Origin: Clostridia bacterium
GTDB taxonomy: Bacteria; Bacillota; Clostridia; Oscillospirales; Acutalibacteraceae
DNA length: 64,000 nt
Assembly (NCBI GenBank): GCA_017402845.1
Contig: JAFPLH010000079.1
Span: 1-64,000 of the forward strand
Reading direction: 5' to 3'
In this document: positions 1 through 64,000 of the stretch, one piece after another
Position numbering within the stretch: position 1 is the stretch's first letter
How the letters are laid out: every line of letters begins with the position of its first letter
Made by a program: the position numbers and the translations under genes
Notes under the pieces: model-generated
What the model saw: the letters and a program-made list of their open reading frames with translations, nothing else
What the model was told of the DNA's origin: nothing
Databases searched by the model: none

Positions 1-423
1 ACAGGAGAAATACGCATAGCAAACAAGCTGCTCTGCATGCCCTTTTCGGTTGAAAGCGTTATTACAGAGGGTAGGCACAACGGCAGAACGGTAGGTATAC
101 CTACTATAAATCAGAATCTACCGAAGCATTTTGTCACGCCGAGAAAAGGTGTGTATGCATCTTTTGTCATAATAGACGGCAAACGCTACGAAGCTATTAC
201 AAACATAGGAACACGCCCCACAGTCAGCGGTGATTCATTGAACATAGAAACACATATTTTAAACAATTATAACGACTGTATATACGGTAAAACCGTACGC
301 ACACAGCTTTTGGAATTCGTACGTGACGAACAGAAGTTTGACGATCTCGAAAAGCTGTCTGTACAAATAAAAAAAGACATTGAATACATATACAAAAACG
401 GTATATATAATCAGAATAAGTAA
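1..423 (+). CDS. ribF: riboflavin kinase / FAD synthetase, C-terminal part (cut by window edge)
   Basis: The frame is open from base 1 to the TAA at 421-423, so this is the 3' end of a gene that starts outside the window. What is visible is the riboflavin kinase domain of bifunctional RibF, which phosphorylates riboflavin to FMN in the cytoplasm. Family motifs seen are GRTVGIPT (canonical GRTIGFPT, flavin and ATP binding), TNIGTRPTV, and the IETHIL stretch that carries the catalytic-site glutamate. The FAD-synthetase half would lie upstream. The next gene begins 14 bases after the stop and may be cotranscribed. Confidence 0.93.
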   Translation, partial: TGEIRIANKLLCMPFSVESVITEGRHNGRTVGIPTINQNLPKHFVTPRKGVYASFVIIDGKRYEAITNIGTRPTVSGDSLNIETHILNNYNDCIYGKTVRTQLLEFVRDEQKFDDLEKLSVQIKKDIEYIYKNGIYNQNK

Positions 424-437
424 ATACGAGGTATACT

Positions 438-1607
438 ATGGCAGTAATAGAAAAGCAAAAAACAACAAAAACAGACCTTCCCCCTACAAGCGTTTCAGAG
501 AGTAAAAAAAAGATCCATAAAAAATTCTGGATATTTACCGCCGTGTATTTTCTTGTTGTGATTGTACTCAACATTTTAGCAAGAATAAAGGTGTTCTGCG
601 ATTTTTATACTGACCATATTTTCCGGATATGGGCTTATACCTACGGCAGACTTACAAGTCTTGCTCCGTTTTCTGTTGGTGAAATACTCGTAGGTTTTGC
701 GGTATGCACAGCTATTGCCGCAATTGTTATTTCTTTCTTGCTTATATTTTTGCGCAAAAGAAAACGATACGTAAAGTTCACTGTAACATACCTGAAATCG
801 TTTTTGATATTTCTGCTCACGATCGCACTTGTTATGACATTAAACTGTTCGATACCATACGGCTGCTCAAAGCTTAATATAAACGGTCATATCGACAAAA
901 AGTATTCTGTTAAAGAGCTTGAAATACTGCGAAGCTACATAGTTGAACAGTGCAACACACTTTGCGGCAAAATGGAACGTGACGAAAATCACTATATAGT
1001 AAAACAAGACAACATTGAGTCTGAGATAAAAGAAGCGCTGCGTTCACTCAAAGATGAATACCCTCGTTTCGGTGGATATTATCCTGATCCTAAAGGTATG
1101 TTTGGCTCATACTTTATGTATCAGGCAAATGTTATAGGCGTATATTTTCCGTTTTCTATGGAAGCAAACTACACAAAGTATCTTTCTTCTTCATATTATC
1201 CGAGTGTTGTTGCTCATGAGCTTACACATCTGAAAGGATATATGTTTGAAAACGAAGCAAACTTTTTTTCTTATCTTGCTTGTACAAGAAGTGATAACGA
1301 TTATATAAAGTATTCCGGTTATCTGTCTGTCTTATACTTCGTTGATGATGATTATAAAAATTGTGTTGATCCTGAAACTTATGCAAGTCAGGTGCAGGCT
1401 GCAAACAATGTTTTGTTTGATAACTACTGTTATGACGCACAGACAATAGAGTACCTGAAATCAAAAGAACACGCCGTTGACGATAAGGTGGTTGAATCGT
1501 TCAGTGATACTCTCACAGACACATATTTATCTTATTACAACGCCGAACCGAATTACGACGAAGTAACACTTCTGCTTTTGCAGTATTATGACGGAATTTT
1601 GTATTAA
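438..1607 (+). CDS. DUF3810-type membrane protein with HExxH metalloprotease motif
   Basis: A 389-residue protein with a basic N-terminus and three predicted membrane segments (about residues 29-49, 80-104 and 117-137), followed by an extracytoplasmic domain. Residues 260-264 read HELTH, an HExxH zinc-protease signature, and a nearby glutamate in ENEAN (about 273) could be the third zinc ligand. This arrangement is typical of the DUF3810 family, whose substrate is not known to me. It starts at ATG 14 bases after ribF and ends in a strong hairpin terminator. A peptidase role is inferred from the motif only. Confidence 0.8.
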   Translation: MAVIEKQKTTKTDLPPTSVSESKKKIHKKFWIFTAVYFLVVIVLNILARIKVFCDFYTDHIFRIWAYTYGRLTSLAPFSVGEILVGFAVCTAIAAIVISFLLIFLRKRKRYVKFTVTYLKSFLIFLLTIALVMTLNCSIPYGCSKLNINGHIDKKYSVKELEILRSYIVEQCNTLCGKMERDENHYIVKQDNIESEIKEALRSLKDEYPRFGGYYPDPKGMFGSYFMYQANVIGVYFPFSMEANYTKYLSSSYYPSVVAHELTHLKGYMFENEANFFSYLACTRSDNDYIKYSGYLSVLYFVDDDYKNCVDPETYASQVQAANNVLFDNYCYDAQTIEYLKSKEHAVDDKVVESFSDTLTDTYLSYYNAEPNYDEVTLLLLQYYDGILY

Positions 1608-1612
1608 GGAAA

Positions 1613-1644
1613 CAGACCTCGGATTTTCCGAGGTCTGCGTTTTT
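1613..1644 (+). terminator. rho-independent terminator
   Basis: Perfect 10-bp stem CAGACCTCGG/CCGAGGTCTG (1613-1622 and 1628-1637) with a 5-base loop and a T-run. It lies six bases after the DUF3810 gene and also separates it from the convergent glgA. Confidence 0.9.
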
Positions 1645-1659
1645 ATGTAATTATTAATA

Positions 1660-3093
1660 TTACGGATTAGGCTGACGAAGTGCGTCATTATATACGTTGA
1701 TATAGTCGCTTGCAGATCTGTCCCAGCTATAATCGGTAGTCATAGCTCTCCAGATGAGCTTTATCCAACCATCTCTGTTCCAGTAACCGCCGATAGCACG
1801 ATTAACAGCACCAACCATATCCCATGTATCATAGTTACGGAAAGTAAATCCGTTGCCGTAGCCGTCCTGACTGTCGTGAATGGAGTCTTTAAGTCCGCCT
1901 ACCTCACGTACAACAGGAATTGTGCCATATCTGAGAGCTATCATCTGCGAAAGTCCGCAAGGCTCGCTCTTAGACGGCATAAGGAATATATCAGAACCGG
2001 AATAGATCTTTCTTGCAAGCTCGTTTACATAGCCGAAGCATGAGCATACTCTGCCCGGATATCTCCACTGGAGATTTCTGAAGAAGTCCTCATACTCTGC
2101 GTCACCGGAACCCAAGATAACGAACTGACAGTCATTATTCTGAAGAATGTTGTCGATACCGTCACGAACAAGATCAAGTCCCTTATGAGAAACAAGTCTT
2201 GAAACCATACTAATTATCGGAATATCTTCTCTCCTGTCAAGATTCAGACGCTCTTGAAGTCTTCTCTTACACTCGTTCTTGCCGTAGAGATTATCAGCCG
2301 TATAATTTGCATAAAGATGATAGTCTGTTGCAGGATCGTAGCTTGCGTTGTCGATACCGTTGAGAATACCGCAAAGCTTATAGTGGAAAAGATTAAGCGC
2401 TGTGTCAAGACCGTGACTGAACCACGGATCTTTGATCTCAAGAGCATAGCTCGGAGAAACAGTAGTAACCTTTGTTGAGCAAACAATTGCGCCCTTCATC
2501 ATGTTAAGCTTGCCGTCCTGATCGAGAATAGCGCCGTCCTGTGCAGGAATTCCGACAATATCTTCATTAAGATCCCAGCCGTATTTACCTTGATACTGAA
2601 TATTATGTATAGTAAAGATACTCTTAATATCATGATACCAACCGTTGCGGGAATAGAAAAGATAATAGTATGTCGGAACAAGTGAGGTCTGCCAGTCGTT
2701 GCAGTGGATTATATCCGGCTTAAAGTCAACATACGGAAGCATTTCAAGACAAGCACGGGAGAAGAAACAAAATCTCTCTGCGTCGTCATAGAAACCGTAC
2801 AAGCCATTTCTCTTGAAATAATACTCATTATCTATGAAATAATAGAGAACTCCGTTATAACGAGCCTCAAACACACCGCAATACTGATGACGCCAAGATA
2901 CCGGCACAGTAAAGCTTGTAATATAATGCATTGTGTCACGAAGGCTCTGAGGAATGTCCCCGTAAAGCGGCATTACAACTCTGCATCCGATCATTCTTTG
3001 ACGAAGCGCCTGCGGCAGTGAACCTGCAACGTCGCCCAATCCGCCCGAAGCGGCAAAAGGCTTTGCTTCGCTGGTACAAAACAATACTCTCAT
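1660..3093 (-). CDS. glgA: glycogen synthase (ADP-glucose dependent, GT5)
   Basis: A 477-residue GT-B glycosyltransferase that extends alpha-1,4-glucan chains from ADP-glucose. The N-terminal donor-site motif reads PFAASGGLGDV at about residues 12-22, so the usual lysine of KxGGL is alanine, as I recall for a number of clostridial GlgA proteins. The C-terminal motif PSKSEPCGLSQMIALRYG carries the E-x7-E-type site. Length fits the family. ATG start is preceded by AGGAGG. It is the last gene of the glgB-glgC-glgD-glgA series. A hairpin between glgD and glgA may reduce its expression relative to the upstream genes. Confidence 0.95.
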   Translation of the reverse strand: MRVLFCTSEAKPFAASGGLGDVAGSLPQALRQRMIGCRVVMPLYGDIPQSLRDTMHYITSFTVPVSWRHQYCGVFEARYNGVLYYFIDNEYYFKRNGLYGFYDDAERFCFFSRACLEMLPYVDFKPDIIHCNDWQTSLVPTYYYLFYSRNGWYHDIKSIFTIHNIQYQGKYGWDLNEDIVGIPAQDGAILDQDGKLNMMKGAIVCSTKVTTVSPSYALEIKDPWFSHGLDTALNLFHYKLCGILNGIDNASYDPATDYHLYANYTADNLYGKNECKRRLQERLNLDRREDIPIISMVSRLVSHKGLDLVRDGIDNILQNNDCQFVILGSGDAEYEDFFRNLQWRYPGRVCSCFGYVNELARKIYSGSDIFLMPSKSEPCGLSQMIALRYGTIPVVREVGGLKDSIHDSQDGYGNGFTFRNYDTWDMVGAVNRAIGGYWNRDGWIKLIWRAMTTDYSWDRSASDYINVYNDALRQPNP

Positions 3094-3190
3094 TTTTTAT
3101 TACCTCCTGAATTCAGACATAATATATCCGATATTATCTATGTGGCTTGCTATTCACATAAAACGCAAACCCTGTTTTTTGGCAAGCTCC

Positions 3191-3216
3191 AAAAGCCCGA
3201 AATCAAAGGGCTTTTG
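3191..3216 (-). terminator. hairpin between glgD and glgA, possible attenuator
   Basis: Stem AAAAGCCC/GGGCTTTT (3191-3198 and 3208-3215) just past the glgD stop. Read on the minus strand the 3' arm ends in TTTT, like a weak intrinsic terminator with its A/T tract inside the stem. It lies inside the glg operon, so partial termination is more likely than a full stop. Confidence 0.5.
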
Positions 3217-3230
3217 AAACTGCCTTTATA

Positions 3231-4349
3231 TTATACTACACTTTTCTTGGAAATGCAAACAGGATAAGAATCAATTCCGCACAACATACGTTTCGGATTT
3301 ACAACAACGTCTTTGTCGCATACAACAAAGTTCAAGGTTGTATCCTCACCGATATCGCAATCCTGCATTATAATACAATTGGACACCTTAGCACCCTTTG
3401 CAATACGCACACCCTTAAAGATAATGCTGTTTTCAACCTCGCCCTCGATCACACAGCCGGGGCTGATAAGCGAGTTTTTGACCTTGCTTTCAAGACCGTA
3501 CTTTGTGGGCATATCATCTCTTACTTTTGTATATATAGGATTTCTCATGTTAAACAGGTCTGCTCTTACATCAGCATTGAGAAGATCCATATTTGCTTTG
3601 AAGTAATTCTGAATAGTATCCAGCTCTGCACAATAGCTTGTAACCTCATAGCCATAAACCTTATGCTGTTTAACACACGGCTGAATAACATCTCTTGCAA
3701 AGTCATACTTACTGCGGCTCAGGCAGTCGTCAACAATATCAAGCAGGAAATCCTTCTTAACAATAGCCGTTCTTATCATACAAATGGTAGATTCCACACC
3801 GCGCGGATTTATAAGCACTTCTGAAACTCTGTTGTTAGAGTCAAGCGACAAAACAAGATACTCAGCCTGATTTACCTTGCTCAAAAATTCTTTGCGATAG
3901 CATACTGTAATATCTGCGTTATTCTTGAGATGAGCGTTAAACATCTGCTGATAATCTATATTAACAACATTCATTGAGCTTGAAATAAGCAGATAATCTT
4001 CGTAGCAGTTGTTGATAAAATCTCTTATAGAATCCATTGTCTGTACAAATGTATTATATTTGTCAGCGGTATTATCAAAAGGCGGCAGGAAAGTAAGTCC
4101 GCCTCTCCTTCTCGATAAGTTCCAAGCCTTACCTGAACCGATATGATCCATAAGTGACAAGTAGTTATTCTTCGTTACAACGCCGATCTTGCTTATACCC
4201 GAGTTGACCATATTGGAAAGCGAGAAATCTATAAGTCTGTATTTTGCGCCGAAAGGAACCGAACTGAATGTTCTGAGTGTAGTAAGCTCGGGAATGTAGG
4301 AATCCTGAAAGTTTGTGAGCAGTATGCCTGCCATATTTCTGCCTGCCAT
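3231..4349 (-). CDS. glgD: GlgD, non-catalytic-type ADP-glucose pyrophosphorylase subunit
   Basis: A 372-residue paralogue of GlgC. The nucleotidyltransferase fold is recognisable (KYRLIDFSLSNMVNSGI), but the catalytic GGxGxRL loop of GlgC is replaced by NFQDSYIPEL, as usual in GlgD. The C-terminal third has the left-handed beta-helix pattern (SPGCVIEGEVENSIIFKGVRI). In Firmicutes GlgD joins GlgC in a heterotetramer that makes ADP-glucose and alters its activity. Its ATG overlaps the glgC stop as TAATG, and the ribosome binding site AGGGGGTG lies inside the end of glgC, so the two are translationally coupled. Confidence 0.94.
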   Translation of the reverse strand: MAGRNMAGILLTNFQDSYIPELTTLRTFSSVPFGAKYRLIDFSLSNMVNSGISKIGVVTKNNYLSLMDHIGSGKAWNLSRRRGGLTFLPPFDNTADKYNTFVQTMDSIRDFINNCYEDYLLISSSMNVVNIDYQQMFNAHLKNNADITVCYRKEFLSKVNQAEYLVLSLDSNNRVSEVLINPRGVESTICMIRTAIVKKDFLLDIVDDCLSRSKYDFARDVIQPCVKQHKVYGYEVTSYCAELDTIQNYFKANMDLLNADVRADLFNMRNPIYTKVRDDMPTKYGLESKVKNSLISPGCVIEGEVENSIIFKGVRIAKGAKVSNCIIMQDCDIGEDTTLNFVVCDKDVVVNPKRMLCGIDSYPVCISKKSVV

Positions 4350-5563
4350 TACTTCACCCCCTTAATATCTTGGTCAATCATAGCCTTAGGTGCTACAACA
4401 GCGCCCTCGCCTATATTGAGATTTTCACCAATAACGGTAATGCCCCAGTCGTCACGGTTTTCAACCTCTTCGGGCTTAGCGCCTACTACGGAATTCTTAC
4501 CTATAACAGTACCCTCTGCAACAATAGCAAAGTTTACTTGTGCGCCCTCCTCAACAACAACGCCGGGGAACAAGATAGAGTCTGTAATAACAGCGCCCTC
4601 TTTGACGGTTACACCGTGGAACAGCATTGAGAATTCCAACGAACCGTATACATTACAGCCGTCTGCGATCATAGAGTTCTGAATATCTGCACAGTCTGCA
4701 ACGAAATGCGGCGGAAGCATGGGGTTACGAGAATAGATCTTGTTTTTCTTCTCTGTAAGGTCAAGCTTTGTTTTCGGATCAAGAAGATCCATATTAGCCT
4801 CCCAAAGGCTGTCGATAGTACCAACGTCTTTCCAGTAGCCCTCAAACGGATAAGCATACATCTTCTCGCCGTTTTCAAGCATTGCGGGCAATACGTTTTT
4901 ACCAAAGTCGTTCGAGCTGTTGGGATCCTGTGCGTCAAGAATAAGATACTTTCTGAGCTTATTCCAGCTAAATACATAAATACCCATTGAAGCGTTTGTA
5001 CTCTTTGGGTGAGCCGGCTTTTCTTCAAACTCATAGATAGATCCGTCAGGATTGGTATTCATAATACCGAAACGCGAAGCCTCCTCGAGCGGAACATCAA
5101 TAACTGCGATAGTACAGTCTGCGTTATGCTCTGCATGGAAAGAGATCATTTTCGAGTAGTCCATTTTATAGATATGGTCACCGGAAAGTATGAGTACATA
5201 CTCAGGATCATATCTTTCGATAAAGTTAATATTCTGATAAATAGCATTTGCCGTACCTGAATACCAGTTTGCACCATCTTTTTGCTCATACGGCGAAAGA
5301 ATATGCACGCCTGCGTTATCGTTGTCAAGATCCCAAGGCTGACCGTTTCCTAAATAATCATTCAATACAAGTGGCTGATACTGCGTGAGCACACCAACTG
5401 CTTCGATACCGGAATTGGCACAGTTGGAGAGCGGAAAATCTATGATTCTGTATTTTCCGCCGAAGGGAACTGCCGGCTTAGCGACTTTTCTTGTAAGTAC
5501 GCCGAGTCTGCTGCCCTGTCCGCCCGCAAGAAGCATTGCCACGACCTCCTGCTTTGGTAGCAT
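4349..5563 (-). CDS. glgC: glucose-1-phosphate adenylyltransferase (ADP-glucose pyrophosphorylase)
   Basis: Makes ADP-glucose and pyrophosphate from ATP and glucose-1-phosphate, the committed step of bacterial glycogen synthesis. Visible motifs are [30 protein letters not shown], the GTANAIYQN substrate loop and a C-terminal beta-helix with hexapeptide repeats. I start the protein at the ATG at 5563 (404 residues, MLPKQEVV...) because GGAGG sits 8 bases upstream; a longer frame to 5614 lacks such a site and adds 17 non-conserved residues. It follows glgB by 76 bases and overlaps glgD by one base. Confidence 0.95.
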
Positions 5564-5639
5564 AGTTAAGTCCTCCATTTCAATTTTTTCTGTATTATAG
5601 TTCACATAATTCAAGCATATAAAATCAGCTTAAAATAAG

Positions 5640-7901
5640 TTATTCGCCTTTTGAATCCTTTGCCGATTCTTTCTTATGCTTTTCAGAGTCGGCATCTTTC
5701 TCTTTGTCTTTACTTTCTTTCTCTTTATCTTTACTATCTTTGTCTGCTTTATCAGACTTTGATTTTTTCGACTGATGTTTTTTAGACTTTTCGCCTTTTT
5801 CTGTATTCTCTGGATCCTTTGCTTTTTCCTCTTTAACAGTCTTTAAGCTCTCTGATTTCGCAGTTTTCTTTTCAGCCTTTTTGATCTTTGTTGAACCCTC
5901 CGACTTTTTGTGTTCTTTTTTCTCGGCTTTATCGTGATCTTCTTTTTTCTCGTCCTTTGTCTTTTTCACGCACTTGAAATACATTACAGACAACGGGGGA
6001 ACAGTGATCGTAACAGAGTTTTCAAGCTCGTGACACTTTTTCTTTTTAGATTTGATCTCAACTCCGTTTGTAAAGCCGCTGCCGCCGTAGCCTTCGTTTT
6101 CGGTAGAGAATACCTCAGCGTAAACGCCTGCATACGGAACACCTACCATATATTCTTCACGAAGCATTGGCTGAAAATTACACACGATAATAAGCTCGTC
6201 GCCCTTCTTGTCAATTCTTCTGAATAAAAGAATAGAACGCTGATAATCGCTGTGGCATATCCACTGAAAGCCCTCCCATGAAAAATCGACTTCATACAAA
6301 GGCGAATTTTCTCTGTAAAAGCGGTTCATATCTCTGAAAAATGCCTGAAGCTGCTTATGTGTATCGTAGTCAAGAACCTCCCAATCGAGCTGCTTCTGAA
6401 AATTCCACTCGTCGAACTGTCCTATTTCTGCGCCCATAAACGTAAGCTTTTTGCCGGGGTGAGCCATCATATAAGCGATAAATGTCTTTACGCCGGCAAA
6501 TTTCATATTATAGTCGCCGGGCATTTTGTTCATAAGCGAGCATTTGCCGTATACTACCTCGTCATGACTGATAGGAAGCATAAAGTTTTCACTGAATGCA
6601 TAAATAAGCGAAAACGTCAGATTATCGTGATGATATGGTCTGTAAATCGGATCAAGAGCCAGATAGCGCATCATATCATTCATCCAGCCCATATTCCACT
6701 TAAAGCTGAAGCCCAGACCGCCGGTATCGGCAGGACGTGAAACCATCGGGAACGCCGTAGACTCCTCTGCGATCATCATATTACCGGGGAACAGCTCATA
6801 ACATGAAGTATTAAGCTTTCTCAAGAAGTCAATAGCCTCAAGATTCTCTTTGCCGCCGAACATATTCGGACACCATTCGCCGTCTTTTCTGTTGTAGTCA
6901 AGATAAAGCATTGAAGCGACCGCATCAACACGAATACCGTCAATATGGTATTTATCCATCCAGAACATAGCGCTTGATATCAAGAAGCTTACCACTTCAT
7001 AACGGCTATAATTGAATACAAGTGTACCCCACTCTTTATGTTCGCCCTTTCTCCAGTCCTCATACTCATAGCAGCACGTACCGTCAAAGCGTATAAGGCC
7101 GTGAGAATCTCTCGGAAAATGTGCAGGAACCCAGTCAAGAATAACGCCCAGACCTGCTTTATGAGCCTTGTTTATAAGGTACATAAAATCATGCGGTGTA
7201 CCATATCGTGAGGTAGGAGCATAATAACCGGTAACCTGATAGCCCCATGAGCCGTCGAAGGGATATTCCGTAAGTGGCATAAACTCAATATGAGTATACC
7301 CCATATCGGCAGCATACGGAACAAGCTCGTCTGCAAGCTCGATATAGCTTAAAAAGTCGCCGTTGTCTTTTTTTCTCCACGAGCCCGCATGAACCTCATA
7401 GACATTTACAGGCTTATCGTTATATATACTTGGTTTTTGTCTGATATCGTTCTCGTCATCGGTATTGCGAGCCTTTGCAAGAGATCGTTTATTTTCAAGC
7501 CAATCGTCGTCTTCCCATTCAAAGCCCTCAATATCATAAAATTTAGAAGAGTTGCTCGGACGTGTTTCAAAATGGAACGCATAGGGATCAGATTTATATA
7601 AACGCTCTCCCCACTGAGTATCTATACAGTATTTATAGTTATCGTACTCGTTTACCACATTAGGAATAAAGCACTCCCATACACCTGCTTCGCTCAGCTT
7701 GCCCATTGGATTTGCCTCGGGATTCCAGTAATTGAAATCACCCACTACCGATACTTGCGCAGCATTGGGCGCCCACACGCGAAAAACCACGCCAAGCTGA
7801 CCATACATATATGACCTGTGCGCACCTAACAGATCGTATGCCCTGACACTGCTGCCCGAGTGAAAATCATCCAAAAGGCTTTGTACAACGCTGTCTATCA
7901 T
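5640..7901 (-). CDS. glgB: 1,4-alpha-glucan branching enzyme with Lys/Glu/Ser-rich C-terminal tail
   Basis: GH13 branching enzyme: N-terminal CBM48-type domain (VWAPNAAQVSVVGDFNYW), then a TIM barrel with nucleophile Asp in GIRVDAVASMLYLDY, acid/base Glu in MIAEEST and region IV LPISHDEV. It introduces alpha-1,6 branches in glycogen. The start chosen is the ATG at 7901, with GGGAG 10 bases upstream; a TTG at 7952 would add 17 residues. The last 108 residues (bases 5640-5966) are an unusual low-complexity tail of Lys, Glu, Asp and Ser that follows the normal C-terminal beta domain and has no counterpart in typical GlgB. First gene of the glycogen operon. Confidence 0.95.
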   Translation of the reverse strand: MIDSVVQSLLDDFHSGSSVRAYDLLGAHRSYMYGQLGVVFRVWAPNAAQVSVVGDFNYWNPEANPMGKLSEAGVWECFIPNVVNEYDNYKYCIDTQWGERLYKSDPYAFHFETRPSNSSKFYDIEGFEWEDDDWLENKRSLAKARNTDDENDIRQKPSIYNDKPVNVYEVHAGSWRKKDNGDFLSYIELADELVPYAADMGYTHIEFMPLTEYPFDGSWGYQVTGYYAPTSRYGTPHDFMYLINKAHKAGLGVILDWVPAHFPRDSHGLIRFDGTCCYEYEDWRKGEHKEWGTLVFNYSRYEVVSFLISSAMFWMDKYHIDGIRVDAVASMLYLDYNRKDGEWCPNMFGGKENLEAIDFLRKLNTSCYELFPGNMMIAEESTAFPMVSRPADTGGLGFSFKWNMGWMNDMMRYLALDPIYRPYHHDNLTFSLIYAFSENFMLPISHDEVVYGKCSLMNKMPGDYNMKFAGVKTFIAYMMAHPGKKLTFMGAEIGQFDEWNFQKQLDWEVLDYDTHKQLQAFFRDMNRFYRENSPLYEVDFSWEGFQWICHSDYQRSILLFRRIDKKGDELIIVCNFQPMLREEYMVGVPYAGVYAEVFSTENEGYGGSGFTNGVEIKSKKKKCHELENSVTITVPPLSVMYFKCVKKTKDEKKEDHDKAEKKEHKKSEGSTKIKKAEKKTAKSESLKTVKEEKAKDPENTEKGEKSKKHQSKKSKSDKADKDSKDKEKESKDKEKDADSEKHKKESAKDSKGE

Positions 7902-7977
7902 AGTATGCACACTCCCTTTTGCCGTTAATTTTTGATTATTTGCTTTTTTCAATTACAAATTCCAAATATACATATAT

Positions 7978-8006
7978 ATAATACCACTAAAGAACAATTT
8001 TTTCAA
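7978..8006 (-). promoter_or_regulatory. sigma-A promoter for the glgBCDA operon
   Basis: On the minus strand TTGAAA (8001-8006) and TATTAT (7978-7983) are separated by exactly 17 bases, about 70 bases before the chosen glgB ATG. The rest of the gene-free stretch 7902-8266 is very AT-rich; I see no further feature in it. Confidence 0.7.
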
Positions 8007-8266
8007 GATATTTTACACAAATTCAATACAAATTTTTCAAATTATTTTTGTAATTATTAACTGCCGCATTAATTGTGATATAACTGTATTGGTATAATGC
8101 ATAAGTATTATATAATTATTTATTCAAATAATCCAACGCTTTGCGACAATAAGGTGAATATTCTTCAGAACAGTTATAAAAAGCCCTTCACGATTCAAAT
8201 TTACAAAATATTTTCTACAAGCTGCACAATGATTTCTTGTATGAAATACCTTCTTCAAGCTGCCCT

Positions 8267-8485
8267 TTAATAGCATTGTTTAATGTCTGTCAGATAATCA
8301 GCCAACTGTTCTACAACTGCTTTTTCGCACAAGGGCACCTGAGTGTCAATTAAAGAAAATCTAACGCTGAAATCGTTGACATCAGAGTAAATACGCACAA
8401 ATCCGCCGTCAACATCTTCTCCGGAATACCAATAATATTTATCGCCTGAATACTTTACAAGGTGCACATCATAATTTATGTTCAT
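8267..8485 (-). CDS. small hypothetical protein
   Basis: A 72-residue acidic protein (begins MNINYDVHLVKYSG) that I do not recognise. It is rich in aromatic residues and beta-prone segments (KYYWYSGEDVDGGFVRIYSD) and has no membrane segment. The ATG at 8485 is chosen because CGGAGGA lies 9 bases upstream; the longer frame to 8551 would be read through the terminator hairpin of the preceding gene. That terminator sits only about 30 bases before this start, so it is either expressed from read-through or from a promoter I cannot see. Confidence 0.55.
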   Translation of the reverse strand: MNINYDVHLVKYSGDKYYWYSGEDVDGGFVRIYSDVNDFSVRFSLIDTQVPLCEKAVVEQLADYLTDIKQCY

Positions 8486-8513
8486 ATTACAATCCTCCGA
8501 GAAAGAAATATAT

Positions 8514-8545
8514 AAAAAAGCACGAGGATTACAATTACCTCGTGC
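8514..8545 (-). terminator. rho-independent terminator
   Basis: Perfect 8-bp stem GCACGAGG/CCTCGTGC (8520-8527 and 8538-8545) followed on the minus strand by TTTTTT. It lies 5 bases after the stop codon of the gene ending at 8551. Confidence 0.85.
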
Positions 8546-8550
8546 ATACA

Positions 8551-9711
8551 TCAGTATAAAACAACAATTTCCCCTTTGACCTCGCAGCGAGCCTGAAAAA
8601 CGTCCTTCAAGCCAAGTGCGCTGTCATAAACAGCAGCATATTTTTCCTTAGAATCAGCCTGACTGTCAGCGATAATATACCTGTCCTCAATACAGCTTCT
8701 GATCTCTCCGATCGAATCAGGGTACGTAATACTAATATCCGTGCCTACCTCGCCGTTCAAGCTCCATTCATCGTTATTATGCGTTAATAAATATATTTTA
8801 CCCTTTTCTTTGTCGGTATAATATTGGGAATATTCGTCATACTTTTTCACACGAGCCAGGGTGCGAATTTTTCCGCCTTCCATGGGAATAGCGCAAAAAT
8901 GCTCTCGTTTATGCTTATAGGAACAGCCTCTGAAAACAATATCGCCGCTGCAAATGCACTCAAACCGCACTGTACCGTTAGAACCAGCCGTAGCAACACG
9001 TTTCAGTTTAATATTCCTTTCTCCCGCTTTTACCTGATCTAAAAATTTATTCTTACGCACCAACCAAATATTATCTCTTATTTCTTCAGTTTCGCTGCCA
9101 AGCTCTTTTACAAACGCTTCCTTTTCTTTTTCCCCCGAAAAGGGATCGTTCAAAAGCATATACTCTCTGCCGCCGCTGAAAAACTTTATCATGTTATTTT
9201 TCACAAGCAGAGCAGTATTAAAGTCCTTAATAAAGTATCTTATGTTTTTGTCAAGATCATAAAGATTCGCCAAAGAATCGCTGTTTGTCTGCTCCAGACA
9301 TCTGTTGAACAGTCCCTTGTATTCCTCGTCTGACTTTGTATATACAATTATATTGCTATCGTCTAATGCAACACATTCTGAGAAGCGTCCCACCAAAGAA
9401 ATACTCTTTCGGTAGACCTCCTCGCCCGTAGCTTTATCTACTTTAATAACCCAGACCTTACCCGAACCGTTTTCAAACAGTATGATAATACTGTTTTCAC
9501 ATGAATAAAAGTGCTGAATATAAGCTGCGTCCTCAAAAGAAAAACACGACAAAAGCAGCTCGGAACTCTCAGAAAAACTGTAACTGTATAGATAAACCGA
9601 ATCAACGCCGTTGATTTTCAGTTCCTCCGCATAAAAAATAAAATCATTGGTAATTTCGATTATCTCGATCTTTCTTTTATAAAGCTCATCTCTGAGATCT
9701 ATGACTGTCAA
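8551..9711 (-). CDS. hypothetical protein, possible beta-propeller
   Basis: About 386 residues, not recognised. No signal peptide or membrane segment. The sequence is made of many short hydrophobic beta-like strands, some followed by turn patterns such as VDKATGEEVYRKS that recall PQQ/WD-type propeller blades, so a cytoplasmic beta-propeller is possible but unproven. The start is uncertain: I place it at TTG 9711 (GAGGTG 6 bases upstream), because a frame extending to TTG 9759 runs through a TATAAT box. It lies 92 bases downstream of the kinase-fold gene, and its 3' end is closed by a strong terminator. Confidence 0.6.
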   Translation of the reverse strand: MTVIDLRDELYKRKIEIIEITNDFIFYAEELKINGVDSVYLYSYSFSESSELLLSCFSFEDAAYIQHFYSCENSIIILFENGSGKVWVIKVDKATGEEVYRKSISLVGRFSECVALDDSNIIVYTKSDEEYKGLFNRCLEQTNSDSLANLYDLDKNIRYFIKDFNTALLVKNNMIKFFSGGREYMLLNDPFSGEKEKEAFVKELGSETEEIRDNIWLVRKNKFLDQVKAGERNIKLKRVATAGSNGTVRFECICSGDIVFRGCSYKHKREHFCAIPMEGGKIRTLARVKKYDEYSQYYTDKEKGKIYLLTHNNDEWSLNGEVGTDISITYPDSIGEIRSCIEDRYIIADSQADSKEKYAAVYDSALGLKDVFQARCEVKGEIVVLY

Positions 9712-9803
9712 GTCTTTCACCTCACTTCTTTTTATAGTACAGCCAACATTATACCTCAAACACTATAAACAGATTGTCACAAACAGTCGAACAAACAAAA
9801 AAA

Positions 9804-10919
9804 TCAATACTCAGGCCAGATCAATTTTGTATCGGGGAAGCCGACTCCGAAAAATGAACCCAGCGACAAACAGATCGTACTTTTTCTGTCAGAAAAATTC
9901 AAAGCGAATGCAGTTCCGTCATGAATAAGCTTAATAACAACGTCTTTTCTCAGCTCGCCTGAAAGATCCCAGTAAAGGCACTCTGCATAATTCGAGCCTA
10001 ATGCAGAAAGCTTTGCATAACCGCTTCGCTGATCGTTGATAACACCGTCTACCGTATAACTTGCTATTGATATAACTATCTCTCTGTTAGGCTCTATGCC
10101 TGTTTGCTCTTTTGCGGTCTTGTAGGTATCCTTAATTGCCTTAAGCAGCAGCTTATGAAGAAGCTTTGCTTGTTTTAAGGTTTCTTCTTCGCTTAACATT
10201 TCCCAATCCATATACTGTGACAAATAAGGATCAAGCGTTTTTACATCTGTAATTTCTCCGGCACACTTAGTTACATAGCTTCTTTTGATATTTGTCTGAC
10301 CGAAGTCCATAACAATATTTACTCCGTTTTTCTCTGAGATCTGAGTTGCACACCCATAAACACCGGCAACAGCAGAATTCTCATAAAGCAAAATGTTATA
10401 AGGTTCTTTGTGAGCAAGCTCAAAAACATTTTCAATCTCTTGTTTAAAGATTTTTCCGATATTTCCGCTTGCTAAGCCTCCAACAAGAGCGATATCCTCT
10501 ATCTGAGCCCAATAAGCCCAATGCTCGTCTGTCCAATCCTTGCGAGCATCTCTGTTTTGTTTCTCGCCCAATCTCAGCGCAAGAAACAAAAGTCCGAGCC
10601 TTTTTCCGAATTTCCGAGCTATCTGTATAGCACATTCCGACGCTTCACTGTCGTCAGAGGATAACTTTTCGGCAAGCTTTATAGGCAGACGTTTTTCTGT
10701 TTCTTTATCCAGTTCTATTTTGAGTGTATCGGCATTTTTCTTTATTTCATCTATAAACAATTGTGTATTAAAAAATTCTTTGACTGTAAGTCCCTCTATA
10801 CTATCGTCAACACCGTATATAGGAAGCTTTTTTATCATCAGTCTGTTTATCGAGCAGTCAGAGCTTACGTAATCAGATCTTTGATTATCTTCTAATCTGT
10901 GTAAAAAGGGATTTTTCAC
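9804..10919 (-). CDS. ASKHA/ROK-fold sugar-kinase-like protein with permuted motif order
   Basis: A 371-residue protein with actin-like ATPase (hexokinase/ROK) motifs in an unusual order. Residues about 85-195 look like the C-terminal end of a ROK kinase: a long helix, then IALVGGLASG (adenosine loop, 145-153) and ENSAVAGVYGCA. Only after that comes the phosphate-1 loop MDFGQTNIK (204-212), which is normally at the N-terminus. The chain ends with HDGTAFAL (about 334-341) and SLGSFFGVGF (352-361), like the connect-1/phosphate-2 region. Starts at GTG with AAAGGAG upstream. Sugar phosphorylation is inferred from fold motifs only; the substrate is unknown. Confidence 0.65.
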   Translation of the reverse strand: MKNPFLHRLEDNQRSDYVSSDCSINRLMIKKLPIYGVDDSIEGLTVKEFFNTQLFIDEIKKNADTLKIELDKETEKRLPIKLAEKLSSDDSEASECAIQIARKFGKRLGLLFLALRLGEKQNRDARKDWTDEHWAYWAQIEDIALVGGLASGNIGKIFKQEIENVFELAHKEPYNILLYENSAVAGVYGCATQISEKNGVNIVMDFGQTNIKRSYVTKCAGEITDVKTLDPYLSQYMDWEMLSEEETLKQAKLLHKLLLKAIKDTYKTAKEQTGIEPNREIVISIASYTVDGVINDQRSGYAKLSALGSNYAECLYWDLSGELRKDVVIKLIHDGTAFALNFSDRKSTICLSLGSFFGVGFPDTKLIWPEY

Positions 10920-11112
10920 GATACTTCTCCTTTCTTTAAATGTTTTTCATAAAGCAAATTTATCTCAATATTATTACATATAGTCAGTACGATTCTTTAT
11001 GTATACTTAAAAATATACACAAATATATAAGCACATTATAATATATACAGACATTTTTATCAATAATTTTTTTGTAATTATCAAAAGATTTACAATTTGA
11101 AAACATTTCCGT

Positions 11113-11150
11113 AAACAAAAAATCTCCTTTCTTGTTACAGAAAGGAGATT
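11113..11150 (-). terminator. rho-independent terminator
   Basis: 11-bp stem AATCTCCTTTC/GAAAGGAGATT (11121-11131 and 11140-11150) with an 8-base loop and a T-rich tail on the minus strand, just beyond the surface-protein gene ending at 11166. Confidence 0.88.
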
Positions 11151-11165
11151 TTGCTGATAAACTGA

Positions 11166-11921
11166 TCAAGAATATCTTAATTTTCTCTTTGCTTTTTTTG
11201 TAGATATTATAACAAAGATAATAACAAACACAGCAGAAACTATAAGAGTACAGCCCAGATAAAGCATCCATGTAATAGACGTATCGCCGGTTTGTTCATT
11301 GTTTTTGATGAAATTAAATGTTTTAGTACCGTCGTCTGAAACCTTGCCGTTTTCAAGAGAAAGCATGATCGTATTCCAATCATCAGCAGACAATTCATCT
11401 GTATCAATAACCTTGCTGCTGGCGTCGATCAGGTTTTCAGTCGGAGCAGTATATTCGGGCACATAATAATAGTTATCGTCATAATAAGCATTATAGGTAT
11501 TCTCAATATACTGGCTTGTATAGTCAATATAAGCATTATAAGACTCTACCGGATACTCATAATAGTAGCTGTTATAATCGTTATAGCTGTTCACACCGGG
11601 ATCAACAGGCTGATTATATCCGCCGTTATCGGTATCGTAAACGGGTGTATTGGGGTAGTCGGTATAATCACTAACCACCGGATCAGGTGTTGGATCGACA
11701 TATATCGGATCCGGATCGGGTGCAACAGGATCAGGCGCTGCGGGATCAGGTACTACCGGATCGGGTACAACAGGATCAGGCTGCACACCGGGGTCTACCA
11801 CAATATCTTCATCACCCGATATTCTGTAAAGATTTTCGGCTGCAACGCCTGAAAAGCAGGCAATAGAACCGAGAAAGCAAAGTGCAGAAAAAACACACAG
11901 CAATCTCATTTTCAAAGACAT
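11166..11921 (-). CDS. proline/tyrosine-rich surface protein with C-terminal anchor
   Basis: A 251-residue secreted protein of unknown function. A signal peptide covers residues 1-28. Residues about 42-82 are a PDPVVPDP-type repeat (rigid, wall-spanning stretch); 85-160 are rich in Tyr, Asn and Asp. The C-terminus has NNEQTGD (207-213), then a hydrophobic segment (217-240) and the basic tail KKAKRK. That order resembles a divergent sortase signal (xQTGD instead of LPxTG), but a plain membrane anchor is equally possible. GGGGGA precedes the ATG. It follows the PrsA-like lipoprotein gene by 31 bases, so the two are probably cotranscribed. Confidence 0.7.
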   Translation of the reverse strand: MSLKMRLLCVFSALCFLGSIACFSGVAAENLYRISGDEDIVVDPGVQPDPVVPDPVVPDPAAPDPVAPDPDPIYVDPTPDPVVSDYTDYPNTPVYDTDNGGYNQPVDPGVNSYNDYNSYYYEYPVESYNAYIDYTSQYIENTYNAYYDDNYYYVPEYTAPTENLIDASSKVIDTDELSADDWNTIMLSLENGKVSDDGTKTFNFIKNNEQTGDTSITWMLYLGCTLIVSAVFVIIFVIISTKKAKRKLRYS

Positions 11922-11952
11922 AGGTATCCCCCTTTTTTATTATGAAAGCTCA

Positions 11953-13125
11953 TCACGATTTGTCTTTCTTAAACATATTCGGTTTGAATTTTTTCAGTAT
12001 TGTATCATTCTTTTCAACGCTCAAACCCTTTGCATACTCTAAAAGATAGTCTTCATACTCGTCCTTCTTCATTTCGTTAAGCAAAGAATAATGTGTATAA
12101 CCACTCTTGAGGTCATAAATATAAGTACCTGCTGTGGGAGTATCTGCTGTTGCGGCAGTATCATTTATCTGAACTGAAGCAGTGCTGTCTGTATCATCTT
12201 CGGCAGGCTCTTTAAAGTCTATTATAGACTCATTTGTCGGTCTGTATACAAAGTAATACATGGTAGTAGCGTCTTCGCCTGTTTTGATAAATGTTGCCTT
12301 GCCCTCGTCAAGCTTTGCCAAGGCCTCAGAAATTTCGGGAGTAAGTCTGTTATCGTCAAGCTTTACAGCGCCTGATGAAGTAGGATCAGTTGTAAGCTCA
12401 TAATCCTTAGTATACTGGAGAACAGTATCTTTATAAGTCTTACCGTCCTTATTTATCATATCAACATATTCTGCAAATGACGAGTCAGCTTTTTTAAACT
12501 CCTCCTCGCTTTTTGCAACGGAGTTACCCTCTTCATCAGTTTCAGCCATGCTCAATGCAAAGTATGCATAGCCTGTATAATTATCGTTGAAATACTTTAT
12601 CATTTCTTCATCAGTAGTATACTTTTCGCCATTCTTGCCGTAAAGATACTCAAAAACCTGACCATGCTTTACGCCGTACTCAGCATAGCAATAGTTAAAG
12701 CTATCCTGTGAAATGCCGTAGCCTGTAAATCTGTCTTTGATATTTCCCCACATCTGATCTGAATAAGTCATTACAGTTTTATAGTCAGACTCAGCAAGCT
12801 CCAGACCGTAATCCTTAAAGAGCTTTTCAACAGCGATCATTCTCAATGTCATTGCGTCTGCGCCGTCAAGTGAATACTGCTCTACTGTTTTTTTGTTGCC
12901 GTCGCTGTCTTCGACCTCAGCTTCAAGAATCTTCTTTACCTCGTCGGCACTTTCGACCTTGTCCTCTGCTTCATAATATGAAGTAAGAAGATTATAGATG
13001 TATGTTCCTGCTGTAAGAGATACATCACCCGATCTGTAAGACCAGCTCTGATCGCCACAGCCCGAACCCGCAGCAAGCATTAATGCTGCAAGTGCTGCCG
13101 CAGCAGCTCTTTTGATATTTTTCAT
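11953..13125 (-). CDS. PrsA/SurA-like lipoprotein (putative extracytoplasmic foldase)
   Basis: A 390-residue lipoprotein: basic N-terminus, hydrophobic core and a lipobox ending GSGC (Cys23), so it should be tethered outside the membrane. The following region is helix-rich, with a SurA_N/trigger-factor-like pattern, and the middle part could correspond to a PPIC-type domain, though I do not see its strongest motifs. A gene of this kind directly after mfd is common in Clostridia. It has its own promoter, and is followed by the Pro/Tyr-rich surface protein gene, a plausible client. Confidence 0.7.
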   Translation of the reverse strand: MKNIKRAAAAALAALMLAAGSGCGDQSWSYRSGDVSLTAGTYIYNLLTSYYEAEDKVESADEVKKILEAEVEDSDGNKKTVEQYSLDGADAMTLRMIAVEKLFKDYGLELAESDYKTVMTYSDQMWGNIKDRFTGYGISQDSFNYCYAEYGVKHGQVFEYLYGKNGEKYTTDEEMIKYFNDNYTGYAYFALSMAETDEEGNSVAKSEEEFKKADSSFAEYVDMINKDGKTYKDTVLQYTKDYELTTDPTSSGAVKLDDNRLTPEISEALAKLDEGKATFIKTGEDATTMYYFVYRPTNESIIDFKEPAEDDTDSTASVQINDTAATADTPTAGTYIYDLKSGYTHYSLLNEMKKDEYEDYLLEYAKGLSVEKNDTILKKFKPNMFKKDKS

Positions 13126-13165
13126 AATATTTGCATCCTTTCAATTCTAAAGAAATCCAACTTAT

Positions 13166-13194
13166 ATTATACATAAATACAACGCTTTTGTCTA
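13166..13194 (-). promoter_or_regulatory. sigma-A promoter for the PrsA-like lipoprotein gene
   Basis: TAGACA (13189-13194), 17-base spacer, TATAAT (13166-13171) on the minus strand, 41 bases before the ATG. Confidence 0.75.
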
Positions 13195-13270
13195 CAATTT
13201 TTTTCTGACAAAATGATGAAATTATTCCTTTTTTGTATTCTTCATCAGTGAATCAAGCACTAAAGAACAG

Positions 13271-13296
13271 ATCACGTCCTGCGAACTGAGCAGCCA
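13271..13296. repeat. 26-base fragment shared with the MITE-like element at 34.7 kb
   Basis: ATCACGTCCTGCGAACTGAG and the next six bases match 34726-34751 with three mismatches. It lies between mfd and the lipoprotein gene and looks like a remnant of the same element family. Confidence 0.5.
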
Positions 13297-13300
13297 CTTA

Positions 13301-16300
13301 TTACACCTTCACAGCCTCTGTTATTCCGAAAGCCTCTTTCAAAAGTGAAAGCACTGTTTCGCCTTTATTGCGTTTCATTAAAATATACGGCTTTCTGTCT
13401 GTATTGACCGCTACTCTCTTTGAATTTCTCTTTACAAAATCTCTGAGATTACTATTTTGCTTATCAGCAAAAAACAGTCTTAATTCACTGTTGAACTGAC
13501 GTATCTCATATATACCGTGCTGCATTGCGAGATTTCTTATCAGCGAAATATCTATAAGTCCCATTACCTCTTTAGGCACATCACCGAAACGATCAATAAG
13601 CTCGTCTATAACGTCGCTTGCGTCATCTTTTGAGCGAATATCTGCAATTCTTCTGTACACCTCAAGTCTTTGATTAAGACTTTCAATATATTTATCAGGT
13701 ATATGTGCCTGAATATTTATATCAACAAGACAATCAATATCAGGTTTCGGCTGCGACTCACCTTTTGCAATACTCATAGCTTCATTGAGCAGCTTTATAT
13801 ACATATCATATCCGACATCTTCAAGATGTCCGTGCTGCTGACCGCCTAATATACTGCCTGCACCTCTGAGCTCCAGATCTCTCAAAGCTATCTTAAAACC
13901 CGATCCGAACTCTGTAAATTCACGAATAGCCGTAAGTCTTTTTTCTGATATCTCGGTAAGAACTTTTTCGGGCTTATACGTAAAGTATGCATATGCACGC
14001 CTTGTTGAACGTCCAACACGTCCTCTGAGCTGGTGAAGCTGAGATAGTCCCATACAATCAGCATTTTCTATTATCAATGTGTTTGCATTGGGCAGATCAA
14101 CGCCCGTTTCGATTATGGTAGTACATACAAGAACATTGACCTCCTGCTCCAGCATCTGACGCCAGACTTCTGAAAGCTCGTTCTCACTCATTTTTCCGTG
14201 GCCGATAGCAACATTAGCTTCGGGAATACTCTTTTGTATTTTTGCGGCTTTCTCCATTATCGTTTCAACACGGTTATACAGATAGAATACCTGACCGCCA
14301 CGCCTTAACTCTCGTCTTATAGCCTCGTTTATTACAGCGTCGTCATGTGAAAGAACGTAGGTTTGAACAGGCTTTCTGTCGAGAGGTGCTTCTTCGATAA
14401 CAGACATATCTCTTATACCACTCATAGCCATATTCAATGTTCTTGGAATAGGCGTTGCAGACAGTGTGAGTATATCTACATTGTGGAACATATTTTTAAA
14501 ACGTTCCTTTTGTGCAACGCCGAAGCGCTGTTCCTCGTCGATAATAGCAAGCCCCAGATCACGAAAGACTACGTCCTTCTGAACAAGTCTGTGAGTACCA
14601 ATAATAAAATCAATTTCTCCTTGTTTCAGCTTTTCGAGAATAACCGCCTGCTGTTTCGGTGTGCGAAAACGTGAAAGCAGCTCAATATTTACAGGAAATC
14701 CCTCAAAACGTCTGAGCGCTGTCTGATAGTGCTGCCATGCAAGTATTGTTGTAGGCGCTAAAAGTACACACTGTTTTGACTCTGTTACGCATTTGAATGC
14801 GGCTCTCAAAGCTACCTCTGTTTTTCCGAAGCCTACGTCACCGCAAAGCAGTCTGTCCATTGGAACAACACGTTCCATATCGCTTTTTATTTCGTCAATG
14901 CACCTTAGCTGATCTTGTGTTTCTTCATATTCAAACTTAGCCTCAAAATCACGCTGCCACTCGTTATCGCTGCTAAAAGCATAACCCTTTACCTTCATAC
15001 GCTCAGAATACAGCTTGATAAGCTCCTGAGCCATATCACGAACAGCTTTTCTAACACGAGTTTTTGTTTTCTGCCAATCCTGCGAGCTGAGATTATTAAG
15101 CTTCACCGAATTTCCGTCTTTTGGACCTATGTATTTTGAAACAAGGTCAAGCTGAGTTACAGGAACATAAAGCTGCTCGCTTTTTGCATACTCGATTTTT
15201 ATATAATCTTTGACAACTCCGTCATACTCGATCTTGTGTATACCCAAGAACTTGCCGATACCGTAGGTGTTGTGTACCACAAAATCACCGTTTGAAAGCT
15301 CTGAAAGCTCCGATATTCTCCTTGAATTTGCCGGCCGCTTCAAAGACTGCTTTTTGCCTGTTGATCTGATATGCCCCTGAGATATAAGCGCAAACTTTAT
15401 TTGCGGATATGTAATGCCTGCCGAAACCGCACCGGGCAAAACAAACACTTTACCCTTTGCCGGAAAAGTTACATTTTCGTCAGCACCTACATTCAAGCCC
15501 TTTTCTAAAAGCTCATCACGCAAAGAATCCGCTGCTTTTTTTGTTCCTGCAAGCACTACGCAGGAATACCCTTCATCTATCAGCGGTTCAAGATCCTCCA
15601 TAAGCAGCTTAACGCTTCCGCCCCAGAGCGCCATATGCTTTACACTGAAATTTATCAGTTCTTTTAACGGTGTATCATACGAACCGCTTGTGAAGTTATC
15701 GAGATAAACGGCTGTTGACTGCATAAGCCTTGCGCAAATATCGTGATAACCCAAAAAGAAATCATCAAAGCCCTTGCATAGTATGCCTTCGGATACATAG
15801 TCTTTCATATCCTCGGTAAACTGCCAAAAGTATCCGTTCATTCTCTCCTTTACTCTTGTATGCTCCGACACAAAAAACAAGCTGTCATTTGAGAAATAGT
15901 CAAACAACGACGCACCCTTGCCATATAGCAGCGTTATAAATTTATCAATACTGCCGGGCACTATGTCCTGTTCAAGCTGTTCTGCTTCTCCTTTTAGTAT
16001 TTCTTTAGCCTTTACAGCACCCTTGCTGCGAAGTGCAGAAGCTTTCTTTCTTATTTTCTCTGCAAGCTCGTTTTTATCGGTAACAAGCATTTCGGTTGAC
16101 GGAGTTATGTGTATTTCTTCAACATAATCTGTACGTCTTTGAGTAATAACATCAAAGTAATTTATCGTGTCTACCTCATCATCCCAGAACTCCACACGAA
16201 ACGGAGCTTTTTCATCAGGCATAAACAAATCGAGAATACCGCCTCTAACAGCATATTGTCCCTCGCCCTCAACCTGTTCGTATCTTTCGTATCCCGACGC

Positions 16301-16765
16301 TTGAAGTACGGCGGCGATCTGTGAGATGTCAGCCTGTTCTCCGACCTTTAACGTATACGACGACTTTTTAAGAATTTCGGGCGGCATTGTATACTGTGCG
16401 GCAGCGTCTATTGTTGCAAAAACAACATCATAATTACCCTTTAGTACGTTTGACAATACCATAAGTCTTTTATGCTCGTACTCTCTCGATCTGCCCGTCA
16501 TTTCACGAAAGTTAAAATCTCTGATAGGATAGAACATCGCATTAAGCCCCATAGCTGAGGCGTCACTCATAAGCTGTACTGCCTCTTGTTCTTCACCCAC
16601 CAATACAAGAGCCTTTTTCGACAAACGTCTGCACAATGCAGATATAACATTAGCCTTATGAATACCGGTAAGCCCCGTTGCCGCCGACGATCTGTTTTCC
16701 GAAACAGCCTTTTCAAGACTTTTATACTCTGGCAGACGATAAATAATATCGCTTAAAAAATCCAT
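13301..16765 (-). CDS. mfd: transcription-repair coupling factor
   Basis: A 1,154-residue Mfd, the usual length. It displaces stalled RNA polymerase and recruits UvrA to damaged template strands. Order of parts: UvrB-like N-terminal domains with no active helicase site, the RNA polymerase interaction domain (FVVHNTYGIGKFLGI at about residue 500), the RecG-like translocase with Walker A GDVGFGKTE and DEEQRFGV, the GRVGRS motif VI, and the C-terminal D7 TRCF domain. ATG start, 9 bases after pth, so cotranslated with it. Confidence 0.97.
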   Translation of the reverse strand: MDFLSDIIYRLPEYKSLEKAVSENRSSAATGLTGIHKANVISALCRRLSKKALVLVGEEQEAVQLMSDASAMGLNAMFYPIRDFNFREMTGRSREYEHKRLMVLSNVLKGNYDVVFATIDAAAQYTMPPEILKKSSYTLKVGEQADISQIAAVLQASGYERYEQVEGEGQYAVRGGILDLFMPDEKAPFRVEFWDDEVDTINYFDVITQRRTDYVEEIHITPSTEMLVTDKNELAEKIRKKASALRSKGAVKAKEILKGEAEQLEQDIVPGSIDKFITLLYGKGASLFDYFSNDSLFFVSEHTRVKERMNGYFWQFTEDMKDYVSEGILCKGFDDFFLGYHDICARLMQSTAVYLDNFTSGSYDTPLKELINFSVKHMALWGGSVKLLMEDLEPLIDEGYSCVVLAGTKKAADSLRDELLEKGLNVGADENVTFPAKGKVFVLPGAVSAGITYPQIKFALISQGHIRSTGKKQSLKRPANSRRISELSELSNGDFVVHNTYGIGKFLGIHKIEYDGVVKDYIKIEYAKSEQLYVPVTQLDLVSKYIGPKDGNSVKLNNLSSQDWQKTKTRVRKAVRDMAQELIKLYSERMKVKGYAFSSDNEWQRDFEAKFEYEETQDQLRCIDEIKSDMERVVPMDRLLCGDVGFGKTEVALRAAFKCVTESKQCVLLAPTTILAWQHYQTALRRFEGFPVNIELLSRFRTPKQQAVILEKLKQGEIDFIIGTHRLVQKDVVFRDLGLAIIDEEQRFGVAQKERFKNMFHNVDILTLSATPIPRTLNMAMSGIRDMSVIEEAPLDRKPVQTYVLSHDDAVINEAIRRELRRGGQVFYLYNRVETIMEKAAKIQKSIPEANVAIGHGKMSENELSEVWRQMLEQEVNVLVCTTIIETGVDLPNANTLIIENADCMGLSQLHQLRGRVGRSTRRAYAYFTYKPEKVLTEISEKRLTAIREFTEFGSGFKIALRDLELRGAGSILGGQQHGHLEDVGYDMYIKLLNEAMSIAKGESQPKPDIDCLVDINIQAHIPDKYIESLNQRLEVYRRIADIRSKDDASDVIDELIDRFGDVPKEVMGLIDISLIRNLAMQHGIYEIRQFNSELRLFFADKQNSNLRDFVKRNSKRVAVNTDRKPYILMKRNKGETVLSLLKEAFGITEAVKV

Positions 16766-16774
16766 AAATGCCTC

Positions 16775-17380
16775 CTAATTATACAAATTCATTGCTTTGT
16801 CGATATCTCCTTGAAGGATAAGCTCAACAGCGCCTGCTGCCTTCTGTGCGCTTTCGTCAATAGATTTCTTTTCAAGCTCGGTAAATTTTGAAAGCACCCA
16901 ATCTGCAAGCTCCCAGCCCTCTGGTTTTTGTCCTATGCCGATCTTTACTCTCGGAAATGTGTCTTTACCGCTAAGATAAATTATGCTTCTCATGCCCTTT
17001 TGACCGCCGTCGCTGCCCTTTCGCCTTACACGAACAGAACCCACCTTTAAAGATATATCATCAAATATTATAACAACATTTTCAGGGGGAATTTTGTAGA
17101 AATTCATCGCCTCGACAACAGATTCTCCGCTATTATTCATATATGTCTGAGGTTTCATTAAAAGAACCTTTTTACCGCCAATTTCGGCAGCTGCACAATA
17201 CGCCTTGTATTTCAGTCTGTTTACATTAACACCGTATTTTTCGGCTAAAGCGTCAAGAGCGATAAAGCCTGCGTTATGTCGTGTATTTTCGTATTTTCTG
17301 TCGGGATTTCCCAATCCGACAACTATATGAGTAACCGTTCCGGTAAGTGGTGTGCTTCTCTTTCCAAAAATCAATTTCAT
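16775..17380 (-). CDS. pth: peptidyl-tRNA hydrolase
   Basis: A 201-residue Pth that recycles peptidyl-tRNA by cleaving the ester bond. Family motifs are GLGNPDRKYENTRHNAGF (with the catalytic His), LMKPQTYMNNSGESV, and the DDISLKVG segment. The usual N-terminus is extended by about 15 residues (MKLIFGKRSTPLTGTV). The ATG has GAAAGG upstream. The pth-mfd pairing is typical of Firmicutes. Confidence 0.96.
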   Translation of the reverse strand: MKLIFGKRSTPLTGTVTHIVVGLGNPDRKYENTRHNAGFIALDALAEKYGVNVNRLKYKAYCAAAEIGGKKVLLMKPQTYMNNSGESVVEAMNFYKIPPENVVIIFDDISLKVGSVRVRRKGSDGGQKGMRSIIYLSGKDTFPRVKIGIGQKPEGWELADWVLSKFTELEKKSIDESAQKAAGAVELILQGDIDKAMNLYN

Positions 17381-17429
17381 CTTTCCTTTCTTTATATTGC
17401 GGTCTATGCGCAGTGCTGCCTTGGGGCAA

Positions 17430-17459
17430 CAAAACTAAGGGCGGACTGATAGCCCACCC
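17430..17459 (-). terminator. probable terminator or attenuator after prs
   Basis: Stem GGGCGGAC/GCCCACCC with wobble pairs (17439-17446 and 17452-17459), followed on the minus strand by TTAGTTTT. It lies between prs and pth and may partially separate the two. Confidence 0.5.
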
Positions 17460-17502
17460 TGTTACATTATATTATATACTAATTCTGATTATTTATTGTG
17501 TA

Positions 17503-18462
17503 TTAGTTATAAAGCGGAGAAACAGGCTTGTCTGCGTAAATTCTCTCGATTGCGTCTGCAAAAAGCGGAGCAACAGGAAGAATTGTGAACTTGTCTATCA
17601 TCTTTTCTTCAGATACAGGAATAGTATCAAGAAGAACAACCTCTTTAATAACACTGTTTGTAATATTGTCGATAGCTTTACCGGAAAGTACGCCGTGAGT
17701 AGCACAAGCGAATACCTCTGTTGCGCCGCCTCTTTCAACAATAGCGTTAGCAGCATTGCAGAGTGTGCCTGCGGTGTCGATCATATCGTCAACGAGTATA
17801 ACCTTTTTACCCTTAACATCACCGATAATATTCATAACCTCACTAACATTCGGGCGAGGTCTTCTCTTATCTATAATAGCAAGTCCTGTGCCGATTTTTG
17901 AAGCAAAGTTTCTTGAACGTGTAACCGAACCGAGATCAGGGGATACTACCATATAATCTTCTGCCTTGTCACCGATCTTAGCTCTCATATAGTCTGCGAG
18001 CAAGCCTGCGCCATGAAGATGATCTACGGGGATATTAAAGAAACCTTGGATCTGATTTGCATGAAGATCCATTGTAAGAATTCTGTCTGCACCTGCACAA
18101 GTGAGAAGATCTGCGCAAAGCTTAGCTGATATCGGATCTCTTGCCTTTGCTTTTCTGTCTTGTCTTGCGTAGCCGAAATACGGCATAACAACCGTAATGC
18201 TTGCCGCTGACGCACGCTTCATAGCGTCGATCATAATGAGTATCTCCATGAGATTATCATTTACAGGCGCACATGTAGACTGCACAATAAAGCAATCTGA
18301 ACCACGCACAGACTCATGTAGAGATACAGAGATCTCGCCGTCGCTGAATGTTGTTGTTGCCGATTTGCCGAGAGGAACATTAAGACAGCCTGCAATAGCA
18401 TAGGCTACATCTTTGCTGGCATTGCCTGCAAAAATTTTAATATCCTTACCATGAAAATTCAT
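17503..18462 (-). CDS. prs: ribose-phosphate pyrophosphokinase
   Basis: A 319-residue PRPP synthase, which converts ribose-5-phosphate and ATP to PRPP for purine, pyrimidine, His and Trp synthesis. Motifs seen are FSDGEISV, DLHANQIQGFF, and the PRPP-binding loop VILVDDMIDTAGTL. The ATG at 18462 (MNFHGKDIK) is chosen over a longer frame because AAGGGG lies just upstream and the N-terminus then matches the family. The gene follows the glmU-like gene by 19 bases, an arrangement that recalls the glmU-prs pairing of Bacillus. Confidence 0.96.
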   Translation of the reverse strand: MNFHGKDIKIFAGNASKDVAYAIAGCLNVPLGKSATTTFSDGEISVSLHESVRGSDCFIVQSTCAPVNDNLMEILIMIDAMKRASAASITVVMPYFGYARQDRKAKARDPISAKLCADLLTCAGADRILTMDLHANQIQGFFNIPVDHLHGAGLLADYMRAKIGDKAEDYMVVSPDLGSVTRSRNFASKIGTGLAIIDKRRPRPNVSEVMNIIGDVKGKKVILVDDMIDTAGTLCNAANAIVERGGATEVFACATHGVLSGKAIDNITNSVIKEVVLLDTIPVSEEKMIDKFTILPVAPLFADAIERIYADKPVSPLYN

Positions 18463-18481
18463 ACTGAAAGCCCCTTTTCTT

Positions 18482-19252
18482 TTAAATTTTATTAATTGAC
18501 TCAATACGTTTTGCCGCAATACGATTCAACTCTTTAAGCTGTTCGGGATCATTAGCGCCCAGAACTGTATCAGAGCTTTTTGCGGTATAAGCCTGCACAT
18601 TTCTGCCAGACTTCATAATAAGCTCAAGCGTATCTGTAAGATAGTATTCTCCGCTTGCGTTTGTATTAGTGAGCATATCGAGAACATTTAGCAAAGCCGC
18701 GGTATCAAACCAATAACAGCCCGAATTCACCTCGTTGATGAGTCTTTGCTCCTGCGTTGCGTCTTTCTGCTCAACTATCATAGCGACATCGCCGCTGTCG
18801 TTTCTGACGATTCTTCCGTATCCGAACGGATCGTCAACCTTTGCGGAAATAACAAGCGCACCGGAATTCTTCAGCTTATGCAGCTCATAAGCCTGCGCAA
18901 TAGTTTCGGGATCAAGAAACGGAGCGTCACCGTTAAGCACGACCACATCGCCCGTATTCCGGCACAGAAAATCTCTGCACATCATAACAGCGTGACCTGT
19001 TCCGCGTCTTTCAGCCTGATATGCAGTTTCTACTAAATTATTAGTTTCTTTTGTATACTCTTTAAGATAATCTTCAATATACTCTTTTGCAAAGCCTGTA
19101 ACAACACAAACGTTATCAATACCCGCAGCAGAAACGCTGTCGAGCACCCATCTGAGCATTGGTTTACCAAGTACCAAAGATAAAGCTTTTGGCTTTTCGG
19201 ACTTCATTCTTTTTCCTTCGCCGCCTGCAAGAATAATAGCCGACTTACCCAT
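18482..19252 (-). CDS. GlmU-type UDP-N-acetylglucosamine pyrophosphorylase, single domain
   Basis: A 256-residue nucleotidyltransferase that matches only the N-terminal half of GlmU: ILAGGEGKRMKSEKPKAL, RRGTGHAVM, LNGDAPFL, GYGRIVR and the EVNSGCYWF segment. It would uridylylate GlcNAc-1-phosphate to UDP-GlcNAc for cell wall synthesis. The C-terminal left-handed beta-helix acetyltransferase of normal GlmU (about 450 residues) is absent, with no frameshift or remnant downstream: prs begins 19 bases later. Acetylation of GlcN-1-P would need another enzyme, or the substrate may differ. First gene of the glmU-prs-pth-mfd series. Confidence 0.85.
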   Translation of the reverse strand: MGKSAIILAGGEGKRMKSEKPKALSLVLGKPMLRWVLDSVSAAGIDNVCVVTGFAKEYIEDYLKEYTKETNNLVETAYQAERRGTGHAVMMCRDFLCRNTGDVVVLNGDAPFLDPETIAQAYELHKLKNSGALVISAKVDDPFGYGRIVRNDSGDVAMIVEQKDATQEQRLINEVNSGCYWFDTAALLNVLDMLTNTNASGEYYLTDTLELIMKSGRNVQAYTAKSSDTVLGANDPEQLKELNRIAAKRIESINKI

Positions 19253-19285
19253 AGTACACCTCTTTTCGATTATTCATCTTATTAT

Positions 19286-19313
19286 ATTATCTCATATATT
19301 CAGATTTTTGCAA
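19286..19313 (-). promoter_or_regulatory. probable sigma-A promoter for glmU-like/prs
   Basis: TTGCAA (19308-19313), 16-base spacer, GATAAT (19286-19291) on the minus strand; a second TATAAT overlaps downstream. The coding start is about 35 bases away. Confidence 0.5.
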
Positions 19314-19872
19314 GACATTTTTTAATAATTAATCTCATAATATGCAAAATTCAACGAAACAAACACTTTCTTGTCGAAAATTTGGTTTTTTTATTGCGTT
19401 TTTGCCATAGTTAAGCGCTGTATCTTTAGAAGGTACACGACTTTTAAAAATACTTGCTCGTAATCTTTTATTTTGTTGGTAGCATTGTTCAATTGCGTAA
19501 ATTACTTTTTATACGTATATACTGGCCATTGAATAAAAAAGTATATTATTATCCTATAAGTAAGGTATACAAATTGTATAAAATAATACTCATACCTTAG
19601 ACTATCAAACAAACCAACTATGCTCGCGTGCTGTACAGCTTCGTTTTTATTGTCTATTGGCGCGTGCGTGCCCAAACAAAAATTATTAGGTTAGTGCGTA
19701 ATCCTGCTTTTATCGTTTGCGGTGACGGTATTACCTCTCTATTATATAACAATTAATCCTTTGCGGATACTTCCCGACTGCCGTAATTGTGAATAAAATG
19801 AAAATTATTTGAGATATTACATATTATACAACATTTTTACGAAATAATTTCCGTTGTTTTTTTACAAACCAC
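19314..19872. other. gene-free region upstream of ppdK
   Basis: No credible coding frame in about 560 bases. Items seen: an 8-bp inverted repeat TAAGGTAT/ATACCTTA (19561-19568 and 19592-19599), the palindrome GCTGTACAGC (19630-19639), and a locally GC-richer stretch with GGCGCGTGCGTGCC near 19660. None matches an RNA family I can name. It may hold a regulatory region or an unrecognised small RNA. Confidence 0.35.
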
Positions 19873-19901
19873 TGGATTTTTTATCTATATTCTGTTATAA
19901 T
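19873..19901 (+). promoter_or_regulatory. extended -10 promoter for ppdK
   Basis: TGGATT (19873-19878), 17-base spacer, and TGTTATAAT (19893-19901), an extended -10. The transcript would have a leader of about 100 bases, in which GGCA...TGGTTT (from 19910) can pair with AAACCA...TGCC (to about 19974) around symmetrical internal loops. Confidence 0.7.
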
Positions 19902-20008
19902 TACATATAGGCAGGAATATGGTTTGTGTTTTCATGCTTTTTAAATAAAAATCCTGAAAACCAAATGTATGCCTTAACGAAACAAATATTACTTAGGAGG
20001 TAATTACA

Positions 20009-22636
20009 ATGGCAAACAAATGGGTATACCTTTTCAGTGAAGGTAATGCTAACATGCGTGAGCTCCTCGGCGGTAAAGGTGCTAACCTTGCTGAGATGAC
20101 AAACATCGGTCTTCCCGTTCCCCAGGGCTTCACAATCACAACAGAGGCTTGTACACAGTATTACGAGGATGGCAGAGAGATCAACGAAGAGATTCAGAGT
20201 CAGATCAACGAATACATCGTAAAAATGGAAGGTATCACAGGCAAGAAGTTCGGCGACAAAGAAAACCCGCTTCTCGTTTCTGTTCGTTCCGGTGCAAGAG
20301 CTTCAATGCCCGGTATGATGGATACAATTCTTAACCTCGGTCTTAACGAAGAGGTTGTTAATACAATCGCAGAGATGTCCGGCAACCCCCGTTGGGCTTG
20401 GGACTGTTATAGAAGATTTATCCAGATGTACTCTGACGTTGTTATGGAAGTTGGTAAGAAGTACTTTGAAGAGCTTATCGACAAGATGAAGGCTGACAGA
20501 GGCGTTACTCAGGACGTAGATCTTACTGCTGACGATCTCAAAGAGCTTGCTAATCAGTTCAAGGCTGAGTATAAAGAGAAAATCGGCGCAGACTTCCCGG
20601 ATGATCCGAAGGAACAGCTCATGGGCGCTATCAAGGCTGTATTCCGTTCTTGGGATAACCCCCGTGCAAACGTTTACCGTCGTGACAACGATATTCCTTA
20701 TTCTTGGGGTACTGCTGTAAACGTACAGTCAATGGCATTTGGTAACATGGGTGACGATTGCGGTACCGGTGTTGCATTTACTCGTGATCCTGCAACAGGT
20801 GCTAAGGGCCTCTTTGGTGAGTTCCTTACAAACGCACAGGGCGAGGACGTTGTTGCCGGCGTTCGTACTCCTATGCACATTTCTGAAATGGCTGACAAGT
20901 TCCCTGAGGCTTTCGCACAGTTCAACGAAGTATGCGCTACTCTCGAAAATCATTACAGAGATATGCAGGATATGGAGTTCACAGTTGAGCATGGTAAGCT
21001 TTATATGCTCCAGACAAGAAACGGTAAGAGAACAGCTCAGGCTGCACTTAAGATCGCTTGTGACCTCGTTGATGAGGGCATGAGAACAGACGCAGAGGCT
21101 GTTGCTATGATCGATCCTCGTAACCTCGACACACTTCTTCACCCGCAGTTCGACGCTGCTGCTCTTAAGGCTGCTACACCTATCGGCAAGGGCCTTGGTG
21201 CTTCTCCTGGTGCTGCTTGCGGTAAGATCGTATTTACTGCTGAAGACGCAGAGGCTTGGAACGCTAACGGCGAGAAGGTTGTTCTTGTAAGACTTGAAAC
21301 ATCTCCTGAAGATATTACAGGTATGAAGGCTTCTCAGGGTATCCTCACAGTTAGAGGCGGTATGACTTCTCACGCTGCTGTTGTTGCTCGTGGTATGGGT
21401 ACATGCTGTGTATCCGGCTGCTCCGAAATCACAATGGACGAGGCTAACAAGAAGTTTACACTTGCTGGCAAAGAGTTCAAAGAGGGCGACTTCATCTCTA
21501 TTGATGGTTCAACAGGTAACATCTATGACGGCGTTATTCCTACCGTTGACGCTACAATCGCTGGCGAGTTCGGCAGAGTTATGGCTTGGGCTGACAAGTA
21601 TAGAACACTTAAGGTAAGAACAAATGCTGATACACCGGCTGACGCTAAGAAGGCAAGAGAGCTTGGTGCAGAAGGTATCGGTCTTTGCCGTACAGAGCAT
21701 ATGTTCTTTGAAGAGGATAGAATCGCTGCATTCCGTGAGATGATCTGCTCCGATACAGTTGAAGAAAGAGAAGTAGCTCTTGAGAAGATTCTTCCTTATC
21801 AGCAGGGCGACTTTGAGGCTCTTTATGAGGCTCTTGAGGGTAACCCGGTAACAATCCGTTTCCTCGATCCCCCGCTTCACGAGTTCGTTCCTACAACAGA
21901 AGAAGACATCAAGAAGCTTGCTGACGCTCAGGGCAAGTCTGTTGAAGACATTAAGGCTCTTATTGCTTCTCTCCATGAGTTCAACCCGATGATGGGTCAC
22001 CGTGGCTGCCGTCTTGCTGTTACATATCCTGAAATTGCTAAGATGCAGACAAAGGCTGTTATTCGTGCTGCTATTGCAGTTCAGAAGAAGCATCCTGATT
22101 GGACTGTTAAGCCTGAGATCATGATTCCGCTTGTATGCGAACTCAAAGAGCTCAAGTTTGTTAAGAAGGTTGTTGTTGAAACTGCTGACGCTGAAATCGC
22201 TGCTGCTGGCGCTGATCTCAAGTATGAGGTTGGTACAATGATCGAGATTCCGAGAGCTGCTCTTACAGCTGACGAAATCGCAACAGAGGCTGACTTCTTC
22301 TGCTTCGGTACAAACGATCTTACTCAGATGACATTCGGCTTCAGCCGTGATGATGCCGGTAAGTTCCTCAACGCTTACTATGATACAAAGATCTTTGAGA
22401 ACGATCCGTTTGCTAAGCTCGATCAGACAGGCGTAGGCAAGCTTATGGAAACAGCTATCAAGCTCGGTAAGCCCGTAAACAACAAGCTCCATGTAGGTAT
22501 CTGCGGCGAGCACGGCGGCGATCCGTCTTCTGTTGAGTTCTGCCATAAGATCGGTCTGGACTATGTTTCCTGCTCACCGTTCCGTGTGCCGATAGCAAGA
22601 CTTGCTGCTGCTCAGGCTGCAATCAACAATAAATAA
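20009..22636 (+). CDS. ppdK: pyruvate, phosphate dikinase
   Basis: An 875-residue PPDK, full length. It interconverts pyruvate, ATP and phosphate with PEP, AMP and pyrophosphate; in many anaerobic Clostridia it works in the glycolytic direction and saves ATP. Order: N-terminal ATP-grasp nucleotide domain, the swivelling phosphohistidine domain with GGMTSHAAVVARG, and the C-terminal PEP-binding barrel with FGTNDLTQMTFG and the catalytic cysteine in ICGEHGGDP. The start has a perfect AGGAGG 8 bases upstream. Strongly biased codon use suggests very high expression and produces long meaningless open frames on the opposite strand. It is monocistronic, with its own promoter and terminator. Confidence 0.98.
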   Translation: MANKWVYLFSEGNANMRELLGGKGANLAEMTNIGLPVPQGFTITTEACTQYYEDGREINEEIQSQINEYIVKMEGITGKKFGDKENPLLVSVRSGARASMPGMMDTILNLGLNEEVVNTIAEMSGNPRWAWDCYRRFIQMYSDVVMEVGKKYFEELIDKMKADRGVTQDVDLTADDLKELANQFKAEYKEKIGADFPDDPKEQLMGAIKAVFRSWDNPRANVYRRDNDIPYSWGTAVNVQSMAFGNMGDDCGTGVAFTRDPATGAKGLFGEFLTNAQGEDVVAGVRTPMHISEMADKFPEAFAQFNEVCATLENHYRDMQDMEFTVEHGKLYMLQTRNGKRTAQAALKIACDLVDEGMRTDAEAVAMIDPRNLDTLLHPQFDAAALKAATPIGKGLGASPGAACGKIVFTAEDAEAWNANGEKVVLVRLETSPEDITGMKASQGILTVRGGMTSHAAVVARGMGTCCVSGCSEITMDEANKKFTLAGKEFKEGDFISIDGSTGNIYDGVIPTVDATIAGEFGRVMAWADKYRTLKVRTNADTPADAKKARELGAEGIGLCRTEHMFFEEDRIAAFREMICSDTVEEREVALEKILPYQQGDFEALYEALEGNPVTIRFLDPPLHEFVPTTEEDIKKLADAQGKSVEDIKALIASLHEFNPMMGHRGCRLAVTYPEIAKMQTKAVIRAAIAVQKKHPDWTVKPEIMIPLVCELKELKFVKKVVVETADAEIAAAGADLKYEVGTMIEIPRAALTADEIATEADFFCFGTNDLTQMTFGFSRDDAGKFLNAYYDTKIFENDPFAKLDQTGVGKLMETAIKLGKPVNNKLHVGICGEHGGDPSSVEFCHKIGLDYVSCSPFRVPIARLAAAQAAINNK

Positions 22637-22683
22637 TTATTACCTTTATTCTATTGATTAATAGCTGATTAGGTATACAATTT

Positions 22684-22720
22684 ACCACCGCTGTTCACAT
22701 TTTGTCAGCGGTGGTTTTTT
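22684..22720 (+). terminator. rho-independent terminator of ppdK
   Basis: 10-bp stem ACCACCGCTG/CAGCGGTGGT (22684-22693 and 22706-22715) followed by TTTTTT. Confidence 0.93.
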
Positions 22721-22825
22721 ATCTTGTATTATTTTTCAATGTAGAATTTTCAATCGGTAAAGCAATTTTAATATAAGATTACAATCTAATTTTTTAATAC
22801 TTATAGATAAATCTTTTCTTAATAG

Positions 22826-22863
22826 AAAGCAAAACTCCTGCAAGCCTAAACCTGCAGGAGTTT
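22826..22863 (-). terminator. rho-independent terminator of the first cohesin-like gene
   Basis: 11-bp stem AAACTCCTGCA/TGCAGGAGTTT (22832-22842 and 22853-22863) with a T-rich tail on the minus strand. It could also back up the ppdK terminator from the other side. Confidence 0.8.
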
Positions 22864-22909
22864 GCTATTTATCAGTAATTCATTTTAAATAAGATATCTT
22901 AATTAATAA

Positions 22910-23833
22910 TTACTCAAGCTCTGATCTTTTCTTTGCGAATACTACAACGCCAGCAGCGATCATAAGAACAACTACGAGAGAAGCAACAGCAACTGTACCA
23001 GCTGTCTGAACTGTGCTAACATTACCAGTAGTAGCGGATGTTGTCTTGTTAGAAGCAGTCTTAGAAGAACTTGACTTTGAAGCGTTATCGTTTGTAGACT
23101 TGCTCTCAGTCTTAGAAGATGTGTTAGAAGTTGTAGATGTTGTTGAAGTTGTAGAAGTAGTAGATGTTGTAGAAGTTGTTGATGTAGTAGAAGATGTCTC
23201 CTCAGATGTTGTAGAAGATGTCTCAGAAGTTGTAGAGGATGTCTCCTCAGATGTTGTAGAAGATGTCTCCTCAGAAGTTGTAGAAGATGTCTCCTCAGAA
23301 GTTGTAGAAGATGTCTCCTCAGATGTTGTAGAAGATGTCTCAGAAGATGTTACATCACTCTCAGAGTCATGCTCAATCTCAACTCTTGCAAATACATAGT
23401 CAGCAGGATTTGTGCCGATATCCATAGCATTAATATCAAAGAACTCTGTGCATACGTAGCTAAGACCGAGGTCATCAACTGTACCGTCTTTAAGAGCTTC
23501 AAATGTGATTACAAAAATATCTGTATTGTTGAAGTTTTTACCGTTAGCAAATGTATCATTCCATCTAACCTGACCTTCAACGAGATCATTAACAGCGCCA
23601 AGACCGTCTTCCAATAAGAGCTGGGGCTCACCGTTGAGCTTAAGGTAATCTGTGCTGTATGTAGAATCTACAGACAAACCACCAACATCAGCAACGTCGC
23701 CAATGTAGAAAATGTATTTAACCTTATCACCGGCTTTAACTTCTTCAGCAGCGCTTGCGCTGAATACACCAACACATACCATAACAGCAACCATAGCAAT
23801 TGCAAGGGCAATGCTTAAAACTTTTTTGGACAT
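22910..23833 (-). CDS. cohesin-like surface protein with Ser/Thr/Glu stalk
   Basis: A 307-residue secreted protein. Signal peptide 1-29; a single cohesin-like beta-sandwich domain at about 31-153, beginning VKAGDKVKYIFYIGDV with a later FVITFEALKDG, the pattern of cohesin domains; a 115-residue stalk of repeated TSSTTSEE/STT units (157-273); VQTAGT, then a hydrophobic segment (277-300) and KKR. Cohesins bind dockerins on enzymes, so a role in docking enzymes at the cell surface is inferred; no dockerin is seen in this window. Strong promoter, AGGAGGAG ribosome site and terminator make it monocistronic. It shares its leader and stalk design with the protein at 25561-27039, so the two are paralogues. 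Confidence 0.75.
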   Translation of the reverse strand: MSKKVLSIALAIAMVAVMVCVGVFSASAAEEVKAGDKVKYIFYIGDVADVGGLSVDSTYSTDYLKLNGEPQLLLEDGLGAVNDLVEGQVRWNDTFANGKNFNNTDIFVITFEALKDGTVDDLGLSYVCTEFFDINAMDIGTNPADYVFARVEIEHDSESDVTSSETSSTTSEETSSTTSEETSSTTSEETSSTTSEETSSTTSETSSTTSEETSSTTSTTSTTSTTSTTSTTSTTSNTSSKTESKSTNDNASKSSSSKTASNKTTSATTGNVSTVQTAGTVAVASLVVVLMIAAGVVVFAKKRSELE

Positions 23834-23881
23834 ATTAAATCTCCTCCTAAATTAATCTTACTGATAAAATTTTATACTGTG

Positions 23882-23910
23882 ATTATACCATAATGTTTAC
23901 TGAATTGCAA
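23882..23910 (-). promoter_or_regulatory. sigma-A promoter of the first cohesin-like gene
   Basis: TTGCAA (23905-23910), 17-base spacer, TATAAT (23882-23887) on the minus strand, about 48 bases before the ATG. Confidence 0.8.
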
Positions 23911-23974
23911 CCCTTTTCTTAAAAAAGATAAAGAATTTTTTAACTTTTTTAAAATTCTATGAACAGAGTTAAAA

Positions 23975-25252
23975 TTATTTTCTGTGAATAAGGTTTTCTC
24001 TCTTAGGTCCGTTAGAAACCATTGTTATCGGAACACCTATCTGCTGTTCTGCAAACTCCACATAGTCTCTACATTCCTTCGGCAGCTTATCATACTCTGT
24101 AATACCTGAGATATCGCACCTCCAGCCCTTCATAACCTTTAATACAGGCTTGCAGCGTTTGAGCTGAGTTGTAGGCGGGAAGTAATCTATCTGCTTACCA
24201 TCAAGCTCATAAGCAACGCAAACGGGTATTTCATCGAGATATCCCAAAGCATCAAGCACTGTAAATGCAACCTCTGTTGCACCCTGTACTTCGCAGCCGA
24301 AACGTGTAGCAACAAGATCAAGCCAGCCCATTCTTCTCGGTCTGCCCGTAGTGGCGCCGTATTCTCCGCCGTCTCCGCCGTGATTTCTCATCAAAACAGC
24401 TTCCTCACCGAATATCTCGCTTACAAACTCGCCTGCGCCTACTGCGCTTGAATATGCCTTTACTACCGTAATAATGTCTTTTATCTCATACGGCGGAATA
24501 CCTGCGCCTACTGCGCCGTAACCAGCAATTGTATTTGAAGATGTAACCATCGGATAAATACCGAAATCTGTATCTTTAAGAGATCCTAACTGACCTTCAA
24601 GAAGAATTGTTTTTCCTTCCTTTAAAGCGTCGTGTACAAAACGAAATGCATCTCCGACATAAGGCTCAACAGCAGCCTTATATTCCATAAGCTTATTGAA
24701 AATTTCGTTAACCGATATAGGCTCTTTATTATAAAGATTAACAAGTGTTGAGTTTTTAACCTTCAAGATTCCTTCGATTTTCTCTCTAAGACCTTCTTCA
24801 TCATCAAAAAGCTCGTTTATCTGAAAACCGATCTTAGCAAATTTATCGGAGTAGAAAGGTGCTATTCCAGATTTTGTGGAACCAAAGCTCTTTGAACTTA
24901 ATCTTTCTTCTTCGTAGCAATCAAAAGCAATATGATAAGGCATAACAATTTGTGCTCTGTCAGAAACAAGCACTTTCGGATTTACACCGTTTGCCTTAAG
25001 ATGAGCCATTTCCTTTACAAAATTATCTACGCTGAATGCAACTCCGTTGCCGATAATATTAGTTGTATGATCGTAAAAAACACCTGACGGAAGCTGATGT
25101 AATGCGAACTTTCCGTAATTGTTGATAATAGTGTGACCTGCGTTGCTGCCGCCCTGAAAACGAATTACAATGTCAGACTCTCTTGCAAGGCAGTCGGTAA
25201 TTTTGCCCTTACCTTCATCGCCCCAGTTTGCGCCTACAATTGCCTTAACCAT
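23975..25252 (-). CDS. purA: adenylosuccinate synthetase
   Basis: A 425-residue PurA that joins IMP and aspartate using GTP, the first step from IMP to AMP. Motifs: GANWGDEGKGKITD (P-loop-like, catalytic Asp), FQGGSNAGHTI, and GATTGRPRRMGWLD. I start at the ATG at 25252 because AAGGG lies 9 bases upstream; an in-frame ATG three codons earlier directly abuts that site. The gene has its own promoter and lies between two cohesin-like genes without an obvious functional link. Confidence 0.97.
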   Translation of the reverse strand: MVKAIVGANWGDEGKGKITDCLARESDIVIRFQGGSNAGHTIINNYGKFALHQLPSGVFYDHTTNIIGNGVAFSVDNFVKEMAHLKANGVNPKVLVSDRAQIVMPYHIAFDCYEEERLSSKSFGSTKSGIAPFYSDKFAKIGFQINELFDDEEGLREKIEGILKVKNSTLVNLYNKEPISVNEIFNKLMEYKAAVEPYVGDAFRFVHDALKEGKTILLEGQLGSLKDTDFGIYPMVTSSNTIAGYGAVGAGIPPYEIKDIITVVKAYSSAVGAGEFVSEIFGEEAVLMRNHGGDGGEYGATTGRPRRMGWLDLVATRFGCEVQGATEVAFTVLDALGYLDEIPVCVAYELDGKQIDYFPPTTQLKRCKPVLKVMKGWRCDISGITEYDKLPKECRDYVEFAEQQIGVPITMVSNGPKRENLIHRK

Positions 25253-25322
25253 AGTTACCATCCCTTCGGTATATCTATTATACTATTGTATTAACAATGG
25301 TCATACTTAACCATTCTGTTTT

Positions 25323-25351
25323 ATTATATCAGCTTTCTTAAAACGTTTCAA
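25323..25351 (-). promoter_or_regulatory. sigma-A promoter of purA
   Basis: TTGAAA (25346-25351), 17-base spacer, TATAAT (25323-25328) on the minus strand. The leader contains a small hairpin AATGGT/ACCATT. No PurR-type box was recognised. The rest of 25253-25560 holds only this promoter and the terminator at 25485-25520. Confidence 0.85.
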
Positions 25352-25484
25352 GTATTATAGTAAAAATTAATATTTTATTTATACATCATTACTATCTCAT
25401 TAAAATATTAATTGGTATCCTTTTCATTCATAATCAGAATCAGACATTTGTATATAGTTCATCAATTATCATTATCATACTACA

Positions 25485-25520
25485 ATGAAAAATTCCCCTT
25501 AGACGAATCTAAGGGGAATT
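25485..25520 (-). terminator. rho-independent terminator of the second cohesin-like gene
   Basis: Perfect 13-bp stem AATTCCCCTTAGA/TCTAAGGGGAATT (25491-25503 and 25508-25520) around CGAA, with TTTC on the minus strand beyond it. Confidence 0.88.
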
Positions 25521-25560
25521 GTTTCAGCTAAGTTACTAAACTCAGTTAGTTGTTTTTAAA

Positions 25561-27039
25561 TTATTCTTCAGTCTTCTTTCTTGTGTAGAGAACAACTGCA
25601 GCAGCAGCCATAAGGATTACAACGAGAGAAACAACAGCGAATGTACCTGCTGTCTGAACAGTAGCAGCTGTGTTGTTTGATGTGCTTGTAGTAGCAGCCT
25701 TAGATGTTGTAGAGCTTGTCTTCTTAGAAGCATTATCATCTGTACCCTTGCTCTCTGTCTTAGAAGATGTGTTAGAAGTTGTAGAAGTTGTGGATGTTGT
25801 AGAAGTTGTAGAAGTTGTAGAAGTTGTAGAAGATGTCTCAGAAGATGTTGTAGAAGATGTCTCAGAAGATGTTGTAGAAGATGTTGTTGTATCTGTATCA
25901 TCTGAATCTACTATTGAATCTGTATCATCTGTATCTGATGCAGCATGATCGCAGATTACATCTACCTTGAGTTCTGTGTAGTTATCAATTACGGAAGGAT
26001 CCTTTGTATCGTTGATAAGAACGTCAACTACATCGTCATCCTTGATAGTTGTGATTTCTGTTGTGATTCTGGAAAGACCAAGATCCTCAACGTTGAAGTC
26101 CTTGAGAGCCTTGAATGTGAATGTCCAGAGAGCAACTTTATCGCCTGCGAAAGCGTGCTCTTCACCAGTAGGATCGAATACGCAACCGATAGCAAGTGTG
26201 TGCTCAAAACCGTCATCAGGAGAAAGGTTATCGTTTACAAGAACTGTACCTGTAACACCAGCAAGCTTCTCTTTCTCGCCTGTGTATGAGAGGTATGCAG
26301 GATCAAAGTCAACGTAAGATGTGAGTGTACCAGCAGGATCAACGCCACCGAACATAAGAGCAACCTTTACTGTGTCACCCTCGTGCCATTTCTTGTCACC
26401 TGCAGGAGTTGTGTCAGTATCGTCACCATCTGTTACAACTGCATCTTTACCATCTTTTACGAAATCGTATGTGCCAAAGTAGTCAGCATACTTCTTGTAG
26501 TAGTACTCGCTGGAAGGATCAATTGAGAACCACTCACCGGATGTTGTGATAGCACCGGAGTACTCATTAACTGACTGATGAGCTTCATCGTTAGCAAGAA
26601 CGTAGATCATGTTGTACATGTTGTCGAGCTTGTCATAGATGGGGTTCTTATCCTTTGCTGTGTAACCCTCAACATTGATGTTGATTGTCTGATGAGCAAC
26701 AGCAGCAAGTGCAGGATCAGCAGGGTTGCCAGCGTCAACAAATGCGTTGAAGATGATTGTAGAAGTAGCATCCTGATCAGGGCACTCTGTCTTATATACG
26801 TTGTAGCCAACCTCAGGAGCAGCTGTCATGGGGTTGCCAGGCCAATCTGCAGCCTTATTGTCTTCAGGCTCCCAGTAGTAAACACCTACATTATTGTTTG
26901 TTGCGAGATATGCATCAGGTGCGCAGAAGTAGTAAGTAACTGTGTCAGCAGCAGAAGCTGTAACAGCGCCTACACCAACAACGAGCATTGCAATCAACAT
27001 TGCAGCAGAGAGTACAATACTAATAACTTTCTTGGACAT
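25561..27039 (-). CDS. surface protein with CBM26-like starch-binding and cohesin-like domains
   Basis: A 492-residue secreted protein. Signal peptide 1-31. Residues 33-195 look like a family-26 starch-binding module: VTYYFCAPDAY, an aromatic-rich strand VGVYYWEPED, and the hallmark WPGNPM at 66-71. Residues 217-363 form a cohesin-like domain (EGDTVKVALMFGGVD...TFTFKALKDF). Then a Ser/Thr stalk (about 385-455), VQTAGT (461-466), a hydrophobic segment (467-486) and RKK. It could hold starch and dock enzymes on the same chain; this is inference from the domain patterns. Its signal peptide, stalk and anchor are close relatives of those in the 22910-23833 protein. Confidence 0.75.
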   Translation of the reverse strand: MSKKVISIVLSAAMLIAMLVVGVGAVTASAADTVTYYFCAPDAYLATNNNVGVYYWEPEDNKAADWPGNPMTAAPEVGYNVYKTECPDQDATSTIIFNAFVDAGNPADPALAAVAHQTININVEGYTAKDKNPIYDKLDNMYNMIYVLANDEAHQSVNEYSGAITTSGEWFSIDPSSEYYYKKYADYFGTYDFVKDGKDAVVTDGDDTDTTPAGDKKWHEGDTVKVALMFGGVDPAGTLTSYVDFDPAYLSYTGEKEKLAGVTGTVLVNDNLSPDDGFEHTLAIGCVFDPTGEEHAFAGDKVALWTFTFKALKDFNVEDLGLSRITTEITTIKDDDVVDVLINDTKDPSVIDNYTELKVDVICDHAASDTDDTDSIVDSDDTDTTTSSTTSSETSSTTSSETSSTTSTTSTTSTTSTTSTTSNTSSKTESKGTDDNASKKTSSTTSKAATTSTSNNTAATVQTAGTFAVVSLVVILMAAAAVVLYTRKKTEE

Positions 27040-27104
27040 TTGATTTTCCTCCTTAAAAAATATAAATTTGTCAATATCCCGAAGAATAGTTCCTCAGCGA
27101 CTTT

Positions 27105-27133
27105 ATTATACTACATATCAAAATAAATTTCAA
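27105..27133 (-). promoter_or_regulatory. sigma-A promoter of the second cohesin-like gene
   Basis: TTGAAA (27128-27133), 17-base spacer, TATAAT (27105-27110) on the minus strand, with a leader of about 60 bases. Confidence 0.85.
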
Positions 27134-27250
27134 TACCTTTTCTTAAAAAAAGTTACTAAATTGTAAAAAAACATAAGTTTTATTTTTCCTTTGTTCACAA
27201 TTTTTGCAAAATCACTAAGTAAGCTATTCATATCAGTAATCATTGTTATT

Positions 27251-28057
27251 TTATTCCTTGTTTTTTACTGAAATAAGCACTGCTCCGACAATTGCAACGA
27301 TAAAAAAGCCTGCTCCCAAACAAAAAAATACCATAGATTTATGTCTTACGTTATTATTGTTCGGTGTGCTTGTGTCAAATCGTATAGCGGGGTGAGTGTC
27401 GGAATCAAACTCAGCGTGTGAAGGTGTACTGCTTATTACCGGAGCCGAGCTTTCAGAAATAATTTCCTTTTCTTTATCGGTTTTGGTTTTCTTTTCAGGT
27501 TTTTGTATCGGCTCATCATGCTTTGCATTTTCTGCAAGAGCTGATCTATCAATATTGATCTCGTTTTCTATCGGAAGCTGCACCTTCTCGGCTGGTTCGC
27601 CGTCAGACAATACAACACATGAAGCCGCAATACATTTTCCGTCAACTGTTTCAAATGAAGTGTTTATCGCTTCGGTTATTTCGCAGCTAAACAGATCGGC
27701 TGTATCTTCAATATCTGTCAGCGCTTCAAAAGTCAGAGTACATACCAATGTATAATCGGTAAAGTCCATACCTTCAATTGCATCATAAATAACAGCAAGA
27801 GAGATTTTTCCGGCCGGGTCAAATCTGTACGACGAAGTACCGTTTGGGATTTTTTTATCCGTGCTTTTAAGTACACTTGGATCGTACGTTACAACTGCCG
27901 AATAACTTGCCATATCAGATATACCGCCTATATATATACACAAAGCAATGCTTTCGCCCTTTGATACCTGTTCAGCGTGCGCACCAACGGAAAATGAAAG
28001 GCACATAATTAACACCGTACACAAGCAGGCTATTAATCTTATGATCTTTCTTTTCAT
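27251..28057 (-). CDS. third cohesin-like membrane-anchored protein
   Basis: A 268-residue secreted protein: signal peptide 1-28, cohesin-like domain at about 30-150 (VSKGESIALCIYIGGISDMASYSAVVTYDPSVL...TLTFEALTD), a charged linker with Lys/Glu/Ser, and a C-terminal membrane segment (about 243-264). It lacks the Ser/Thr stalk of the other two. I start it at the ATG at 28057 since that gives a proper signal peptide; longer frames run back into galE. It begins one base after the galE stop, so it is translationally coupled to galE. I see no clear terminator after it. Confidence 0.72.
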   Translation of the reverse strand: MKRKIIRLIACLCTVLIMCLSFSVGAHAEQVSKGESIALCIYIGGISDMASYSAVVTYDPSVLKSTDKKIPNGTSSYRFDPAGKISLAVIYDAIEGMDFTDYTLVCTLTFEALTDIEDTADLFSCEITEAINTSFETVDGKCIAASCVVLSDGEPAEKVQLPIENEINIDRSALAENAKHDEPIQKPEKKTKTDKEKEIISESSAPVISSTPSHAEFDSDTHPAIRFDTSTPNNNNVRHKSMVFFCLGAGFFIVAIVGAVLISVKNKE

Positions 28058-28058
28058 A

Positions 28059-29069
28059 TTAATAACCGTCCGGATTGTTGGATTGCCAGTTCCAAAGATC
28101 TCTGCACATATCCTCAAGAGTATACTCGACCTCCCAGCCAAGAAGCTCCTTTGCCTTTTCAGCATTAGCATAGAATTCGGGCAGATCGCCTGCACGGCGC
28201 GGCTTTATCTCGTATGGCACAGGAATATTGTTTACTCTTGTAAACGTATTTACAACTTCAAGTACGCTATGACCTTTTCCAGAACCTAAGTTTATAGCTT
28301 CAACGCCCTTATGCGTATCAGCATACTGCAAAGCGGCAACATGACCTCTTGCAAGGTCTACAACGTGGATATAATCTCTTACGCCTGTACCGTCAACTGT
28401 ATCGTAATCATCACCGAAAATACCGAGCTTAGGCAGCTTGCCCGTTGCAACCTTTGCAACATACGGCAGCAGATTATTCGGTATACCGCTTGGATCTTCG
28501 CCTATCCTGCCGCTTGGATGTGCGCCTATGGGGTTAAAGTATCTGAGGAGTACAGCCGAAAGATCGGGATCAGCATTTGCTGTATCTTTAAGTATTTGCT
28601 CTATCATAAGCTTTGTCCAGCCGTAAGGGTTTGTACAGCCTGTTATAGGCATAGTTTCAACATAAGGTATAGGGTTATTTTCGCCGTATACAGTTGCAGA
28701 GGAGCTGAAAACTATTTTGTTTACATTGAACTCTTTCATAACCTCAAGCAAAGTAAGAGTTGCGTCGAGATTATTGCGGTAATACATAAGCGGCTTCTGA
28801 CAAGACTCTCCTACTGCCTTGAAGCCTGCAAAATGAATTACAGCGTCGATCTTCTGCTCCTCAAAAAGCTTGGTAAGAGCCACTTTGCCGCAGATATCTA
28901 TCGGGTACAGATCAACATTTTTACCTGTTATCTCTGTAATTCTTTTAACTGCTTCGGGCTTGCTGTTTGAAAAGTCGTCTGCTATAACAGCTTCAAAGCC
29001 TTGATTAAGCAGTTCAACGCACGTATGCGAGCCGATATAGCCGGCTCCGCCTGTAAGTAAAACTTTCAT
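28059..29069 (-). CDS. galE: UDP-glucose 4-epimerase
   Basis: A 336-residue short-chain dehydrogenase-type epimerase that interconverts UDP-glucose and UDP-galactose with bound NAD. Motifs: GGAGYIGSHT (NAD loop), IHFAGFKAVGES, SSSATVYG, and the catalytic YGWTK (YxxxK). ATG start preceded by AGGAGG. It follows the Gx-transporter gene by 19 bases and is followed at once by the third cohesin-like gene, so it is part of a leftward operon starting near 31.2 kb. Confidence 0.97.
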   Translation of the reverse strand: MKVLLTGGAGYIGSHTCVELLNQGFEAVIADDFSNSKPEAVKRITEITGKNVDLYPIDICGKVALTKLFEEQKIDAVIHFAGFKAVGESCQKPLMYYRNNLDATLTLLEVMKEFNVNKIVFSSSATVYGENNPIPYVETMPITGCTNPYGWTKLMIEQILKDTANADPDLSAVLLRYFNPIGAHPSGRIGEDPSGIPNNLLPYVAKVATGKLPKLGIFGDDYDTVDGTGVRDYIHVVDLARGHVAALQYADTHKGVEAINLGSGKGHSVLEVVNTFTRVNNIPVPYEIKPRRAGDLPEFYANAEKAKELLGWEVEYTLEDMCRDLWNWQSNNPDGY

Positions 29070-29088
29070 TTAAAATTGACCTCCTGAT

Positions 29089-29559
29089 TCATCTATGATC
29101 TGTATTCTCTGCCGAGGATACAAGAATAATTAGAACACTGTTCACGATACCCGTAAAAGCACCTGCAAACACTGCCGCTATAATCAAGTAAGGCACATAA
29201 TACCTTACTGTATTACCAATAACAAAAAATGCGATCATTAACTGCCCGATATTATGAACTACTGCACCTATAATACCTATTCCTACACAGCCGAATTTTC
29301 TTCTGTCGCATTTTAACACGAGCCACATTACAAACGTACTCAACATACTTCCGGAAAAGCTCATAAGTCCGGCTGTAAGTCCCCTTGTAAGCAGCGCAAA
29401 AAAAGCTTTAAATGCGGCAGTACAAAGCCCTCCGGTAATACCGTCTGTACACAAAGAGGTCATTACCGCCAGATTTGAAAGACCAAGTTTTGCATCGGGC
29501 ACAGGCAGTTCGGGCAAAAAGCTCTCGAATAAAGAGAGAACTGCCGCAACTGCACACAA
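29089..29559 (-). CDS. Gx transporter family membrane protein, interrupted near its N-terminus
   Basis: The frame encodes a small hydrophobic protein of the Gx transporter family (once annotated heptaprenyl diphosphate synthase component I). Family features are FLPELPVPDAKLGLSNLAV and the VVHNIGQLMIAFFVIGN stretch. The family partner, a NusG-II protein, is directly upstream. The expected start, an ATG at 29616 coupled to that gene as TAATG, is followed by only seven codons (MKTSVNN) and then an in-frame TGA at 29593-29595; after it the conserved frame continues as YNAVAFARIAVLCAV. The first start after the TGA is TTG 29559, which would cut into the first membrane segment. It may be a fresh nonsense mutation, a sequencing error or use of the TTG. 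Confidence 0.7.
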   Translation of the reverse strand: MCAVAAVLSLFESFLPELPVPDAKLGLSNLAVMTSLCTDGITGGLCTAAFKAFFALLTRGLTAGLMSFSGSMLSTFVMWLVLKCDRRKFGCVGIGIIGAVVHNIGQLMIAFFVIGNTVRYYVPYLIIAAVFAGAFTGIVNSVLIILVSSAENTDHR

Positions 29560-29615
29560 AACAGCGATTCGTGCAAATGCTACGGCATTATATCAATTAT
29601 TAACGCTTGTTTTCA

Positions 29616-30023
29616 TTATCCGGTCACTCCGTCAAGACGGTTTTGTTCGTTTTCAGCGAATAACTCAACCGAAATTCTTACAGGCAGACAGACTATCGTC
29701 TGCCCCGGCTTTGTGATCTTACCGGTATTAACGCAAATTTTATCGGTACAATCAGACAGTATAACCGAAACACCGTCTTTTTCTGCCAATAATACGACCG
29801 AGTATTCATCATCAACGCAAATTTCAAAGGGTGATGTATCATCAAGCAAAAAAGACTGTACTATTACTCCGTTTTTCTTTACAACGGCTCTCAGCCTGTC
29901 ACCGCTTGTATTTGCGTTTTGAAATACTATCAAAATAACAGAAACGCATATCAGCACAAAAGCTAAAGCAACATCAAAGGCGGTAAACTTTTTGCGGTTT
30001 CGGATATTATCACTTAGACTCAT
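29616..30023 (-). CDS. NusG domain II-containing membrane protein
   Basis: A 135-residue protein with one N-terminal membrane segment (about residues 18-38, VALAFVLICVSVILIVF) and an extracytoplasmic NusG-II type beta domain (SVILSDCTDKICVNTGKITKPGQTIVCLP). Such proteins commonly sit next to Gx transporters in Firmicutes, possibly in an envelope or redox-linked function that is not established. The ATG at 30023 with GAGGG upstream is chosen over a TTG three codons earlier. It overlaps the preceding gene by 14 bases and the next start as TAATG. Confidence 0.8.
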   Translation of the reverse strand: MSLSDNIRNRKKFTAFDVALAFVLICVSVILIVFQNANTSGDRLRAVVKKNGVIVQSFLLDDTSPFEICVDDEYSVVLLAEKDGVSVILSDCTDKICVNTGKITKPGQTIVCLPVRISVELFAENEQNRLDGVTG

Positions 30024-31182
30024 TGCCCTCAACCAAAGCTGTTGCCATATTTACAATTTCATCATAGTTATAAGCAAGCTTTATATCGTCAAGAGTTAAT
30101 TTGTTATCTGAACACTTTTTCTCGCAGTAATCTTTTATCATATAATACTGACAAGTAAAATCTGAATTTGTTGCATTGTCAAGCTTTTTATCCCAATTAC
30201 TGCACAAGTCGAAATCACGCAAAATCCCGCACAGCGCAGCGCCGACATATATATTACCCGTATGATCGAAATATTCGCTTACATCACTGTTATACTTACC
30301 GGTACACAGATAATGATATGCGCTGTAAAATGTAATTGAATCTGCTTTTTCTTTATTAAAGTAAGTAATATTTCTGCCTGTAAATGTACTAATATTATAG
30401 AAAACGTGCTGAACCCTGCCCTCTGTAAGCTCAATATGCTCCTGACACTCAATGTACTCCGGGTGCAAAGAATACTGATACTCTCTGACCTTAACATACT
30501 CTGCGATAAGCTCGTTGATATCATCAGATTTATCTGAGCTAAGCAGATCGTCTATTATTCTGTACTGTAAGCCTGTAAGAGCGACATTTTCTACATCAAG
30601 AGAAAAGCTTTTGCCGCTTATTATTTCGGGCTGATCGGGAGAATCGAGAGCCGCCGCAAAGGTATTTTTTACAAAGCTTTCTTCAAGCGAACCCGTACCG
30701 TTATATTTTACGGTACTCACATCATACTTTGAAGCATAAACATCTTCGTTATTTATAGATACAAAGCCCTCATAAAAGGAAGGTTTAAAGAGCTTTAAGA
30801 AACGAGGAGTACACAAAGCGAAACGATAAACCGAGATATTATCGTAATCATCAGGCATTTTTAACTTTTGTGCAAAGATCTTGTCGTTTATTTTGTTGTT
30901 TACTAAATAACATCTTCCTCTTAACGGACCATACTCTCTTACTATAACACAGCCTGTACCGTAAAGATTATAGTTAATATCCCAAACGTTACTATTACCT
31001 TTTTTATCGTCAAAGAGATTTACAATATCGCATATTTCACCTATTGCCTGACGGTCTGTTGCTCCGAGGCTGTTAAAATCTGTATTTACAGTTTTATTCA
31101 AGATAATATCCGCACAGAGCAAAATAAAAAATATGCCGATCATAATAAGAAGAACATTAAATATCTTTTTAATTACTTTCAA
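30010..31182 (-). CDS. hypothetical membrane-anchored protein
   Basis: A 390-residue protein that I do not recognise. An uncleaved-looking hydrophobic segment (about residues 8-28) suggests an N-terminal membrane anchor with a large extracytoplasmic domain. The C-terminal half has several cysteines (for example LCGILRDFDLCSNW, DYCEKKCSD) and is helix-rich, with an HxLCTG pattern and a DUF3810-like feel, but it lacks HExxH. Start is TTG at 31182 with GGAGGG 8 bases upstream and a good promoter. First gene of the operon leading through the NusG-II protein and Gx transporter to galE. Confidence 0.65.
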   Translation of the reverse strand: MKVIKKIFNVLLIMIGIFFILLCADIILNKTVNTDFNSLGATDRQAIGEICDIVNLFDDKKGNSNVWDINYNLYGTGCVIVREYGPLRGRCYLVNNKINDKIFAQKLKMPDDYDNISVYRFALCTPRFLKLFKPSFYEGFVSINNEDVYASKYDVSTVKYNGTGSLEESFVKNTFAAALDSPDQPEIISGKSFSLDVENVALTGLQYRIIDDLLSSDKSDDINELIAEYVKVREYQYSLHPEYIECQEHIELTEGRVQHVFYNISTFTGRNITYFNKEKADSITFYSAYHYLCTGKYNSDVSEYFDHTGNIYVGAALCGILRDFDLCSNWDKKLDNATNSDFTCQYYMIKDYCEKKCSDNKLTLDDIKLAYNYDEIVNMATALVEGNESK

Positions 31183-31221
31183 CGGTTATCCCTCCGTATT
31201 TATATTTATACTTATATATTT

Positions 31222-31250
31222 AATATACACTTTTTACAAGGCTTTTTCAA
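31222..31250 (-). promoter_or_regulatory. sigma-A promoter of the unknown-nusG2-Gx-galE-cohesin operon
   Basis: TTGAAA (31245-31250), 17-base spacer, TATATT (31222-31227) on the minus strand, about 40 bases before the TTG start. Confidence 0.75.
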
Positions 31251-31330
31251 CTGTTTTATTACATTATTCAAAATGGATTTACAAAAGAAATATAGGTCAA
31301 TAAGCAAAGTAAATGCACACTACAATTTAG

Positions 31331-31380
31331 TTGTAAAACAAATAAGCCGCATAAACACTGAATCATCAGTATTTATGCGG
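31331..31380 (-). terminator. terminator of the tRNA operon
   Basis: Long stem CCGCATAAACACTGA/TCAGTATTTATGCGG (31347-31361 and 31366-31380, one mismatch), then TTATTTGTTTT on the minus strand. Confidence 0.8.
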
Positions 31381-31391
31381 TTTATAAGAAG

Positions 31392-31465
31392 TCGAGGTGA
31401 CAAGATTCGAACTTGCGACCTCTGCGTCCCGAACGCAGCGCTCTACCAAACTGAGCCACACCTCG
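31392..31465 (-). tRNA. tRNA-Pro (anticodon CGG)
   Basis: Cloverleaf of 74 bases on the minus strand: acceptor CGAGGTG/CACCTCG, D arm with GGCTCAG...GGTAGAGC, anticodon stem CTGCG/CGCAG with loop TTCGGGA (anticodon CGG), T arm GTTCGAAT, discriminator A. The 3' CCA is not encoded. Confidence 0.95.
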
Positions 31466-31466
31466 A

Positions 31467-31491
31467 AAATGAGCCTCACTCTTTGTGAGGC
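31467..31491 (-). terminator. hairpin between the two tRNA genes
   Basis: 7-bp stem GCCTCAC/GTGAGGC (31473-31479 and 31485-31491) and TCATTTT on the minus strand. It may be a processing or partial termination signal between tRNA-Gln and tRNA-Pro. Confidence 0.5.
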
Positions 31492-31565
31492 TGGCTGGGG
31501 AATAGGGATTCGAACCCCAACAAACAGAGTCAGAGTCTGTCGTGCTACCGTTACACAATTCCCCA
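31492..31565 (-). tRNA. tRNA-Gln (anticodon CTG)
   Basis: Cloverleaf on the minus strand: acceptor TGGGGAA/TTCCCCA, D arm GTGTAACGGTAGCAC, anticodon stem ACAGA/TCTGT with loop CTCTGAC (anticodon CTG), T arm GGGGTTCGAATCCC, discriminator G followed by an encoded CCA. Confidence 0.95.
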
Positions 31566-31576
31566 ACGACTTCATT

Positions 31577-31605
31577 ATTATAACAAAAGCATAGACTTTT
31601 GTCAA
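31577..31605 (-). promoter_or_regulatory. perfect consensus sigma-A promoter of the tRNA operon
   Basis: TTGACA (31600-31605), 17-base spacer ending TGT, TATAAT (31577-31582) on the minus strand. Both hexamers are exact and there is an extended -10, as expected for stable RNA genes. Confidence 0.92.
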
Positions 31606-31628
31606 TATAATTTTTAAAAAATTTTTTC

Positions 31629-32726
31629 TTATTTTGCCGTCAATATTTCTGTAATGATCGTATTAGAGATCAAAAAGCCCTTTACGCTCAAGCTGAATCC
31701 ATTCTGAGTGCAGACAGTATAACCCAATTTTTCAAGCTTTGCAGCTTTATCAATATATTTCTGCGGGATATCATAACCGAAATACCGTTTGAATTCTGTT
31801 TTGCTTATTCCGTCTGACAATCGCAAACGCATTGTAATATATTCATCTTCACTGCCGCCCTTACCGTCATTTACAGTAATATCTGCGAAAAACGAGTCAA
31901 AATTTCTCTCATAATAAAATCTATTCTTATTTATGAACGAATGAGCACCGGGACCAAGTCCAAGATACTCCTCACAATTCCAGTATTTCAGATTGTGGCG
32001 GCTCTCCAGTCCGGGCTTTGAAAAATTAGAGATCTCATACTGAGCAAAACCTGACTTTTTAAGCCTTTGAACGGTATATTCATACAGATCGCACACCGTA
32101 TCTTCATCAGGCAAAGACAGAGAATTTTTCTGTCTGCTATATGGTGTACCGGGTTCGATCTTTAGCATATATGCCGAAATGTGTGATATATCGAGTTCCT
32201 GACAAAACAATATACTGCGTTCAAGGCTTTCTTCTGTTTGTTCTGATATTCCTAACATAAGATCAAGCGATATATTGCTTATACCGCTGCTTTTTATCAT
32301 GCTTACGGCTTTGACAACATCTTCGGCGGAATGTTTTCTACCCAAAGCTTTCAATTCGTTTTCGTTTGCAGATTGAAGCCCCATTGATATTCTGTTGACG
32401 CCTGCTTCTTTAAGCAGCTTAAAGTCCTGCTCCTTTGCCGATTCGGGGTTTACTTCAAGAGTACATTCAACGCAGCTTTTCCCGAACGAGCTGTTTATAC
32501 TGTTCAGTATTTTTATCATGTTTTGTGTTCCGATACTGCTCGGAGTACCGCCGCCGAAATATACTGTTTCCGCATTGTATCTCCCTTTCAGTGACTCAAT
32601 TTTTCTGCATAATGCCTGCGTATATTTTTCAACTGCGTTTCTATCCCAATTTACCGAAAAGAAATCACAATAAGGACACTTTCCTCTGCAAAAAGGTATA
32701 TGAATATAAAGCCCGATATTTCTCAT
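31629..32726 (-). CDS. hemW: HemW-type radical SAM heme chaperone
   Basis: A 365-residue protein of the HemN/HemW family. The radical SAM cluster motif is HIPFCRGKCPYCDFF (CxxxCxxC), followed by YFGGGTPS and the LEVNPES segment; the C-terminal HemN_C winged region is present. The short N-terminus and lack of the HemN-specific extra cysteine support HemW, a heme-binding chaperone, rather than coproporphyrinogen dehydrogenase. ATG start. It probably stands alone, followed by the tRNA operon. Confidence 0.9.
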   Translation of the reverse strand: MRNIGLYIHIPFCRGKCPYCDFFSVNWDRNAVEKYTQALCRKIESLKGRYNAETVYFGGGTPSSIGTQNMIKILNSINSSFGKSCVECTLEVNPESAKEQDFKLLKEAGVNRISMGLQSANENELKALGRKHSAEDVVKAVSMIKSSGISNISLDLMLGISEQTEESLERSILFCQELDISHISAYMLKIEPGTPYSRQKNSLSLPDEDTVCDLYEYTVQRLKKSGFAQYEISNFSKPGLESRHNLKYWNCEEYLGLGPGAHSFINKNRFYYERNFDSFFADITVNDGKGGSEDEYITMRLRLSDGISKTEFKRYFGYDIPQKYIDKAAKLEKLGYTVCTQNGFSLSVKGFLISNTIITEILTAK

Positions 32727-32761
32727 AAGATCACCATTATCATTTTTTAGACATACCCTTT

Positions 32762-32800
32762 ATAAAAGGGGACAGGCAGAAGTATCACTACTTCTGCCTG
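32762..32800 (-). terminator. rho-independent terminator upstream of hemW
   Basis: Perfect 12-bp stem CAGGCAGAAGTA/TACTTCTGCCTG (32773-32784 and 32789-32800) with CCCCTTTTAT on the minus strand. It would end transcripts of the glucosyltransferase gene, about 210 bases past its stop. Confidence 0.75.
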
Positions 32801-33007
32801 GTTTGGAAGGTATATGAAAATTAGTAGAACGCTTGTTTAATACATTATTATTATACACTTTAAATGTTACTAAATTATGAACATTTCAAAAAAACATCAA
32901 ATTCGGAATATTTCAAAATTTTACAATACATTCACATTAATAATTAGATAAATTTAACAATATCGGTGATTTCACGATAAAACAACATAATACTACAAAA
33001 CCGTATA

Positions 33008-34474
33008 TCAGTCATCTTGCTTTTTCACGGTATCTTTTCTCATCAGAAAATCACCGCCTGCAATACGTTTGAAATTCGTTTTCATTTTGTTTATCAATTC
33101 TTCAAGCTTTACTTCAAACTCGTATTCGTTTTCATTGTTATCGGAAAAATCAATATTAACGTCCTCAAGCTGATAATTCTTGAGTACAGCAGAAAGATCA
33201 GTATAAAACTGCTCATCGTCAACAATTTCAGTTTCGGGCAAATACTCCTCAGGACTTTTTATGAATACATTACCCTTAGTTTTTTCTACCGTTGTTTTGA
33301 TGAGATCGTATACATTATACGCCGAATCTTTATTATTAAGTCTCTTGCAGCTTTCTCTCATAGATAAAAGCCGTTCGGGATATTTCAGCAAACGATATAT
33401 TACATCTGAGGCGTTGTTCTTTTTAATACTGATAGCAAGATTGTTATCACACAAATATTCAGTATTATCCGTCTCCTGACCCGGAATACCTCTGAAAAGC
33501 GCCATAGGCAGACAGCAGGCAAGCGATTCTGTAACGGTAAGTCCTCCGGGCTTTGTGATAATTAAATCGGATATCTGCATATACTTATGCACTTCTTCTG
33601 TAAAATATATAAGCTTTGTTTTCTTTGTCACATTGAACTTTTCTTCTTTTCGGGTGGGTTCTTTATCCATATAGAAATTTATTTCTTTTCTGCCTACTCT
33701 CATATTTTCGTTAAAAGATAGTATTGAGTTAAACGCATCAAAAAGCTTCATATTTTTACCTGTGATAACAATTATCTGAAAATCAAGCTGTATCTCGTTT
33801 ATACTTTCATAGATCTTAAGTATATCAGTCACGCCAAAGCTGCCTGCCATTATGAGAACTGTTTTCTTTTGAGGATCAAAACCCATTTCTGACAAATGCT
33901 CGGCTTTATGTTCATCTGTTTCAAAGAATACAGGATCAATAGGTATTCCCAAAGGATAGACAATATTTCTGTCTACACCTAAGCTCTCCATATTGTCAAC
34001 CATTTGCGGACTTGACACAACATAAGCCGTAATATCATTATTTATATAAGTCGCATGAAGTGCAAAATCCGTGGCAATAGATATAACAGGAATATTAGTA
34101 AAGCCCTTTTCTATGAGCCGTGAACACATTATCGCTGTAAAAGGGTGAGTAGTTACGATAACATCAGGTTTGAATTCCGCAATAAGGGGAATTAGTTTCT
34201 TAGCAAAAAAAGCGTTTGTCTTTTGCAGCATTTTGTAAACATTATTGTCTTTATTTGACATACGATACAGCATACCATATACCTTAGAAAGCTTCATTGC
34301 AGAAAACTTATAGCCGTTTACAACCATTTTGTTAAAGTAATGATTAACATACTCCAAACCGTCAACCACACGAACTTCGCCAAAAGGATCAAGATCTTTT
34401 ATTACTTTCTCCATAGCTTGTGCGCAGCGCAAATGACCACCGCCTGTTTTTGCGGATAAAATCAGTACTTTCAT
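33008..34474 (-). CDS. UgtP-like processive diacylglycerol beta-glucosyltransferase (GT28)
   Basis: A 488-residue GT-B glycosyltransferase of the MGDG synthase/UgtP type. The N-terminal acceptor motif is SAKTGGGHLRCAQA, followed by THPFTA and the C-terminal nucleotide-sugar site ITKPGGLTVTESLACCLPM. Members add glucose or galactose from UDP-sugars to diacylglycerol at the cytoplasmic face of the membrane, making glycolipids and lipoteichoic acid anchors. The C-terminal 90 residues are an acidic extension (ENEYEFEVKLEEL) not typical of UgtP. ATG start with GGAGAG upstream. Confidence 0.85.
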   Translation of the reverse strand: MKVLILSAKTGGGHLRCAQAMEKVIKDLDPFGEVRVVDGLEYVNHYFNKMVVNGYKFSAMKLSKVYGMLYRMSNKDNNVYKMLQKTNAFFAKKLIPLIAEFKPDVIVTTHPFTAIMCSRLIEKGFTNIPVISIATDFALHATYINNDITAYVVSSPQMVDNMESLGVDRNIVYPLGIPIDPVFFETDEHKAEHLSEMGFDPQKKTVLIMAGSFGVTDILKIYESINEIQLDFQIIVITGKNMKLFDAFNSILSFNENMRVGRKEINFYMDKEPTRKEEKFNVTKKTKLIYFTEEVHKYMQISDLIITKPGGLTVTESLACCLPMALFRGIPGQETDNTEYLCDNNLAISIKKNNASDVIYRLLKYPERLLSMRESCKRLNNKDSAYNVYDLIKTTVEKTKGNVFIKSPEEYLPETEIVDDEQFYTDLSAVLKNYQLEDVNIDFSDNNENEYEFEVKLEELINKMKTNFKRIAGGDFLMRKDTVKKQDD

Positions 34475-34593
34475 ATATTATTTTCTCTCCATATGAGGAT
34501 AATAGGCAGTCTTGAAGAATCCTGTATTTGTACTAAGAGCTTGTAAAGAAGCATATTTACAATAAAGAGAATTTTTTCGACATACCCAATTAT

Positions 34594-34622
34594 ATTATAC
34601 ACTTTTTGAAAAAGCTCTGCAA
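34594..34622 (-). promoter_or_regulatory. sigma-A promoter of the glucosyltransferase gene
   Basis: TTGCAG (34617-34622), 17-base spacer, TATAAT (34594-34599) on the minus strand. The spacer contains the dyad CTTTTTCAAAAAG. Confidence 0.7.
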
Positions 34623-34643
34623 GCAAGACAAGAAAAAAATTTC

Positions 34644-35027
34644 AAGGGCATCTCTAAAAAAACTGATGTTGTACAAATGCGCCGTAGATTTAGTCGGCAG
34701 ATTAAACAAGGGAACCACTGAATAAATCACGTCCTACGGACTGAGCACCCATCTCGCTTGCCTTTTTAAGTCAAATTGCACTCAAGCCACTTGAAATACG
34801 TCAGTATTCCGGCGTAATTTTCGCACAATTTGCCTGAAAAAATTCTAAGCGATACGGGCACTCGATTTAATCAGTGTTTTCCAAGAAATCCGCAGGGTAC
34901 AGTTTTCGGTAGAGAACTCAGCGAATACGTAACAATGACCGAGCCGGATTTTTCAAAAATCTCTTTACAAGATGACGTTTGAAGCTGCGGTGCTGATGTT
35001 CAGCAGAAGGTTTTTAGAGGTGCCCTT
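34644..35027. mobile_element. MITE-like element, 384 bp, 17-bp terminal inverted repeats
   Basis: Ends AAGGGCATCTCTAAAAA (34644-34660) and TTTTTAGAGGTGCCCTT (35011-35027) are inverted repeats with one mismatch. The interior is noncoding apart from a 50-codon open stretch (about 34816-34981) and is GC-richer than its surroundings. A 26-base interior segment recurs at 13271-13296. No clear target duplication is visible. It fills most of the gene-free stretch 34475-35056. Confidence 0.65.
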
Positions 35028-35056
35028 AAGAATGTCTTTACATGCAGAGCTATTAA

Positions 35057-35884
35057 TTAATCAAGTAAGAAGTCTATTTTTTCGTATCTTGCACAGCTTA
35101 TTACAACACAAAGCAAAGCTATAAGCAAGCCTGCAACTATACCAACGAAATATAACCCGCCGCTGCCCGAAACAATAGAAAATACGCTGATGTATTTATA
35201 CGGCGACAAAAACTCTAACGCTTTCAAAGCAGGCGACATTGAACCTACCAAACCAAACAGCACCGTTACCGTAACCATTACAGCAGATACAGACGACGCC
35301 TGCGAGCTTGTGTTCATAAAAGTTGACAGCAAAAATGATACTGACAAATATACTATCTCGATAAATAAAAATGCGAGAACCGCAAAAACTATCTTAACAA
35401 GGTAGTTCATTTTATGGTTTGAGTATAAAACTCCAAGCGATACAACAAATACAATTATATTATAGAAAAACAAGATCACTATCTGCGCAAAATAGCTTGA
35501 CAGAACGGTAGACATTCTTGTAACAGGCAATGAATATATAAATGTAATATCGTTATCGCCCCTGCTGCCCGTATTGGCAGACGCACCCAAAAAGCTTGCG
35601 TAAATACAGCCCACTATAAGCATTAACTGCAAACATACACCGAAGTTTACACCAAAGTTTTTAAAATCAGGCAAAGCGCTGCCTGAATTGCTGCCCGATA
35701 CCGACGCAGGCATTGAAGCCAGCATATCAGCTACAAATTCAGGTAATCCCGCATTGAGCAGATTAGAGAACATGACAACTATAAGTATAAACAAACAGAT
35801 AGAGATAATACTCCAGATCATGAAATTTTTGATTCGTGATTTTATGTTGTACCCCATAAGAGGAAAAGAAAAATAATTGTTCAC
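35057..35884 (-). CDS. ABC-2 type transporter permease
   Basis: About 275 residues with six predicted hydrophobic segments, starting with a MNNYFSFPLMGYNIKSRIKNFMIW amphipathic region typical of ABC-2 permeases. Such proteins form the membrane part of exporters for drugs, peptides or lipids; the substrate is not known. The GTG at 35884 is chosen because GGGGG lies 9 bases upstream. It starts 2 bases after the stop of the ATP-binding gene, so both are one translational unit. The partner ATPase is degenerate. Confidence 0.85.
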   Translation of the reverse strand: MNNYFSFPLMGYNIKSRIKNFMIWSIISICLFILIVVMFSNLLNAGLPEFVADMLASMPASVSGSNSGSALPDFKNFGVNFGVCLQLMLIVGCIYASFLGASANTGSRGDNDITFIYSLPVTRMSTVLSSYFAQIVILFFYNIIVFVVSLGVLYSNHKMNYLVKIVFAVLAFLFIEIVYLSVSFLLSTFMNTSSQASSVSAVMVTVTVLFGLVGSMSPALKALEFLSPYKYISVFSIVSGSGGLYFVGIVAGLLIALLCVVISCARYEKIDFLLD

Positions 35885-35886
35885 TG

Positions 35887-36789
35887 TCAAACACCCCCTT
35901 GTTCTTGTTCGAGTCTTTTCTCGTAATACCTGACAAGTGCGTCGCCCAGTGACGGCAGAGTTATTTGCAGGTCGTTAAGATTATAATGCGTCAAAGCTTC
36001 TATAAGATCGTTAATATCCTTTTTGTACAGGAACGATATATAACCGTTATCCTCTGTTATTTCGGTAATATGGAAAAGCGTATACAAAGCAGAAAGATCG
36101 TCATCTGTTTTAACGCTTACACGTCTTGTATCGCTTTGCATAAGTACCTTTTTCTCAGATATCTCAAGCAGCGAACCTTTTCTCATTATCGCAATACGAG
36201 AGCAAATCTGCTGTAAAAGCTCGTTGTTTCTGTCGCTTATTACAACGGTAACATTTTCTTTGTTAAGATCAAGCAAATAATGAGCAAGCTTATTCTTTGT
36301 ATCACTGTCTAATGCGACAAAGGCATTATCCATAACAACAAGCTCAGGATCTCCCATAAGAGCAATAACTATTGCAATTTTCTTTCTGCTTGCAAGCGGC
36401 AGACTGCCTATTCTTTTGTTTTTGTCAACATTAAAGTGCTTGCAAAGCGACAATACAGCCTCGTGATCTTTTACACCTTTTATCTTTTCGGCTGTTTTTA
36501 TAACATCTATCGCCTTCATAGTATCGCAATAGCAAGGATTAGCAGGCATAAAGCCTATCTTCCTTTTTATGTCAAGTGTTCTTGCAGAAGCCTTCTGCCC
36601 CATTACGGTTACAGTGCCGCTTGTAGGACGAATAAAGTCCATAATTAAATTGATTATGGTACTCTTACCGCTTTTCTTCGGTCCTGCTATGCCGAAAAAG
36701 TCACCCTTGTTTATGATAAAGCTGGTATCTCCGAGCGCAGGACGTTTTGTGTAATACTTTGAAACCTGATCCAGGGTTATTACATCCAC
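35887..36789 (-). CDS. ABC transporter ATP-binding protein with degenerate catalytic motifs
   Basis: A 300-residue ABC domain protein paired with the ABC-2 permease. Walker A is intact (GPKKSGKST), but the other motifs are not: the Q-loop reads GFMPANPCYCD without Gln, the signature LSGGQ is replaced by LPLASRKK, Walker B reads ELVVMDNAFVALD with Asn in place of the catalytic Glu, and the H-loop His is Arg (VVISDRNNE). ATP binding is therefore plausible, while hydrolysis is doubtful. Starts at GTG with AAGGGGAG upstream. The C-terminal 90 residues are a divergent accessory region. Confidence 0.85.
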   Translation of the reverse strand: MDVITLDQVSKYYTKRPALGDTSFIINKGDFFGIAGPKKSGKSTIINLIMDFIRPTSGTVTVMGQKASARTLDIKRKIGFMPANPCYCDTMKAIDVIKTAEKIKGVKDHEAVLSLCKHFNVDKNKRIGSLPLASRKKIAIVIALMGDPELVVMDNAFVALDSDTKNKLAHYLLDLNKENVTVVISDRNNELLQQICSRIAIMRKGSLLEISEKKVLMQSDTRRVSVKTDDDLSALYTLFHITEITEDNGYISFLYKKDINDLIEALTHYNLNDLQITLPSLGDALVRYYEKRLEQEQGGV

Positions 36790-37280
36790 TAAAAATACTC
36801 CCCTTTTTATTGTATATAATACATAACACGCTTTTTATTTGTATTCGGTTACGATCTGAGGGTTTACCCTATACATATATTTTAACATAAATTTACATTT
36901 AATCAATACATAAAAACGAAAAACATAAGGTTATTTTTCACTCTGTAAAAATTGCAAAAATAAAAAGAGGGTGATTACAAATAATATATATGAAAAGTAA
37001 AAAATAAAAATGTTACAAAGTTGTAATGTGTTTTAAACTTTACAAATACATTTTTATAGAGTATCATTAGAATGTATCGGAATATGTCGTTTTCCGCTTT
37101 AACATTTTTATGTCTGTATTATTATATCCGTTAATACTAAAAAAATGTTTACTTTCATATATTTTTCCCAAACGGAAATTATTTACAGACAATTATGTGA
37201 CTCGCTCTTTTATGAAAAGAATTTGTTTTAAAAAAGTATTAAAGTATTAAAGTAAAAAAGAATTAAAGAAGGAATAAGAA
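36790..37280. other. AT-rich divergent intergenic region
   Basis: No coding frame. Seen: inverted repeat AGGGT/ACCCT near 36858-36869; a perfect dyad TTACAA-AG-TTGTAA at 37013-37026, with further TTACAAA copies nearby, which could be an operator; and AAAGTATT direct repeats just before the VanW gene. I could not settle on a promoter for either flanking gene. Confidence 0.4.
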
Positions 37281-38879
37281 ATGAACAATGAATTGAAAAC
37301 AGAGGCAGCCGAAGAAAAAGAAGTATCAGCCGATATTGAAAACGATACTGTTGATACGGCTGCTGAGCGCAAGAAAATTCCGCTTGCAATACCAATAATA
37401 TGCGCAGCGCTTATTTTAACTGCCGGCATAGCAGTTTCTGCAATTACTATCGGTGCATTAAAATCACAAAAGCACGAAGCTTTTATTGCAACCGAACAAA
37501 GCAATGTTACTCTTGCAAGTCCGTCAGGACAATTTTTAGAAGGAATTTCGGTAAATGGCGTAGATCTTGGCGGTCAAACAATGCTTAAAGCTCAGGATAT
37601 GCTTTGTATAGAAGAATCGAACATGATACCGCCGATAAATTATACTCTTAAATGTCACGACAAAATAGTATACCTTACCGAAGATGATTTTGATTTTCAG
37701 TTTGATACCGTAAAGGTACTTAACGAGGCATACGAATACAGCGAATACATGAGAAAGCTCTTGACTGACGAAGGCAGAACAACATTAAAGGCTTCAGAAA
37801 AAAGAGATTTCGACATTTCAATGACATTTAGCGAAGAATCTATCAATACAGCGTGTGCATCAGTTTCAAAGAAAGTTGACGTTGAAATGCAAAACGCACG
37901 AGTAACAAGCATTGATCCTTCAAAAGAAAAGGTCTGGCAGATGTTCTCATTTGCAGAAGGTGTTATAGGTTACACTCTTGATGTGAACGATCTTACAACT
38001 CAAGTAAGCACACTTATCAACAGCAAGAATTATTCCGCAGAGCTTAACGGCAAAATGGAGGAGGTTTCTCCCGAAATCGACCTTAAAGATCTTAAAAAGA
38101 ACCTTGTGCTTATCTCTCAATATGAAACATGGTCAGGCAACACATGGGAAGGCAATATGAATATGACAGTTGCTATGGAGTCTATGAACGGATCAATTAT
38201 CCGAAACGGCGAGGTTTTTTCGTTTAATGAAAAAACCGGTAACAGCAACCTTGTAGAAAACGGATATTACTCCGCAGGTGTAATTGTAAACGGCAGATCA
38301 GCCGACGGTATAGGCGGCGGTATTTGTCAGGCAGCAACCACAATCTACAACGCTGCTATACGTGCAGATATGACGGTAGTTGAACGTGAACCTCACACTT
38401 GGCCGTCAGTTTATGTGCCGGTAGGCATTGACTCTGCAATTGACTACGGCAACATTGACATGAAATTCCAGAACAACACAGGTCATGACGTATATCTTAT
38501 ATGCTATATGGACGGCGCACAGCTTAATGCATTTATTTACGGTTACAAGCCGACAGAATATGATGAAATTGTAGTATCTTCATGGTTTACAGGCGGCTCA
38601 GGCATAGGATTTGGTGCGGCTGCATGCAGAAATTACTACAAAGACGGTAAGCTTGTAAAAGAGGACGATTTGCCTTCATCTTTTTACAGCAACGGCGGCG
38701 GCACAAGCTATGCGTATGACGAACCGCTTTCAGGATATGTATACAAGCGAGTATTCACAGACGCACAAGTTGAAGGAAAAGCCGACAGCGATACAGAAAC
38801 CGAAACAGACAAAGAGGAAAACGACGAAAGCGAACTTGAGATATCCGACGAGGACGCAACAAACGATTACGCTTACTAA
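37281..38879 (+). CDS. VanW family protein
   Basis: A 532-residue protein: acidic cytoplasmic N-terminus, one membrane segment (about residues 35-57), an extracytoplasmic region that may include a peptidoglycan-binding-like domain (about 90-270), and a VanW domain from about 290 (NGEVFSFNEKTG, IGGGICQAATTIYNAA, REPHTWPSVYVPVG). The tail (about 495-532) is strongly acidic. VanW proteins are widespread in Firmicutes and their function is not established; despite the name, presence does not mean vancomycin resistance. ATG start with AAGGA upstream. Confidence 0.9.
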   Translation: MNNELKTEAAEEKEVSADIENDTVDTAAERKKIPLAIPIICAALILTAGIAVSAITIGALKSQKHEAFIATEQSNVTLASPSGQFLEGISVNGVDLGGQTMLKAQDMLCIEESNMIPPINYTLKCHDKIVYLTEDDFDFQFDTVKVLNEAYEYSEYMRKLLTDEGRTTLKASEKRDFDISMTFSEESINTACASVSKKVDVEMQNARVTSIDPSKEKVWQMFSFAEGVIGYTLDVNDLTTQVSTLINSKNYSAELNGKMEEVSPEIDLKDLKKNLVLISQYETWSGNTWEGNMNMTVAMESMNGSIIRNGEVFSFNEKTGNSNLVENGYYSAGVIVNGRSADGIGGGICQAATTIYNAAIRADMTVVEREPHTWPSVYVPVGIDSAIDYGNIDMKFQNNTGHDVYLICYMDGAQLNAFIYGYKPTEYDEIVVSSWFTGGSGIGFGAAACRNYYKDGKLVKEDDLPSSFYSNGGGTSYAYDEPLSGYVYKRVFTDAQVEGKADSDTETETDKEENDESELEISDEDATNDYAY

Positions 38880-38883
38880 GAAA

Positions 38884-38927
38884 ACACTCTCAAAACAGAA
38901 CATCAACTGTTTTGAGAGTGTTTTTTT
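38884..38927 (+). terminator. bidirectional terminator
   Basis: 15-bp stem ACACTCTCAAAACAG/CTGTTTTGAGAGTGT (38884-38898 and 38907-38921) with seven T on the plus strand and a TTTTC tail on the minus strand. It serves the convergent VanW and phosphatase genes. Confidence 0.93.
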
Positions 38928-38928
38928 G

Positions 38929-39462
38929 TTATAGATCAAATTCCAGAATTTCGCAGTTTTTAATACCGAAAGCGGCAAACTCCTCATTTTTCATATCATA
39001 AAAATACGAGTTAATAACTCTTGAAATACCGTTGTGTGCAACTATAAGGTATGTTTTTTCATCTTCTTTAAGCTCATCAAGCAGACTGTATATTCTATGG
39101 GCAAGCTTTAGCATAGTTTCTCCGCCGTCATAGCTGTTTATAAAATTCGCTTTATCCTTTTTGAACTCCTCGCCGTTTCTCGCAGTACCCTCATATTTCC
39201 CGAAGCACTGTTCCTTCAGGCGAATTTCTTCACGCATGGGAATACCAGTAATTTCAGAAATATGTCGGGCTGTTTCTTTTGCACGAATCAGCGGAGAATA
39301 CAGTATTTCATCTATCGGAAGCTTTCTCTGAGCGATAAGTTCACCCACTTCTTTTGCCTGTTCATGCCCTTTTTCTGTCAACTCGATATCAGTTTCACCG
39401 CAAATTTTATTTTCAACATTCCACACGGTTTGACCGTGCCTTGTAAAATACAATTTTTTCAT
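38929..39462 (-). CDS. histidine phosphatase family protein (phosphoglycerate mutase-like)
   Basis: A 177-residue histidine phosphatase: catalytic TRHGQTVWN at the N-terminus, SPLIRAKETA, RLKEQCFGKYEG, and the second histidine in VAHNGISRV. Cofactor-independent substrates range from sugar phosphates to alpha-ribazole phosphate; the specific one cannot be told. The ATG at 39462 is chosen because AGGAG lies 7 bases upstream. A longer frame exists, but its extra 34 codons come from the adjacent repeat element. Confidence 0.9.
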   Translation of the reverse strand: MKKLYFTRHGQTVWNVENKICGETDIELTEKGHEQAKEVGELIAQRKLPIDEILYSPLIRAKETARHISEITGIPMREEIRLKEQCFGKYEGTARNGEEFKKDKANFINSYDGGETMLKLAHRIYSLLDELKEDEKTYLIVAHNGISRVINSYFYDMKNEEFAAFGIKNCEILEFDL

Positions 39463-39479
39463 TGTCATTCTCCTATTAT

Positions 39480-39795
39480 AATTCAGACTGTGCAAAAGCC
39501 AAATAAAGTTTTCGCTCAAGCCTTTTTCAAAAGGCTTGCAGGGTGGTGGGGACAGCGTCCCCACAAAAGCCGAGGCAGGGACGGCAAAGCCGGCACTCGC
39601 CGTAGGCAGCGGAAAGCCCTTTTAGGGGTGAATTTCAAAAACAGTCTAAAACGACTGTTTTTGAAAGAGGGGCATTTTGGCAGAAAATGCCCCTTAGTAC
39701 CGTTCTACACAAAATTTTCCCCGCCGCTCCAAGGCGGCGCAACAAAGTTTAACATCGCTAAAACAAAAAACATCACTTTTTGCACAATATGAATT
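39480..39795. mobile_element. MITE-like element, 316 bp, 18-bp terminal inverted repeats
   Basis: Ends AATTCAGACTGTGCAAAA (39480-39497) and TTTTGCACAATATGAATT (39778-39795) are inverted repeats with two mismatches. The interior is GC-rich and made of successive hairpins: AAGCCTTTTTCAAAAGGCTT, GGGGACAGCGTCCCC, CAAAAACAG/CTGTTTTTG, GGGGCATTTT/AAAATGCCCC and CCGCC/GGCGG. No protein is encoded. It fills the gene-free stretch 39463-39833 and its end lies 17 bases before the phosphatase start. Confidence 0.7.
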
Positions 39796-39833
39796 TTGCA
39801 ATTATTCAATTTACTGCCTCGAAAAAACATCTG

Positions 39834-40553
39834 TCAGCTAAGCTTGACCTTCGCTTCAATATTGATCTTCTCTCCGTTCATAGTCTTAAAATACATATAA
39901 CCGTCGCTGCAAACTTCACTTCTGTATACTTTTAGCGTACAGCCCAAATGCGCCTCAGATAAATAGCTTATACTCATCTCAGTGACGCATACATTTTGAA
40001 TATCAGGAATAAAATCACAGATCACATCAGGATAAAACCTGTTATTCATATGCATATTTACGTCAACCTCAGAGTACATAACAGTTTTCTCTCCCGCAAG
40101 AATAAACTCTGCGTCATTCGGTATTCTGAAACGCAGATCATTCACCGGAGCCAAAGCCGGCTCTGCTAAATCATTTAAGGCGTCATATTCATCAACCCTT
40201 TTTATTTTGCCGTCATTCACGCCTACAAGCGCCCAAACAGAATTTGCCTGTGCGCATATTCTGCCCTCTTTGCGTATCTCATAACACCGCTGAAACATTA
40301 CACCTTTGCTCGGACAGTACCACGAAATACTTTCAAATTTATCATAACGTTTAAGCGGTTCAAACACCTGCATTTTAATTCGTGTCAAAACAAATGCATA
40401 CCCACTCTCAAAAAGCTCGTAGTACGACTGGTTCTGATCTCGAAGCTGGTGATTTGCAGTTTCCTGCATATATTTCAAATATCCCCCGAAACGCATTATT
40501 CCCTTCGGTTCGGAATCATGTGCCATAACCTCATAATTCTCAGTATATTTCAT
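39834..40553 (-). CDS. acyl-ACP thioesterase family protein
   Basis: A 239-residue double hot-dog thioesterase that would release fatty acids from acyl-ACP. Features are LTRIKMQVFEPLKRYD, the catalytic loop SEVDVNMHMNNRFYPD (DxNxHxNN), and the second hot-dog repeat with ISYLSEAHLGCTL. The ATG at 40553 is preferred over a GTG three codons upstream since AAAAGG is then at proper distance. It follows the helicase gene in reverse order by about 60 bases, with no terminator seen. Confidence 0.88.
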   Translation of the reverse strand: MKYTENYEVMAHDSEPKGIMRFGGYLKYMQETANHQLRDQNQSYYELFESGYAFVLTRIKMQVFEPLKRYDKFESISWYCPSKGVMFQRCYEIRKEGRICAQANSVWALVGVNDGKIKRVDEYDALNDLAEPALAPVNDLRFRIPNDAEFILAGEKTVMYSEVDVNMHMNNRFYPDVICDFIPDIQNVCVTEMSISYLSEAHLGCTLKVYRSEVCSDGYMYFKTMNGEKINIEAKVKLS

Positions 40554-40618
40554 TCTATTCACAACCTTTTTACAGTATAAAGCTGTACATCTGACAAACT
40601 AAATTTTAAACCCAATAA

Positions 40619-42772
40619 TTACTTCTCAGCAGAAAGCGGTACTTTTACATTTATACGCTTTTCGGCTGCAACCTTATCGAATTTTATAACATATACGTTC
40701 TCGTCGATCAACACTTCAAGAATAGTTCCTGCCCCCATTATTCTGTGACAAATACGGTCACCCGCTTTAAACGGCAGATTATTCTTGTCAAAATCAAGGT
40801 CACGCTCGCTTTGACTTATTATCGCATTAGCCTCGCCTATAAGGGCGCTGTCAAGCTCGGTCACATATTTAAGATAATTCCTTTCGACATTGAATATAAA
40901 CCTTGACGGATACCTAAACGCTCCGTCAACATTATACCCCTCTGCATCAGTCAGGAAAAGTCCTTTTTCTGCACGTGTAAAGGCAACATACGCCAAGCGC
41001 CTTTCTTCTTCCATTCCGCTTCTGTCTTTAGTTTTCTTTGACGGAAAAATGCCCTCGCTTAGTCCGGCAACAAAAACATAAGGAAATTCAAGTCCCTTTG
41101 CCGTATGTATCGTCATCATTTTTACCGAGTTTTTATTCTCCGCAAGATCAGCATTAGTATAAAGCGCAATACTCTGTAAATAATCCTCAGCGGTGAGATC
41201 TTCTCCGTATGAAAACTCAAAATCATTTATCGACTTTTTAAGCTCTGCTAAATTGTCAAGACGATCCTGCTGTCCCTCTGTTCTCAGATACTCCTCGTAT
41301 CCGCTGTCGTTCAAAAGCCTTGCAATAAAGTCTGTTAGAGATAATTCTTTGTACTCTGTGGAATACTTATCTATAAGCTCTACGAACTCTTTCGCTTTTG
41401 AGCTTTTAAAAGCGTCTGTTTGAGCAAGATCAGATAATGCACCGTAAAGCGTACAATTATTCTGTACGGCATAATTGTTTATCAACTGCATTTTAGCTTT
41501 GCCTATATTCCGTTTTGGAACATTCACAATTCGTTTAAAAGAAATATCGTCTTTATACACAACAAGGCGCATATACGATAAAACATCTTTAATTTCTTTT
41601 CGTGCATAGAACTGTACACCGCTGTAAAGCGTGTATACGATCTTATCTTTAATAAACTGTTCCTCTATCGGTCTTGTCAGGTAATGCGCACGATACAAAA
41701 TAGCAATATCGCTGTACTGTACACCTTTGCTTACAAGCTCCTTTATTTTGTCAGCGATCCATTTAGCTTCAAGCTCGCTCGTTTTTGCATGGTTATACTC
41801 AACGGGCAGATCCCTTCCCCTTACCGAGATAAGCTCTTTCGGTATTCTGTCGATATTATTCTTTATAAGAGAATTTGAAACATCAAGTATATCAGCAGTT
41901 GAGCGATAATTCTTATTGAGTACAATTGTTTTGACATTCGGAAACACCTTGTCATAATCGTTGATAAAGCGAATATTTGCACCTCGCCATGAATAGATAG
42001 TCTGATCGGGATCACCGACTACGAACAAATTTTTATGATATGCAGAGAGTATGTCTACCAAAGCATACTGTTGAGCATCAATATCCTGAAATTCGTCAAC
42101 CATAATATATTCAAGGCGTTTTTGCCATTTTAGTTTTATCTCGCTGTTATCATTAAGTATGAAAAGAGTCAGAATAATGAGATCGTCATAATCGAGTGCA
42201 AGAAGTCTTCTCTGATAATAAACAAAAGCCCAGAATATTTTATCTAATGTATCGCTTTCTGATCTATACTTATCAAAAGCCTTGTTAATATCGCTGCTTA
42301 CAAGGTACTCGTAATAATTGGGATATTTTTTACACTTGCAGTATCCGATATGCTCCTTTACCCTTGCCATAGGTGCGTCACGCAGGGTAAAACCGTTTTC
42401 CTCATAAATATCCCTTAATACTGCCTCTGTATCTTCGCTGTCAAGAATTACAAAGGATTTCGGATAATGTATATAATGTCCGTCCTCTTTAAGAAGTGAT
42501 ACGCAAAAGCCGTGAAAAGTGCAGACATAACCGCAGTCGTTATCTCCGATAAGACGGCGTATACGTCTTTTCATCTCGTTTGCGGCTTTATTTGTAAAGG
42601 TAACGCACATAATATTTGTAGGCATAACTCCTATTTCGTTTACCAAAAAAGCAAATCTATGCGCCAATGCTCTTGTTTTGCCCGAACCTGCACCGGCAAT
42701 AACACGCACAAATCCGTCTATCGTCTGAACTGCTTCAAGCTGTTCTTCGTTTAAGCTGCTGAATATATCCAC
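40619..42772 (-). CDS. UvrD/PcrA-type DNA helicase
   Basis: A 717-residue superfamily 1A helicase. Motifs in order: AGAGSGKTRALAHR (I), CTFHGF, VDEFQDID (II), GDPDQTIYSWRGA (III), NYRSTADILDVS (IV), TIHTAKGLEFPYVF (V), and EEERRLAYVAFTRA (VI). A C-terminal small beta domain (RICHRIMGAGTILEV) matches the PcrA tudor-like domain. It unwinds 3'-5' in repair and replication. Start is ATG. PcrA is the likely orthologue, although other UvrD paralogues of this size exist. Confidence 0.93.
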   Translation of the reverse strand: MDIFSSLNEEQLEAVQTIDGFVRVIAGAGSGKTRALAHRFAFLVNEIGVMPTNIMCVTFTNKAANEMKRRIRRLIGDNDCGYVCTFHGFCVSLLKEDGHYIHYPKSFVILDSEDTEAVLRDIYEENGFTLRDAPMARVKEHIGYCKCKKYPNYYEYLVSSDINKAFDKYRSESDTLDKIFWAFVYYQRRLLALDYDDLIILTLFILNDNSEIKLKWQKRLEYIMVDEFQDIDAQQYALVDILSAYHKNLFVVGDPDQTIYSWRGANIRFINDYDKVFPNVKTIVLNKNYRSTADILDVSNSLIKNNIDRIPKELISVRGRDLPVEYNHAKTSELEAKWIADKIKELVSKGVQYSDIAILYRAHYLTRPIEEQFIKDKIVYTLYSGVQFYARKEIKDVLSYMRLVVYKDDISFKRIVNVPKRNIGKAKMQLINNYAVQNNCTLYGALSDLAQTDAFKSSKAKEFVELIDKYSTEYKELSLTDFIARLLNDSGYEEYLRTEGQQDRLDNLAELKKSINDFEFSYGEDLTAEDYLQSIALYTNADLAENKNSVKMMTIHTAKGLEFPYVFVAGLSEGIFPSKKTKDRSGMEEERRLAYVAFTRAEKGLFLTDAEGYNVDGAFRYPSRFIFNVERNYLKYVTELDSALIGEANAIISQSERDLDFDKNNLPFKAGDRICHRIMGAGTILEVLIDENVYVIKFDKVAAEKRINVKVPLSAEK

Positions 42773-42850
42773 AATATGACCACCCTTATTTTTTTATAAG
42801 TATATCATACAATTTTACATGGGGCAATAAAAGAACATCTCATTTTTTTA

Positions 42851-43636
42851 TCATTTATACTCCACACCATAAAAGCGGCAGGCGTTTTCTTTTGTGTACT
42901 TCAAAACATCATCAAGAGTCATACCTCGAATTTCGGCTGTTCTCTGTGCGGTATACATGATAAGTGAGCTATCGTTTCTTTTCCCTCTGAAAGGCACCGG
43001 AGTAAGATAAGGAGCATCTGTTTCAAGCAAAAGCTTATTTATCGGCACTTCCTTTGCAACCTCAACAGGTACTCTTGCATTTTTATATGTAACAACACCG
43101 CCGAGAGAAATGCACATATCACCGTATCTGAAAATTTCTTTCAGCATTTCAACAGAACCGCTGTAACAGTGGAGCAATCCTGTCGGACAATACTTTTTTA
43201 TATAACCCAGAGTATCTGCGTGGGCTTCTCTGTCGTGAATAATGATAGGTTTATTAATGCTTGCGGCAAGCTGAAGCTGTTTTTCAAAAAGCAAATGCTG
43301 AGGTTCTTTGGGAATATCCCAATAATAATCAAGTCCGGTTTCACCTATTGCCACAACTTTTTTATGCTGTGCAAGCTGAGCGATCTGCTCTATATAATCA
43401 TCAATTATTGTAATATCAATTTCAGGCACTGTTTCGGGGTGTATTCCTGCCGCCGCATAAATATACTCATACTTTTCGGCATACTTTATTGATTCAAGCG
43501 AGCTTTTGTAATCAGTACCATTATTTACAGCGGCAAACACACCTTTATCGGGTAAAGAGTTCAGAACCGATTCACGGTCATCATCAAATTTGATATCGTT
43601 GTAATGTGCATGAGCATCAAAGATCATTTTTTCCAT
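42851..43636 (-). CDS. tatD: TatD family metal-dependent hydrolase
   Basis: A 261-residue TIM-barrel hydrolase with the metal ligands of the TatD family: DAHAHYND, HDREA, LHCYSG and LLETDAPYLTPV. Members act as metal-dependent DNases, often 3'-5', with a role in DNA quality control. ATG at 43636 with GAGGTG 5-6 bases upstream. It lies upstream of the helicase gene, but a 78-base gap without a clear promoter leaves the operon question open. Confidence 0.92.
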   Translation of the reverse strand: MEKMIFDAHAHYNDIKFDDDRESVLNSLPDKGVFAAVNNGTDYKSSLESIKYAEKYEYIYAAAGIHPETVPEIDITIIDDYIEQIAQLAQHKKVVAIGETGLDYYWDIPKEPQHLLFEKQLQLAASINKPIIIHDREAHADTLGYIKKYCPTGLLHCYSGSVEMLKEIFRYGDMCISLGGVVTYKNARVPVEVAKEVPINKLLLETDAPYLTPVPFRGKRNDSSLIMYTAQRTAEIRGMTLDDVLKYTKENACRFYGVEYK

Positions 43637-43807
43637 ATTTTCACCTCTTTACTATTGTTTTAAAAATGTTGTTTATCAACATTATTTTAATTATTCAATG
43701 AAAAATCTTCTAAATAAAAAATTAATAAAACGCTTGTTTTTTATTATTTATTGGTATATACTTATGTTAAGGCAATACTTGTAACTAACGAAAGGAGCTG
43801 TGTCCCC

Positions 43808-44275
43808 ATGGAAACTAAAACTGCCGAAGCAAGCAACATAAGTATGGTAAATTTCACCGCAGAGGAGCTTTCAATTGATTCACGCTTTCACATGACTAAA
43901 GAGTTTATCCAGCATGGCAGAATCAGCGTATTTTCTCATTGTTTTTCCGTTGCCGTAATGAGTATGCGTATTGCAGATTTTTTCGGTATCAAGGTAGATA
44001 ATAAATCTCTCATCAGGGGCGCATTACTTCACGATTATTTTTTATATGACTGGCATGACAATCCTGACGGCAGACATAATCTGCATGGATTCACACACCC
44101 GTATACAGCACTGAGAAATGCAAAAGAAGATTTTGACCTTTCGCAAATTGAGTGCGATATAATCAAGCATCATATGTTTCCGCTTGTACCAAATCCGCCG
44201 AAATGCCGTGAAGCATGGATCGTTTGCTTAGCAGACAAGGTATGCGCATTACACGAAACATTGTTCCAAAGATAA
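43808..44275 (+). CDS. HD domain-containing phosphohydrolase-like protein
   Basis: A 155-residue protein with an HD-type metal site: HGRISVFSHCFSVAV, RGALLHDYFLYDWHD (the HD dyad) and IIKHHMFPL. Such short HD proteins hydrolyse nucleotide or phosphate esters; the substrate is unknown. The ATG at 43808 has AAAGGAG 10 bases upstream. It is a single-gene plus-strand unit between minus-strand genes and ends in a strong terminator. Confidence 0.82.
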   Translation: METKTAEASNISMVNFTAEELSIDSRFHMTKEFIQHGRISVFSHCFSVAVMSMRIADFFGIKVDNKSLIRGALLHDYFLYDWHDNPDGRHNLHGFTHPYTALRNAKEDFDLSQIECDIIKHHMFPLVPNPPKCREAWIVCLADKVCALHETLFQR

Positions 44276-44295
44276 TATTATATTTGATAAGTTCA

Positions 44296-44330
44296 AGCCG
44301 GGTTCGCATTTAGCTGCCCGGCTGTTTTTT
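44296..44330 (+). terminator. rho-independent terminator
   Basis: Stem AGCCGGG/CCCGGCT (44296-44302 and 44317-44323) followed by TTTTTT, 20 bases after the HD-domain gene. Confidence 0.88.
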
Positions 44331-44342
44331 ATTTATTAATAA

Positions 44343-45944
44343 TTATTGCTTTTTAAAATTAGCCTCAATATACTCATCATAGCTTGAAGTAATATCTTTT
44401 ATTCCGTCCTCTTGTATAACTATAATTCTGTTTGCAACCGTCTGAATAAACTCGTGGTCATGAGAGGCAAAGAGTACAATACCTTTAAACGCACAAAGTC
44501 CGTTGTTTACAGCAGTTATAGATTCAAGGTCAAGATGGTTTGTAGGCTGATCAAGCACAAGAACATTTGATCCGAAAAGCATCATTCTTGAAAGCATACA
44601 TCTTACACGTTCGCCGCCCGACAGAACCTTTACCGGTTTAAACACATCTTCACCGGAGAAAAGCATTTTTCCCAAAAATCCTCTGAGATAAGTTTCAGTT
44701 TGATCGCTGCTGTGATTATACTGTGAAAGCCATTCGAGTATTGTTTTGTCGCAATTGTCAAAGAACTCGCCGTTATCCTTCGGAAAATACGACTGAGTAG
44801 TTGATACTCCCCACTTGAAAGTACCTTCATCAGGCTGAGTTTTCTCCATGAGTATATCGAACAAAGCAGTAACTGCATTTTCGTTTTCACTCAAAAATGC
44901 AACTTTGTTTCCTTTTTCAAGTCTGAATGAAACATTGTTAAGCACCTTTTCACCGTCAATGGTCTTTGAGATACCCTCAACCGACAAGATCTCTTTACCG
45001 GGTTCTCTGTCCATGCTAAAGCCAACCCACGGATAACGTCTTGACGAAGCAGGCATTTCTTCTACCGTGATCTTGTCGAGAAGCTTTTTTCTTGAAGTAG
45101 CCTGTTTTGATTTCGATTTGTTTGCTGAGAAACGTGCAATAAAGTTTTGAAGCTCTTTTATTTTGTCTTCAGCTTTTTTATTCTGCTGCTTTATCATCTG
45201 CTGAATAAGCTGCGACGACTCGTACCAGAACTCATAGTTTCCAACGTACATTTTAACCTTGTTATAATCTATATCTACAATATGAGTACATACTGTATTC
45301 AGGAAGTGTCTGTCATGCGATACAACTATAACAGTACCCTCATAATCAAGAAGAAAATCTTCAAGCCACGAAATAGCCTCAACGTCCAGATGGTTTGTAG
45401 GCTCGTCAAGAAGTATTATGTCGGGATTACCGAAAAGCGCCTGTGCAAGAAGAACTTTAACCTTTTCGTTACCTGTGAGTGTACTCATAGTATTGTACAA
45501 GATAGCTTCGTCCAAGCCTAAGCCCTGTATAAGCTTTGATGCGTCGCTTTCAGCCTCCCAGCCGTTCATCTCAGCAAATTCTGCTTCAAGCTCACAAACA
45601 CGAATACCCTCCTCGTCTGTCATATCGCCCTTTGCGTAAAGCTCATCTTTCTCTTTCATAATATCATACAGCTTACGGTTACCCATAATAACCGTATCAA
45701 GCACGCTGTATTCGTCATATGCAAAGTGATCCTGCTTCAACACAGACATTCTTGTATCCTTCTTGATAATAACCTCGCCCGTTGTGGACTCAAGCTCACC
45801 GCTTAATATCTTTAAAAATGTAGATTTTCCTGCACCATTAGCACCGATAACACCGTAACAATTGCCCTCGGTAAATTTTAAGTCAACATCTTTATAAAGC
45901 GGAACTCCGTTAAAACTCAAACTTAAATTTGATACTGTAATCAT
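44343..45944 (-). CDS. ABC-F family ATPase with one degenerate nucleotide site
   Basis: A 533-residue soluble tandem ABC protein with no membrane segment, typical of ABC-F ribosome-associated factors (YbiT-like). NBD1 has Walker A GANGAGKST and LDEPTNHLD, but its signature is LTGNE. A lysine-rich linker (about 265-290) separates the halves. NBD2 has an intact signature LSGGERVR, but its Walker A is ruined (LSENENAVTALF) and Walker B reads LVLDQPTNHLD, Gln for the catalytic Glu. ATG start with AAGGAG upstream. A role in translation is inferred from the family; antibiotic resistance is not indicated. Confidence 0.9.
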   Translation of the reverse strand: MITVSNLSLSFNGVPLYKDVDLKFTEGNCYGVIGANGAGKSTFLKILSGELESTTGEVIIKKDTRMSVLKQDHFAYDEYSVLDTVIMGNRKLYDIMKEKDELYAKGDMTDEEGIRVCELEAEFAEMNGWEAESDASKLIQGLGLDEAILYNTMSTLTGNEKVKVLLAQALFGNPDIILLDEPTNHLDVEAISWLEDFLLDYEGTVIVVSHDRHFLNTVCTHIVDIDYNKVKMYVGNYEFWYESSQLIQQMIKQQNKKAEDKIKELQNFIARFSANKSKSKQATSRKKLLDKITVEEMPASSRRYPWVGFSMDREPGKEILSVEGISKTIDGEKVLNNVSFRLEKGNKVAFLSENENAVTALFDILMEKTQPDEGTFKWGVSTTQSYFPKDNGEFFDNCDKTILEWLSQYNHSSDQTETYLRGFLGKMLFSGEDVFKPVKVLSGGERVRCMLSRMMLFGSNVLVLDQPTNHLDLESITAVNNGLCAFKGIVLFASHDHEFIQTVANRIIVIQEDGIKDITSSYDEYIEANFKKQ

Positions 45945-45970
45945 TTTTTTCTTCTCCTTTTATTTGCAGA

Positions 45971-45998
45971 ATAAAACGGCAGCCTTTCGGACTGCCGT
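45971..45998 (-). terminator. terminator of the DUF5684 gene
   Basis: Stem ACGGCAG/CTGCCGT (45976-45982 and 45992-45998) extended by CC/GG with a bulge, then TTTTAT on the minus strand. Confidence 0.75.
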
Positions 45999-46015
45999 CA
46001 CAGTTTTTTTGATAA

Positions 46016-46687
46016 TTAGAAATTATTGTAAGGATTCGAATTGTTGTAGGTAGGATTCTGTGCAGCGTTAGATACATCCTGACCATAGTTATTCTGACCT
46101 ATAAAATCATCTGTCTTCTGAGTGTAACCGCCCTGTGCCTGGAAGTTCTGAGCCTGATTAGCTGTGTTATCCTGACCATAAACATTATCAGGGTTATAGG
46201 GGTTGTTCTGAAGATTCTGATAATAATTGTCACTGTATCCCTGAGGAACCTGTCCGCCTGTAATAAAAGAACCGCCGCCGTAGTTTCCTACTATACCGTA
46301 TGCAGGGTTTCCAAGATATTGTGATGTCTTGTCAAAGCCTACAATCGGGAAAAATACGTAAGGTAAGAACAACATACCGAAACCAAAAGCAGTGCTTCTA
46401 CCATAAGCCTTAGCAAGTCTGAATACCATCATGATATAGAACACGATGTTTGCTACGGGAATAAGCATGATAAGAAAATACCAACCACTCTTGAAAACAA
46501 GTGAAGTCAAAGTGTAGCTATTATACAAAGGAACAATAGCCTTCCAACCTTGCTCACCGGCTTTCTGGAACATTTTCCAATACGAGATAATGAGTATAAC
46601 CGTCATAGCAAAAGAAAGAAAATTTGTGAAAGCATTACCCGAAGAACTCTGTGTTGTATACTGATAGTAGTAATCGGTATCGTACAT
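46016..46687 (-). CDS. DUF5684 membrane protein with Asn/Gln/Tyr-rich tail
   Basis: A 223-residue protein with about three membrane segments (residues 20-40, 60-80 and 85-115) and the family pattern WKMFQKAGEQGWKAIVPLYNSY, followed by a 100-residue low-complexity C-terminus rich in Asn, Gln, Tyr and Gly (NPYNPDNVYGQDNTANQAQN). Function unknown. The ATG at 46687 is chosen because GGGAGG lies 8 bases upstream. It stands alone between the sugar importer and the ABC-F gene. Confidence 0.8.
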   Translation of the reverse strand: MYDTDYYYQYTTQSSSGNAFTNFLSFAMTVILIISYWKMFQKAGEQGWKAIVPLYNSYTLTSLVFKSGWYFLIMLIPVANIVFYIMMVFRLAKAYGRSTAFGFGMLFLPYVFFPIVGFDKTSQYLGNPAYGIVGNYGGGSFITGGQVPQGYSDNYYQNLQNNPYNPDNVYGQDNTANQAQNFQAQGGYTQKTDDFIGQNNYGQDVSNAAQNPTYNNSNPYNNF

Positions 46688-46800
46688 ATTATATACCTCC
46701 CAAAAATAAAATTTATTATACAAATGTACACTTATATTTTACATCATTCATAATGAAAAGTCAAATAAAAACATAATAATAACATAAAATTCTACCTAAT

Positions 46801-46832
46801 CAACAAAAAGCAGCCTCAAAAGAGACTGCTTT
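46801..46832 (-). terminator. terminator of the sugar ABC importer genes
   Basis: Stem AAAGCAG/CTGCTTT (46807-46813 and 46826-46832), extended by CTC/GAG past a mismatch, then TTTTTGTTG on the minus strand. Confidence 0.8.
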
Positions 46833-46851
46833 AATATTTTTTTTAGAATAA

Positions 46852-47790
46852 TTAACCTTTTACAGCACCTGCAACAACACCCTCGATAATATACTTCTGA
46901 CAAACCAGATAGAATATGATGATCGGGATAATTGCCAATACAAGCATTGCCATCATAGCACCCATATCAACAGAGCCGTAACCGCCCTTAAGATACTGAA
47001 TAGCTATCGGAACTGTCTTATATTTTGTCTTATCAAGAACCAGTGAAGGCAAGAGGTAGTCATTCCATATCCACATTGCTTCAAGAATAGCAACTGATAT
47101 ACAAGTCGGCTTCAATATAGGCATAACAACCTGAAAATATGTTTGAACAGGGTTACAGCCGTCGATCATTGCCGCTTCTTCTATCTCAATGGGTATAGAC
47201 TTTGCAAATCCACAGAACATAAATACCGCCAATCCGGCGCCGAAGCCCAGATATACAACTATAATGCCTATCGGGTTGCCGAGGTGGAGTGTATCTGCTG
47301 TTTTAGCAAGTGTAAACATTACCATCTGGAAAGGTACGATCATTGAGAATACACACAAATAGTACATACAAGTTGAGAAAACGCTTTTTACTCTTGTGAT
47401 GTACCAACCGCACATTGAAGTACAGAGTATGATAACAAATACCGAACCGACAGTGATAATGATAGAGTTAACAAAAGCAGATGTAAAGCCTATTTTCTGC
47501 ATACCTGAGGTATAGTTGCTTAAAATCGGGTTTACAAGTGTCTTAGCATTCGGCAAAGAGAACGGACTCTTATTGATGTAAGCCTTTCTCTTGAATGAGT
47601 TGATGAATACCAAAACTATCGGTATTACATAGATAACAGAGATAAGCGAAAGAAGAATTGACCACAAGCCGGAATATGGTGACTGTCTGCTGCTCGTAGA
47701 TTTTTTACGCGCACTCTTTTTTACAAGAGCCTGTACCTCCGGTGGTAACTGGTCTCCCTTTTGGAGTGTAGTAGGTTTGTATACTGCCAT
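46852..47790 (-). CDS. carbohydrate ABC transporter permease (MalG/UgpE type)
   Basis: A 312-residue inner membrane protein with six predicted segments and the cytoplasmic EAA loop EIEEAAMIDGCNPVQTYFQVVMPI that docks the ATPase. The 40-residue basic N-terminal extension is longer than usual. It starts with ATG overlapping the MalF-type stop as TAATG, with AAGGAGG upstream. Together with its partner it would import a sugar or oligosaccharide delivered by the lipoprotein encoded at 50372-51775; the sugar is not predictable from sequence alone. Confidence 0.92.
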   Translation of the reverse strand: MAVYKPTTLQKGDQLPPEVQALVKKSARKKSTSSRQSPYSGLWSILLSLISVIYVIPIVLVFINSFKRKAYINKSPFSLPNAKTLVNPILSNYTSGMQKIGFTSAFVNSIIITVGSVFVIILCTSMCGWYITRVKSVFSTCMYYLCVFSMIVPFQMVMFTLAKTADTLHLGNPIGIIVVYLGFGAGLAVFMFCGFAKSIPIEIEEAAMIDGCNPVQTYFQVVMPILKPTCISVAILEAMWIWNDYLLPSLVLDKTKYKTVPIAIQYLKGGYGSVDMGAMMAMLVLAIIPIIIFYLVCQKYIIEGVVAGAVKG

Positions 47791-48641
47791 TACTGCTGTA
47801 CCTCCTTTCGATGTGTAAGGAAGAGCTGTGCAACTGCAAGAGCGCCGACAATAATAAAGAATACTACTGCCTTTGCCTGACCGATACCTTCATAGCCTGC
47901 ACGTCCGTAGAACGTATCGTAGATATTAAGTGCTAACAGCTGCGATTTATTCGACGGCGCACCGTTAGTAAGAGCCAAGTTCTGGTCGAACAGCTTAAAG
48001 GAGTTTGTAAGAGTAATAAATGTACAAATCGTGATAGACGGCATTACCATAGGCAATATTACCTTTCCGAGAACCTGAACATCTGTTGCGCCGTCTATTC
48101 TTGCAGCTTCAAGCAGCTCACTCGGAACATTCTGAATACCTGCAATGTAAATAATCATAACATAACCTATTTGCTGCCAGTTCATGAGTATGACCATACC
48201 CCAGAAGCCGTAGGTTGCGCTATAAGTAAGAGTAGCATCAAAGACTTTTGAAATTATGCCGTTTAAAATTAACTGCCAGATATAACCCAAAACGATACCG
48301 CCTATGAGGTTTGGCATGAAGAATACCGTTCTGAATATATTTGTACCTCTAATGCCCTTTGTTAAGAGCATCGCTATTGAGAAACCGAAAACATTTATTG
48401 TTATTACAGAAACCACAGCAAACAATGCTGTATACCATAATGCATGGATAAACTCACTATCGTACTTAAATACCTCTTGAAAGTTTTTAAAACCAACCCA
48501 CTGAGCGTCGTTTACCGTAGTAAATTTACAGAACGACAAATATATACCCATACCGAACGGTACTAAAAAGCCTATAATAAATGCTATCAATGTTGGCAAC
48601 GCAAAAAGCGGAAAATATATTCTTAATACCTTTTTGTTCAC
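47790..48641 (-). CDS. carbohydrate ABC transporter permease (MalF/UgpA type)
   Basis: A 283-residue permease with six membrane segments and the EAA loop ELLEAARIDGATDVQVLGKVILPM. It starts at GTG with AAGGGAAG upstream and is translationally coupled to the next permease. A 171-base leader separates it from the DUF815 gene and contains a conspicuous inverted repeat. No ATP-binding subunit is encoded nearby, so the importer probably uses a shared MsmX-type ATPase from elsewhere in the genome. Confidence 0.92.
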   Translation of the reverse strand: MNKKVLRIYFPLFALPTLIAFIIGFLVPFGMGIYLSFCKFTTVNDAQWVGFKNFQEVFKYDSEFIHALWYTALFAVVSVITINVFGFSIAMLLTKGIRGTNIFRTVFFMPNLIGGIVLGYIWQLILNGIISKVFDATLTYSATYGFWGMVILMNWQQIGYVMIIYIAGIQNVPSELLEAARIDGATDVQVLGKVILPMVMPSITICTFITLTNSFKLFDQNLALTNGAPSNKSQLLALNIYDTFYGRAGYEGIGQAKAVVFFIIVGALAVAQLFLTHRKEVQQ

Positions 48642-48669
48642 TCAAATCTTCCCTTCTTGTCAGCCTTTA

Positions 48670-48702
48670 GACAAGCTCGTACAGATCATATACGATCTTG
48701 TC
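48670..48702. repeat. inverted repeat in the permease leader
   Basis: Arms GACAAGCTCGTA (48670-48681) and TACGATCTTGTC (48691-48702) are 12 bases each with one mismatch, separated by 9 bases. No T-run follows on either side, so it is not a standard terminator; operator or leader RNA hairpin are both possible. Confidence 0.5.
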
Positions 48703-48812
48703 CTAAAAAAGAGCCTTAATTAATATCGGGCAATAAGCTTTTTGCCCTTATACTTTGTTTTTTCAAAAATCAACAGCCGCCGAAAAAGTAACTTTTCAAT
48801 ATAAAGCATAAA

Positions 48813-50111
48813 TCAGCATTTTCCGAGTAGATAGTCTATAAACTGCTGTGCAGTACGTCCTGAAAGACCTCCATGTTCAAGCTCCCACCTGTTCGCCTGA
48901 CGAATCAATTCGTTCTGTTCAATATTTAATCCCGCACGCTGCGCCAGTGTACAAACTATATTATTAAACTCCTTTTTATCAGGTGAGCCGAAATATATCG
49001 TAACGCCAAAACGTGAAACCAATGAAAGCTTTTCCTGCACTGTATCAGTTTTATGCACATCTCCTGTCCAGCCGTCACGATCAGAAAAATCTTCTTTTAT
49101 CAGATGACGTCTGTTAGAAGTAGCATAGATTAATACATTATCGGGTTTCTTTTCAAGTCCGCCTTCAATTACGGCTTTTAGATACTTATACTCCACCTCA
49201 AATTCTTCAAAAGAAAGATCGTCCATATAGATTATAAACTTATACTGACGCTTCTTGACCTGTGCGATAACGTCGTTCAGATCTTGAAGCTGATGTTTAT
49301 AAATCTCTATTATTCTGAGTCCGTCCTCGTAATAGCGGTTTAGTATAGCCTTTATACTCGTAGATTTACCGGTACCCGCATCTCCGAAAAGCAAGCAATT
49401 GTTTGCACGTTTACCCTTTAAAAATGCCTCAGTGTTATCAATGAGCTTTTGCTTTGCGCTATCGTATCCGACAAGATCATCAAGATGAACATGAGCAATA
49501 TTATTGATCGGTACAATTTTTGCAGAGCCGTCGTTTATAACTCTGAACGCTTTATGCAAGCCTATGCTTCCCACTCCGAAACGAGAATAAAATTGCGTCA
49601 TAGCTGAGGTAAAATCCTCTATTCCTTTAGCCTGTGCAAGATTTTTTCCAAGCTCGCATATACAGTCTCTTATTCTCTTGTTGTAGACCTTGCCTGCATT
49701 GTCACTTCTTTTGTAATGTGAAATATCGTTGATCAATTCGGCTGATATAAAACATTTATATACGGACAGATCGAATGAAAACAGCTCCATAAATATTTCA
49801 TAGTCATGTTTTGCGAATGACATTACGGTACCCTGCGGAGCAGCTCTTACTTCACAGGCGGTACTGAATACATTCTCGTCATTCACAAGCAAAAAAGCCA
49901 AATAGCTGTGCCACAGATTATCTTCAAAGCCGTACTTTCCCGCTATGTCTATCAGCTCATACACACAGTCGTACATTTTATTTATCAATGATCTGTCGGT
50001 ACACTCTCGTTCTTTATACTCACGAGAAAAATCATACAGACGAACCATCTCGCACAACAAATTCTCTTTTAATACATTTCTGTATATAACCAAACCATTG
50101 GTATCAACCAT
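48813..50111 (-). CDS. DUF815 AAA+ ATPase
   Basis: A 432-residue cytoplasmic P-loop ATPase of the DUF815 family. The N-terminal 200 residues are helix-rich with no motif I know; the ATPase part begins about residue 200 (LDDLVGYDSAKQKLIDNTEAF) with Walker A FGDAGTGKST, Walker B FIIYMDDLSF, and a sensor-like LIYATSNRRHLI. Function unestablished. ATG at 50111 with AGGG 8 bases upstream preferred to a GTG three codons earlier. It sits between the sugar-binding lipoprotein gene and its two permeases, an uncommon place for it. Confidence 0.85.
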   Translation of the reverse strand: MVDTNGLVIYRNVLKENLLCEMVRLYDFSREYKERECTDRSLINKMYDCVYELIDIAGKYGFEDNLWHSYLAFLLVNDENVFSTACEVRAAPQGTVMSFAKHDYEIFMELFSFDLSVYKCFISAELINDISHYKRSDNAGKVYNKRIRDCICELGKNLAQAKGIEDFTSAMTQFYSRFGVGSIGLHKAFRVINDGSAKIVPINNIAHVHLDDLVGYDSAKQKLIDNTEAFLKGKRANNCLLFGDAGTGKSTSIKAILNRYYEDGLRIIEIYKHQLQDLNDVIAQVKKRQYKFIIYMDDLSFEEFEVEYKYLKAVIEGGLEKKPDNVLIYATSNRRHLIKEDFSDRDGWTGDVHKTDTVQEKLSLVSRFGVTIYFGSPDKKEFNNIVCTLAQRAGLNIEQNELIRQANRWELEHGGLSGRTAQQFIDYLLGKC

Positions 50112-50304
50112 AATCCACACCCTGCTTTACAGTGAAAAACCACCTTTTCGGCAACTGTTTATCTCTGAAAATTATACATTTTAGAAACAGAAAAATATCC
50201 TTATCAAAATCATATCTTGTATTGTATTCTTACAGCGTATGATACTACTATACTTTCGTACAAAACTGAAAGCATTCGATACAAAACAAAATATGTTATT
50301 TAAC

Positions 50305-50340
50305 TGCAAAAGAGTGAACGGAGCAGTTCCGTCCACTCTC
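50305..50340 (-). terminator. hairpin after the sugar-binding lipoprotein gene
   Basis: An 11-bp stem of type GAGTGAACGGA/TCCGTCCACTC with one mismatch at about 50313-50339, then TTTTGCAGTT on the minus strand. It probably causes partial termination, making the binding protein more abundant than the downstream products. Confidence 0.65.
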
Positions 50341-50371
50341 TGCAAAATAATTTTAAGTATTTACTTTTAAA

Positions 50372-51775
50372 TTACTGATCTGCTGTTTCAGCGGGAGCGT
50401 CACCGTTTGCAGCAGCATACTCATCAGCCCAGCCTTGAACGAAAGCAGTAACAACAGCATCCCAGTCGCCTGTACCCTGTGCATACTCAAGCAAAGCGCT
50501 GCCAACGCCGTCTTTCCACTTCTCACTCGGAATTGTCGGGAAGTTCCAAGAAACAGATGTCTTACCAGCAGCGATATACTCATCAGCAGCCTTAATAAGA
50601 GCGTTGTCAGAAGTATAACCGTCATCAAATGTCTTGAACGGAGTTACAAAGCCCATCTGGTTAGCAAGAGCATCTCTACCCTCATCACTTGTGATAACCC
50701 AATCAAGGAATGCGATTGTAGCCTGAATGTCAGCCTCAGAAGCCTTGCTGTTTACGCACCAGTAGTTCTCAGTACCTGTGCAAAGGCCCTGATTTTCTTC
50801 GCCCTCAGCACCGATATAGATAGGAAGCATACCGAGTTCTTCATCTGTGATGCCCTCAGCTGTTGCGTCTGCATAAGCCCATGTACCGTTCTGATAGAAA
50901 ATAGCCTCACCAAGAGCAAACTCAGAAGCAGCGTCGTCACCTGTCTTAGAGGAGATCATCTTAGGATCGCAAGTTGAGTTGTTGATATAAAGATCCCAGA
51001 TAGCCTTATAGTTATCAAGATATGTACCCTTGATAGCGCTTGTAGAGCCAATACCGTCAGCCTTGTACTCATAGTAAATAGGAAGGTTAGCAAGGTGTGT
51101 CTTAAATCTCCAGTCAGAGCTTGAATCCATACCTGCTGATGTGAATGCACCGGAGATTCCGAGATCATCCTTCTTAGCCTGAATATCTTCAACAACAGAC
51201 TTGAATGTATCAAAGTTGTTGATCTCATCAACAGAAGTTACAACTGCGCCGTCTGTCTCAAAGTACTTGTTAAGTAATGTCTTGTTATAAATAATACCGT
51301 ATGTTTCGATAACATAAGCGATACCCTTAGCAGCCTCGCCGTCCATAAGAGCGAAGTCGTTACTCTTGAGGTTAGAGAAGAGAGAAGTATCCTTGAGGTC
51401 ATAGCAATAGTCATTCCATGTCTTAAGCTCAACAGGACCATTTACCTGGAAAAGTGTAGGAGCCTCTGACTTAGCCATTTCAGCTTTAAGTGTTTCTTCG
51501 TATGTACCTGATGCAGCTGTCTGAACCTTAACCTCTACGCCTGTCTGAGTAGTGTAAGTCTTAGCAAGCTCCTCCCAGATAGCGCTGTTCTCAGGCTTAA
51601 AGTTAAGGTAATATACCTTACCGCCTTCAGCAGCTGCTGTGCTCTGTGTACTTGTGCTGTTAGTGTCATTAGTAGAAGCAGTAGTTGTTGTACCCTGCTC
51701 ACCGCAGCCTGCAAATGCACAAACTGAAAGAGAAGCAGCCATAGCAAGGGCAATACCCTTTTTCAAATTTCTCAT
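50372..51775 (-). CDS. carbohydrate ABC transporter substrate-binding lipoprotein
   Basis: A 467-residue extracellular solute-binding protein of family 1. Signal peptide with lipobox FAGC (Cys24), so it is anchored to the outer face of the membrane; a Thr/Ser linker follows, then the two-lobed binding fold (YLNFKPENSAIWEELAKTYTTQTGVEVKV, and the AIFYQNGTWAYA signature). Ligand unknown; many relatives bind malto- or other oligosaccharides. It has a strong promoter and ribosome site AAGGAG, and is the first gene of the importer cluster. Confidence 0.93.
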   Translation of the reverse strand: MRNLKKGIALAMAASLSVCAFAGCGEQGTTTTASTNDTNSTSTQSTAAAEGGKVYYLNFKPENSAIWEELAKTYTTQTGVEVKVQTAASGTYEETLKAEMAKSEAPTLFQVNGPVELKTWNDYCYDLKDTSLFSNLKSNDFALMDGEAAKGIAYVIETYGIIYNKTLLNKYFETDGAVVTSVDEINNFDTFKSVVEDIQAKKDDLGISGAFTSAGMDSSSDWRFKTHLANLPIYYEYKADGIGSTSAIKGTYLDNYKAIWDLYINNSTCDPKMISSKTGDDAASEFALGEAIFYQNGTWAYADATAEGITDEELGMLPIYIGAEGEENQGLCTGTENYWCVNSKASEADIQATIAFLDWVITSDEGRDALANQMGFVTPFKTFDDGYTSDNALIKAADEYIAAGKTSVSWNFPTIPSEKWKDGVGSALLEYAQGTGDWDAVVTAFVQGWADEYAAANGDAPAETADQ

Positions 51776-51835
51776 AATGATTATCTCCTTTTATTTATTT
51801 CGCCGAATCTAACGTACTATTCGACTTATAAAAAT

Positions 51836-51864
51836 ATTGTAACACGTTTAAATAATTTTTTCAA
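51836..51864 (-). promoter_or_regulatory. sigma-A promoter of the sugar importer cluster
   Basis: TTGAAA (51859-51864), 17-base spacer, TACAAT (51836-51841) on the minus strand. The spacer contains TTTAAACGTGTTAC, loosely like a LacI-family or cre-type operator with a central CG; that reading is weak. Confidence 0.78.
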
Positions 51865-51927
51865 TAGTTTGTTAAATTATTTATTTGTTTTTTTATCTTT
51901 CACTTCACTTCTCCCATATTTTTTGCA

Positions 51928-51955
51928 TTGATAACACATCTTCTTTTAATATAAT
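51928..51955 (+). promoter_or_regulatory. sigma-A promoter of the MecA-like gene
   Basis: TTGATA (51928-51933), 16-base spacer, TATAAT (51950-51955), about 40 bases before the ATG. Confidence 0.65.
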
Positions 51956-51995
51956 ATAATAGTATATAACACTAACGTATTGAGAGGGCATTTTT

Positions 51996-52568
51996 ATGAT
52001 AATCCAGACTTTAGACCGTAAACGTATGCTAATAAATTTAGATGAAAATGATCTTCAGATATTTAATATAAAAACATCTGCATTTTCATTTCGTGACGAA
52101 CCCACCAAGCTTATTATACGTGAGATCCTTTCACTGGCTGTTATAAAAACCGGCTTGAACACAAAAAACAGAACATTATCGGTAGAAGCGCTCCCATACA
52201 GGCAAGGCTGTTATATATTGGTAACGCTTAAAAACAAATCAGATAGAAAAAAATACCGAATTAAACAAGTCGAATCAACTGTACTTATTCGTTTTTTTAC
52301 TGCCGAAGCATTATTAGACGCTATAAGTATACTATATCCCAAAAATATGCAAGCAGTAAACACTGATCTTTATTTGTATAATGGAGCACGTTATCTTTTA
52401 CTGCGTTCAAATAAAAGGATCCCCGACTCTATAATACTAACCTTATCTGAATATGGTAAATGTTATCCGTGTAGTAAGCTTATGTCAGCTTTACTTGCAG
52501 AGAAAAGTCAACTGATAAGACAGAATGACGCTATTACATATATCGGAGAAATATTGGACCGACACTGA
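51996..52568 (+). CDS. MecA-like adaptor protein
   Basis: A 190-residue protein whose N-terminus (MIIQTLDRKRMLINLDENDLQIFNI) and the central RTLSVEALPYRQGCYILVTL match the pattern of MecA-type adaptors, which feed proteins to the ClpC-ClpP protease and regulate competence in Bacillus. The C-terminal part (LYLYNGARYLLLRSNKRIPDSIIL) fits the MecA C-terminal domain loosely. The match is moderate. It is divergent from the sugar importer and convergent with the pilin operon. Confidence 0.6.
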   Translation: MIIQTLDRKRMLINLDENDLQIFNIKTSAFSFRDEPTKLIIREILSLAVIKTGLNTKNRTLSVEALPYRQGCYILVTLKNKSDRKKYRIKQVESTVLIRFFTAEALLDAISILYPKNMQAVNTDLYLYNGARYLLLRSNKRIPDSIILTLSEYGKCYPCSKLMSALLAEKSQLIRQNDAITYIGEILDRH

Positions 52569-52616
52569 TCTAACCACTTGTTTCAATATTTGGAGTTATT
52601 TTTTTTAATAAATATA

Positions 52617-52652
52617 TACGAAAAATAGTCCCTGCCGAAAAAGCAGGGACTA
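52617..52652 (-). terminator. terminator of the pilin-like operon
   Basis: 10-bp stem TAGTCCCTGC/GCAGGGACTA (52626-52635 and 52643-52652), then TTTTTCG on the minus strand, just beyond the last pilin-like gene. Confidence 0.85.
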
Positions 52653-52679
52653 AATGTGCTGTTATTGAATAATACAGAA

Positions 52680-53405
52680 TTACGGTGTTGATGAAGAAGA
52701 ATCTATTGCAGTTCTCTCGCTATGGAAGCATACGCACTTATTGTTTGTAAGATTTGTAGAATCCTGATTCCAAATAAGCTTTGCTGTATATTTAGGATCA
52801 GTTGTTGCATAATTCTCCATATTACCTCTTTCACCGGCAGCCGTATTTCCTAAAATAATACCACCGCTGTAAGTATAATCTGTTGCAACGATCTCATATA
52901 CAAGCTTTAGCTTCATACCGTCAATACTTTGACTTGAACCGCCTGTTCCGGTTACTGCTGCGTAATCGTAAGGACAGATCGTAAGGTGTACTTCTTCAAT
53001 ATTTGTAAGTGTAAGTGCAACATTATAAGAATTTGTAGCTTCGCTGTACTTCTTAAAGTATACACATTTATTTGCTTGATCGAATACCATACATTCGTCA
53101 TTTTCAACAGGAGTATAACCGGCTGCTGTAAAACTCGGAGTAAAGGTGAGCGGATCAAGATCAAAAACATCTACACTTGAACCAACTTGAAACTCATTAC
53201 GGATAAATCTCTCCACCTGAGTAATGTGGAACTGTTCAGTCGTAATATTGCCTGTTTCTTTAACAGATTTATGAACTGCCATAAATACACTTACAACAGC
53301 CGTTGATGTGATAGCAAGAATAGCTACAACAGCAAGAACTTCAATTACAGTAAAGCCCTTTTTTTCGTTACTCTTGTATCTCTTGAAAAAATCTTTCAGA
53401 TTCAT
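52680..53405 (-). CDS. type IV pseudopilin (GspJ/PilW-like)
   Basis: A 241-residue prepilin-like protein: basic leader with cleavage motif KKG|FTVIEVLAVVAILAI, a hydrophobic helix of about 22 residues with the Glu5 typical of pilins, then a globular beta-rich domain. It lacks further recognisable domains. The large size of the globular part and its place after a smaller pilin suggest a minor pilin of J type in a tip complex; that is inference. ATG start. Third gene of the pilin operon, 62 bases after the second, closed by a strong terminator. Confidence 0.85.
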   Translation of the reverse strand: MNLKDFFKRYKSNEKKGFTVIEVLAVVAILAITSTAVVSVFMAVHKSVKETGNITTEQFHITQVERFIRNEFQVGSSVDVFDLDPLTFTPSFTAAGYTPVENDECMVFDQANKCVYFKKYSEATNSYNVALTLTNIEEVHLTICPYDYAAVTGTGGSSQSIDGMKLKLVYEIVATDYTYSGGIILGNTAAGERGNMENYATTDPKYTAKLIWNQDSTNLTNNKCVCFHSERTAIDSSSSTP

Positions 53406-53467
53406 ATTAGTTACCGCCTTTCCAATATATTAAAACAGTTATCAAGAATTATGTACAATAACCAAAA

Positions 53468-54058
53468 TCATTCAATATAATTGGCAGGTGCGAAAACTGA
53501 AAGCTCTGCTGCATTATATCTATTGCCTTGACCAACAGTTTGATAATATACTCTGACTTTAATTTCCCATCCGCGTTGTTTTAGCCACTTTGCAGTAAGA
53601 CCATCATTTTCAGTATCAACAAAAACCTCAGTTACAGGTGTCAAAGTATACTGTATCTCACAGTCTGTTTCAGGATTAAAGTTTGTAACATCTTCAAATC
53701 CATACACATATTGTACCTTTCCAATAAGGTCATACTGCGGATCATCATTAGCTGTACCTGTACCGCCATTGTTTATTACAGCATCAATAGCATTATGCAA
53801 ATTGTCTACAACATTCAAGTCGATAGGATCGCCGGGGTCATAACCCGTGGCGATTGAGAATATCTCATCTGCCACGAGCTGACCTCTGTCAGAGGCTTTC
53901 TCACGAGCGTTGTTTGTGAATACCATTTGTCTTGAGAAGGAAACTGCATTAAGAATACCAACAAAAACGATAGCCATGATAAGTATAGAACATATAGCTT
54001 CTACAAGGGTAAAACCCTTTTTACTTTTTGTTATTCTTTTTAAGTACTTAGTTACCAA
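53468..54058 (-). CDS. type IV pseudopilin (GspI/PilV-like)
   Basis: A 196-residue prepilin-like protein: KSKKG|FTLVEAICSILIMAIVFVGIL with Glu5, hydrophobic helix, then a globular domain with an ADEIFSIATGYDPGD loop. The AxSILIM...GILNAVSFSRQ pattern resembles I/PilV-type minor pilins. Its start overlaps the end of the giant pilin-like gene by 11 bases, so the two are translationally coupled. No prepilin peptidase, assembly ATPase or platform protein is in the window. Confidence 0.87.
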   Translation of the reverse strand: MVTKYLKRITKSKKGFTLVEAICSILIMAIVFVGILNAVSFSRQMVFTNNAREKASDRGQLVADEIFSIATGYDPGDPIDLNVVDNLHNAIDAVINNGGTGTANDDPQYDLIGKVQYVYGFEDVTNFNPETDCEIQYTLTPVTEVFVDTENDGLTAKWLKQRGWEIKVRVYYQTVGQGNRYNAAELSVFAPANYIE

Positions 54059-57000
54059 TGTACACTCCTCCTCCGAGATCTGATTTTGTTTCGTCTACAA
54101 GAACATAGTGCTTTCTCCAGTCATTTGCACTACCTGTTGTACCAAGTGAGATCTCAGCAGAAGTTACTGATGATGAGAGATTATATAAATATGTTCCGTG
54201 ACTAATTGTGAAACGGCCCTGTGGTGTAGTAATTAACGTATCGGTACGGAATACAACAGTTTTAGCCGTAATAGTAAAGTTTTTGTTGTTAAGGTCTATG
54301 TTGTTTGCAGCGATAGTAACAACACCTGCTTCAAGATCTACATTTCTGTCAAGTGTAAGAGTATCATCATTCTTAGCATTCTTGAAACGGAAGTTGATTC
54401 TGTCTGCTGTACCTGCTTTAGCTTCAGCGTCAGTTCCTGCCGGCAGATCAAAACCATCGATCATAATATCTTTGCTGCCGGGACCTGTTGTTACAAGTGA
54501 TGTGCCCCATGCTGTATAAGGTGTTGAACCAACGTCATTAGCCAGACCGATTCTTGCCTTGTTCTTGAAGAACTTCTCAGCTTCGTCAGTAAACAAGTTG
54601 ATACCAACTCTGTTAGGATCGCTAAAGTCTGTTGTAAAGTTCTTGTAAGCAGCCTTAGATATCGTGTATGCACCGGCATAAATTGTATACGTATGTTCAA
54701 GGAGATTCTTCTTGTATTTTACAGTAGTATCATAGTTGAAGTATACAATAAACGGTTTGTTGTCGTTATCCTTGTAATAAGCGCCATAAGCTGCTGTGTA
54801 GTCATTCTCATCTATCAAGTCATAATTACACTTAACTGTATACAAGGACTTATCTTCCTCAAACTTACCTGTTGCTGTATGATATGTGTATCTCCTGCCA
54901 TTCTGCATTGTTTGAGTTGTAACATCATTTGGAATAGCTGTGTCTGTTCTTGCAATACAGAATTCTTTTGTAGCAAAATTGTTCTTGAATACATATGCAT
55001 AGAAGCCTTCGTTAGACTGAGTTGTTTCATAAAGATCAAGACCAGTATTTACCCACTGATTTGACTCATTCTTGTTCCACAATGCAATCTTAGAAATATC
55101 CCATCCACCGTTAATTGTAGTTACTCCGCCTTCTGTTGTTTCAACAGCCTGGTTATCTACAATGATCTGAACAGCGTCGCTGCTAAGCTCGATCTCAGGA
55201 TAAGAAATAATTGCATTAAGTTCATCGGTGTAATAGATCATATCACCGAGAATATTGCCGTTGCTGCCATCGCCATAAAGACCGATTGCCTGAGAATATA
55301 CATTTCTAAGACAGTTGACCCATCTCTCGGCATACTGAACAACACTGTCTCTGTAACTGCCTTCAGGGAAGATATAGTCGCCGCTGTATTCACCGCCGTC
55401 ATCAGGATCAATACTATCAGCTATATAAATTCTTGTATTGGTAATTGCAGTTGCAAAATTCTTAGCAATTTCAACTGCCTGTGTATAGTTAGCAGAATCG
55501 CCTGCAGACCATGCAGGAGAACCGCCATCAGACCAATGTTTATCGCTGCCGGCTCTCTCGTAGTTATTCTTCGCGTTTTCTTCCATTGTTTCAAACTCAT
55601 TAATAATGAGCTTTTCTGCAGAACTATAAGACTTAGTATCGCCGTGATATGTGTATTTATTATTTAATGTTGTTGCGTTCTTTGCACTTCGAGCATCCTG
55701 ATATCCGTAAAGTGCAAGTGTTTTCGGATGACAGAAGAATACGAGATTATTTGGCGTACCGCCTCTGTTAAGAGCATTTGTAGGATCACAAAGAATCTGA
55801 TATTCACGATTTTCTTCAATACCTGTAAAGCAGAGTGTACCTGTTCTGTTTGCAGTCGGTGCGTCCTTATCGAAGAACTCGAAGAAGCAGTAATCACCTG
55901 TATCGAATTCAAATCTGTAGAATGTATTATCTGCGTTTGATCTGTCGATCTGTGCATCAAAGTTGCCATCGTTCTGTACACCGTATGCATGGATACCAAC
56001 ATTATTACTCCATGAATCAGGCTTATTCAGATAGATAGATACTGTATCGTTAGGAGTTGTATCAACATTACCGATATATGTATCATAAGTGTAGCACTGA
56101 AGTTTGCCGTTCGGATCACGATAAAGGTACAGCGGGTAATTGTAGTTATTACCTGATTTTGCAACCTTTATAGAAGTAGCGTTGTTCTTGATAAGGTATG
56201 TACTGTCAGATGTAACACCTTTAATATTTTTAATAAGAACCTCTGATGATGTAGGAATTTTAAATGTATACCAGTTCGGAGCATAGTTGTCATAGCTATG
56301 CGGACAATCATCACCATGATAATATGTACCGCTTGATGTAAATACAGCACCGGCACGGTTATCCATGCGAGTTGAAACACCTTGTACATTAGAAATAAGA
56401 GCAAAGTGATTTTCAAGCAAGATACCGCCGTTGTTGCCGTTGCTCTCTTTTACTAAAAGATAGGAGAATCCCCAAGCACTGCAATCATCATCATAGTAAT
56501 ATTTTTCGCCCTGATATGTTACAAAATGATCTGCACTGAATGTAGGATTAGAAACACCATCTGTTCTGAAATCATATCCGTTTGTATATGCGTGTGATGA
56601 GAAGCAGTACTTCTTATTCTTATCCGGAACCAACTCCATAAGAAGCTTAACTATCGGTACGTCATAATAGTTTACCTGCATTGCACCTGTATATACCATT
56701 TTTTCTGAACCGGAAATAGTTTTTGTGGTAGATGTGTAGCTTCTGTAGAAAGTATTGTTGCCCATTTCCCACTCTTTTCCGTTAGGCTTATCATTTGCAC
56801 TTACAGGTACAAAGATCGGATTTGTAACTGTTGCGAAATCTGCATTTTGTATATCAACTGTGTACTCGTAACCGGGGTTGCCTCTCTCGCCGTGTGGTGC
56901 ATTACTGAAGTATATATAGTAAGCGTCGCTTGGAACTGTTGCCCACCAGCAATTCGGATTAGGATCTTCTGCAGAAGGAGCCGTCAACTCTTTATCCTTT

Positions 57001-60000
57001 GTAAGTCCTCTGGGTGAATTGTATGTTACATATACTTTTTCCCAAGGAGCTGTAAAGTTTGTTTTCTGATTTGAGTCGTTTTTATTTGTAAGCTGTGCAT
57101 TATAGAAACCAACAGTTATCGGGTTGATCTCTTCACCGGAAAGATTAAGCTTTACAGCCTGATAACTAATTACCGACTTGCTGGGTTCAGCAATGTTATA
57201 CTTAAATATTGCAGTAACCTCACTCGGATAATCAAGAGTAAATTTGTAACCATCGTCTTCGCCGTCTTTGCCATAAGTTACTCCGTAACCGTCAGCTGCA
57301 CCCCAACATGTTGTATAGTCGATAGTGCCATCATCTTTATGTGAATTTGTGCTTATGATCTTGAATTGGAAGGTGCCGACCTCGAATGTACCAAGCTCAA
57401 GCTTATACGTATTTACCAACGGATCAGCATTTTCAAGTGACATCTTATTGTCACCGGCTAATACTGCATCATAATTATGCTCACACCAGCTATTGTTGTC
57501 GCCTACAACAAAGAAATCAACATCAACTGTATTGTTTACTTCAATAAGTTCAACTGAAATAGCACCAGAGTATTCATTAAATTTGATTATCGGCTTGAAT
57601 TTTCTTGATACGTCTACGTTAGCCGATGCCACATAGTTTCCATCATCATCGGCATCGTCGCCGCTGCCGCCCCAACAGTTACCGGAATGCCAACCTAAGT
57701 TATCATTATCCTCAAGTGCGCCTTCATCGCTAAGCTTTCTTACGATCTTAAATGTAATTACTTCGTCACCATCGATCAAAGGAGCTTCTAATTCATAATT
57801 ACCGCCGGATACGTGATTCATTACAGTCAGATTTCTGTAGAGATGAGGACCATCCGGTTCTTCCTGACCCCATTGATTGAGCCAACCGATAACTGCGAAT
57901 GTAGATCCGCTTCCGTTGCCGTCTGCTGAGTCAGTTGTATACGAGCTTGTTGCATCAGATTTATCGAATGTAATAGTAAGCTTAGTATCGTCGCCAATAG
58001 TAACTGAGTAATTATCGCCGCCGTTACCATACCAGTTAGAATCAATAACACCTTTGTTCTTTGTTTTTGCTACAAACTTATATTTGTATGTGCCTGCGGG
58101 AAGATTATCAAATACCCAAGTGAAAATTGATCCATCAGATGATGTAGGCATTGTGAGATATTCAAAACGGTTTTCGGAACCGCCGTTTCTTGCCCAGTCG
58201 TTAAAGTCACCGGCAATACCCCAGTTGGAAACACCTGCTGTATATGCGTCACCGCTTAAAGCAATGTTTGCTTTACCGAGATTTTCAACCTTCAATTCTT
58301 CATCGGCTGCTGACAATGTGCCTACCTTCGGTACAGAAGCACCGGAAGGAGAAGGAACAGGAGTTGCATTATCGATAAGCTCAGATTCATAATCGATAAA
58401 TGTATCTACCTGTGCATCAACAGGCATTTCGTTTGCTCTTGCATATACTGTAATATAATCGCCTGCCGTAGGATCTTTAAAGTTGCTTGCGATCCAGTCG
58501 TTTGCTTCTTCTTCTGTCGGGAACTGTTCGCTCTGGTTAGTCAGTTCAGTAGGATTCATACCTTCAACAATAAAGGATTCTCTTACTACGTCTTTACCAT
58601 AGCTGTTCTGTGTAAGAATTCTGCTTCTATAATCGTCGCCGAAATAGAAAGACTGATCTTTACAGGGGAATTCATCAAGGAAATTATAGGAAATTGCTCT
58701 GTACCAGCCGTAACCTTCGTATGTTAAACCGGGAACTGCAGGAAGGTCTGTTACACTTTTGTCATTCACGCCTGCTCTCTTGTAGTGAACAATAGCTGTA
58801 TTCGGTTCTTTGGTATAAACCGTATACCATTTACCTGAGAACTGAGCGAAATCATCGATATCTGCTGAGTGTACACTCTCAAAGAGATAAGTAAGCTCAT
58901 CATGGAATCCGTCAGATTTATTACCCGTAGAATACAGATGCTTTGTATCACTCCATTCATAACCTTCTGAAACTGGTGTCTTTGTACACATACGTGCGTC
59001 ACGAAGTGATTTCTGGTTAAGAGTTATATAAACGTCAGCACCGTTGCCCTCACCTGTCTGCTTCGGAACAGGGATACCGAAGAACTCCCATGACTGTGCA
59101 GAAGCACCGTTAAATCCGGAACGCTTACGCAAAGCGCCTTTTCTTGTTACGATAGCATTAATATAGTTGATATTAGTATTTGAAGCAAAAGTAACTTCGT
59201 ATACATACCATCCGTTGCCTTCATATGTCATAGCACCCGTAGGACCTTGTTTTTCATCGGGAAGATCATCAGCTGTGATCCAGTCGCCGGAGAAGTGAAG
59301 TGACGGATACCGCGGATCATTTGAAAGCTTATTAACAATTGAAGAACCGCCATAAGCTGAAGAACTGTCAGAGCTGTTTCTTGTTGAACCGTATGTGTAA
59401 AGATAAGGCTCATATCCCCAAGAAGCTGAAGCTCTTACATGGATACGCAGGAAACGTGTATCACTGGTGGGCTTATAAACGATATTACCGGAGAAAGCGT
59501 TTGGTCTTACCATACTTGTATCTGTAAAATCGAACTCTCTGGTAAGTGTATACATATCGTCGTCGCCGCCGTACCTGCAATATGCGGTGATATCAAGAAT
59601 AGAGCCTGTATTGGTAATATCAAGATATGTATCTACAGCATTCTTTTTAAGTTCATTAACTTTTGCTTGAGGAATAAGCTCGCCCTGAGAGCTGGTGGAT
59701 ACAAGATAAATATCTGCACCGTGAGCGATAACATTATCCCTGAAGACCATAAGAGCAGTACCGCCCGTGTCTCCGCCGGAGTTACCGGGAATCTGATCTG
59801 AATGTTGTGAATAGTAAGATTCGGCAAAAGCAATAGCACTTTTAGCCTGTATGTAGCCTGCACGCTGACCAACAGTAGCCTGAGTTGTTGTGATATTGAG
59901 CGAAGCCATTGATACCAACAACGCAGTCAGCAAAGCAAGAACGATACAGATTGCCATAGTTGTTGACAATGCCATACCTCTTTTTGAGTTTTTCTGCCGA

Positions 60001-60023
60001 AAGCAGCCTCTGAAAGCTTTCAT
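54048..60023 (-). CDS. giant PilX/GspK-like protein with starch-binding-like modules
   Basis: About 1,991 residues. N-terminus: basic stretch KNSKRG, hydrophobic helix about 17-42 (MALSTTMAICIVLALLTALL) and AKSAIAFAES, the pattern of PilX/GspK minor pilins (no Glu5). The rest is a huge outside domain with repeated glucan-binding-like sandwiches: residues about 581-690 (WGIAGDFNDW...AGTYKYKFVAK, like X25/CBM48), 706-830 (VIGWLNQW...ITFKIVRK), 833-958 (VVGDNNSW...GTFQFKIIS), 968-1075 (WEKVYVTYNSPRG), and about 1345-1420 (DSWSNNVGIHAYG, CBM26-like). The C-terminal 200 residues are beta-rich. I start at ATG 60023 (AAAGGG upstream). A strong GGGGAGG 35 bases earlier leaves the start uncertain. First gene of the pilin operon; a tip adhesin is inferred. 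Confidence 0.8.
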   Translation of the reverse strand: MKAFRGCFRQKNSKRGMALSTTMAICIVLALLTALLVSMASLNITTTQATVGQRAGYIQAKSAIAFAESYYSQHSDQIPGNSGGDTGGTALMVFRDNVIAHGADIYLVSTSSQGELIPQAKVNELKKNAVDTYLDITNTGSILDITAYCRYGGDDDMYTLTREFDFTDTSMVRPNAFSGNIVYKPTSDTRFLRIHVRASASWGYEPYLYTYGSTRNSSDSSSAYGGSSIVNKLSNDPRYPSLHFSGDWITADDLPDEKQGPTGAMTYEGNGWYVYEVTFASNTNINYINAIVTRKGALRKRSGFNGASAQSWEFFGIPVPKQTGEGNGADVYITLNQKSLRDARMCTKTPVSEGYEWSDTKHLYSTGNKSDGFHDELTYLFESVHSADIDDFAQFSGKWYTVYTKEPNTAIVHYKRAGVNDKSVTDLPAVPGLTYEGYGWYRAISYNFLDEFPCKDQSFYFGDDYRSRILTQNSYGKDVVRESFIVEGMNPTELTNQSEQFPTEEEANDWIASNFKDPTAGDYITVYARANEMPVDAQVDTFIDYESELIDNATPVPSPSGASVPKVGTLSAADEELKVENLGKANIALSGDAYTAGVSNWGIAGDFNDWARNGGSENRFEYLTMPTSSDGSIFTWVFDNLPAGTYKYKFVAKTKNKGVIDSNWYGNGGDNYSVTIGDDTKLTITFDKSDATSSYTTDSADGNGSGSTFAVIGWLNQWGQEEPDGPHLYRNLTVMNHVSGGNYELEAPLIDGDEVITFKIVRKLSDEGALEDNDNLGWHSGNCWGGSGDDADDDGNYVASANVDVSRKFKPIIKFNEYSGAISVELIEVNNTVDVDFFVVGDNNSWCEHNYDAVLAGDNKMSLENADPLVNTYKLELGTFEVGTFQFKIISTNSHKDDGTIDYTTCWGAADGYGVTYGKDGEDDGYKFTLDYPSEVTAIFKYNIAEPSKSVISYQAVKLNLSGEEINPITVGFYNAQLTNKNDSNQKTNFTAPWEKVYVTYNSPRGLTKDKELTAPSAEDPNPNCWWATVPSDAYYIYFSNAPHGERGNPGYEYTVDIQNADFATVTNPIFVPVSANDKPNGKEWEMGNNTFYRSYTSTTKTISGSEKMVYTGAMQVNYYDVPIVKLLMELVPDKNKKYCFSSHAYTNGYDFRTDGVSNPTFSADHFVTYQGEKYYYDDDCSAWGFSYLLVKESNGNNGGILLENHFALISNVQGVSTRMDNRAGAVFTSSGTYYHGDDCPHSYDNYAPNWYTFKIPTSSEVLIKNIKGVTSDSTYLIKNNATSIKVAKSGNNYNYPLYLYRDPNGKLQCYTYDTYIGNVDTTPNDTVSIYLNKPDSWSNNVGIHAYGVQNDGNFDAQIDRSNADNTFYRFEFDTGDYCFFEFFDKDAPTANRTGTLCFTGIEENREYQILCDPTNALNRGGTPNNLVFFCHPKTLALYGYQDARSAKNATTLNNKYTYHGDTKSYSSAEKLIINEFETMEENAKNNYERAGSDKHWSDGGSPAWSAGDSANYTQAVEIAKNFATAITNTRIYIADSIDPDDGGEYSGDYIFPEGSYRDSVVQYAERWVNCLRNVYSQAIGLYGDGSNGNILGDMIYYTDELNAIISYPEIELSSDAVQIIVDNQAVETTEGGVTTINGGWDISKIALWNKNESNQWVNTGLDLYETTQSNEGFYAYVFKNNFATKEFCIARTDTAIPNDVTTQTMQNGRRYTYHTATGKFEEDKSLYTVKCNYDLIDENDYTAAYGAYYKDNDNKPFIVYFNYDTTVKYKKNLLEHTYTIYAGAYTISKAAYKNFTTDFSDPNRVGINLFTDEAEKFFKNKARIGLANDVGSTPYTAWGTSLVTTGPGSKDIMIDGFDLPAGTDAEAKAGTADRINFRFKNAKNDDTLTLDRNVDLEAGVVTIAANNIDLNNKNFTITAKTVVFRTDTLITTPQGRFTISHGTYLYNLSSSVTSAEISLGTTGSANDWRKHYVLVDETKSDLGGGVYIGN

Positions 60024-60130
60024 TGCTAAAACACCCTTTCTAAAAATTTTAATAAAATATTCCTCCCCGTTTATCGTTACCTGCGGCACAACAAACGTCT
60101 ACCCCCATCAAGGTAGTATTATACAATTAA

Positions 60131-60159
60131 ATTATATAATATATTTAATAAATTGCCAA
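60131..60159 (-). promoter_or_regulatory. sigma-A promoter of the pilin-like operon
   Basis: TTGGCA (60154-60159), 17-base spacer, TATAAT (60131-60136) on the minus strand; a second TATAAT lies at 60118-60123. The leader of about 100 bases has a small hairpin CTACC/GGTAG and a strong GGGGAGGA (60061-60068). Nothing else was recognised in the gene-free stretch 60024-60347. Confidence 0.75.
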
Positions 60160-60347
60160 TAGTTTTTTTAAAATGATATCAAAAAATTTTTAAGAATTGT
60201 TTTGTGCAAATATAACAATCAAAACGTGGTATAGAGTATAAATACTCATTATATTGAAGAAAATTTCACTAATATTCACATATTTATGCGACGGTTTTGT
60301 GAATAACAGTGTACAAGCAGTTTTACCTATGCATTAAATATTCATAC

Positions 60348-60827
60348 TTATACATTGTTTTTTTCGACATACTTTAAAAACATTTCAGCAGCGTATCTGA
60401 ACTCCTTAGGATCGCTCAGCGGTGCTTTGCCGTAATTTTCGTGTACTCTGTCGTCTGTCCACGAACAGATCATATAATCTCCGTCAGCAGTAAATTCTGA
60501 TGTATAATACTTCACGCATTTTGTTTTTTCTTCATAACAAAAATACACACGTCTGCAAAGCGTCATAGCGGTAGGTTCAGGCATTTCCGCAATAATAATA
60601 TACATATTCAGATCATCTGATTTTACCTTCTTCGGTATTATCCCGAAATCCTTCTCAGAATACGATCCGTCAGTCACCGGAGCAAACAAAACATAAAGAT
60701 CACTGAAAAACTTGCCGCCCTTATCTGTAACTGCATTTATAAATGCCACAGGCGAGCTGTAAAACCATTTGGGAATACTCTCATGCTCAAGCGTATATCT
60801 GAATTGCTCAAATTCTGTCATTATCAT
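60348..60827 (-). CDS. hypothetical protein
   Basis: About 159 residues, unrecognised; soluble, mixed alpha/beta, with aromatic-rich ends (FRYTLEHESIPKWFYSSP) and an AEMFLKYVEKN helix at the C-terminus. No signal peptide or membrane segment. The ATG at 60827 overlaps the mrnC stop as TAATG and has GGGGGAAAG upstream, so it is translationally coupled to mrnC. A later ATG two codons on is also possible. It ends the obgE operon; no terminator was seen. Confidence 0.75.
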   Translation of the reverse strand: MIMTEFEQFRYTLEHESIPKWFYSSPVAFINAVTDKGGKFFSDLYVLFAPVTDGSYSEKDFGIIPKKVKSDDLNMYIIIAEMPEPTAMTLCRRVYFCYEEKTKCVKYYTSEFTADGDYMICSWTDDRVHENYGKAPLSDPKEFRYAAEMFLKYVEKNNV

Positions 60828-61231
60828 TACGATCTTTCCCCCGTCATTTTTTCTGCCAGACAAAAAAGCTCACGAAGTCTTTCGATATCGCCTTTAAGAT
60901 AAACGTAACCGAAAAGAGCCTCTAATCCCGTTGCACGATGATAATCTATATTTCTTGCATTTTTCGGAACGGTCGTTGTATGAGCATTTTTTCCTCTTTT
61001 GTAAACAGCTTCTTCTTCTTCTGTCAGATAAGGCATAATAGCCTCAATAGTTTCTGCCTGTGCTTTGCAGTTGACCATATGAACCTTTTTGTCACTTAAA
61101 ACACCAACAGGACGGTTAGCCTCGCAAACAAGCTTTTCTCTGACAAGCAGATCATACACACTGTCACCGATAAAAGACAGCGTAAGCGGACTTATCTCAT
61201 TAAGGTTTATATCTCTGTCAAGAAAACGCAT
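60827..61231 (-). CDS. mrnC: Mini-ribonuclease III
   Basis: A 134-residue RNase III catalytic domain without the double-stranded RNA binding domain, as in Bacillus MrnC, which matures 23S rRNA. The catalytic signature is LSFIGDSVYDLLVREKLV, and RGKNAHTTTVPKNA and ATGLEALFGYVYL complete the fold. The ATG at 61231 with GGGGGAGA upstream is chosen over a TTG five codons earlier. It overlaps neighbours in a tight operon with obgE upstream. Confidence 0.93.
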   Translation of the reverse strand: MRFLDRDINLNEISPLTLSFIGDSVYDLLVREKLVCEANRPVGVLSDKKVHMVNCKAQAETIEAIMPYLTEEEEAVYKRGKNAHTTTVPKNARNIDYHRATGLEALFGYVYLKGDIERLRELFCLAEKMTGERS

Positions 61232-61242
61232 ATTCTCCCCCG

Positions 61243-62511
61243 TCAATCTACAAATTCAAACTCAAAATCGTATATAGAAACAGTGTCGCCCTCTTGTACG
61301 CCAGCGTCGTACAAAGCGTCTATAACACCCGCATTAAGCAGCACTCTCTGAAAATACTGCAAAGACTCATAGTCATCAAAGTTGACAGTATTCATAATAC
61401 GTACAAGCCACTCTCCCTCAACAACGAATATTCCGTCCATATTGCGAACAGTCACTTCGTTCTTTTTGAGCTTATCGGGTTCAATAACAAGCGGCTCTGC
61501 CTCGAAGCGTGAGATAGGCGGCAGCTTTGACAGCTCCTCTCTGATACAGTTAAGCAGAGGATCGACTTCATAACGAATAGCCGCCATTATCGGGAAGAAC
61601 TTATAGCCCATATTTTCAACGTATTTTCTGAAATCTTCTATCTGCTCATCTTCGGCAAGATCGCACTTGTTGCCGGCAACTATCATAGGACGCTTTGCAA
61701 GCTCCGGATCAAACTTTTCCAATTCTGCATTGATAGTTTTAAAATCCTCTTTGGGATCACGCCCTTCGCTGCCTGATACATCTACGATATGAACAAGCAT
61801 TCTGCACCGTTCCACATGGCGCAAAAATTGGTGTCCCAGACCGACGCCCTCCCAAGCGCCCTCGATAAGTCCGGGGATATCAGCCATTACAAACGACTCA
61901 CCCTCACCAAGTCTTACAACGCCTAAAACTGGTGTTATCGTTGTAAAATGATAATTCGCTATTACAGGTTTTGCCTCGCTGACAACTGATACAAGCGTAC
62001 TTTTACCAACATTAGGAAAACCTACCAAACCAACATCAGCAAGAAGCTTTAATTCAAGCTGTACCTCATATTCTTCTCCGGGCATACCGGGCTTAGCAAA
62101 TCTCGGAGTTTGTCTTGTGGGAGTTGCAAAATGGATATTTCCCCAACCGCCTTTGCCGCCTTTTGCAACAACAACGGGTTCGTCAGAAGAAATATCAGCC
62201 ATAATTCTGCCTGTTTCAGCGTCCTTGATAACTGTTCCTCTTGGTACTCTTATAACAAGATCCTCCGCCTTTTTTCCGTTACATCGACCGCCCCTGCCGT
62301 TTTCGCCTTTAGGTGCGGTGTATTTCCTTTTATATCTAAAATCCGCAAGCGTGCTGAGATTATCGTCTGCGGCAAAAACAATATTACCGCCTCGTCCACC
62401 GTCGCCGCCGTCAGGACCTCCGGAAGCTACATATTTTTCCCTATGAAACGAAACGCTTCCGTCGCCGCCGTCGCCTGCTTTTATCTTTATTTTCGCTATA
62501 TCTACAAACAT
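61243..62511 (-). CDS. obgE: Obg family GTPase
   Basis: A 422-residue ribosome-associated GTPase. Glycine-rich Obg domain at residues 1-158 (GDGGDGSVSFHREK, GGPDGGDGGRGG), then the G domain with GFPNVGKST (G1), DIPGLIEGA (G3) and GNKCDL (G4), and a C-terminal OCT domain (about 345-422). It is linked to 50S assembly and stress control. ATG with AAAGGA upstream; upstream neighbour is a zinc-ribbon membrane protein, downstream mrnC. Confidence 0.97.
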   Translation of the reverse strand: MFVDIAKIKIKAGDGGDGSVSFHREKYVASGGPDGGDGGRGGNIVFAADDNLSTLADFRYKRKYTAPKGENGRGGRCNGKKAEDLVIRVPRGTVIKDAETGRIMADISSDEPVVVAKGGKGGWGNIHFATPTRQTPRFAKPGMPGEEYEVQLELKLLADVGLVGFPNVGKSTLVSVVSEAKPVIANYHFTTITPVLGVVRLGEGESFVMADIPGLIEGAWEGVGLGHQFLRHVERCRMLVHIVDVSGSEGRDPKEDFKTINAELEKFDPELAKRPMIVAGNKCDLAEDEQIEDFRKYVENMGYKFFPIMAAIRYEVDPLLNCIREELSKLPPISRFEAEPLVIEPDKLKKNEVTVRNMDGIFVVEGEWLVRIMNTVNFDDYESLQYFQRVLLNAGVIDALYDAGVQEGDTVSIYDFEFEFVD

Positions 62512-62535
62512 TTTCTTTTCCTTTCGTTAAGAACA

Positions 62536-62916
62536 TCATTTCTTATATCTGAAACCGCACCTGCTGCAATACCCCACAGAAGAAAACTCCTTACAAATGG
62601 GACAAGTATTTGTCGCTTCTTCTGCCAGAAGATCAATATCAATTTCTCCCTGCGCAGCATTTTTGTATGAGGCGCTATAATTTGAATTTCCGTAGCTGCC
62701 CGCAGAATGATAAGATTGTATATTACCGGATCTTATATTTGCGTTTACACTGCTGCCATTCTCTCTCTTACCGGCAAACGGAGCAAGTAAGAAGCAAAAG
62801 ACTGCTATTGTCGCAAAAAAGCCGGACTCAAATTCTGCGGCCAAATACAAAAGAAACACACCCAAGCAAATGCACACGATCGCAGCAGGCTTTACTTTTT
62901 TACCGTTAGTTGACAT
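62536..62916 (-). CDS. membrane protein with C-terminal zinc ribbon
   Basis: A 126-residue protein. Two hydrophobic segments near the N-terminus (about residues 10-26 and 30-48) are followed by a Ser/Asn/Tyr-rich linker and a zinc ribbon CPIC...CSRCGFRYKK (four cysteines) at the end. Function not known. ATG with GAGGG upstream; it is 24 bases before obgE and just after the L27 terminator. Confidence 0.78.
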   Translation of the reverse strand: MSTNGKKVKPAAIVCICLGVFLLYLAAEFESGFFATIAVFCFLLAPFAGKRENGSSVNANIRSGNIQSYHSAGSYGNSNYSASYKNAAQGEIDIDLLAEEATNTCPICKEFSSVGYCSRCGFRYKK

Positions 62917-62947
62917 ACATATACCCTCTTTCTTTTATAATATAAAT

Positions 62948-62988
62948 TGATAAAACAAAAAGGAGCGATAAGAAATTACCGCTCCTTT
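62948..62988 (-). terminator. terminator of the rplU-prp-rpmA operon
   Basis: 9-bp stem AAAGGAGCG/CGCTCCTTT (62959-62967 and 62980-62988) with TTTTTGTTTT on the minus strand. Confidence 0.9.
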
Positions 62989-63020
62989 AATCTCAGATAT
63001 TTTTCAGCCGTAAGACCTGA

Positions 63021-63302
63021 TTACTGCTTAGGATAAACAGAAACCTTTTTACGGTCACGGCCCATACGCTCAAAACGAACTACACCGTCAGCCTTAGCGA
63101 ACAATGTATCGTCGGAGCCACGGCCTACATTCTCGCCGGGATGAATGTGTGTTCCACGCTGCTTAACAAGAATGTTTCCTGCAAGTACAAACTGACCGTC
63201 TGCACGTTTAACACCCAAACGCTTAGACTCAGAGTCACGTCCGTTCTTTGTAGAACCCATACCCTTTTTATGAGCAAAAAGCTGAATGTTGATCTTTAAC
63301 AT
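63021..63302 (-). CDS. rpmA: 50S ribosomal protein L27 (with cleavable N-terminus)
   Basis: A 93-residue L27. The N-terminus [14 protein letters not shown] carries the Firmicutes extension that is removed by the protease Prp before L27 enters the ribosome; the mature part ([30 protein letters not shown]) is canonical. GGAGGTG precedes the ATG. It lies just after prp, its processing enzyme. Confidence 0.97.
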
Positions 63303-63304
63303 AA

Positions 63305-63631
63305 TTACACCTCCGTATATTTTACACTTATAAACTCTTTGTACTGCTCAGCCAGACCGAGCATATGCAGCTTGAAGCCCTGCAATATATATTTGCAGTC
63401 AGCCGCATTTTCCGATAAAATTCTAAGCACCGCATCACCGCTTTCGGTATCAACAGAAACCTTTGCGTCAATATGCATAACGTCTGTTATGGTATTCATA
63501 ACCAGATAAACAGCCGAGCTTATCGCCGCACATACAATGTCCTCGCCCTCATCGGCAAAACCGCTGTGACCTTTAACATGAAATCCCAAAAGCTCTCCGT
63601 TTTTATCGGTGCAGAAAATTACCTTAGTCAT
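63305..63631 (-). CDS. prp: ribosomal-processing cysteine protease Prp
   Basis: A 108-residue cysteine protease with catalytic His in [16 protein letters not shown] (His about 22, Cys about 34). It cleaves the N-terminal extension of L27. Its ATG overlaps the rplU stop as TAATG, and it is directly followed by rpmA, the standard Firmicutes order. Confidence 0.95.
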
Positions 63632-63942
63632 TAATCCATACTAACGCCGGTGATCTCAACCTTTGTATAGGGCTGTCTATGTCCCATTTTTCTCTTTTCG
63701 CCCTTCTTAGGCTTGTAAGTAGAAACAACGATCTTCTTGCCCTTACCGTTCTTGAGCACCTTGCCTGTTACGGAAGCTTTAGCAACATACGGCGCACCTG
63801 TAACGAACTCGCCCTGTGTTCCGACTGCTACTACATTAAAGTTTACTGTTTCATCTGCTTCGGCGCCAAGCTTTTCAACGAAGATAACACTGCCTTCTTC
63901 AACCTTGTACTGCTTTCCGCCTGTTTCAATAATTGCATACAT
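63631..63942 (-). CDS. rplU: 50S ribosomal protein L21
   Basis: A 103-residue L21, a 23S rRNA-binding protein of the large subunit. Typical features are [17 protein letters not shown] at the N-terminus and [20 protein letters not shown] near the end. First gene of the rplU-prp-rpmA operon. Its ribosome binding site is inside a short hairpin of the leader (see that entry). Confidence 0.97.
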
Positions 63943-64000
63943 TTTGCAGACACCTGCACTTTCTTTTAAGACTCGCTATCATATATCAAAAAATATACTG
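63943..64000 (-). promoter_or_regulatory. L21 leader with hairpin over the ribosome binding site
   Basis: On the minus strand TGCAG-GTGT-CTGCA (63945-63958) forms a hairpin that includes AGGTG, the only plausible ribosome site of rplU, two bases before ATG. This fits the L21 ribosomal-protein leader known in Firmicutes, although only part of it is inside the window. Confidence 0.55.

Follow-up and report, generated by a model that had tools for sequence, protein, structure and literature searches.

Can the chain of an ASKHA protein be rotated in nature while its fold is kept? ASKHA proteins (sugar kinases, actin, Hsp70 and FtsA) depend for their action on the closure of two lobes around ATP and, to our knowledge, the chain order is fixed in every known member; nor can we name any ASKHA example of natural circular permutation. 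The question is raised here by a single gene on the minus strand (9804..10919) of the window, by which is meant the whole stretch of 64,000 nucleotides of clostridial DNA that was analysed. The open reading frame is present just as a first-pass annotation had described it, and encodes a protein of 371 amino acids from a GTG start codon, with the stop codon at 9804-9806. A Shine-Dalgarno sequence, AAAGGAG, lies 7 nt upstream (10927..10933, this and all other features of the window being on the minus strand), beyond which are found a promoter-like site, TTGATA-17-TATAAT (11035..11063; 11 of 12 positions, by consensus match only), and, between the gene and its upstream neighbour, a terminator-like hairpin (11119..11152), likewise a consensus match only. 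The two upstream genes encode a 251-aa protein with a DP-rich repeat region (11169-11921) and a 390-aa lipoprotein-like protein (11956-13125), both without a Pfam match.

The ASKHA superfamily is marked by its PHOSPHATE-1, PHOSPHATE-2 and ADENOSINE motifs (PMC1079889), and their occurrence in that linear order is a habit of the known members rather than a definition. The protein of the window and its relatives break with this habit, the order being ADENOSINE, PHOSPHATE-1, PHOSPHATE-2. From the N-terminus, sequence and family alignment place the ADENOSINE motif, LVGGLASG, at residues 145-152 (10464..10487), one residue ahead of the 146-153 at which it was originally reported, and the stretch ENSAVAGVYGCA at residues 180-191. 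There follow the PHOSPHATE-1 motif DFGQTN (residues 205-210; 10290..10307), the catalytic-Asp region HDGTAFAL (residues 333-340; 9900..9923), in which D334 aligns with the catalytic Asp of ROK kinases, and the PHOSPHATE-2 motif SLGSFFGVGF (residues 352-361; 9837..9866), the two phosphate motifs being located by sequence, alignment and hhalign. In other words, all the motifs named at first reading are there, with small shifts of coordinate. An additional signature of the family, RxDWTDEHWxYWA (residues 126-138; 10506..10544), has no counterpart recognised in ROK proteins.

Both the motifs and their order are conserved. The PHOSPHATE-1, PHOSPHATE-2, ADENOSINE and catalytic patterns are found in 29/29 family members, including D.G.[TS] in every one, and across these 29 homologues from three phyla the invariant residues are G147-G148-L149, D205, G207, K212, R213, H333, D334, T336, A337, G354, G358, G360 and F361. 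The possibility that the GGLASG match is a chance one, which had been raised at the outset, is therefore answered by the invariance of G147-G148-L149. The order ADENOSINE, PHOSPHATE-1, catalytic Asp, PHOSPHATE-2 is likewise that of every aligned homologue (29 of 29; a motif-order regular expression mis-scored one member, which is regular in the alignment), while a pattern scan of ROK kinases from the same bacterial order puts PHOSPHATE-1 first and ADENOSINE last. Moreover, the comparison with the nearest orthologue gives a dN/dS of ~0.13 (dN 0.152, dS 1.19), from which the gene family, as judged by its codons, is under purifying selection.

The relatives themselves were found with an alignment as query. 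A first scan of GTDB genomes with the single protein gave no relative; the alignment query gave 31 loci, including one in a cultured isolate, Kineothrix alysoides (L050), and members in a Spirochaetes MAG and an Anaerolineae MAG with 27-32% identity. Complete members are ~350-380 aa long, and nearly all keep an N-terminal start M-x-NPF. Within the genus the gene is the rule, being found in 19/21 other genomes in a first sample, which also contained it in 3/39 genomes of the bacterial family outside the genus; family-wide sampling gave 21/398 genomes, a class-level sample 3/391, and a phylum-wide sample of 398 genomes none except the genome of the window itself. Plasmid and phage records contained no relatives at 1e-5. 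Another family of the class contributes the locus L113 (1516-2616), with the same motif order. This is the most divergent of the Clostridia members; it is without the N-terminal NPFL, and DFGHTFVKAG replaces DFGQTNIKRS. In one genome (G011) the permuted gene is split across two contig ends (L023 and L024) and resembles two fragments. The sequences thus describe what is a real and conserved family of proteins from gut- and rumen-type bacteria. That the motif order is an artefact of mis-assembly, frameshift or a chance reading frame has a negligible likelihood, for although the window and most of its relatives are probably metagenome assemblies, the reading is refuted by the homologues, which have the same order in independent assemblies, in the isolate genome of K. 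alysoides and in three phyla, with the low dN/dS pointing the same way.

Whether the rotated motifs reflect a rotated fold was addressed with AlphaFold2, which from the 29-member family alignment returns a confident model (mean pLDDT 92.8, pTM 0.88). In this model residues 199-347 form one complete RNase-H-like domain, beta1-beta2-beta3-alpha-beta4-alpha-beta5-alpha, and so residues 198-347 (9879..10328) are assigned to a complete domain I by the model, VIA and hhalign. Residues 1-197 (10329..10919) contain helices and the adenosine strand (142-146) and finish with a strand (175-178) and a helix; a beta1-beta2 hairpin is missing from them, and two strands (348-353, 357-360) instead make a short hairpin at the extreme C-terminus. 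The lack of a hairpin in the one and its presence at the other end are, in the prediction, what would be expected of a domain II cut between its hairpin and the rest. Accordingly, residues 1-197, by modelling of the fragment and VIA, would constitute most of domain II, the equivalent of the C-terminal half of a ROK kinase, and residues 348-371 (9807..9878; model and VIA) would be its PHOSPHATE-2 beta-hairpin, placed at the C-terminus by permutation.

In the VIA alignments of the full model, residues 197-367 correspond to the N-terminal half of the chain in ROK kinases and in hexokinases: residues 199..367 fall on 0..150 of 3r8e (Z 9.8) and 198..367 on 406..559 of 2yhw (Z 11.8), with the N-terminal half of 2qm1 (0..157) also matched (Z 9.5). 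When residues 1-197 are folded alone (pLDDT 89.2), residues 1..197 fall on 145..300 of 3r8e (Z 10.0, 147 aligned, rmsd 3.2), and further matches are to 229..393 of 1z05 (Z 9.1), 165..361 of 3mcp (Z 8.7) and 141..301 of 4db3. Indeed, the best 25 rows are all of ROK-type proteins, matched at their C-terminal halves; Foldseek with this half alone gave no match at E < 0.001, and it is by TM-score and VIA realignment that the ROK entries stand out. The two stretches of 3r8e that are matched, 0-150 and 145-300 of its 301 residues, complement one another and come in reversed order; the predicted fold is thus circularly permuted.

The sequence profiles tell of the two halves unequally. Aligned by hhalign with a profile of 29 ROK proteins, family residues 199-359 fall on ROK 10-152 with a score of 38, the paired motifs (family/ROK) being DFGQTN/DLGGTN, HDGTA/NDANA and SLGSFFGVGF/TLGTGVGGGI. 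Residues 198-371 alone score 38.8 against 16.1 +/- 2.6 for shuffled columns (maximum 23, z 8.8). The C-lobe half is best placed at ROK 229-321, which is the right place, with GGL opposite GGG, and scores 21.0 against 15.6 +/- 2.7 for shuffles (z ~2) and 18.9 for a reversed control. Profile-profile support is hence strong for the N-lobe half and weak for the C-lobe half, such that the case for the C-lobe rests on predicted structure. Nor did sliding the point of rotation in local-mode hhalign bring out the C-lobe, since the N-lobe carries the whole score. Rotation does lengthen the alignment with the ROK kinase of the same genome, from 155 columns in native order to 291 for the permuted profile, these 291 being obtained at an accuracy threshold of zero and at the same raw score as the native alignment. 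Similarly, the Pfam ROK match goes from E 0.019 in native order to 4e-4 for the best member among 13 that were permuted, a modest gain between member sets that differ; the two members that lie furthest out have no Pfam match after permutation. No match came from the PDB with either the native or the permuted profile, and nothing useful from single-sequence searches of Pfam, NCBIfam and the PDB, the window protein being unrecognised by Pfam and NCBIfam models; an NCBIfam acyl-CoA synthetase match (E 0.038) and rows for thiamin pyrophosphokinase were set aside as noise.

A different account of the same chain would have no permutation at all, but an ordinary two-domain ASKHA protein with residues 1-197 as a degenerate domain I and 198-371 as domain II, the motifs arising from the pseudo-symmetry of the fold. 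In its favour, alignments that run in sequential order over both halves can be made to actin, FtsA, PilM and pantothenate kinase (Z 9-10, rmsd close to 4). Against this, residues 198-371 specifically match, in sequence (z 8.8) and in structure, the N-terminal half of ROK and hexokinase chains; the order DFGQT, HDGTA, LGS..GVG is that of PHOSPHATE-1, catalytic Asp and PHOSPHATE-2 in ROK; and residues 1-197, taken alone, resemble ROK C-terminal halves. Moreover, a normal two-domain order could not use the terminal hairpin at 348-360, which would be surplus, and would leave residues 1-197 without a beta1-beta2 hairpin of their own; this is counted in favour of the permuted fold. The unpermuted account is consequently considered very improbable. 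The reading preferred here is that the ROK-type sugar-kinase order has been circularly permuted in nature, with the break just after PHOSPHATE-2, inside domain II; on the predicted fold, a probability of about 0.9 may be attached to it. This is the permutant that the first-pass annotation had proposed, and both the comparison of the predicted fold with ROK kinases and the conserved order bear it out; the position of the break after PHOSPHATE-2 stands, with the refinement that the cut is inside domain II and that the hairpin (348-360) forms the C-terminal end of the protein.

It is less straightforward to say whether the protein belongs among the ROK kinases. With the caveat that the structure is predicted, it has the two RNase-H-like domains and intervening nucleotide cleft of the ASKHA fold, from the AlphaFold2 model and the VIA alignments of both halves. 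The features listed for ROK kinases are DxGxT, a strictly conserved catalytic Asp, ExGH, CxCGxxGC and sugar kinase activity (PMC5458393). Of the four sequence signatures two are present: DxGxT is found in 29/29 members, and the catalytic Asp is the invariant D334, aligned with the Asp of the ROK NDA. The sugar-contact motif ExGH is found in 0/29 family members as against 28/28 ROK controls, and the zinc motif CxCGxxGC also in 0/29, the ROK controls in this case having been selected for the motif. Some true ROK kinases are without the zinc site (PMC5458393), and so it is the missing ExGH that is the stronger objection to membership. From the absence of both motifs the window protein is described as ROK-like and is not filed under ROK; the original label of 'ROK/ASKHA kinase' is more safely put as a ROK-like ASKHA fold. 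Given the same absence, something other than an ordinary hexose may be the acceptor.

A working mechanism would be that of a two-lobed ASKHA-fold phosphotransferase in which the ancestral termini have been joined at about residues 195-198 and new termini opened just after the PHOSPHATE-2 hairpin of domain II. ATP-Mg would sit in the cleft that domain I (199-347) forms with a re-assembled domain II (348-361 together with 1-197), its phosphates held by D205-G207-T209 and the G354-G360 hairpin and its adenosine by G147-G148-L149, with D334 as the putative base that activates the acceptor hydroxyl. From the intact nucleotide motifs and the invariant D334 it may be argued that the protein carries out ATP-dependent phosphoryl transfer, and on the model an active kinase is probable.

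For the acceptor, recourse must be had to the gene neighbourhood. Directly downstream of the kinase-like gene is that of a 402-aa companion without a Pfam match (8554..9759), followed by glycogen synthesis genes (1663..7952), namely glgB (5643-7952, by Pfam) and then glgC-, glgD- and glgA-like genes by sequence. The companion is single copy in the genome and directly downstream in 16/17 testable same-genus loci, such that it is a possible functional partner of the permuted protein; in these loci glgB comes next and usually, where the contig continues, glgC, glgD and glgA. Outside the genus, a gene for a pullulanase-like protein is directly downstream in two loci (L044, L045), and the Kineothrix locus has a GH3 glycosidase nearby. 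In some other loci long frames with weak GlgB similarity follow the gene. The pullulanase-like protein of L045 (11230-15231), which adjoins the permuted gene, has 1334 amino acids with CBM48, CBM26 and dockerin. The neighbours of the Anaerolineae and Spirochaetes loci are unrelated to sugars, and those outside the genus vary, including H+-pyrophosphatase, DNA ligase with RlaP, and aminoacyl-tRNA synthetase. In five loci of other genera (L043-L045, L047, L048) an ABC ATPase and two ~275-aa proteins precede the permuted gene, the latter two being, in L045, ABC-2 family permeases (PF06182).

The glycogen-operon and pullulanase neighbours suggest a sugar as acceptor, a proposal that is slightly favoured; a guess from the same neighbourhood is that the acceptor would most likely be a hexose or small glucan tied to glycogen or starch turnover. 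An ordinary ROK kinase is also encoded in the genome, and the permuted protein therefore need not serve as a plain glucokinase. The foremost of the other explanations, with odds not far short of even, keeps the permuted ASKHA fold and gives it another task, be it to sense a ligand, to partner another protein as an ATPase, or to phosphorylate an acceptor that is not a sugar. The missing ExGH and CxCGxxGC motifs, a catalytic loop of HDG as opposed to NDA, the variable neighbours outside the genus, the ROK kinase already present and the companion that travels with the gene within the genus all lend it weight. On the other side are the retention of all nucleotide motifs and of the catalytic Asp, which is unusual for a dead sensor, the existence of ROK kinases free of the zinc site (PMC5458393), and the sugar-related neighbours, be they the glycogen operon of the genus, the pullulanase-like proteins or the Kineothrix GH3 glycosidase.

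As to origin, the occurrence of the same break in three phyla suggests that the rearrangement happened once, long ago, and may since have been transferred horizontally. Circular permutations usually come about by tandem duplication followed by loss of the outer parts, and such duplication and trimming would fit the family. A search for an unpermuted parent with the permuted profile in 60 related genomes gave no close relative in unpermuted order, the matches being split ones to the permuted genes themselves and one at E 0.04. A fuller picture, given an even chance, would be of an ancient permuted ASKHA family, common to Clostridia, Spirochaetes and Chloroflexi, whose two termini lie at the PHOSPHATE-2 loop, with a new acceptor site replacing ExGH and zinc and a substrate from storage-glucan metabolism. 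No report of natural circular permutation in an ASKHA protein was found in full-text searches of one open-access library (with few subscription papers and no bioRxiv), and papers on acetophenone carboxylase and caprolactamase do not mention permutation. With both ends of its chain at the PHOSPHATE-2 loop, such a natural permutant provides a test of which chain connections are needed for lobe closing, and the family allows study of how such rearrangements arise, as by duplication then trimming. Moreover, permutation explains why domain searches, in which linear order is assumed, miss this conserved gut and rumen family, and searching with rotated profiles may bring to light further enzymes that are now without annotation.

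In comparison with known systems, there is a precedent for chain order being changed around the active site of a kinase, namely the segment swap that relates ADP-dependent glucokinase to KDG kinase (PMC2213659), which differs in having a ribokinase-like fold unrelated to ASKHA, and in being local where the present case would be a whole-chain circular permutation. The hexokinases (PF00349; human hexokinase I, yeast and plant) share the N-lobe, matched at residues 197-364 with Z 9-11, but are longer and not permuted. Foldseek ranks the tandem hexokinase I first, which is what a chain of order B-A would give when laid over a duplicated A-B-A-B protein; this alignment across both halves has an rmsd near 32 and is suggestive only. 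The nearest likeness is to the ROK sugar kinases (PF00480; for example 3r8e, 2yhw, 4db3 and 2qm1), with which both lobes, by predicted structure, and the DxGxT, catalytic Asp, GT/GS..G.G and GG motifs are held in common; the family differs from them in its rotated lobe order, without a significant Pfam match in native order, and in its extra RxDWTDEHWxYW segment before the adenosine strand. The fold is a familiar one, and its chain order appears to be new.

Follow-up and report, generated by a model that had tools for sequence, protein, structure and literature searches.

Can the tip of a type IV pilus (T4P) become an adhesin for starch? The usual explanation for how resistant-starch degraders make their first attachment to granules invokes amylosome scaffolds and enzymes with CBMs. 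The question is raised by three co-oriented genes (K, then I, then J) on the minus strand, at 52680-60023 of the window, the 64,000-nucleotide stretch of Clostridia bacterium DNA that was analysed. A sequence-only reading had described this locus as a three-gene operon with its own promoter and terminator; its coordinates and products were right, and the operon is flanked by a promoter-like site and a good hairpin terminator. The features, in the direction of the genes, are as follows.

60131..60159, minus strand: promoter-like site TTGGCA-17-TATAAT (consensus match 11/12, which is not evidence of function)
54048..60023, minus strand: K, giant K-type minor pilin gene (1,991 aa; coordinates include the stop)
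53468..54058, minus strand: I, I-type (PilV/GspI/ComGE-like) minor pilin (196 aa; KKG|FTLVE)
52680..53405, minus strand: J, J-type minor pilin, PilW/GspJ-like by position (241 aa; KKG|FTVIE)
52626..52652, minus strand: intrinsic terminator (hairpin with an 11-bp stem and a T tract)

The I and J labels are based on gene order and size more than on scores. K starts with the ATG at 60023, giving a 16-residue leader, MKAFRGCFRQKNSKRG, followed by MALSTTMAICIVLALLTALLVSMA; a longer alternative with a GTG start at 60089 (2,013 aa) was rejected because relatives align and begin at the ATG at 60023. Promoter-like sites overall did not exceed chance frequency, with the TTGGCA-17-TATAAT site (60159-60131) scoring highest. 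An Rfam search of the triad leader gave no riboswitch (c-di-GMP) match, and its sole hit (CAESAR; 24.1 of 45 bits) was judged to be due to chance.

The two downstream products had been called pseudopilins from their G|FTLVE and G|FTVIE motifs, and both exceed the cut-off of the Pfam N_methyl model (I, 27.0 bits; J, 24.5 bits; cut-off 21.2). The mature N-terminus of K (KRG|MALSTTMA) follows a class III signal peptide whose last residue is Gly and leads into a hydrophobic alpha-1. Two regions make up its pilin part:

59805..60023, minus strand: K residues 1-73, hydrophobic helix alpha-1 behind a 16-residue leader with KRG at its end (+1 to +5 MALST, no Glu5)
59469..59804, minus strand: K residues 74-185, pilin-like beta region (predicted strands 88-165; conserved between genera)

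The N-terminus was modelled as a single helix (residues 15-73) followed by beta sheet; the PilX/GspK-type hydrophobic N-terminus proposed earlier is therefore borne out as a prepilin-like helix lacking Glu5, with low to middling confidence in the helix. Position +5 of K is Thr, Ala, Leu or Tyr, and never Glu, in every copy with a readable N-terminus, and Glu5 is always present in I and J. The K N-terminus is homologous to those of K-type pilins across genera. Scores against the NCBIfam GspK model (10.6 of 130 bits for K) and Pfam PilX_N (20.5 of 25.5 bits for the K relative L043) are below the respective cut-offs, so K is designated K-type by its features and is not filed as GspK or PilX. On this sequence evidence, K-I-J is a T4P minor-pilin triad. 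According to a review (PMC10191384), assembly of type IV filaments begins with a complex of minor pilins whose cap is a subunit without Glu5, and because K lacks Glu5 it would, by analogy, sit at the tip of the filament.

The absence of type IV pilus assembly genes had been named as a reason to abandon the idea; pilB, pilT, pilC and pilD were all found in the host genome (2.12 Mb in 110 contigs). They lie on one contig (C51) together with a major-type pilin and, at the PilM and PilO positions, 583-aa and 215-aa ORFs, neither of which has a Pfam match. Genes for an extension ATPase, a retraction ATPase, a platform protein and a prepilin peptidase are thus all predicted, the set of a type IVa-like pilus of monoderms. 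The system does not look like one of the comG (Com pilus) type; PilT is present and the operon is of T4P type. No I, J or K gene adjoins pilC on C51. Across this genome, minor-pilin signatures were confined to I and J of the window (three further N_methyl matches belong to short pilins), an order-wide search returned the window as its only such K match, and a second K/I/J set was looked for there without success. With no other minor-pilin or K signatures, and no I, J or K next to pilC on C51, the two loci were taken to form one complete system.

The triad is widely kept. A contig scan with the single K protein found no loci, and a scan with a K alignment found 17. Of the 22 genus genomes, 18 have a giant K relative and 21 have PilC. 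Three of the four genomes without a K match are <90% complete; one well-assembled genome with PilC (G153) gave no K match. The ORF is conserved beyond chance: full-length K proteins from 13 genus genomes measure 1,871-2,303 aa. As for the host genome itself, the named genomes nearest to it are MAGs of uncultured Ruminococcus that carry RUG isolate names, and these are taken to come from the rumen. Genome G100 was judged not to be that of R. bromii, its pullulanase resembling Amy12 only moderately. The same gene order had been proposed as a search target in relatives: I and J follow K at every genus locus with readable downstream DNA, and other genera of the family have the triad within, or adjoining, a pilM-O-D-B-T-C operon (I-J-K directly after pilC in L041; K-I-J near pilC in L042; likewise at the operon in L045, L046, L132 and L133). 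Gene order within the genus is largely fixed: obg and then a small RNase III-like gene precede K-I-J, which is followed by an oppositely oriented MecA-like gene and then by a sugar-type ABC transporter. In the window, these conserved neighbours are the MecA-like adaptor gene (51996-52568, plus strand; PF05389, 3.2e-12), whose place adjoining the triad is kept across the genus, and the transporter (SBP_bac_8 and two permeases) with a DUF815 ATPase (46852-51775, minus strand).

Beyond the pilin region, K was divided into the following modules and domains.

58989..59468, minus strand: K residues 186-345, CBM26-like module A (VIA structure matches; conserved between genera)
58344..58901, minus strand: K residues 375-560, beta-rich module B (predicted model and between-genera profiles)
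57936..58244, minus strand: K residues 594-696, X25 module 1 with W610 and W664 (Pfam X25 just under cut-off when isolated)
57558..57911, minus strand: K residues 705-822, X25 module 2 with W718 and W778 (profile and structure)
57192..57524, minus strand: K residues 834-944, X25 module 3 with W846 and Y903 (profile and structure)
56634..57140, minus strand: K residues 962-1130, beta-sandwich-like module D, well modelled (predicted model)
55704..56060, minus strand: K residues 1322-1440, CBM26/CBM25 module F (VIA, and Pfam in the relative L059)
55188..55703, minus strand: K residues 1441-1612, helical module G (predicted model)
54831..55187, minus strand: K residues 1613-1731, beta-sandwich H, possibly CBM41-like (VIA CBM41 Z 6.8, borderline)
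54051..54830, minus strand: K residues 1732-1991, C-terminal beta domain, conserved, in which the FxIxxGxY motif occurs twice (between-genera profiles)

The five or more beta-sandwich segments seen in the sequence-only reading resolve into three copies of one X25 module and at least two further modules that are CBM26-like by structure. Their folds were compared with solved structures, and the best matches were starch-binding (7rpy, Sas6, the CBM26 of Amy13K, SusF and a pullulanase X25). The AlphaFold model of K residues 1-1140 is of middling quality (mean pLDDT 65, pTM 0.32), so it can be used for the folds of its modules but not for how they are arranged; a second model, of residues 962-1991, is of higher quality (pLDDT 78.6). 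Module H resembled CBM41, and module D adhesins, too weakly for these matches to be used. Profiles of whole K retrieved nothing from the PDB sequences beyond a weak match to SusF (E 0.024), and profiles of single modules did better.

Residues 590-960 of K comprise three copies of one module (hhalign probability 95.9-97.8%). A profile of 31 copies of this module matched X25-2 of Ruminococcus bromii Sca5 (7rpy) in the PDB at E 5.5e-7 (hmmsearch), followed by SusF at 0.13, and the isolated first copy scored 1.5e-5 against Pfam X25 (25.4 of 27 bits, just below cut-off). The structure models agree. The best Foldseek match of the 1-1140 model was 7rpy (3.6e-6), and with VIA the same structure was matched at 705-960 with Z 9.8 and an rmsd of 16.8 over 199 residues, the high rmsd arising because the two modules move apart; SusF was matched at 594-827 (Z 8.6) and a pullulanase X25 at 702-827 (Z 8.4, rmsd 2.6, 88 residues). 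The modules at 594-944 are X25 modules by both sequence profile and beta-sandwich fold. In Sas20 and Sca5, X25 tryptophans form a platform for maltooligosaccharides, and both tandem modules are needed for tight binding (PMC9112005). The N-x-W position of the X25 alignment is W or F in 31/31 copies, and the position aligned to Sca5 W555 is W or Y in 31/31, an equivalence that depends on the HMMER alignment, with 7rpy numbering deduced from two tryptophans that both fit. W610/W664, W718/W778 and W846/Y903 are accordingly numbered here as candidate ligand-binding aromatics of K.

Two other modules resemble CBM26. Module A (VIA, 190-405) matched Sas6 (Z 9.1, rmsd 2.5, 93 residues) and the CBM26 of Amy13K (Z 8.7, rmsd 2.1, 92 residues); its sequence profile matched no solved CBM in the PDB, and its sole match there (tenascin, 0.14) was rejected. 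Module A is predicted to be CBM26-like by structure only. CBM26 and CBM25 structures are the best matches of the 962-1991 model, and at module F (VIA, 1325-1433) they scored Z 7.4-8.0 overall (CBM26, 8.0 and 7.8; CBM25, 7.6). The homologous segment of L059 exceeds the Pfam CBM26 cut-off (8.1e-8, 32.8 of 28.1 bits), K from the window is itself below the curated cut-off of that model, and the module F profile found R. bromii Amy16 in the PDB at 0.082, which is suggestive only. Module F is modelled as CBM26/25, an assignment matched by the Pfam score of the relative's segment. A giant pilin adjoining pilC in another genus contains three CBM26 modules (Pfam, 1.8e-13); a PDB search with one CBM26 of L042 alone gave no match. 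Elsewhere in the window, a 492-aa secreted protein (25561-27039, minus strand) has a CBM26-like N-terminus (4.2e-6), a middle that resembles cohesin on visual inspection, a stretch rich in Ser and Thr, and a membrane segment at the C-terminus, and is a possible cell-surface starch-binding scaffoldin. A 2,115-aa ORF of the same genome (G000:C50:6335-6814), with two weak CBM26 matches, is another candidate for a very large starch-binding protein.

The extent to which K is shared between genera was assessed by searching other-genus K proteins with a profile for each module; 231 shuffled or reversed sequences served as controls. The pilin region (best 51 bits; control 10), module A (50 bits; control 6) and the C-terminal domain (53 bits; control 5) were recognised between genera, and module B was recognised in one other-genus K (46 bits; control 5). 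Profiles X1, X3, D, E and H gave control-level scores in K proteins of other genera; X2 and F were seen only in L044 among these, and G mainly in L041. The FxIxxGxY motif, present twice in the C-terminal domain, recurs near the C-terminus of most other K proteins, which range from 581 to >2,000 residues. We infer a core consisting of the pilin head, the first sandwich and the C-terminal domain, between which the middle would be an exchangeable passenger. A 2,056-aa K-type pilin in L134 (4336-10503, minus strand) has weak FIVAR-like matches (4.2e-4, below cut-off) in place of CBMs, hinting at a different ligand. Giant prepilins from other families of the order (L129 3893-13462, minus strand, 3,190 aa; L130 6383-15736, plus strand, 3,118 aa) begin with GFTLVE, including Glu5, and were set aside as different from K; they apparently represent a second kind of giant pilin-like protein.

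Taken together, the data make it probable that K-I-J is the minor-pilin triad of a retractable monoderm type IVa-like pilus in which K has grown into an alpha-glucan adhesin of ~2,000 residues. In the proposed mechanism, cleavage by PilD after KRG or KKG would mature all three prepilins, I and J would pair below K, and K, lacking Glu5, would cap the filament-starting complex. PilB and PilC would add the major pilin beneath, carrying K outward at the tip, where its X25 and CBM26-like modules could grip starch granules or similar alpha-glucans through several weak sites simultaneously. Retraction by PilT would then reel the granule in to the cell surface for attack by dockerin-borne amylases and further CBM26 proteins. 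The earlier view of K as an enormous adhesin for starch or other glucans on a pilus tip gains support at the level of homology and fold, with the tip position, the binding of starch and retraction-driven capture all remaining deductions. Judged by its 42 dockerin and 15 CBM26 matches, the host is an amylosome-type organism, and the pilus would therefore serve an amylosome-type cell and not replace the amylosome. K had also been held to represent a surface system distinct from cohesin-dockerin scaffolds, and this agrees with the lack of any Pfam dockerin or cohesin match on K up to E 1; the pilus coexists with a dockerin system. At the other end of the window is a glycogen synthesis operon (1660-7952, minus strand) encoding a starch-synthase type glycosyltransferase, two nucleotidyltransferases (GlgC/GlgD-like) and a GlgB-like enzyme with a CBM48.

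Starch is not the only ligand that such a tip adhesin could have, and its CBM-like folds might have drifted toward host mucin, bacterial exopolysaccharide or glycogen, or plant cell-wall glycans. Module identity drops to 15-30% within the genus, and with such strong variation the ligand may differ among its members; modules B, D, E and G match nothing, and several K proteins of related genera have no detectable CBMs. Against this stand the X25 aromatic positions, retained in every one of the 31 copies, the nearest solved relatives, which are starch binders of the same ecology, and the occurrence of CBM26 in the giant pilin of another genus. A non-starch ligand is on balance unlikely.

The nature of the filament also needs to be considered. 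That the triad primes a DNA-uptake (competence) pilus, the bulk of K being incidental or aiding adhesion to DNA-carrying food particles, is very improbable: the genome does encode a ComEC-type channel and the adjoining MecA-like gene belongs to a competence regulator family, but ComEC is so widespread that its presence says little, PilT and candidate PilM/O-like proteins are present, unlike in classical Com pili, and K has modules of glucan-binding types and no detected DNA-binding domain. It is scarcely credible, despite the very large size of K, that the protein is processed by prepilin peptidase or membrane-anchored at the surface outside any filament, or belongs to an enzyme-pushing T2SS-like pseudopilus; monoderms have no secretin to push through, a PilT retraction motor and pilin genes are present, and TEM shows pilus-like structures in a related starch degrader whose PilX/PilE cluster is split (PMC8726730). 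The retractable pilus tipped with an alpha-glucan adhesin is the preferred reading.

If it is correct, a starch-tipped retractable pilus would add active particle capture and would point to a reason for the retention of pilT in Ruminococcus relatives of the rumen and gut. The balance is about level for a broader proposal, that K exemplifies an unrecognised class of giant T4P tip proteins in gut and rumen starch specialists, in which the pilin with the first sandwich and the FxIxxGxY C-terminal domain bracket a substrate-specific cassette (X25 and CBM26 here), making the pilus a retractable grappling line for insoluble starch that is separate from amylosomes and Sus systems. K offers a concrete, testable protein, and in this K-type subunit the substrate cassette is apparently exchangeable. 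A literature search of partial coverage found no description of a starch-binding T4P minor pilin.

Several known systems share parts of this design. Like the GspK and PilK-PilX-type proteins, K has a hydrophobic N-terminal helix without Glu5 and a large extra domain, and is encoded with I and J; GspK has ~300 residues and one alpha domain, however, and K falls by score outside the GspK equivalog. The tandem X25 and CBM26-like modules of K recall R. bromii Sca5 X25-2, Sas20 and Sas6, whose modules bind starch and whose ecological role is shared, but these are sortase-, cohesin- or dockerin-linked parts of the amylosome (PMC9112005), whereas K has a prepilin N-terminus. Tandem X25-like starch-binding surface modules also occur in Bacteroides SusE/SusF (the 4fe9 match), which, unlike K, are outer-membrane lipoproteins and not pilins. 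T4P have been implicated in adhesion to insoluble polysaccharide in other rumen Ruminococcus, namely R. albus (CbpC) and R. flavefaciens (Pil3), where the protein is a small pilin, the substrate is cellulose and a giant modular tip protein is not described (PMC3672088). In Pseudoruminococcus massiliensis, the starch-degrading R. bromii relative with pilus-like structures, the PilX/PilE cluster is separate from pilBCDT (PMC8726730). The closest parallels are PilB and PilC of Streptococcus sanguinis, monoderm T4P minor pilins in which adhesive modules are grafted onto a pilin module (a vWA module in the 454-residue bimodular PilB, a lectin module in the lectin-like PilC) and which would be exposed at the tip (PMC8179133, PMC9934059). 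K differs from them in its ~10 modules and 1,991 residues, in a conserved C-terminal beta domain beyond the modules and in the alpha-glucan type of those modules. The most extreme example named in the one survey of modular pilins has 860 residues (PMC8179133, PMC9934059), a size range that K approximately doubles. K is an extreme new form of the known modular pilins, not a new kind of system.
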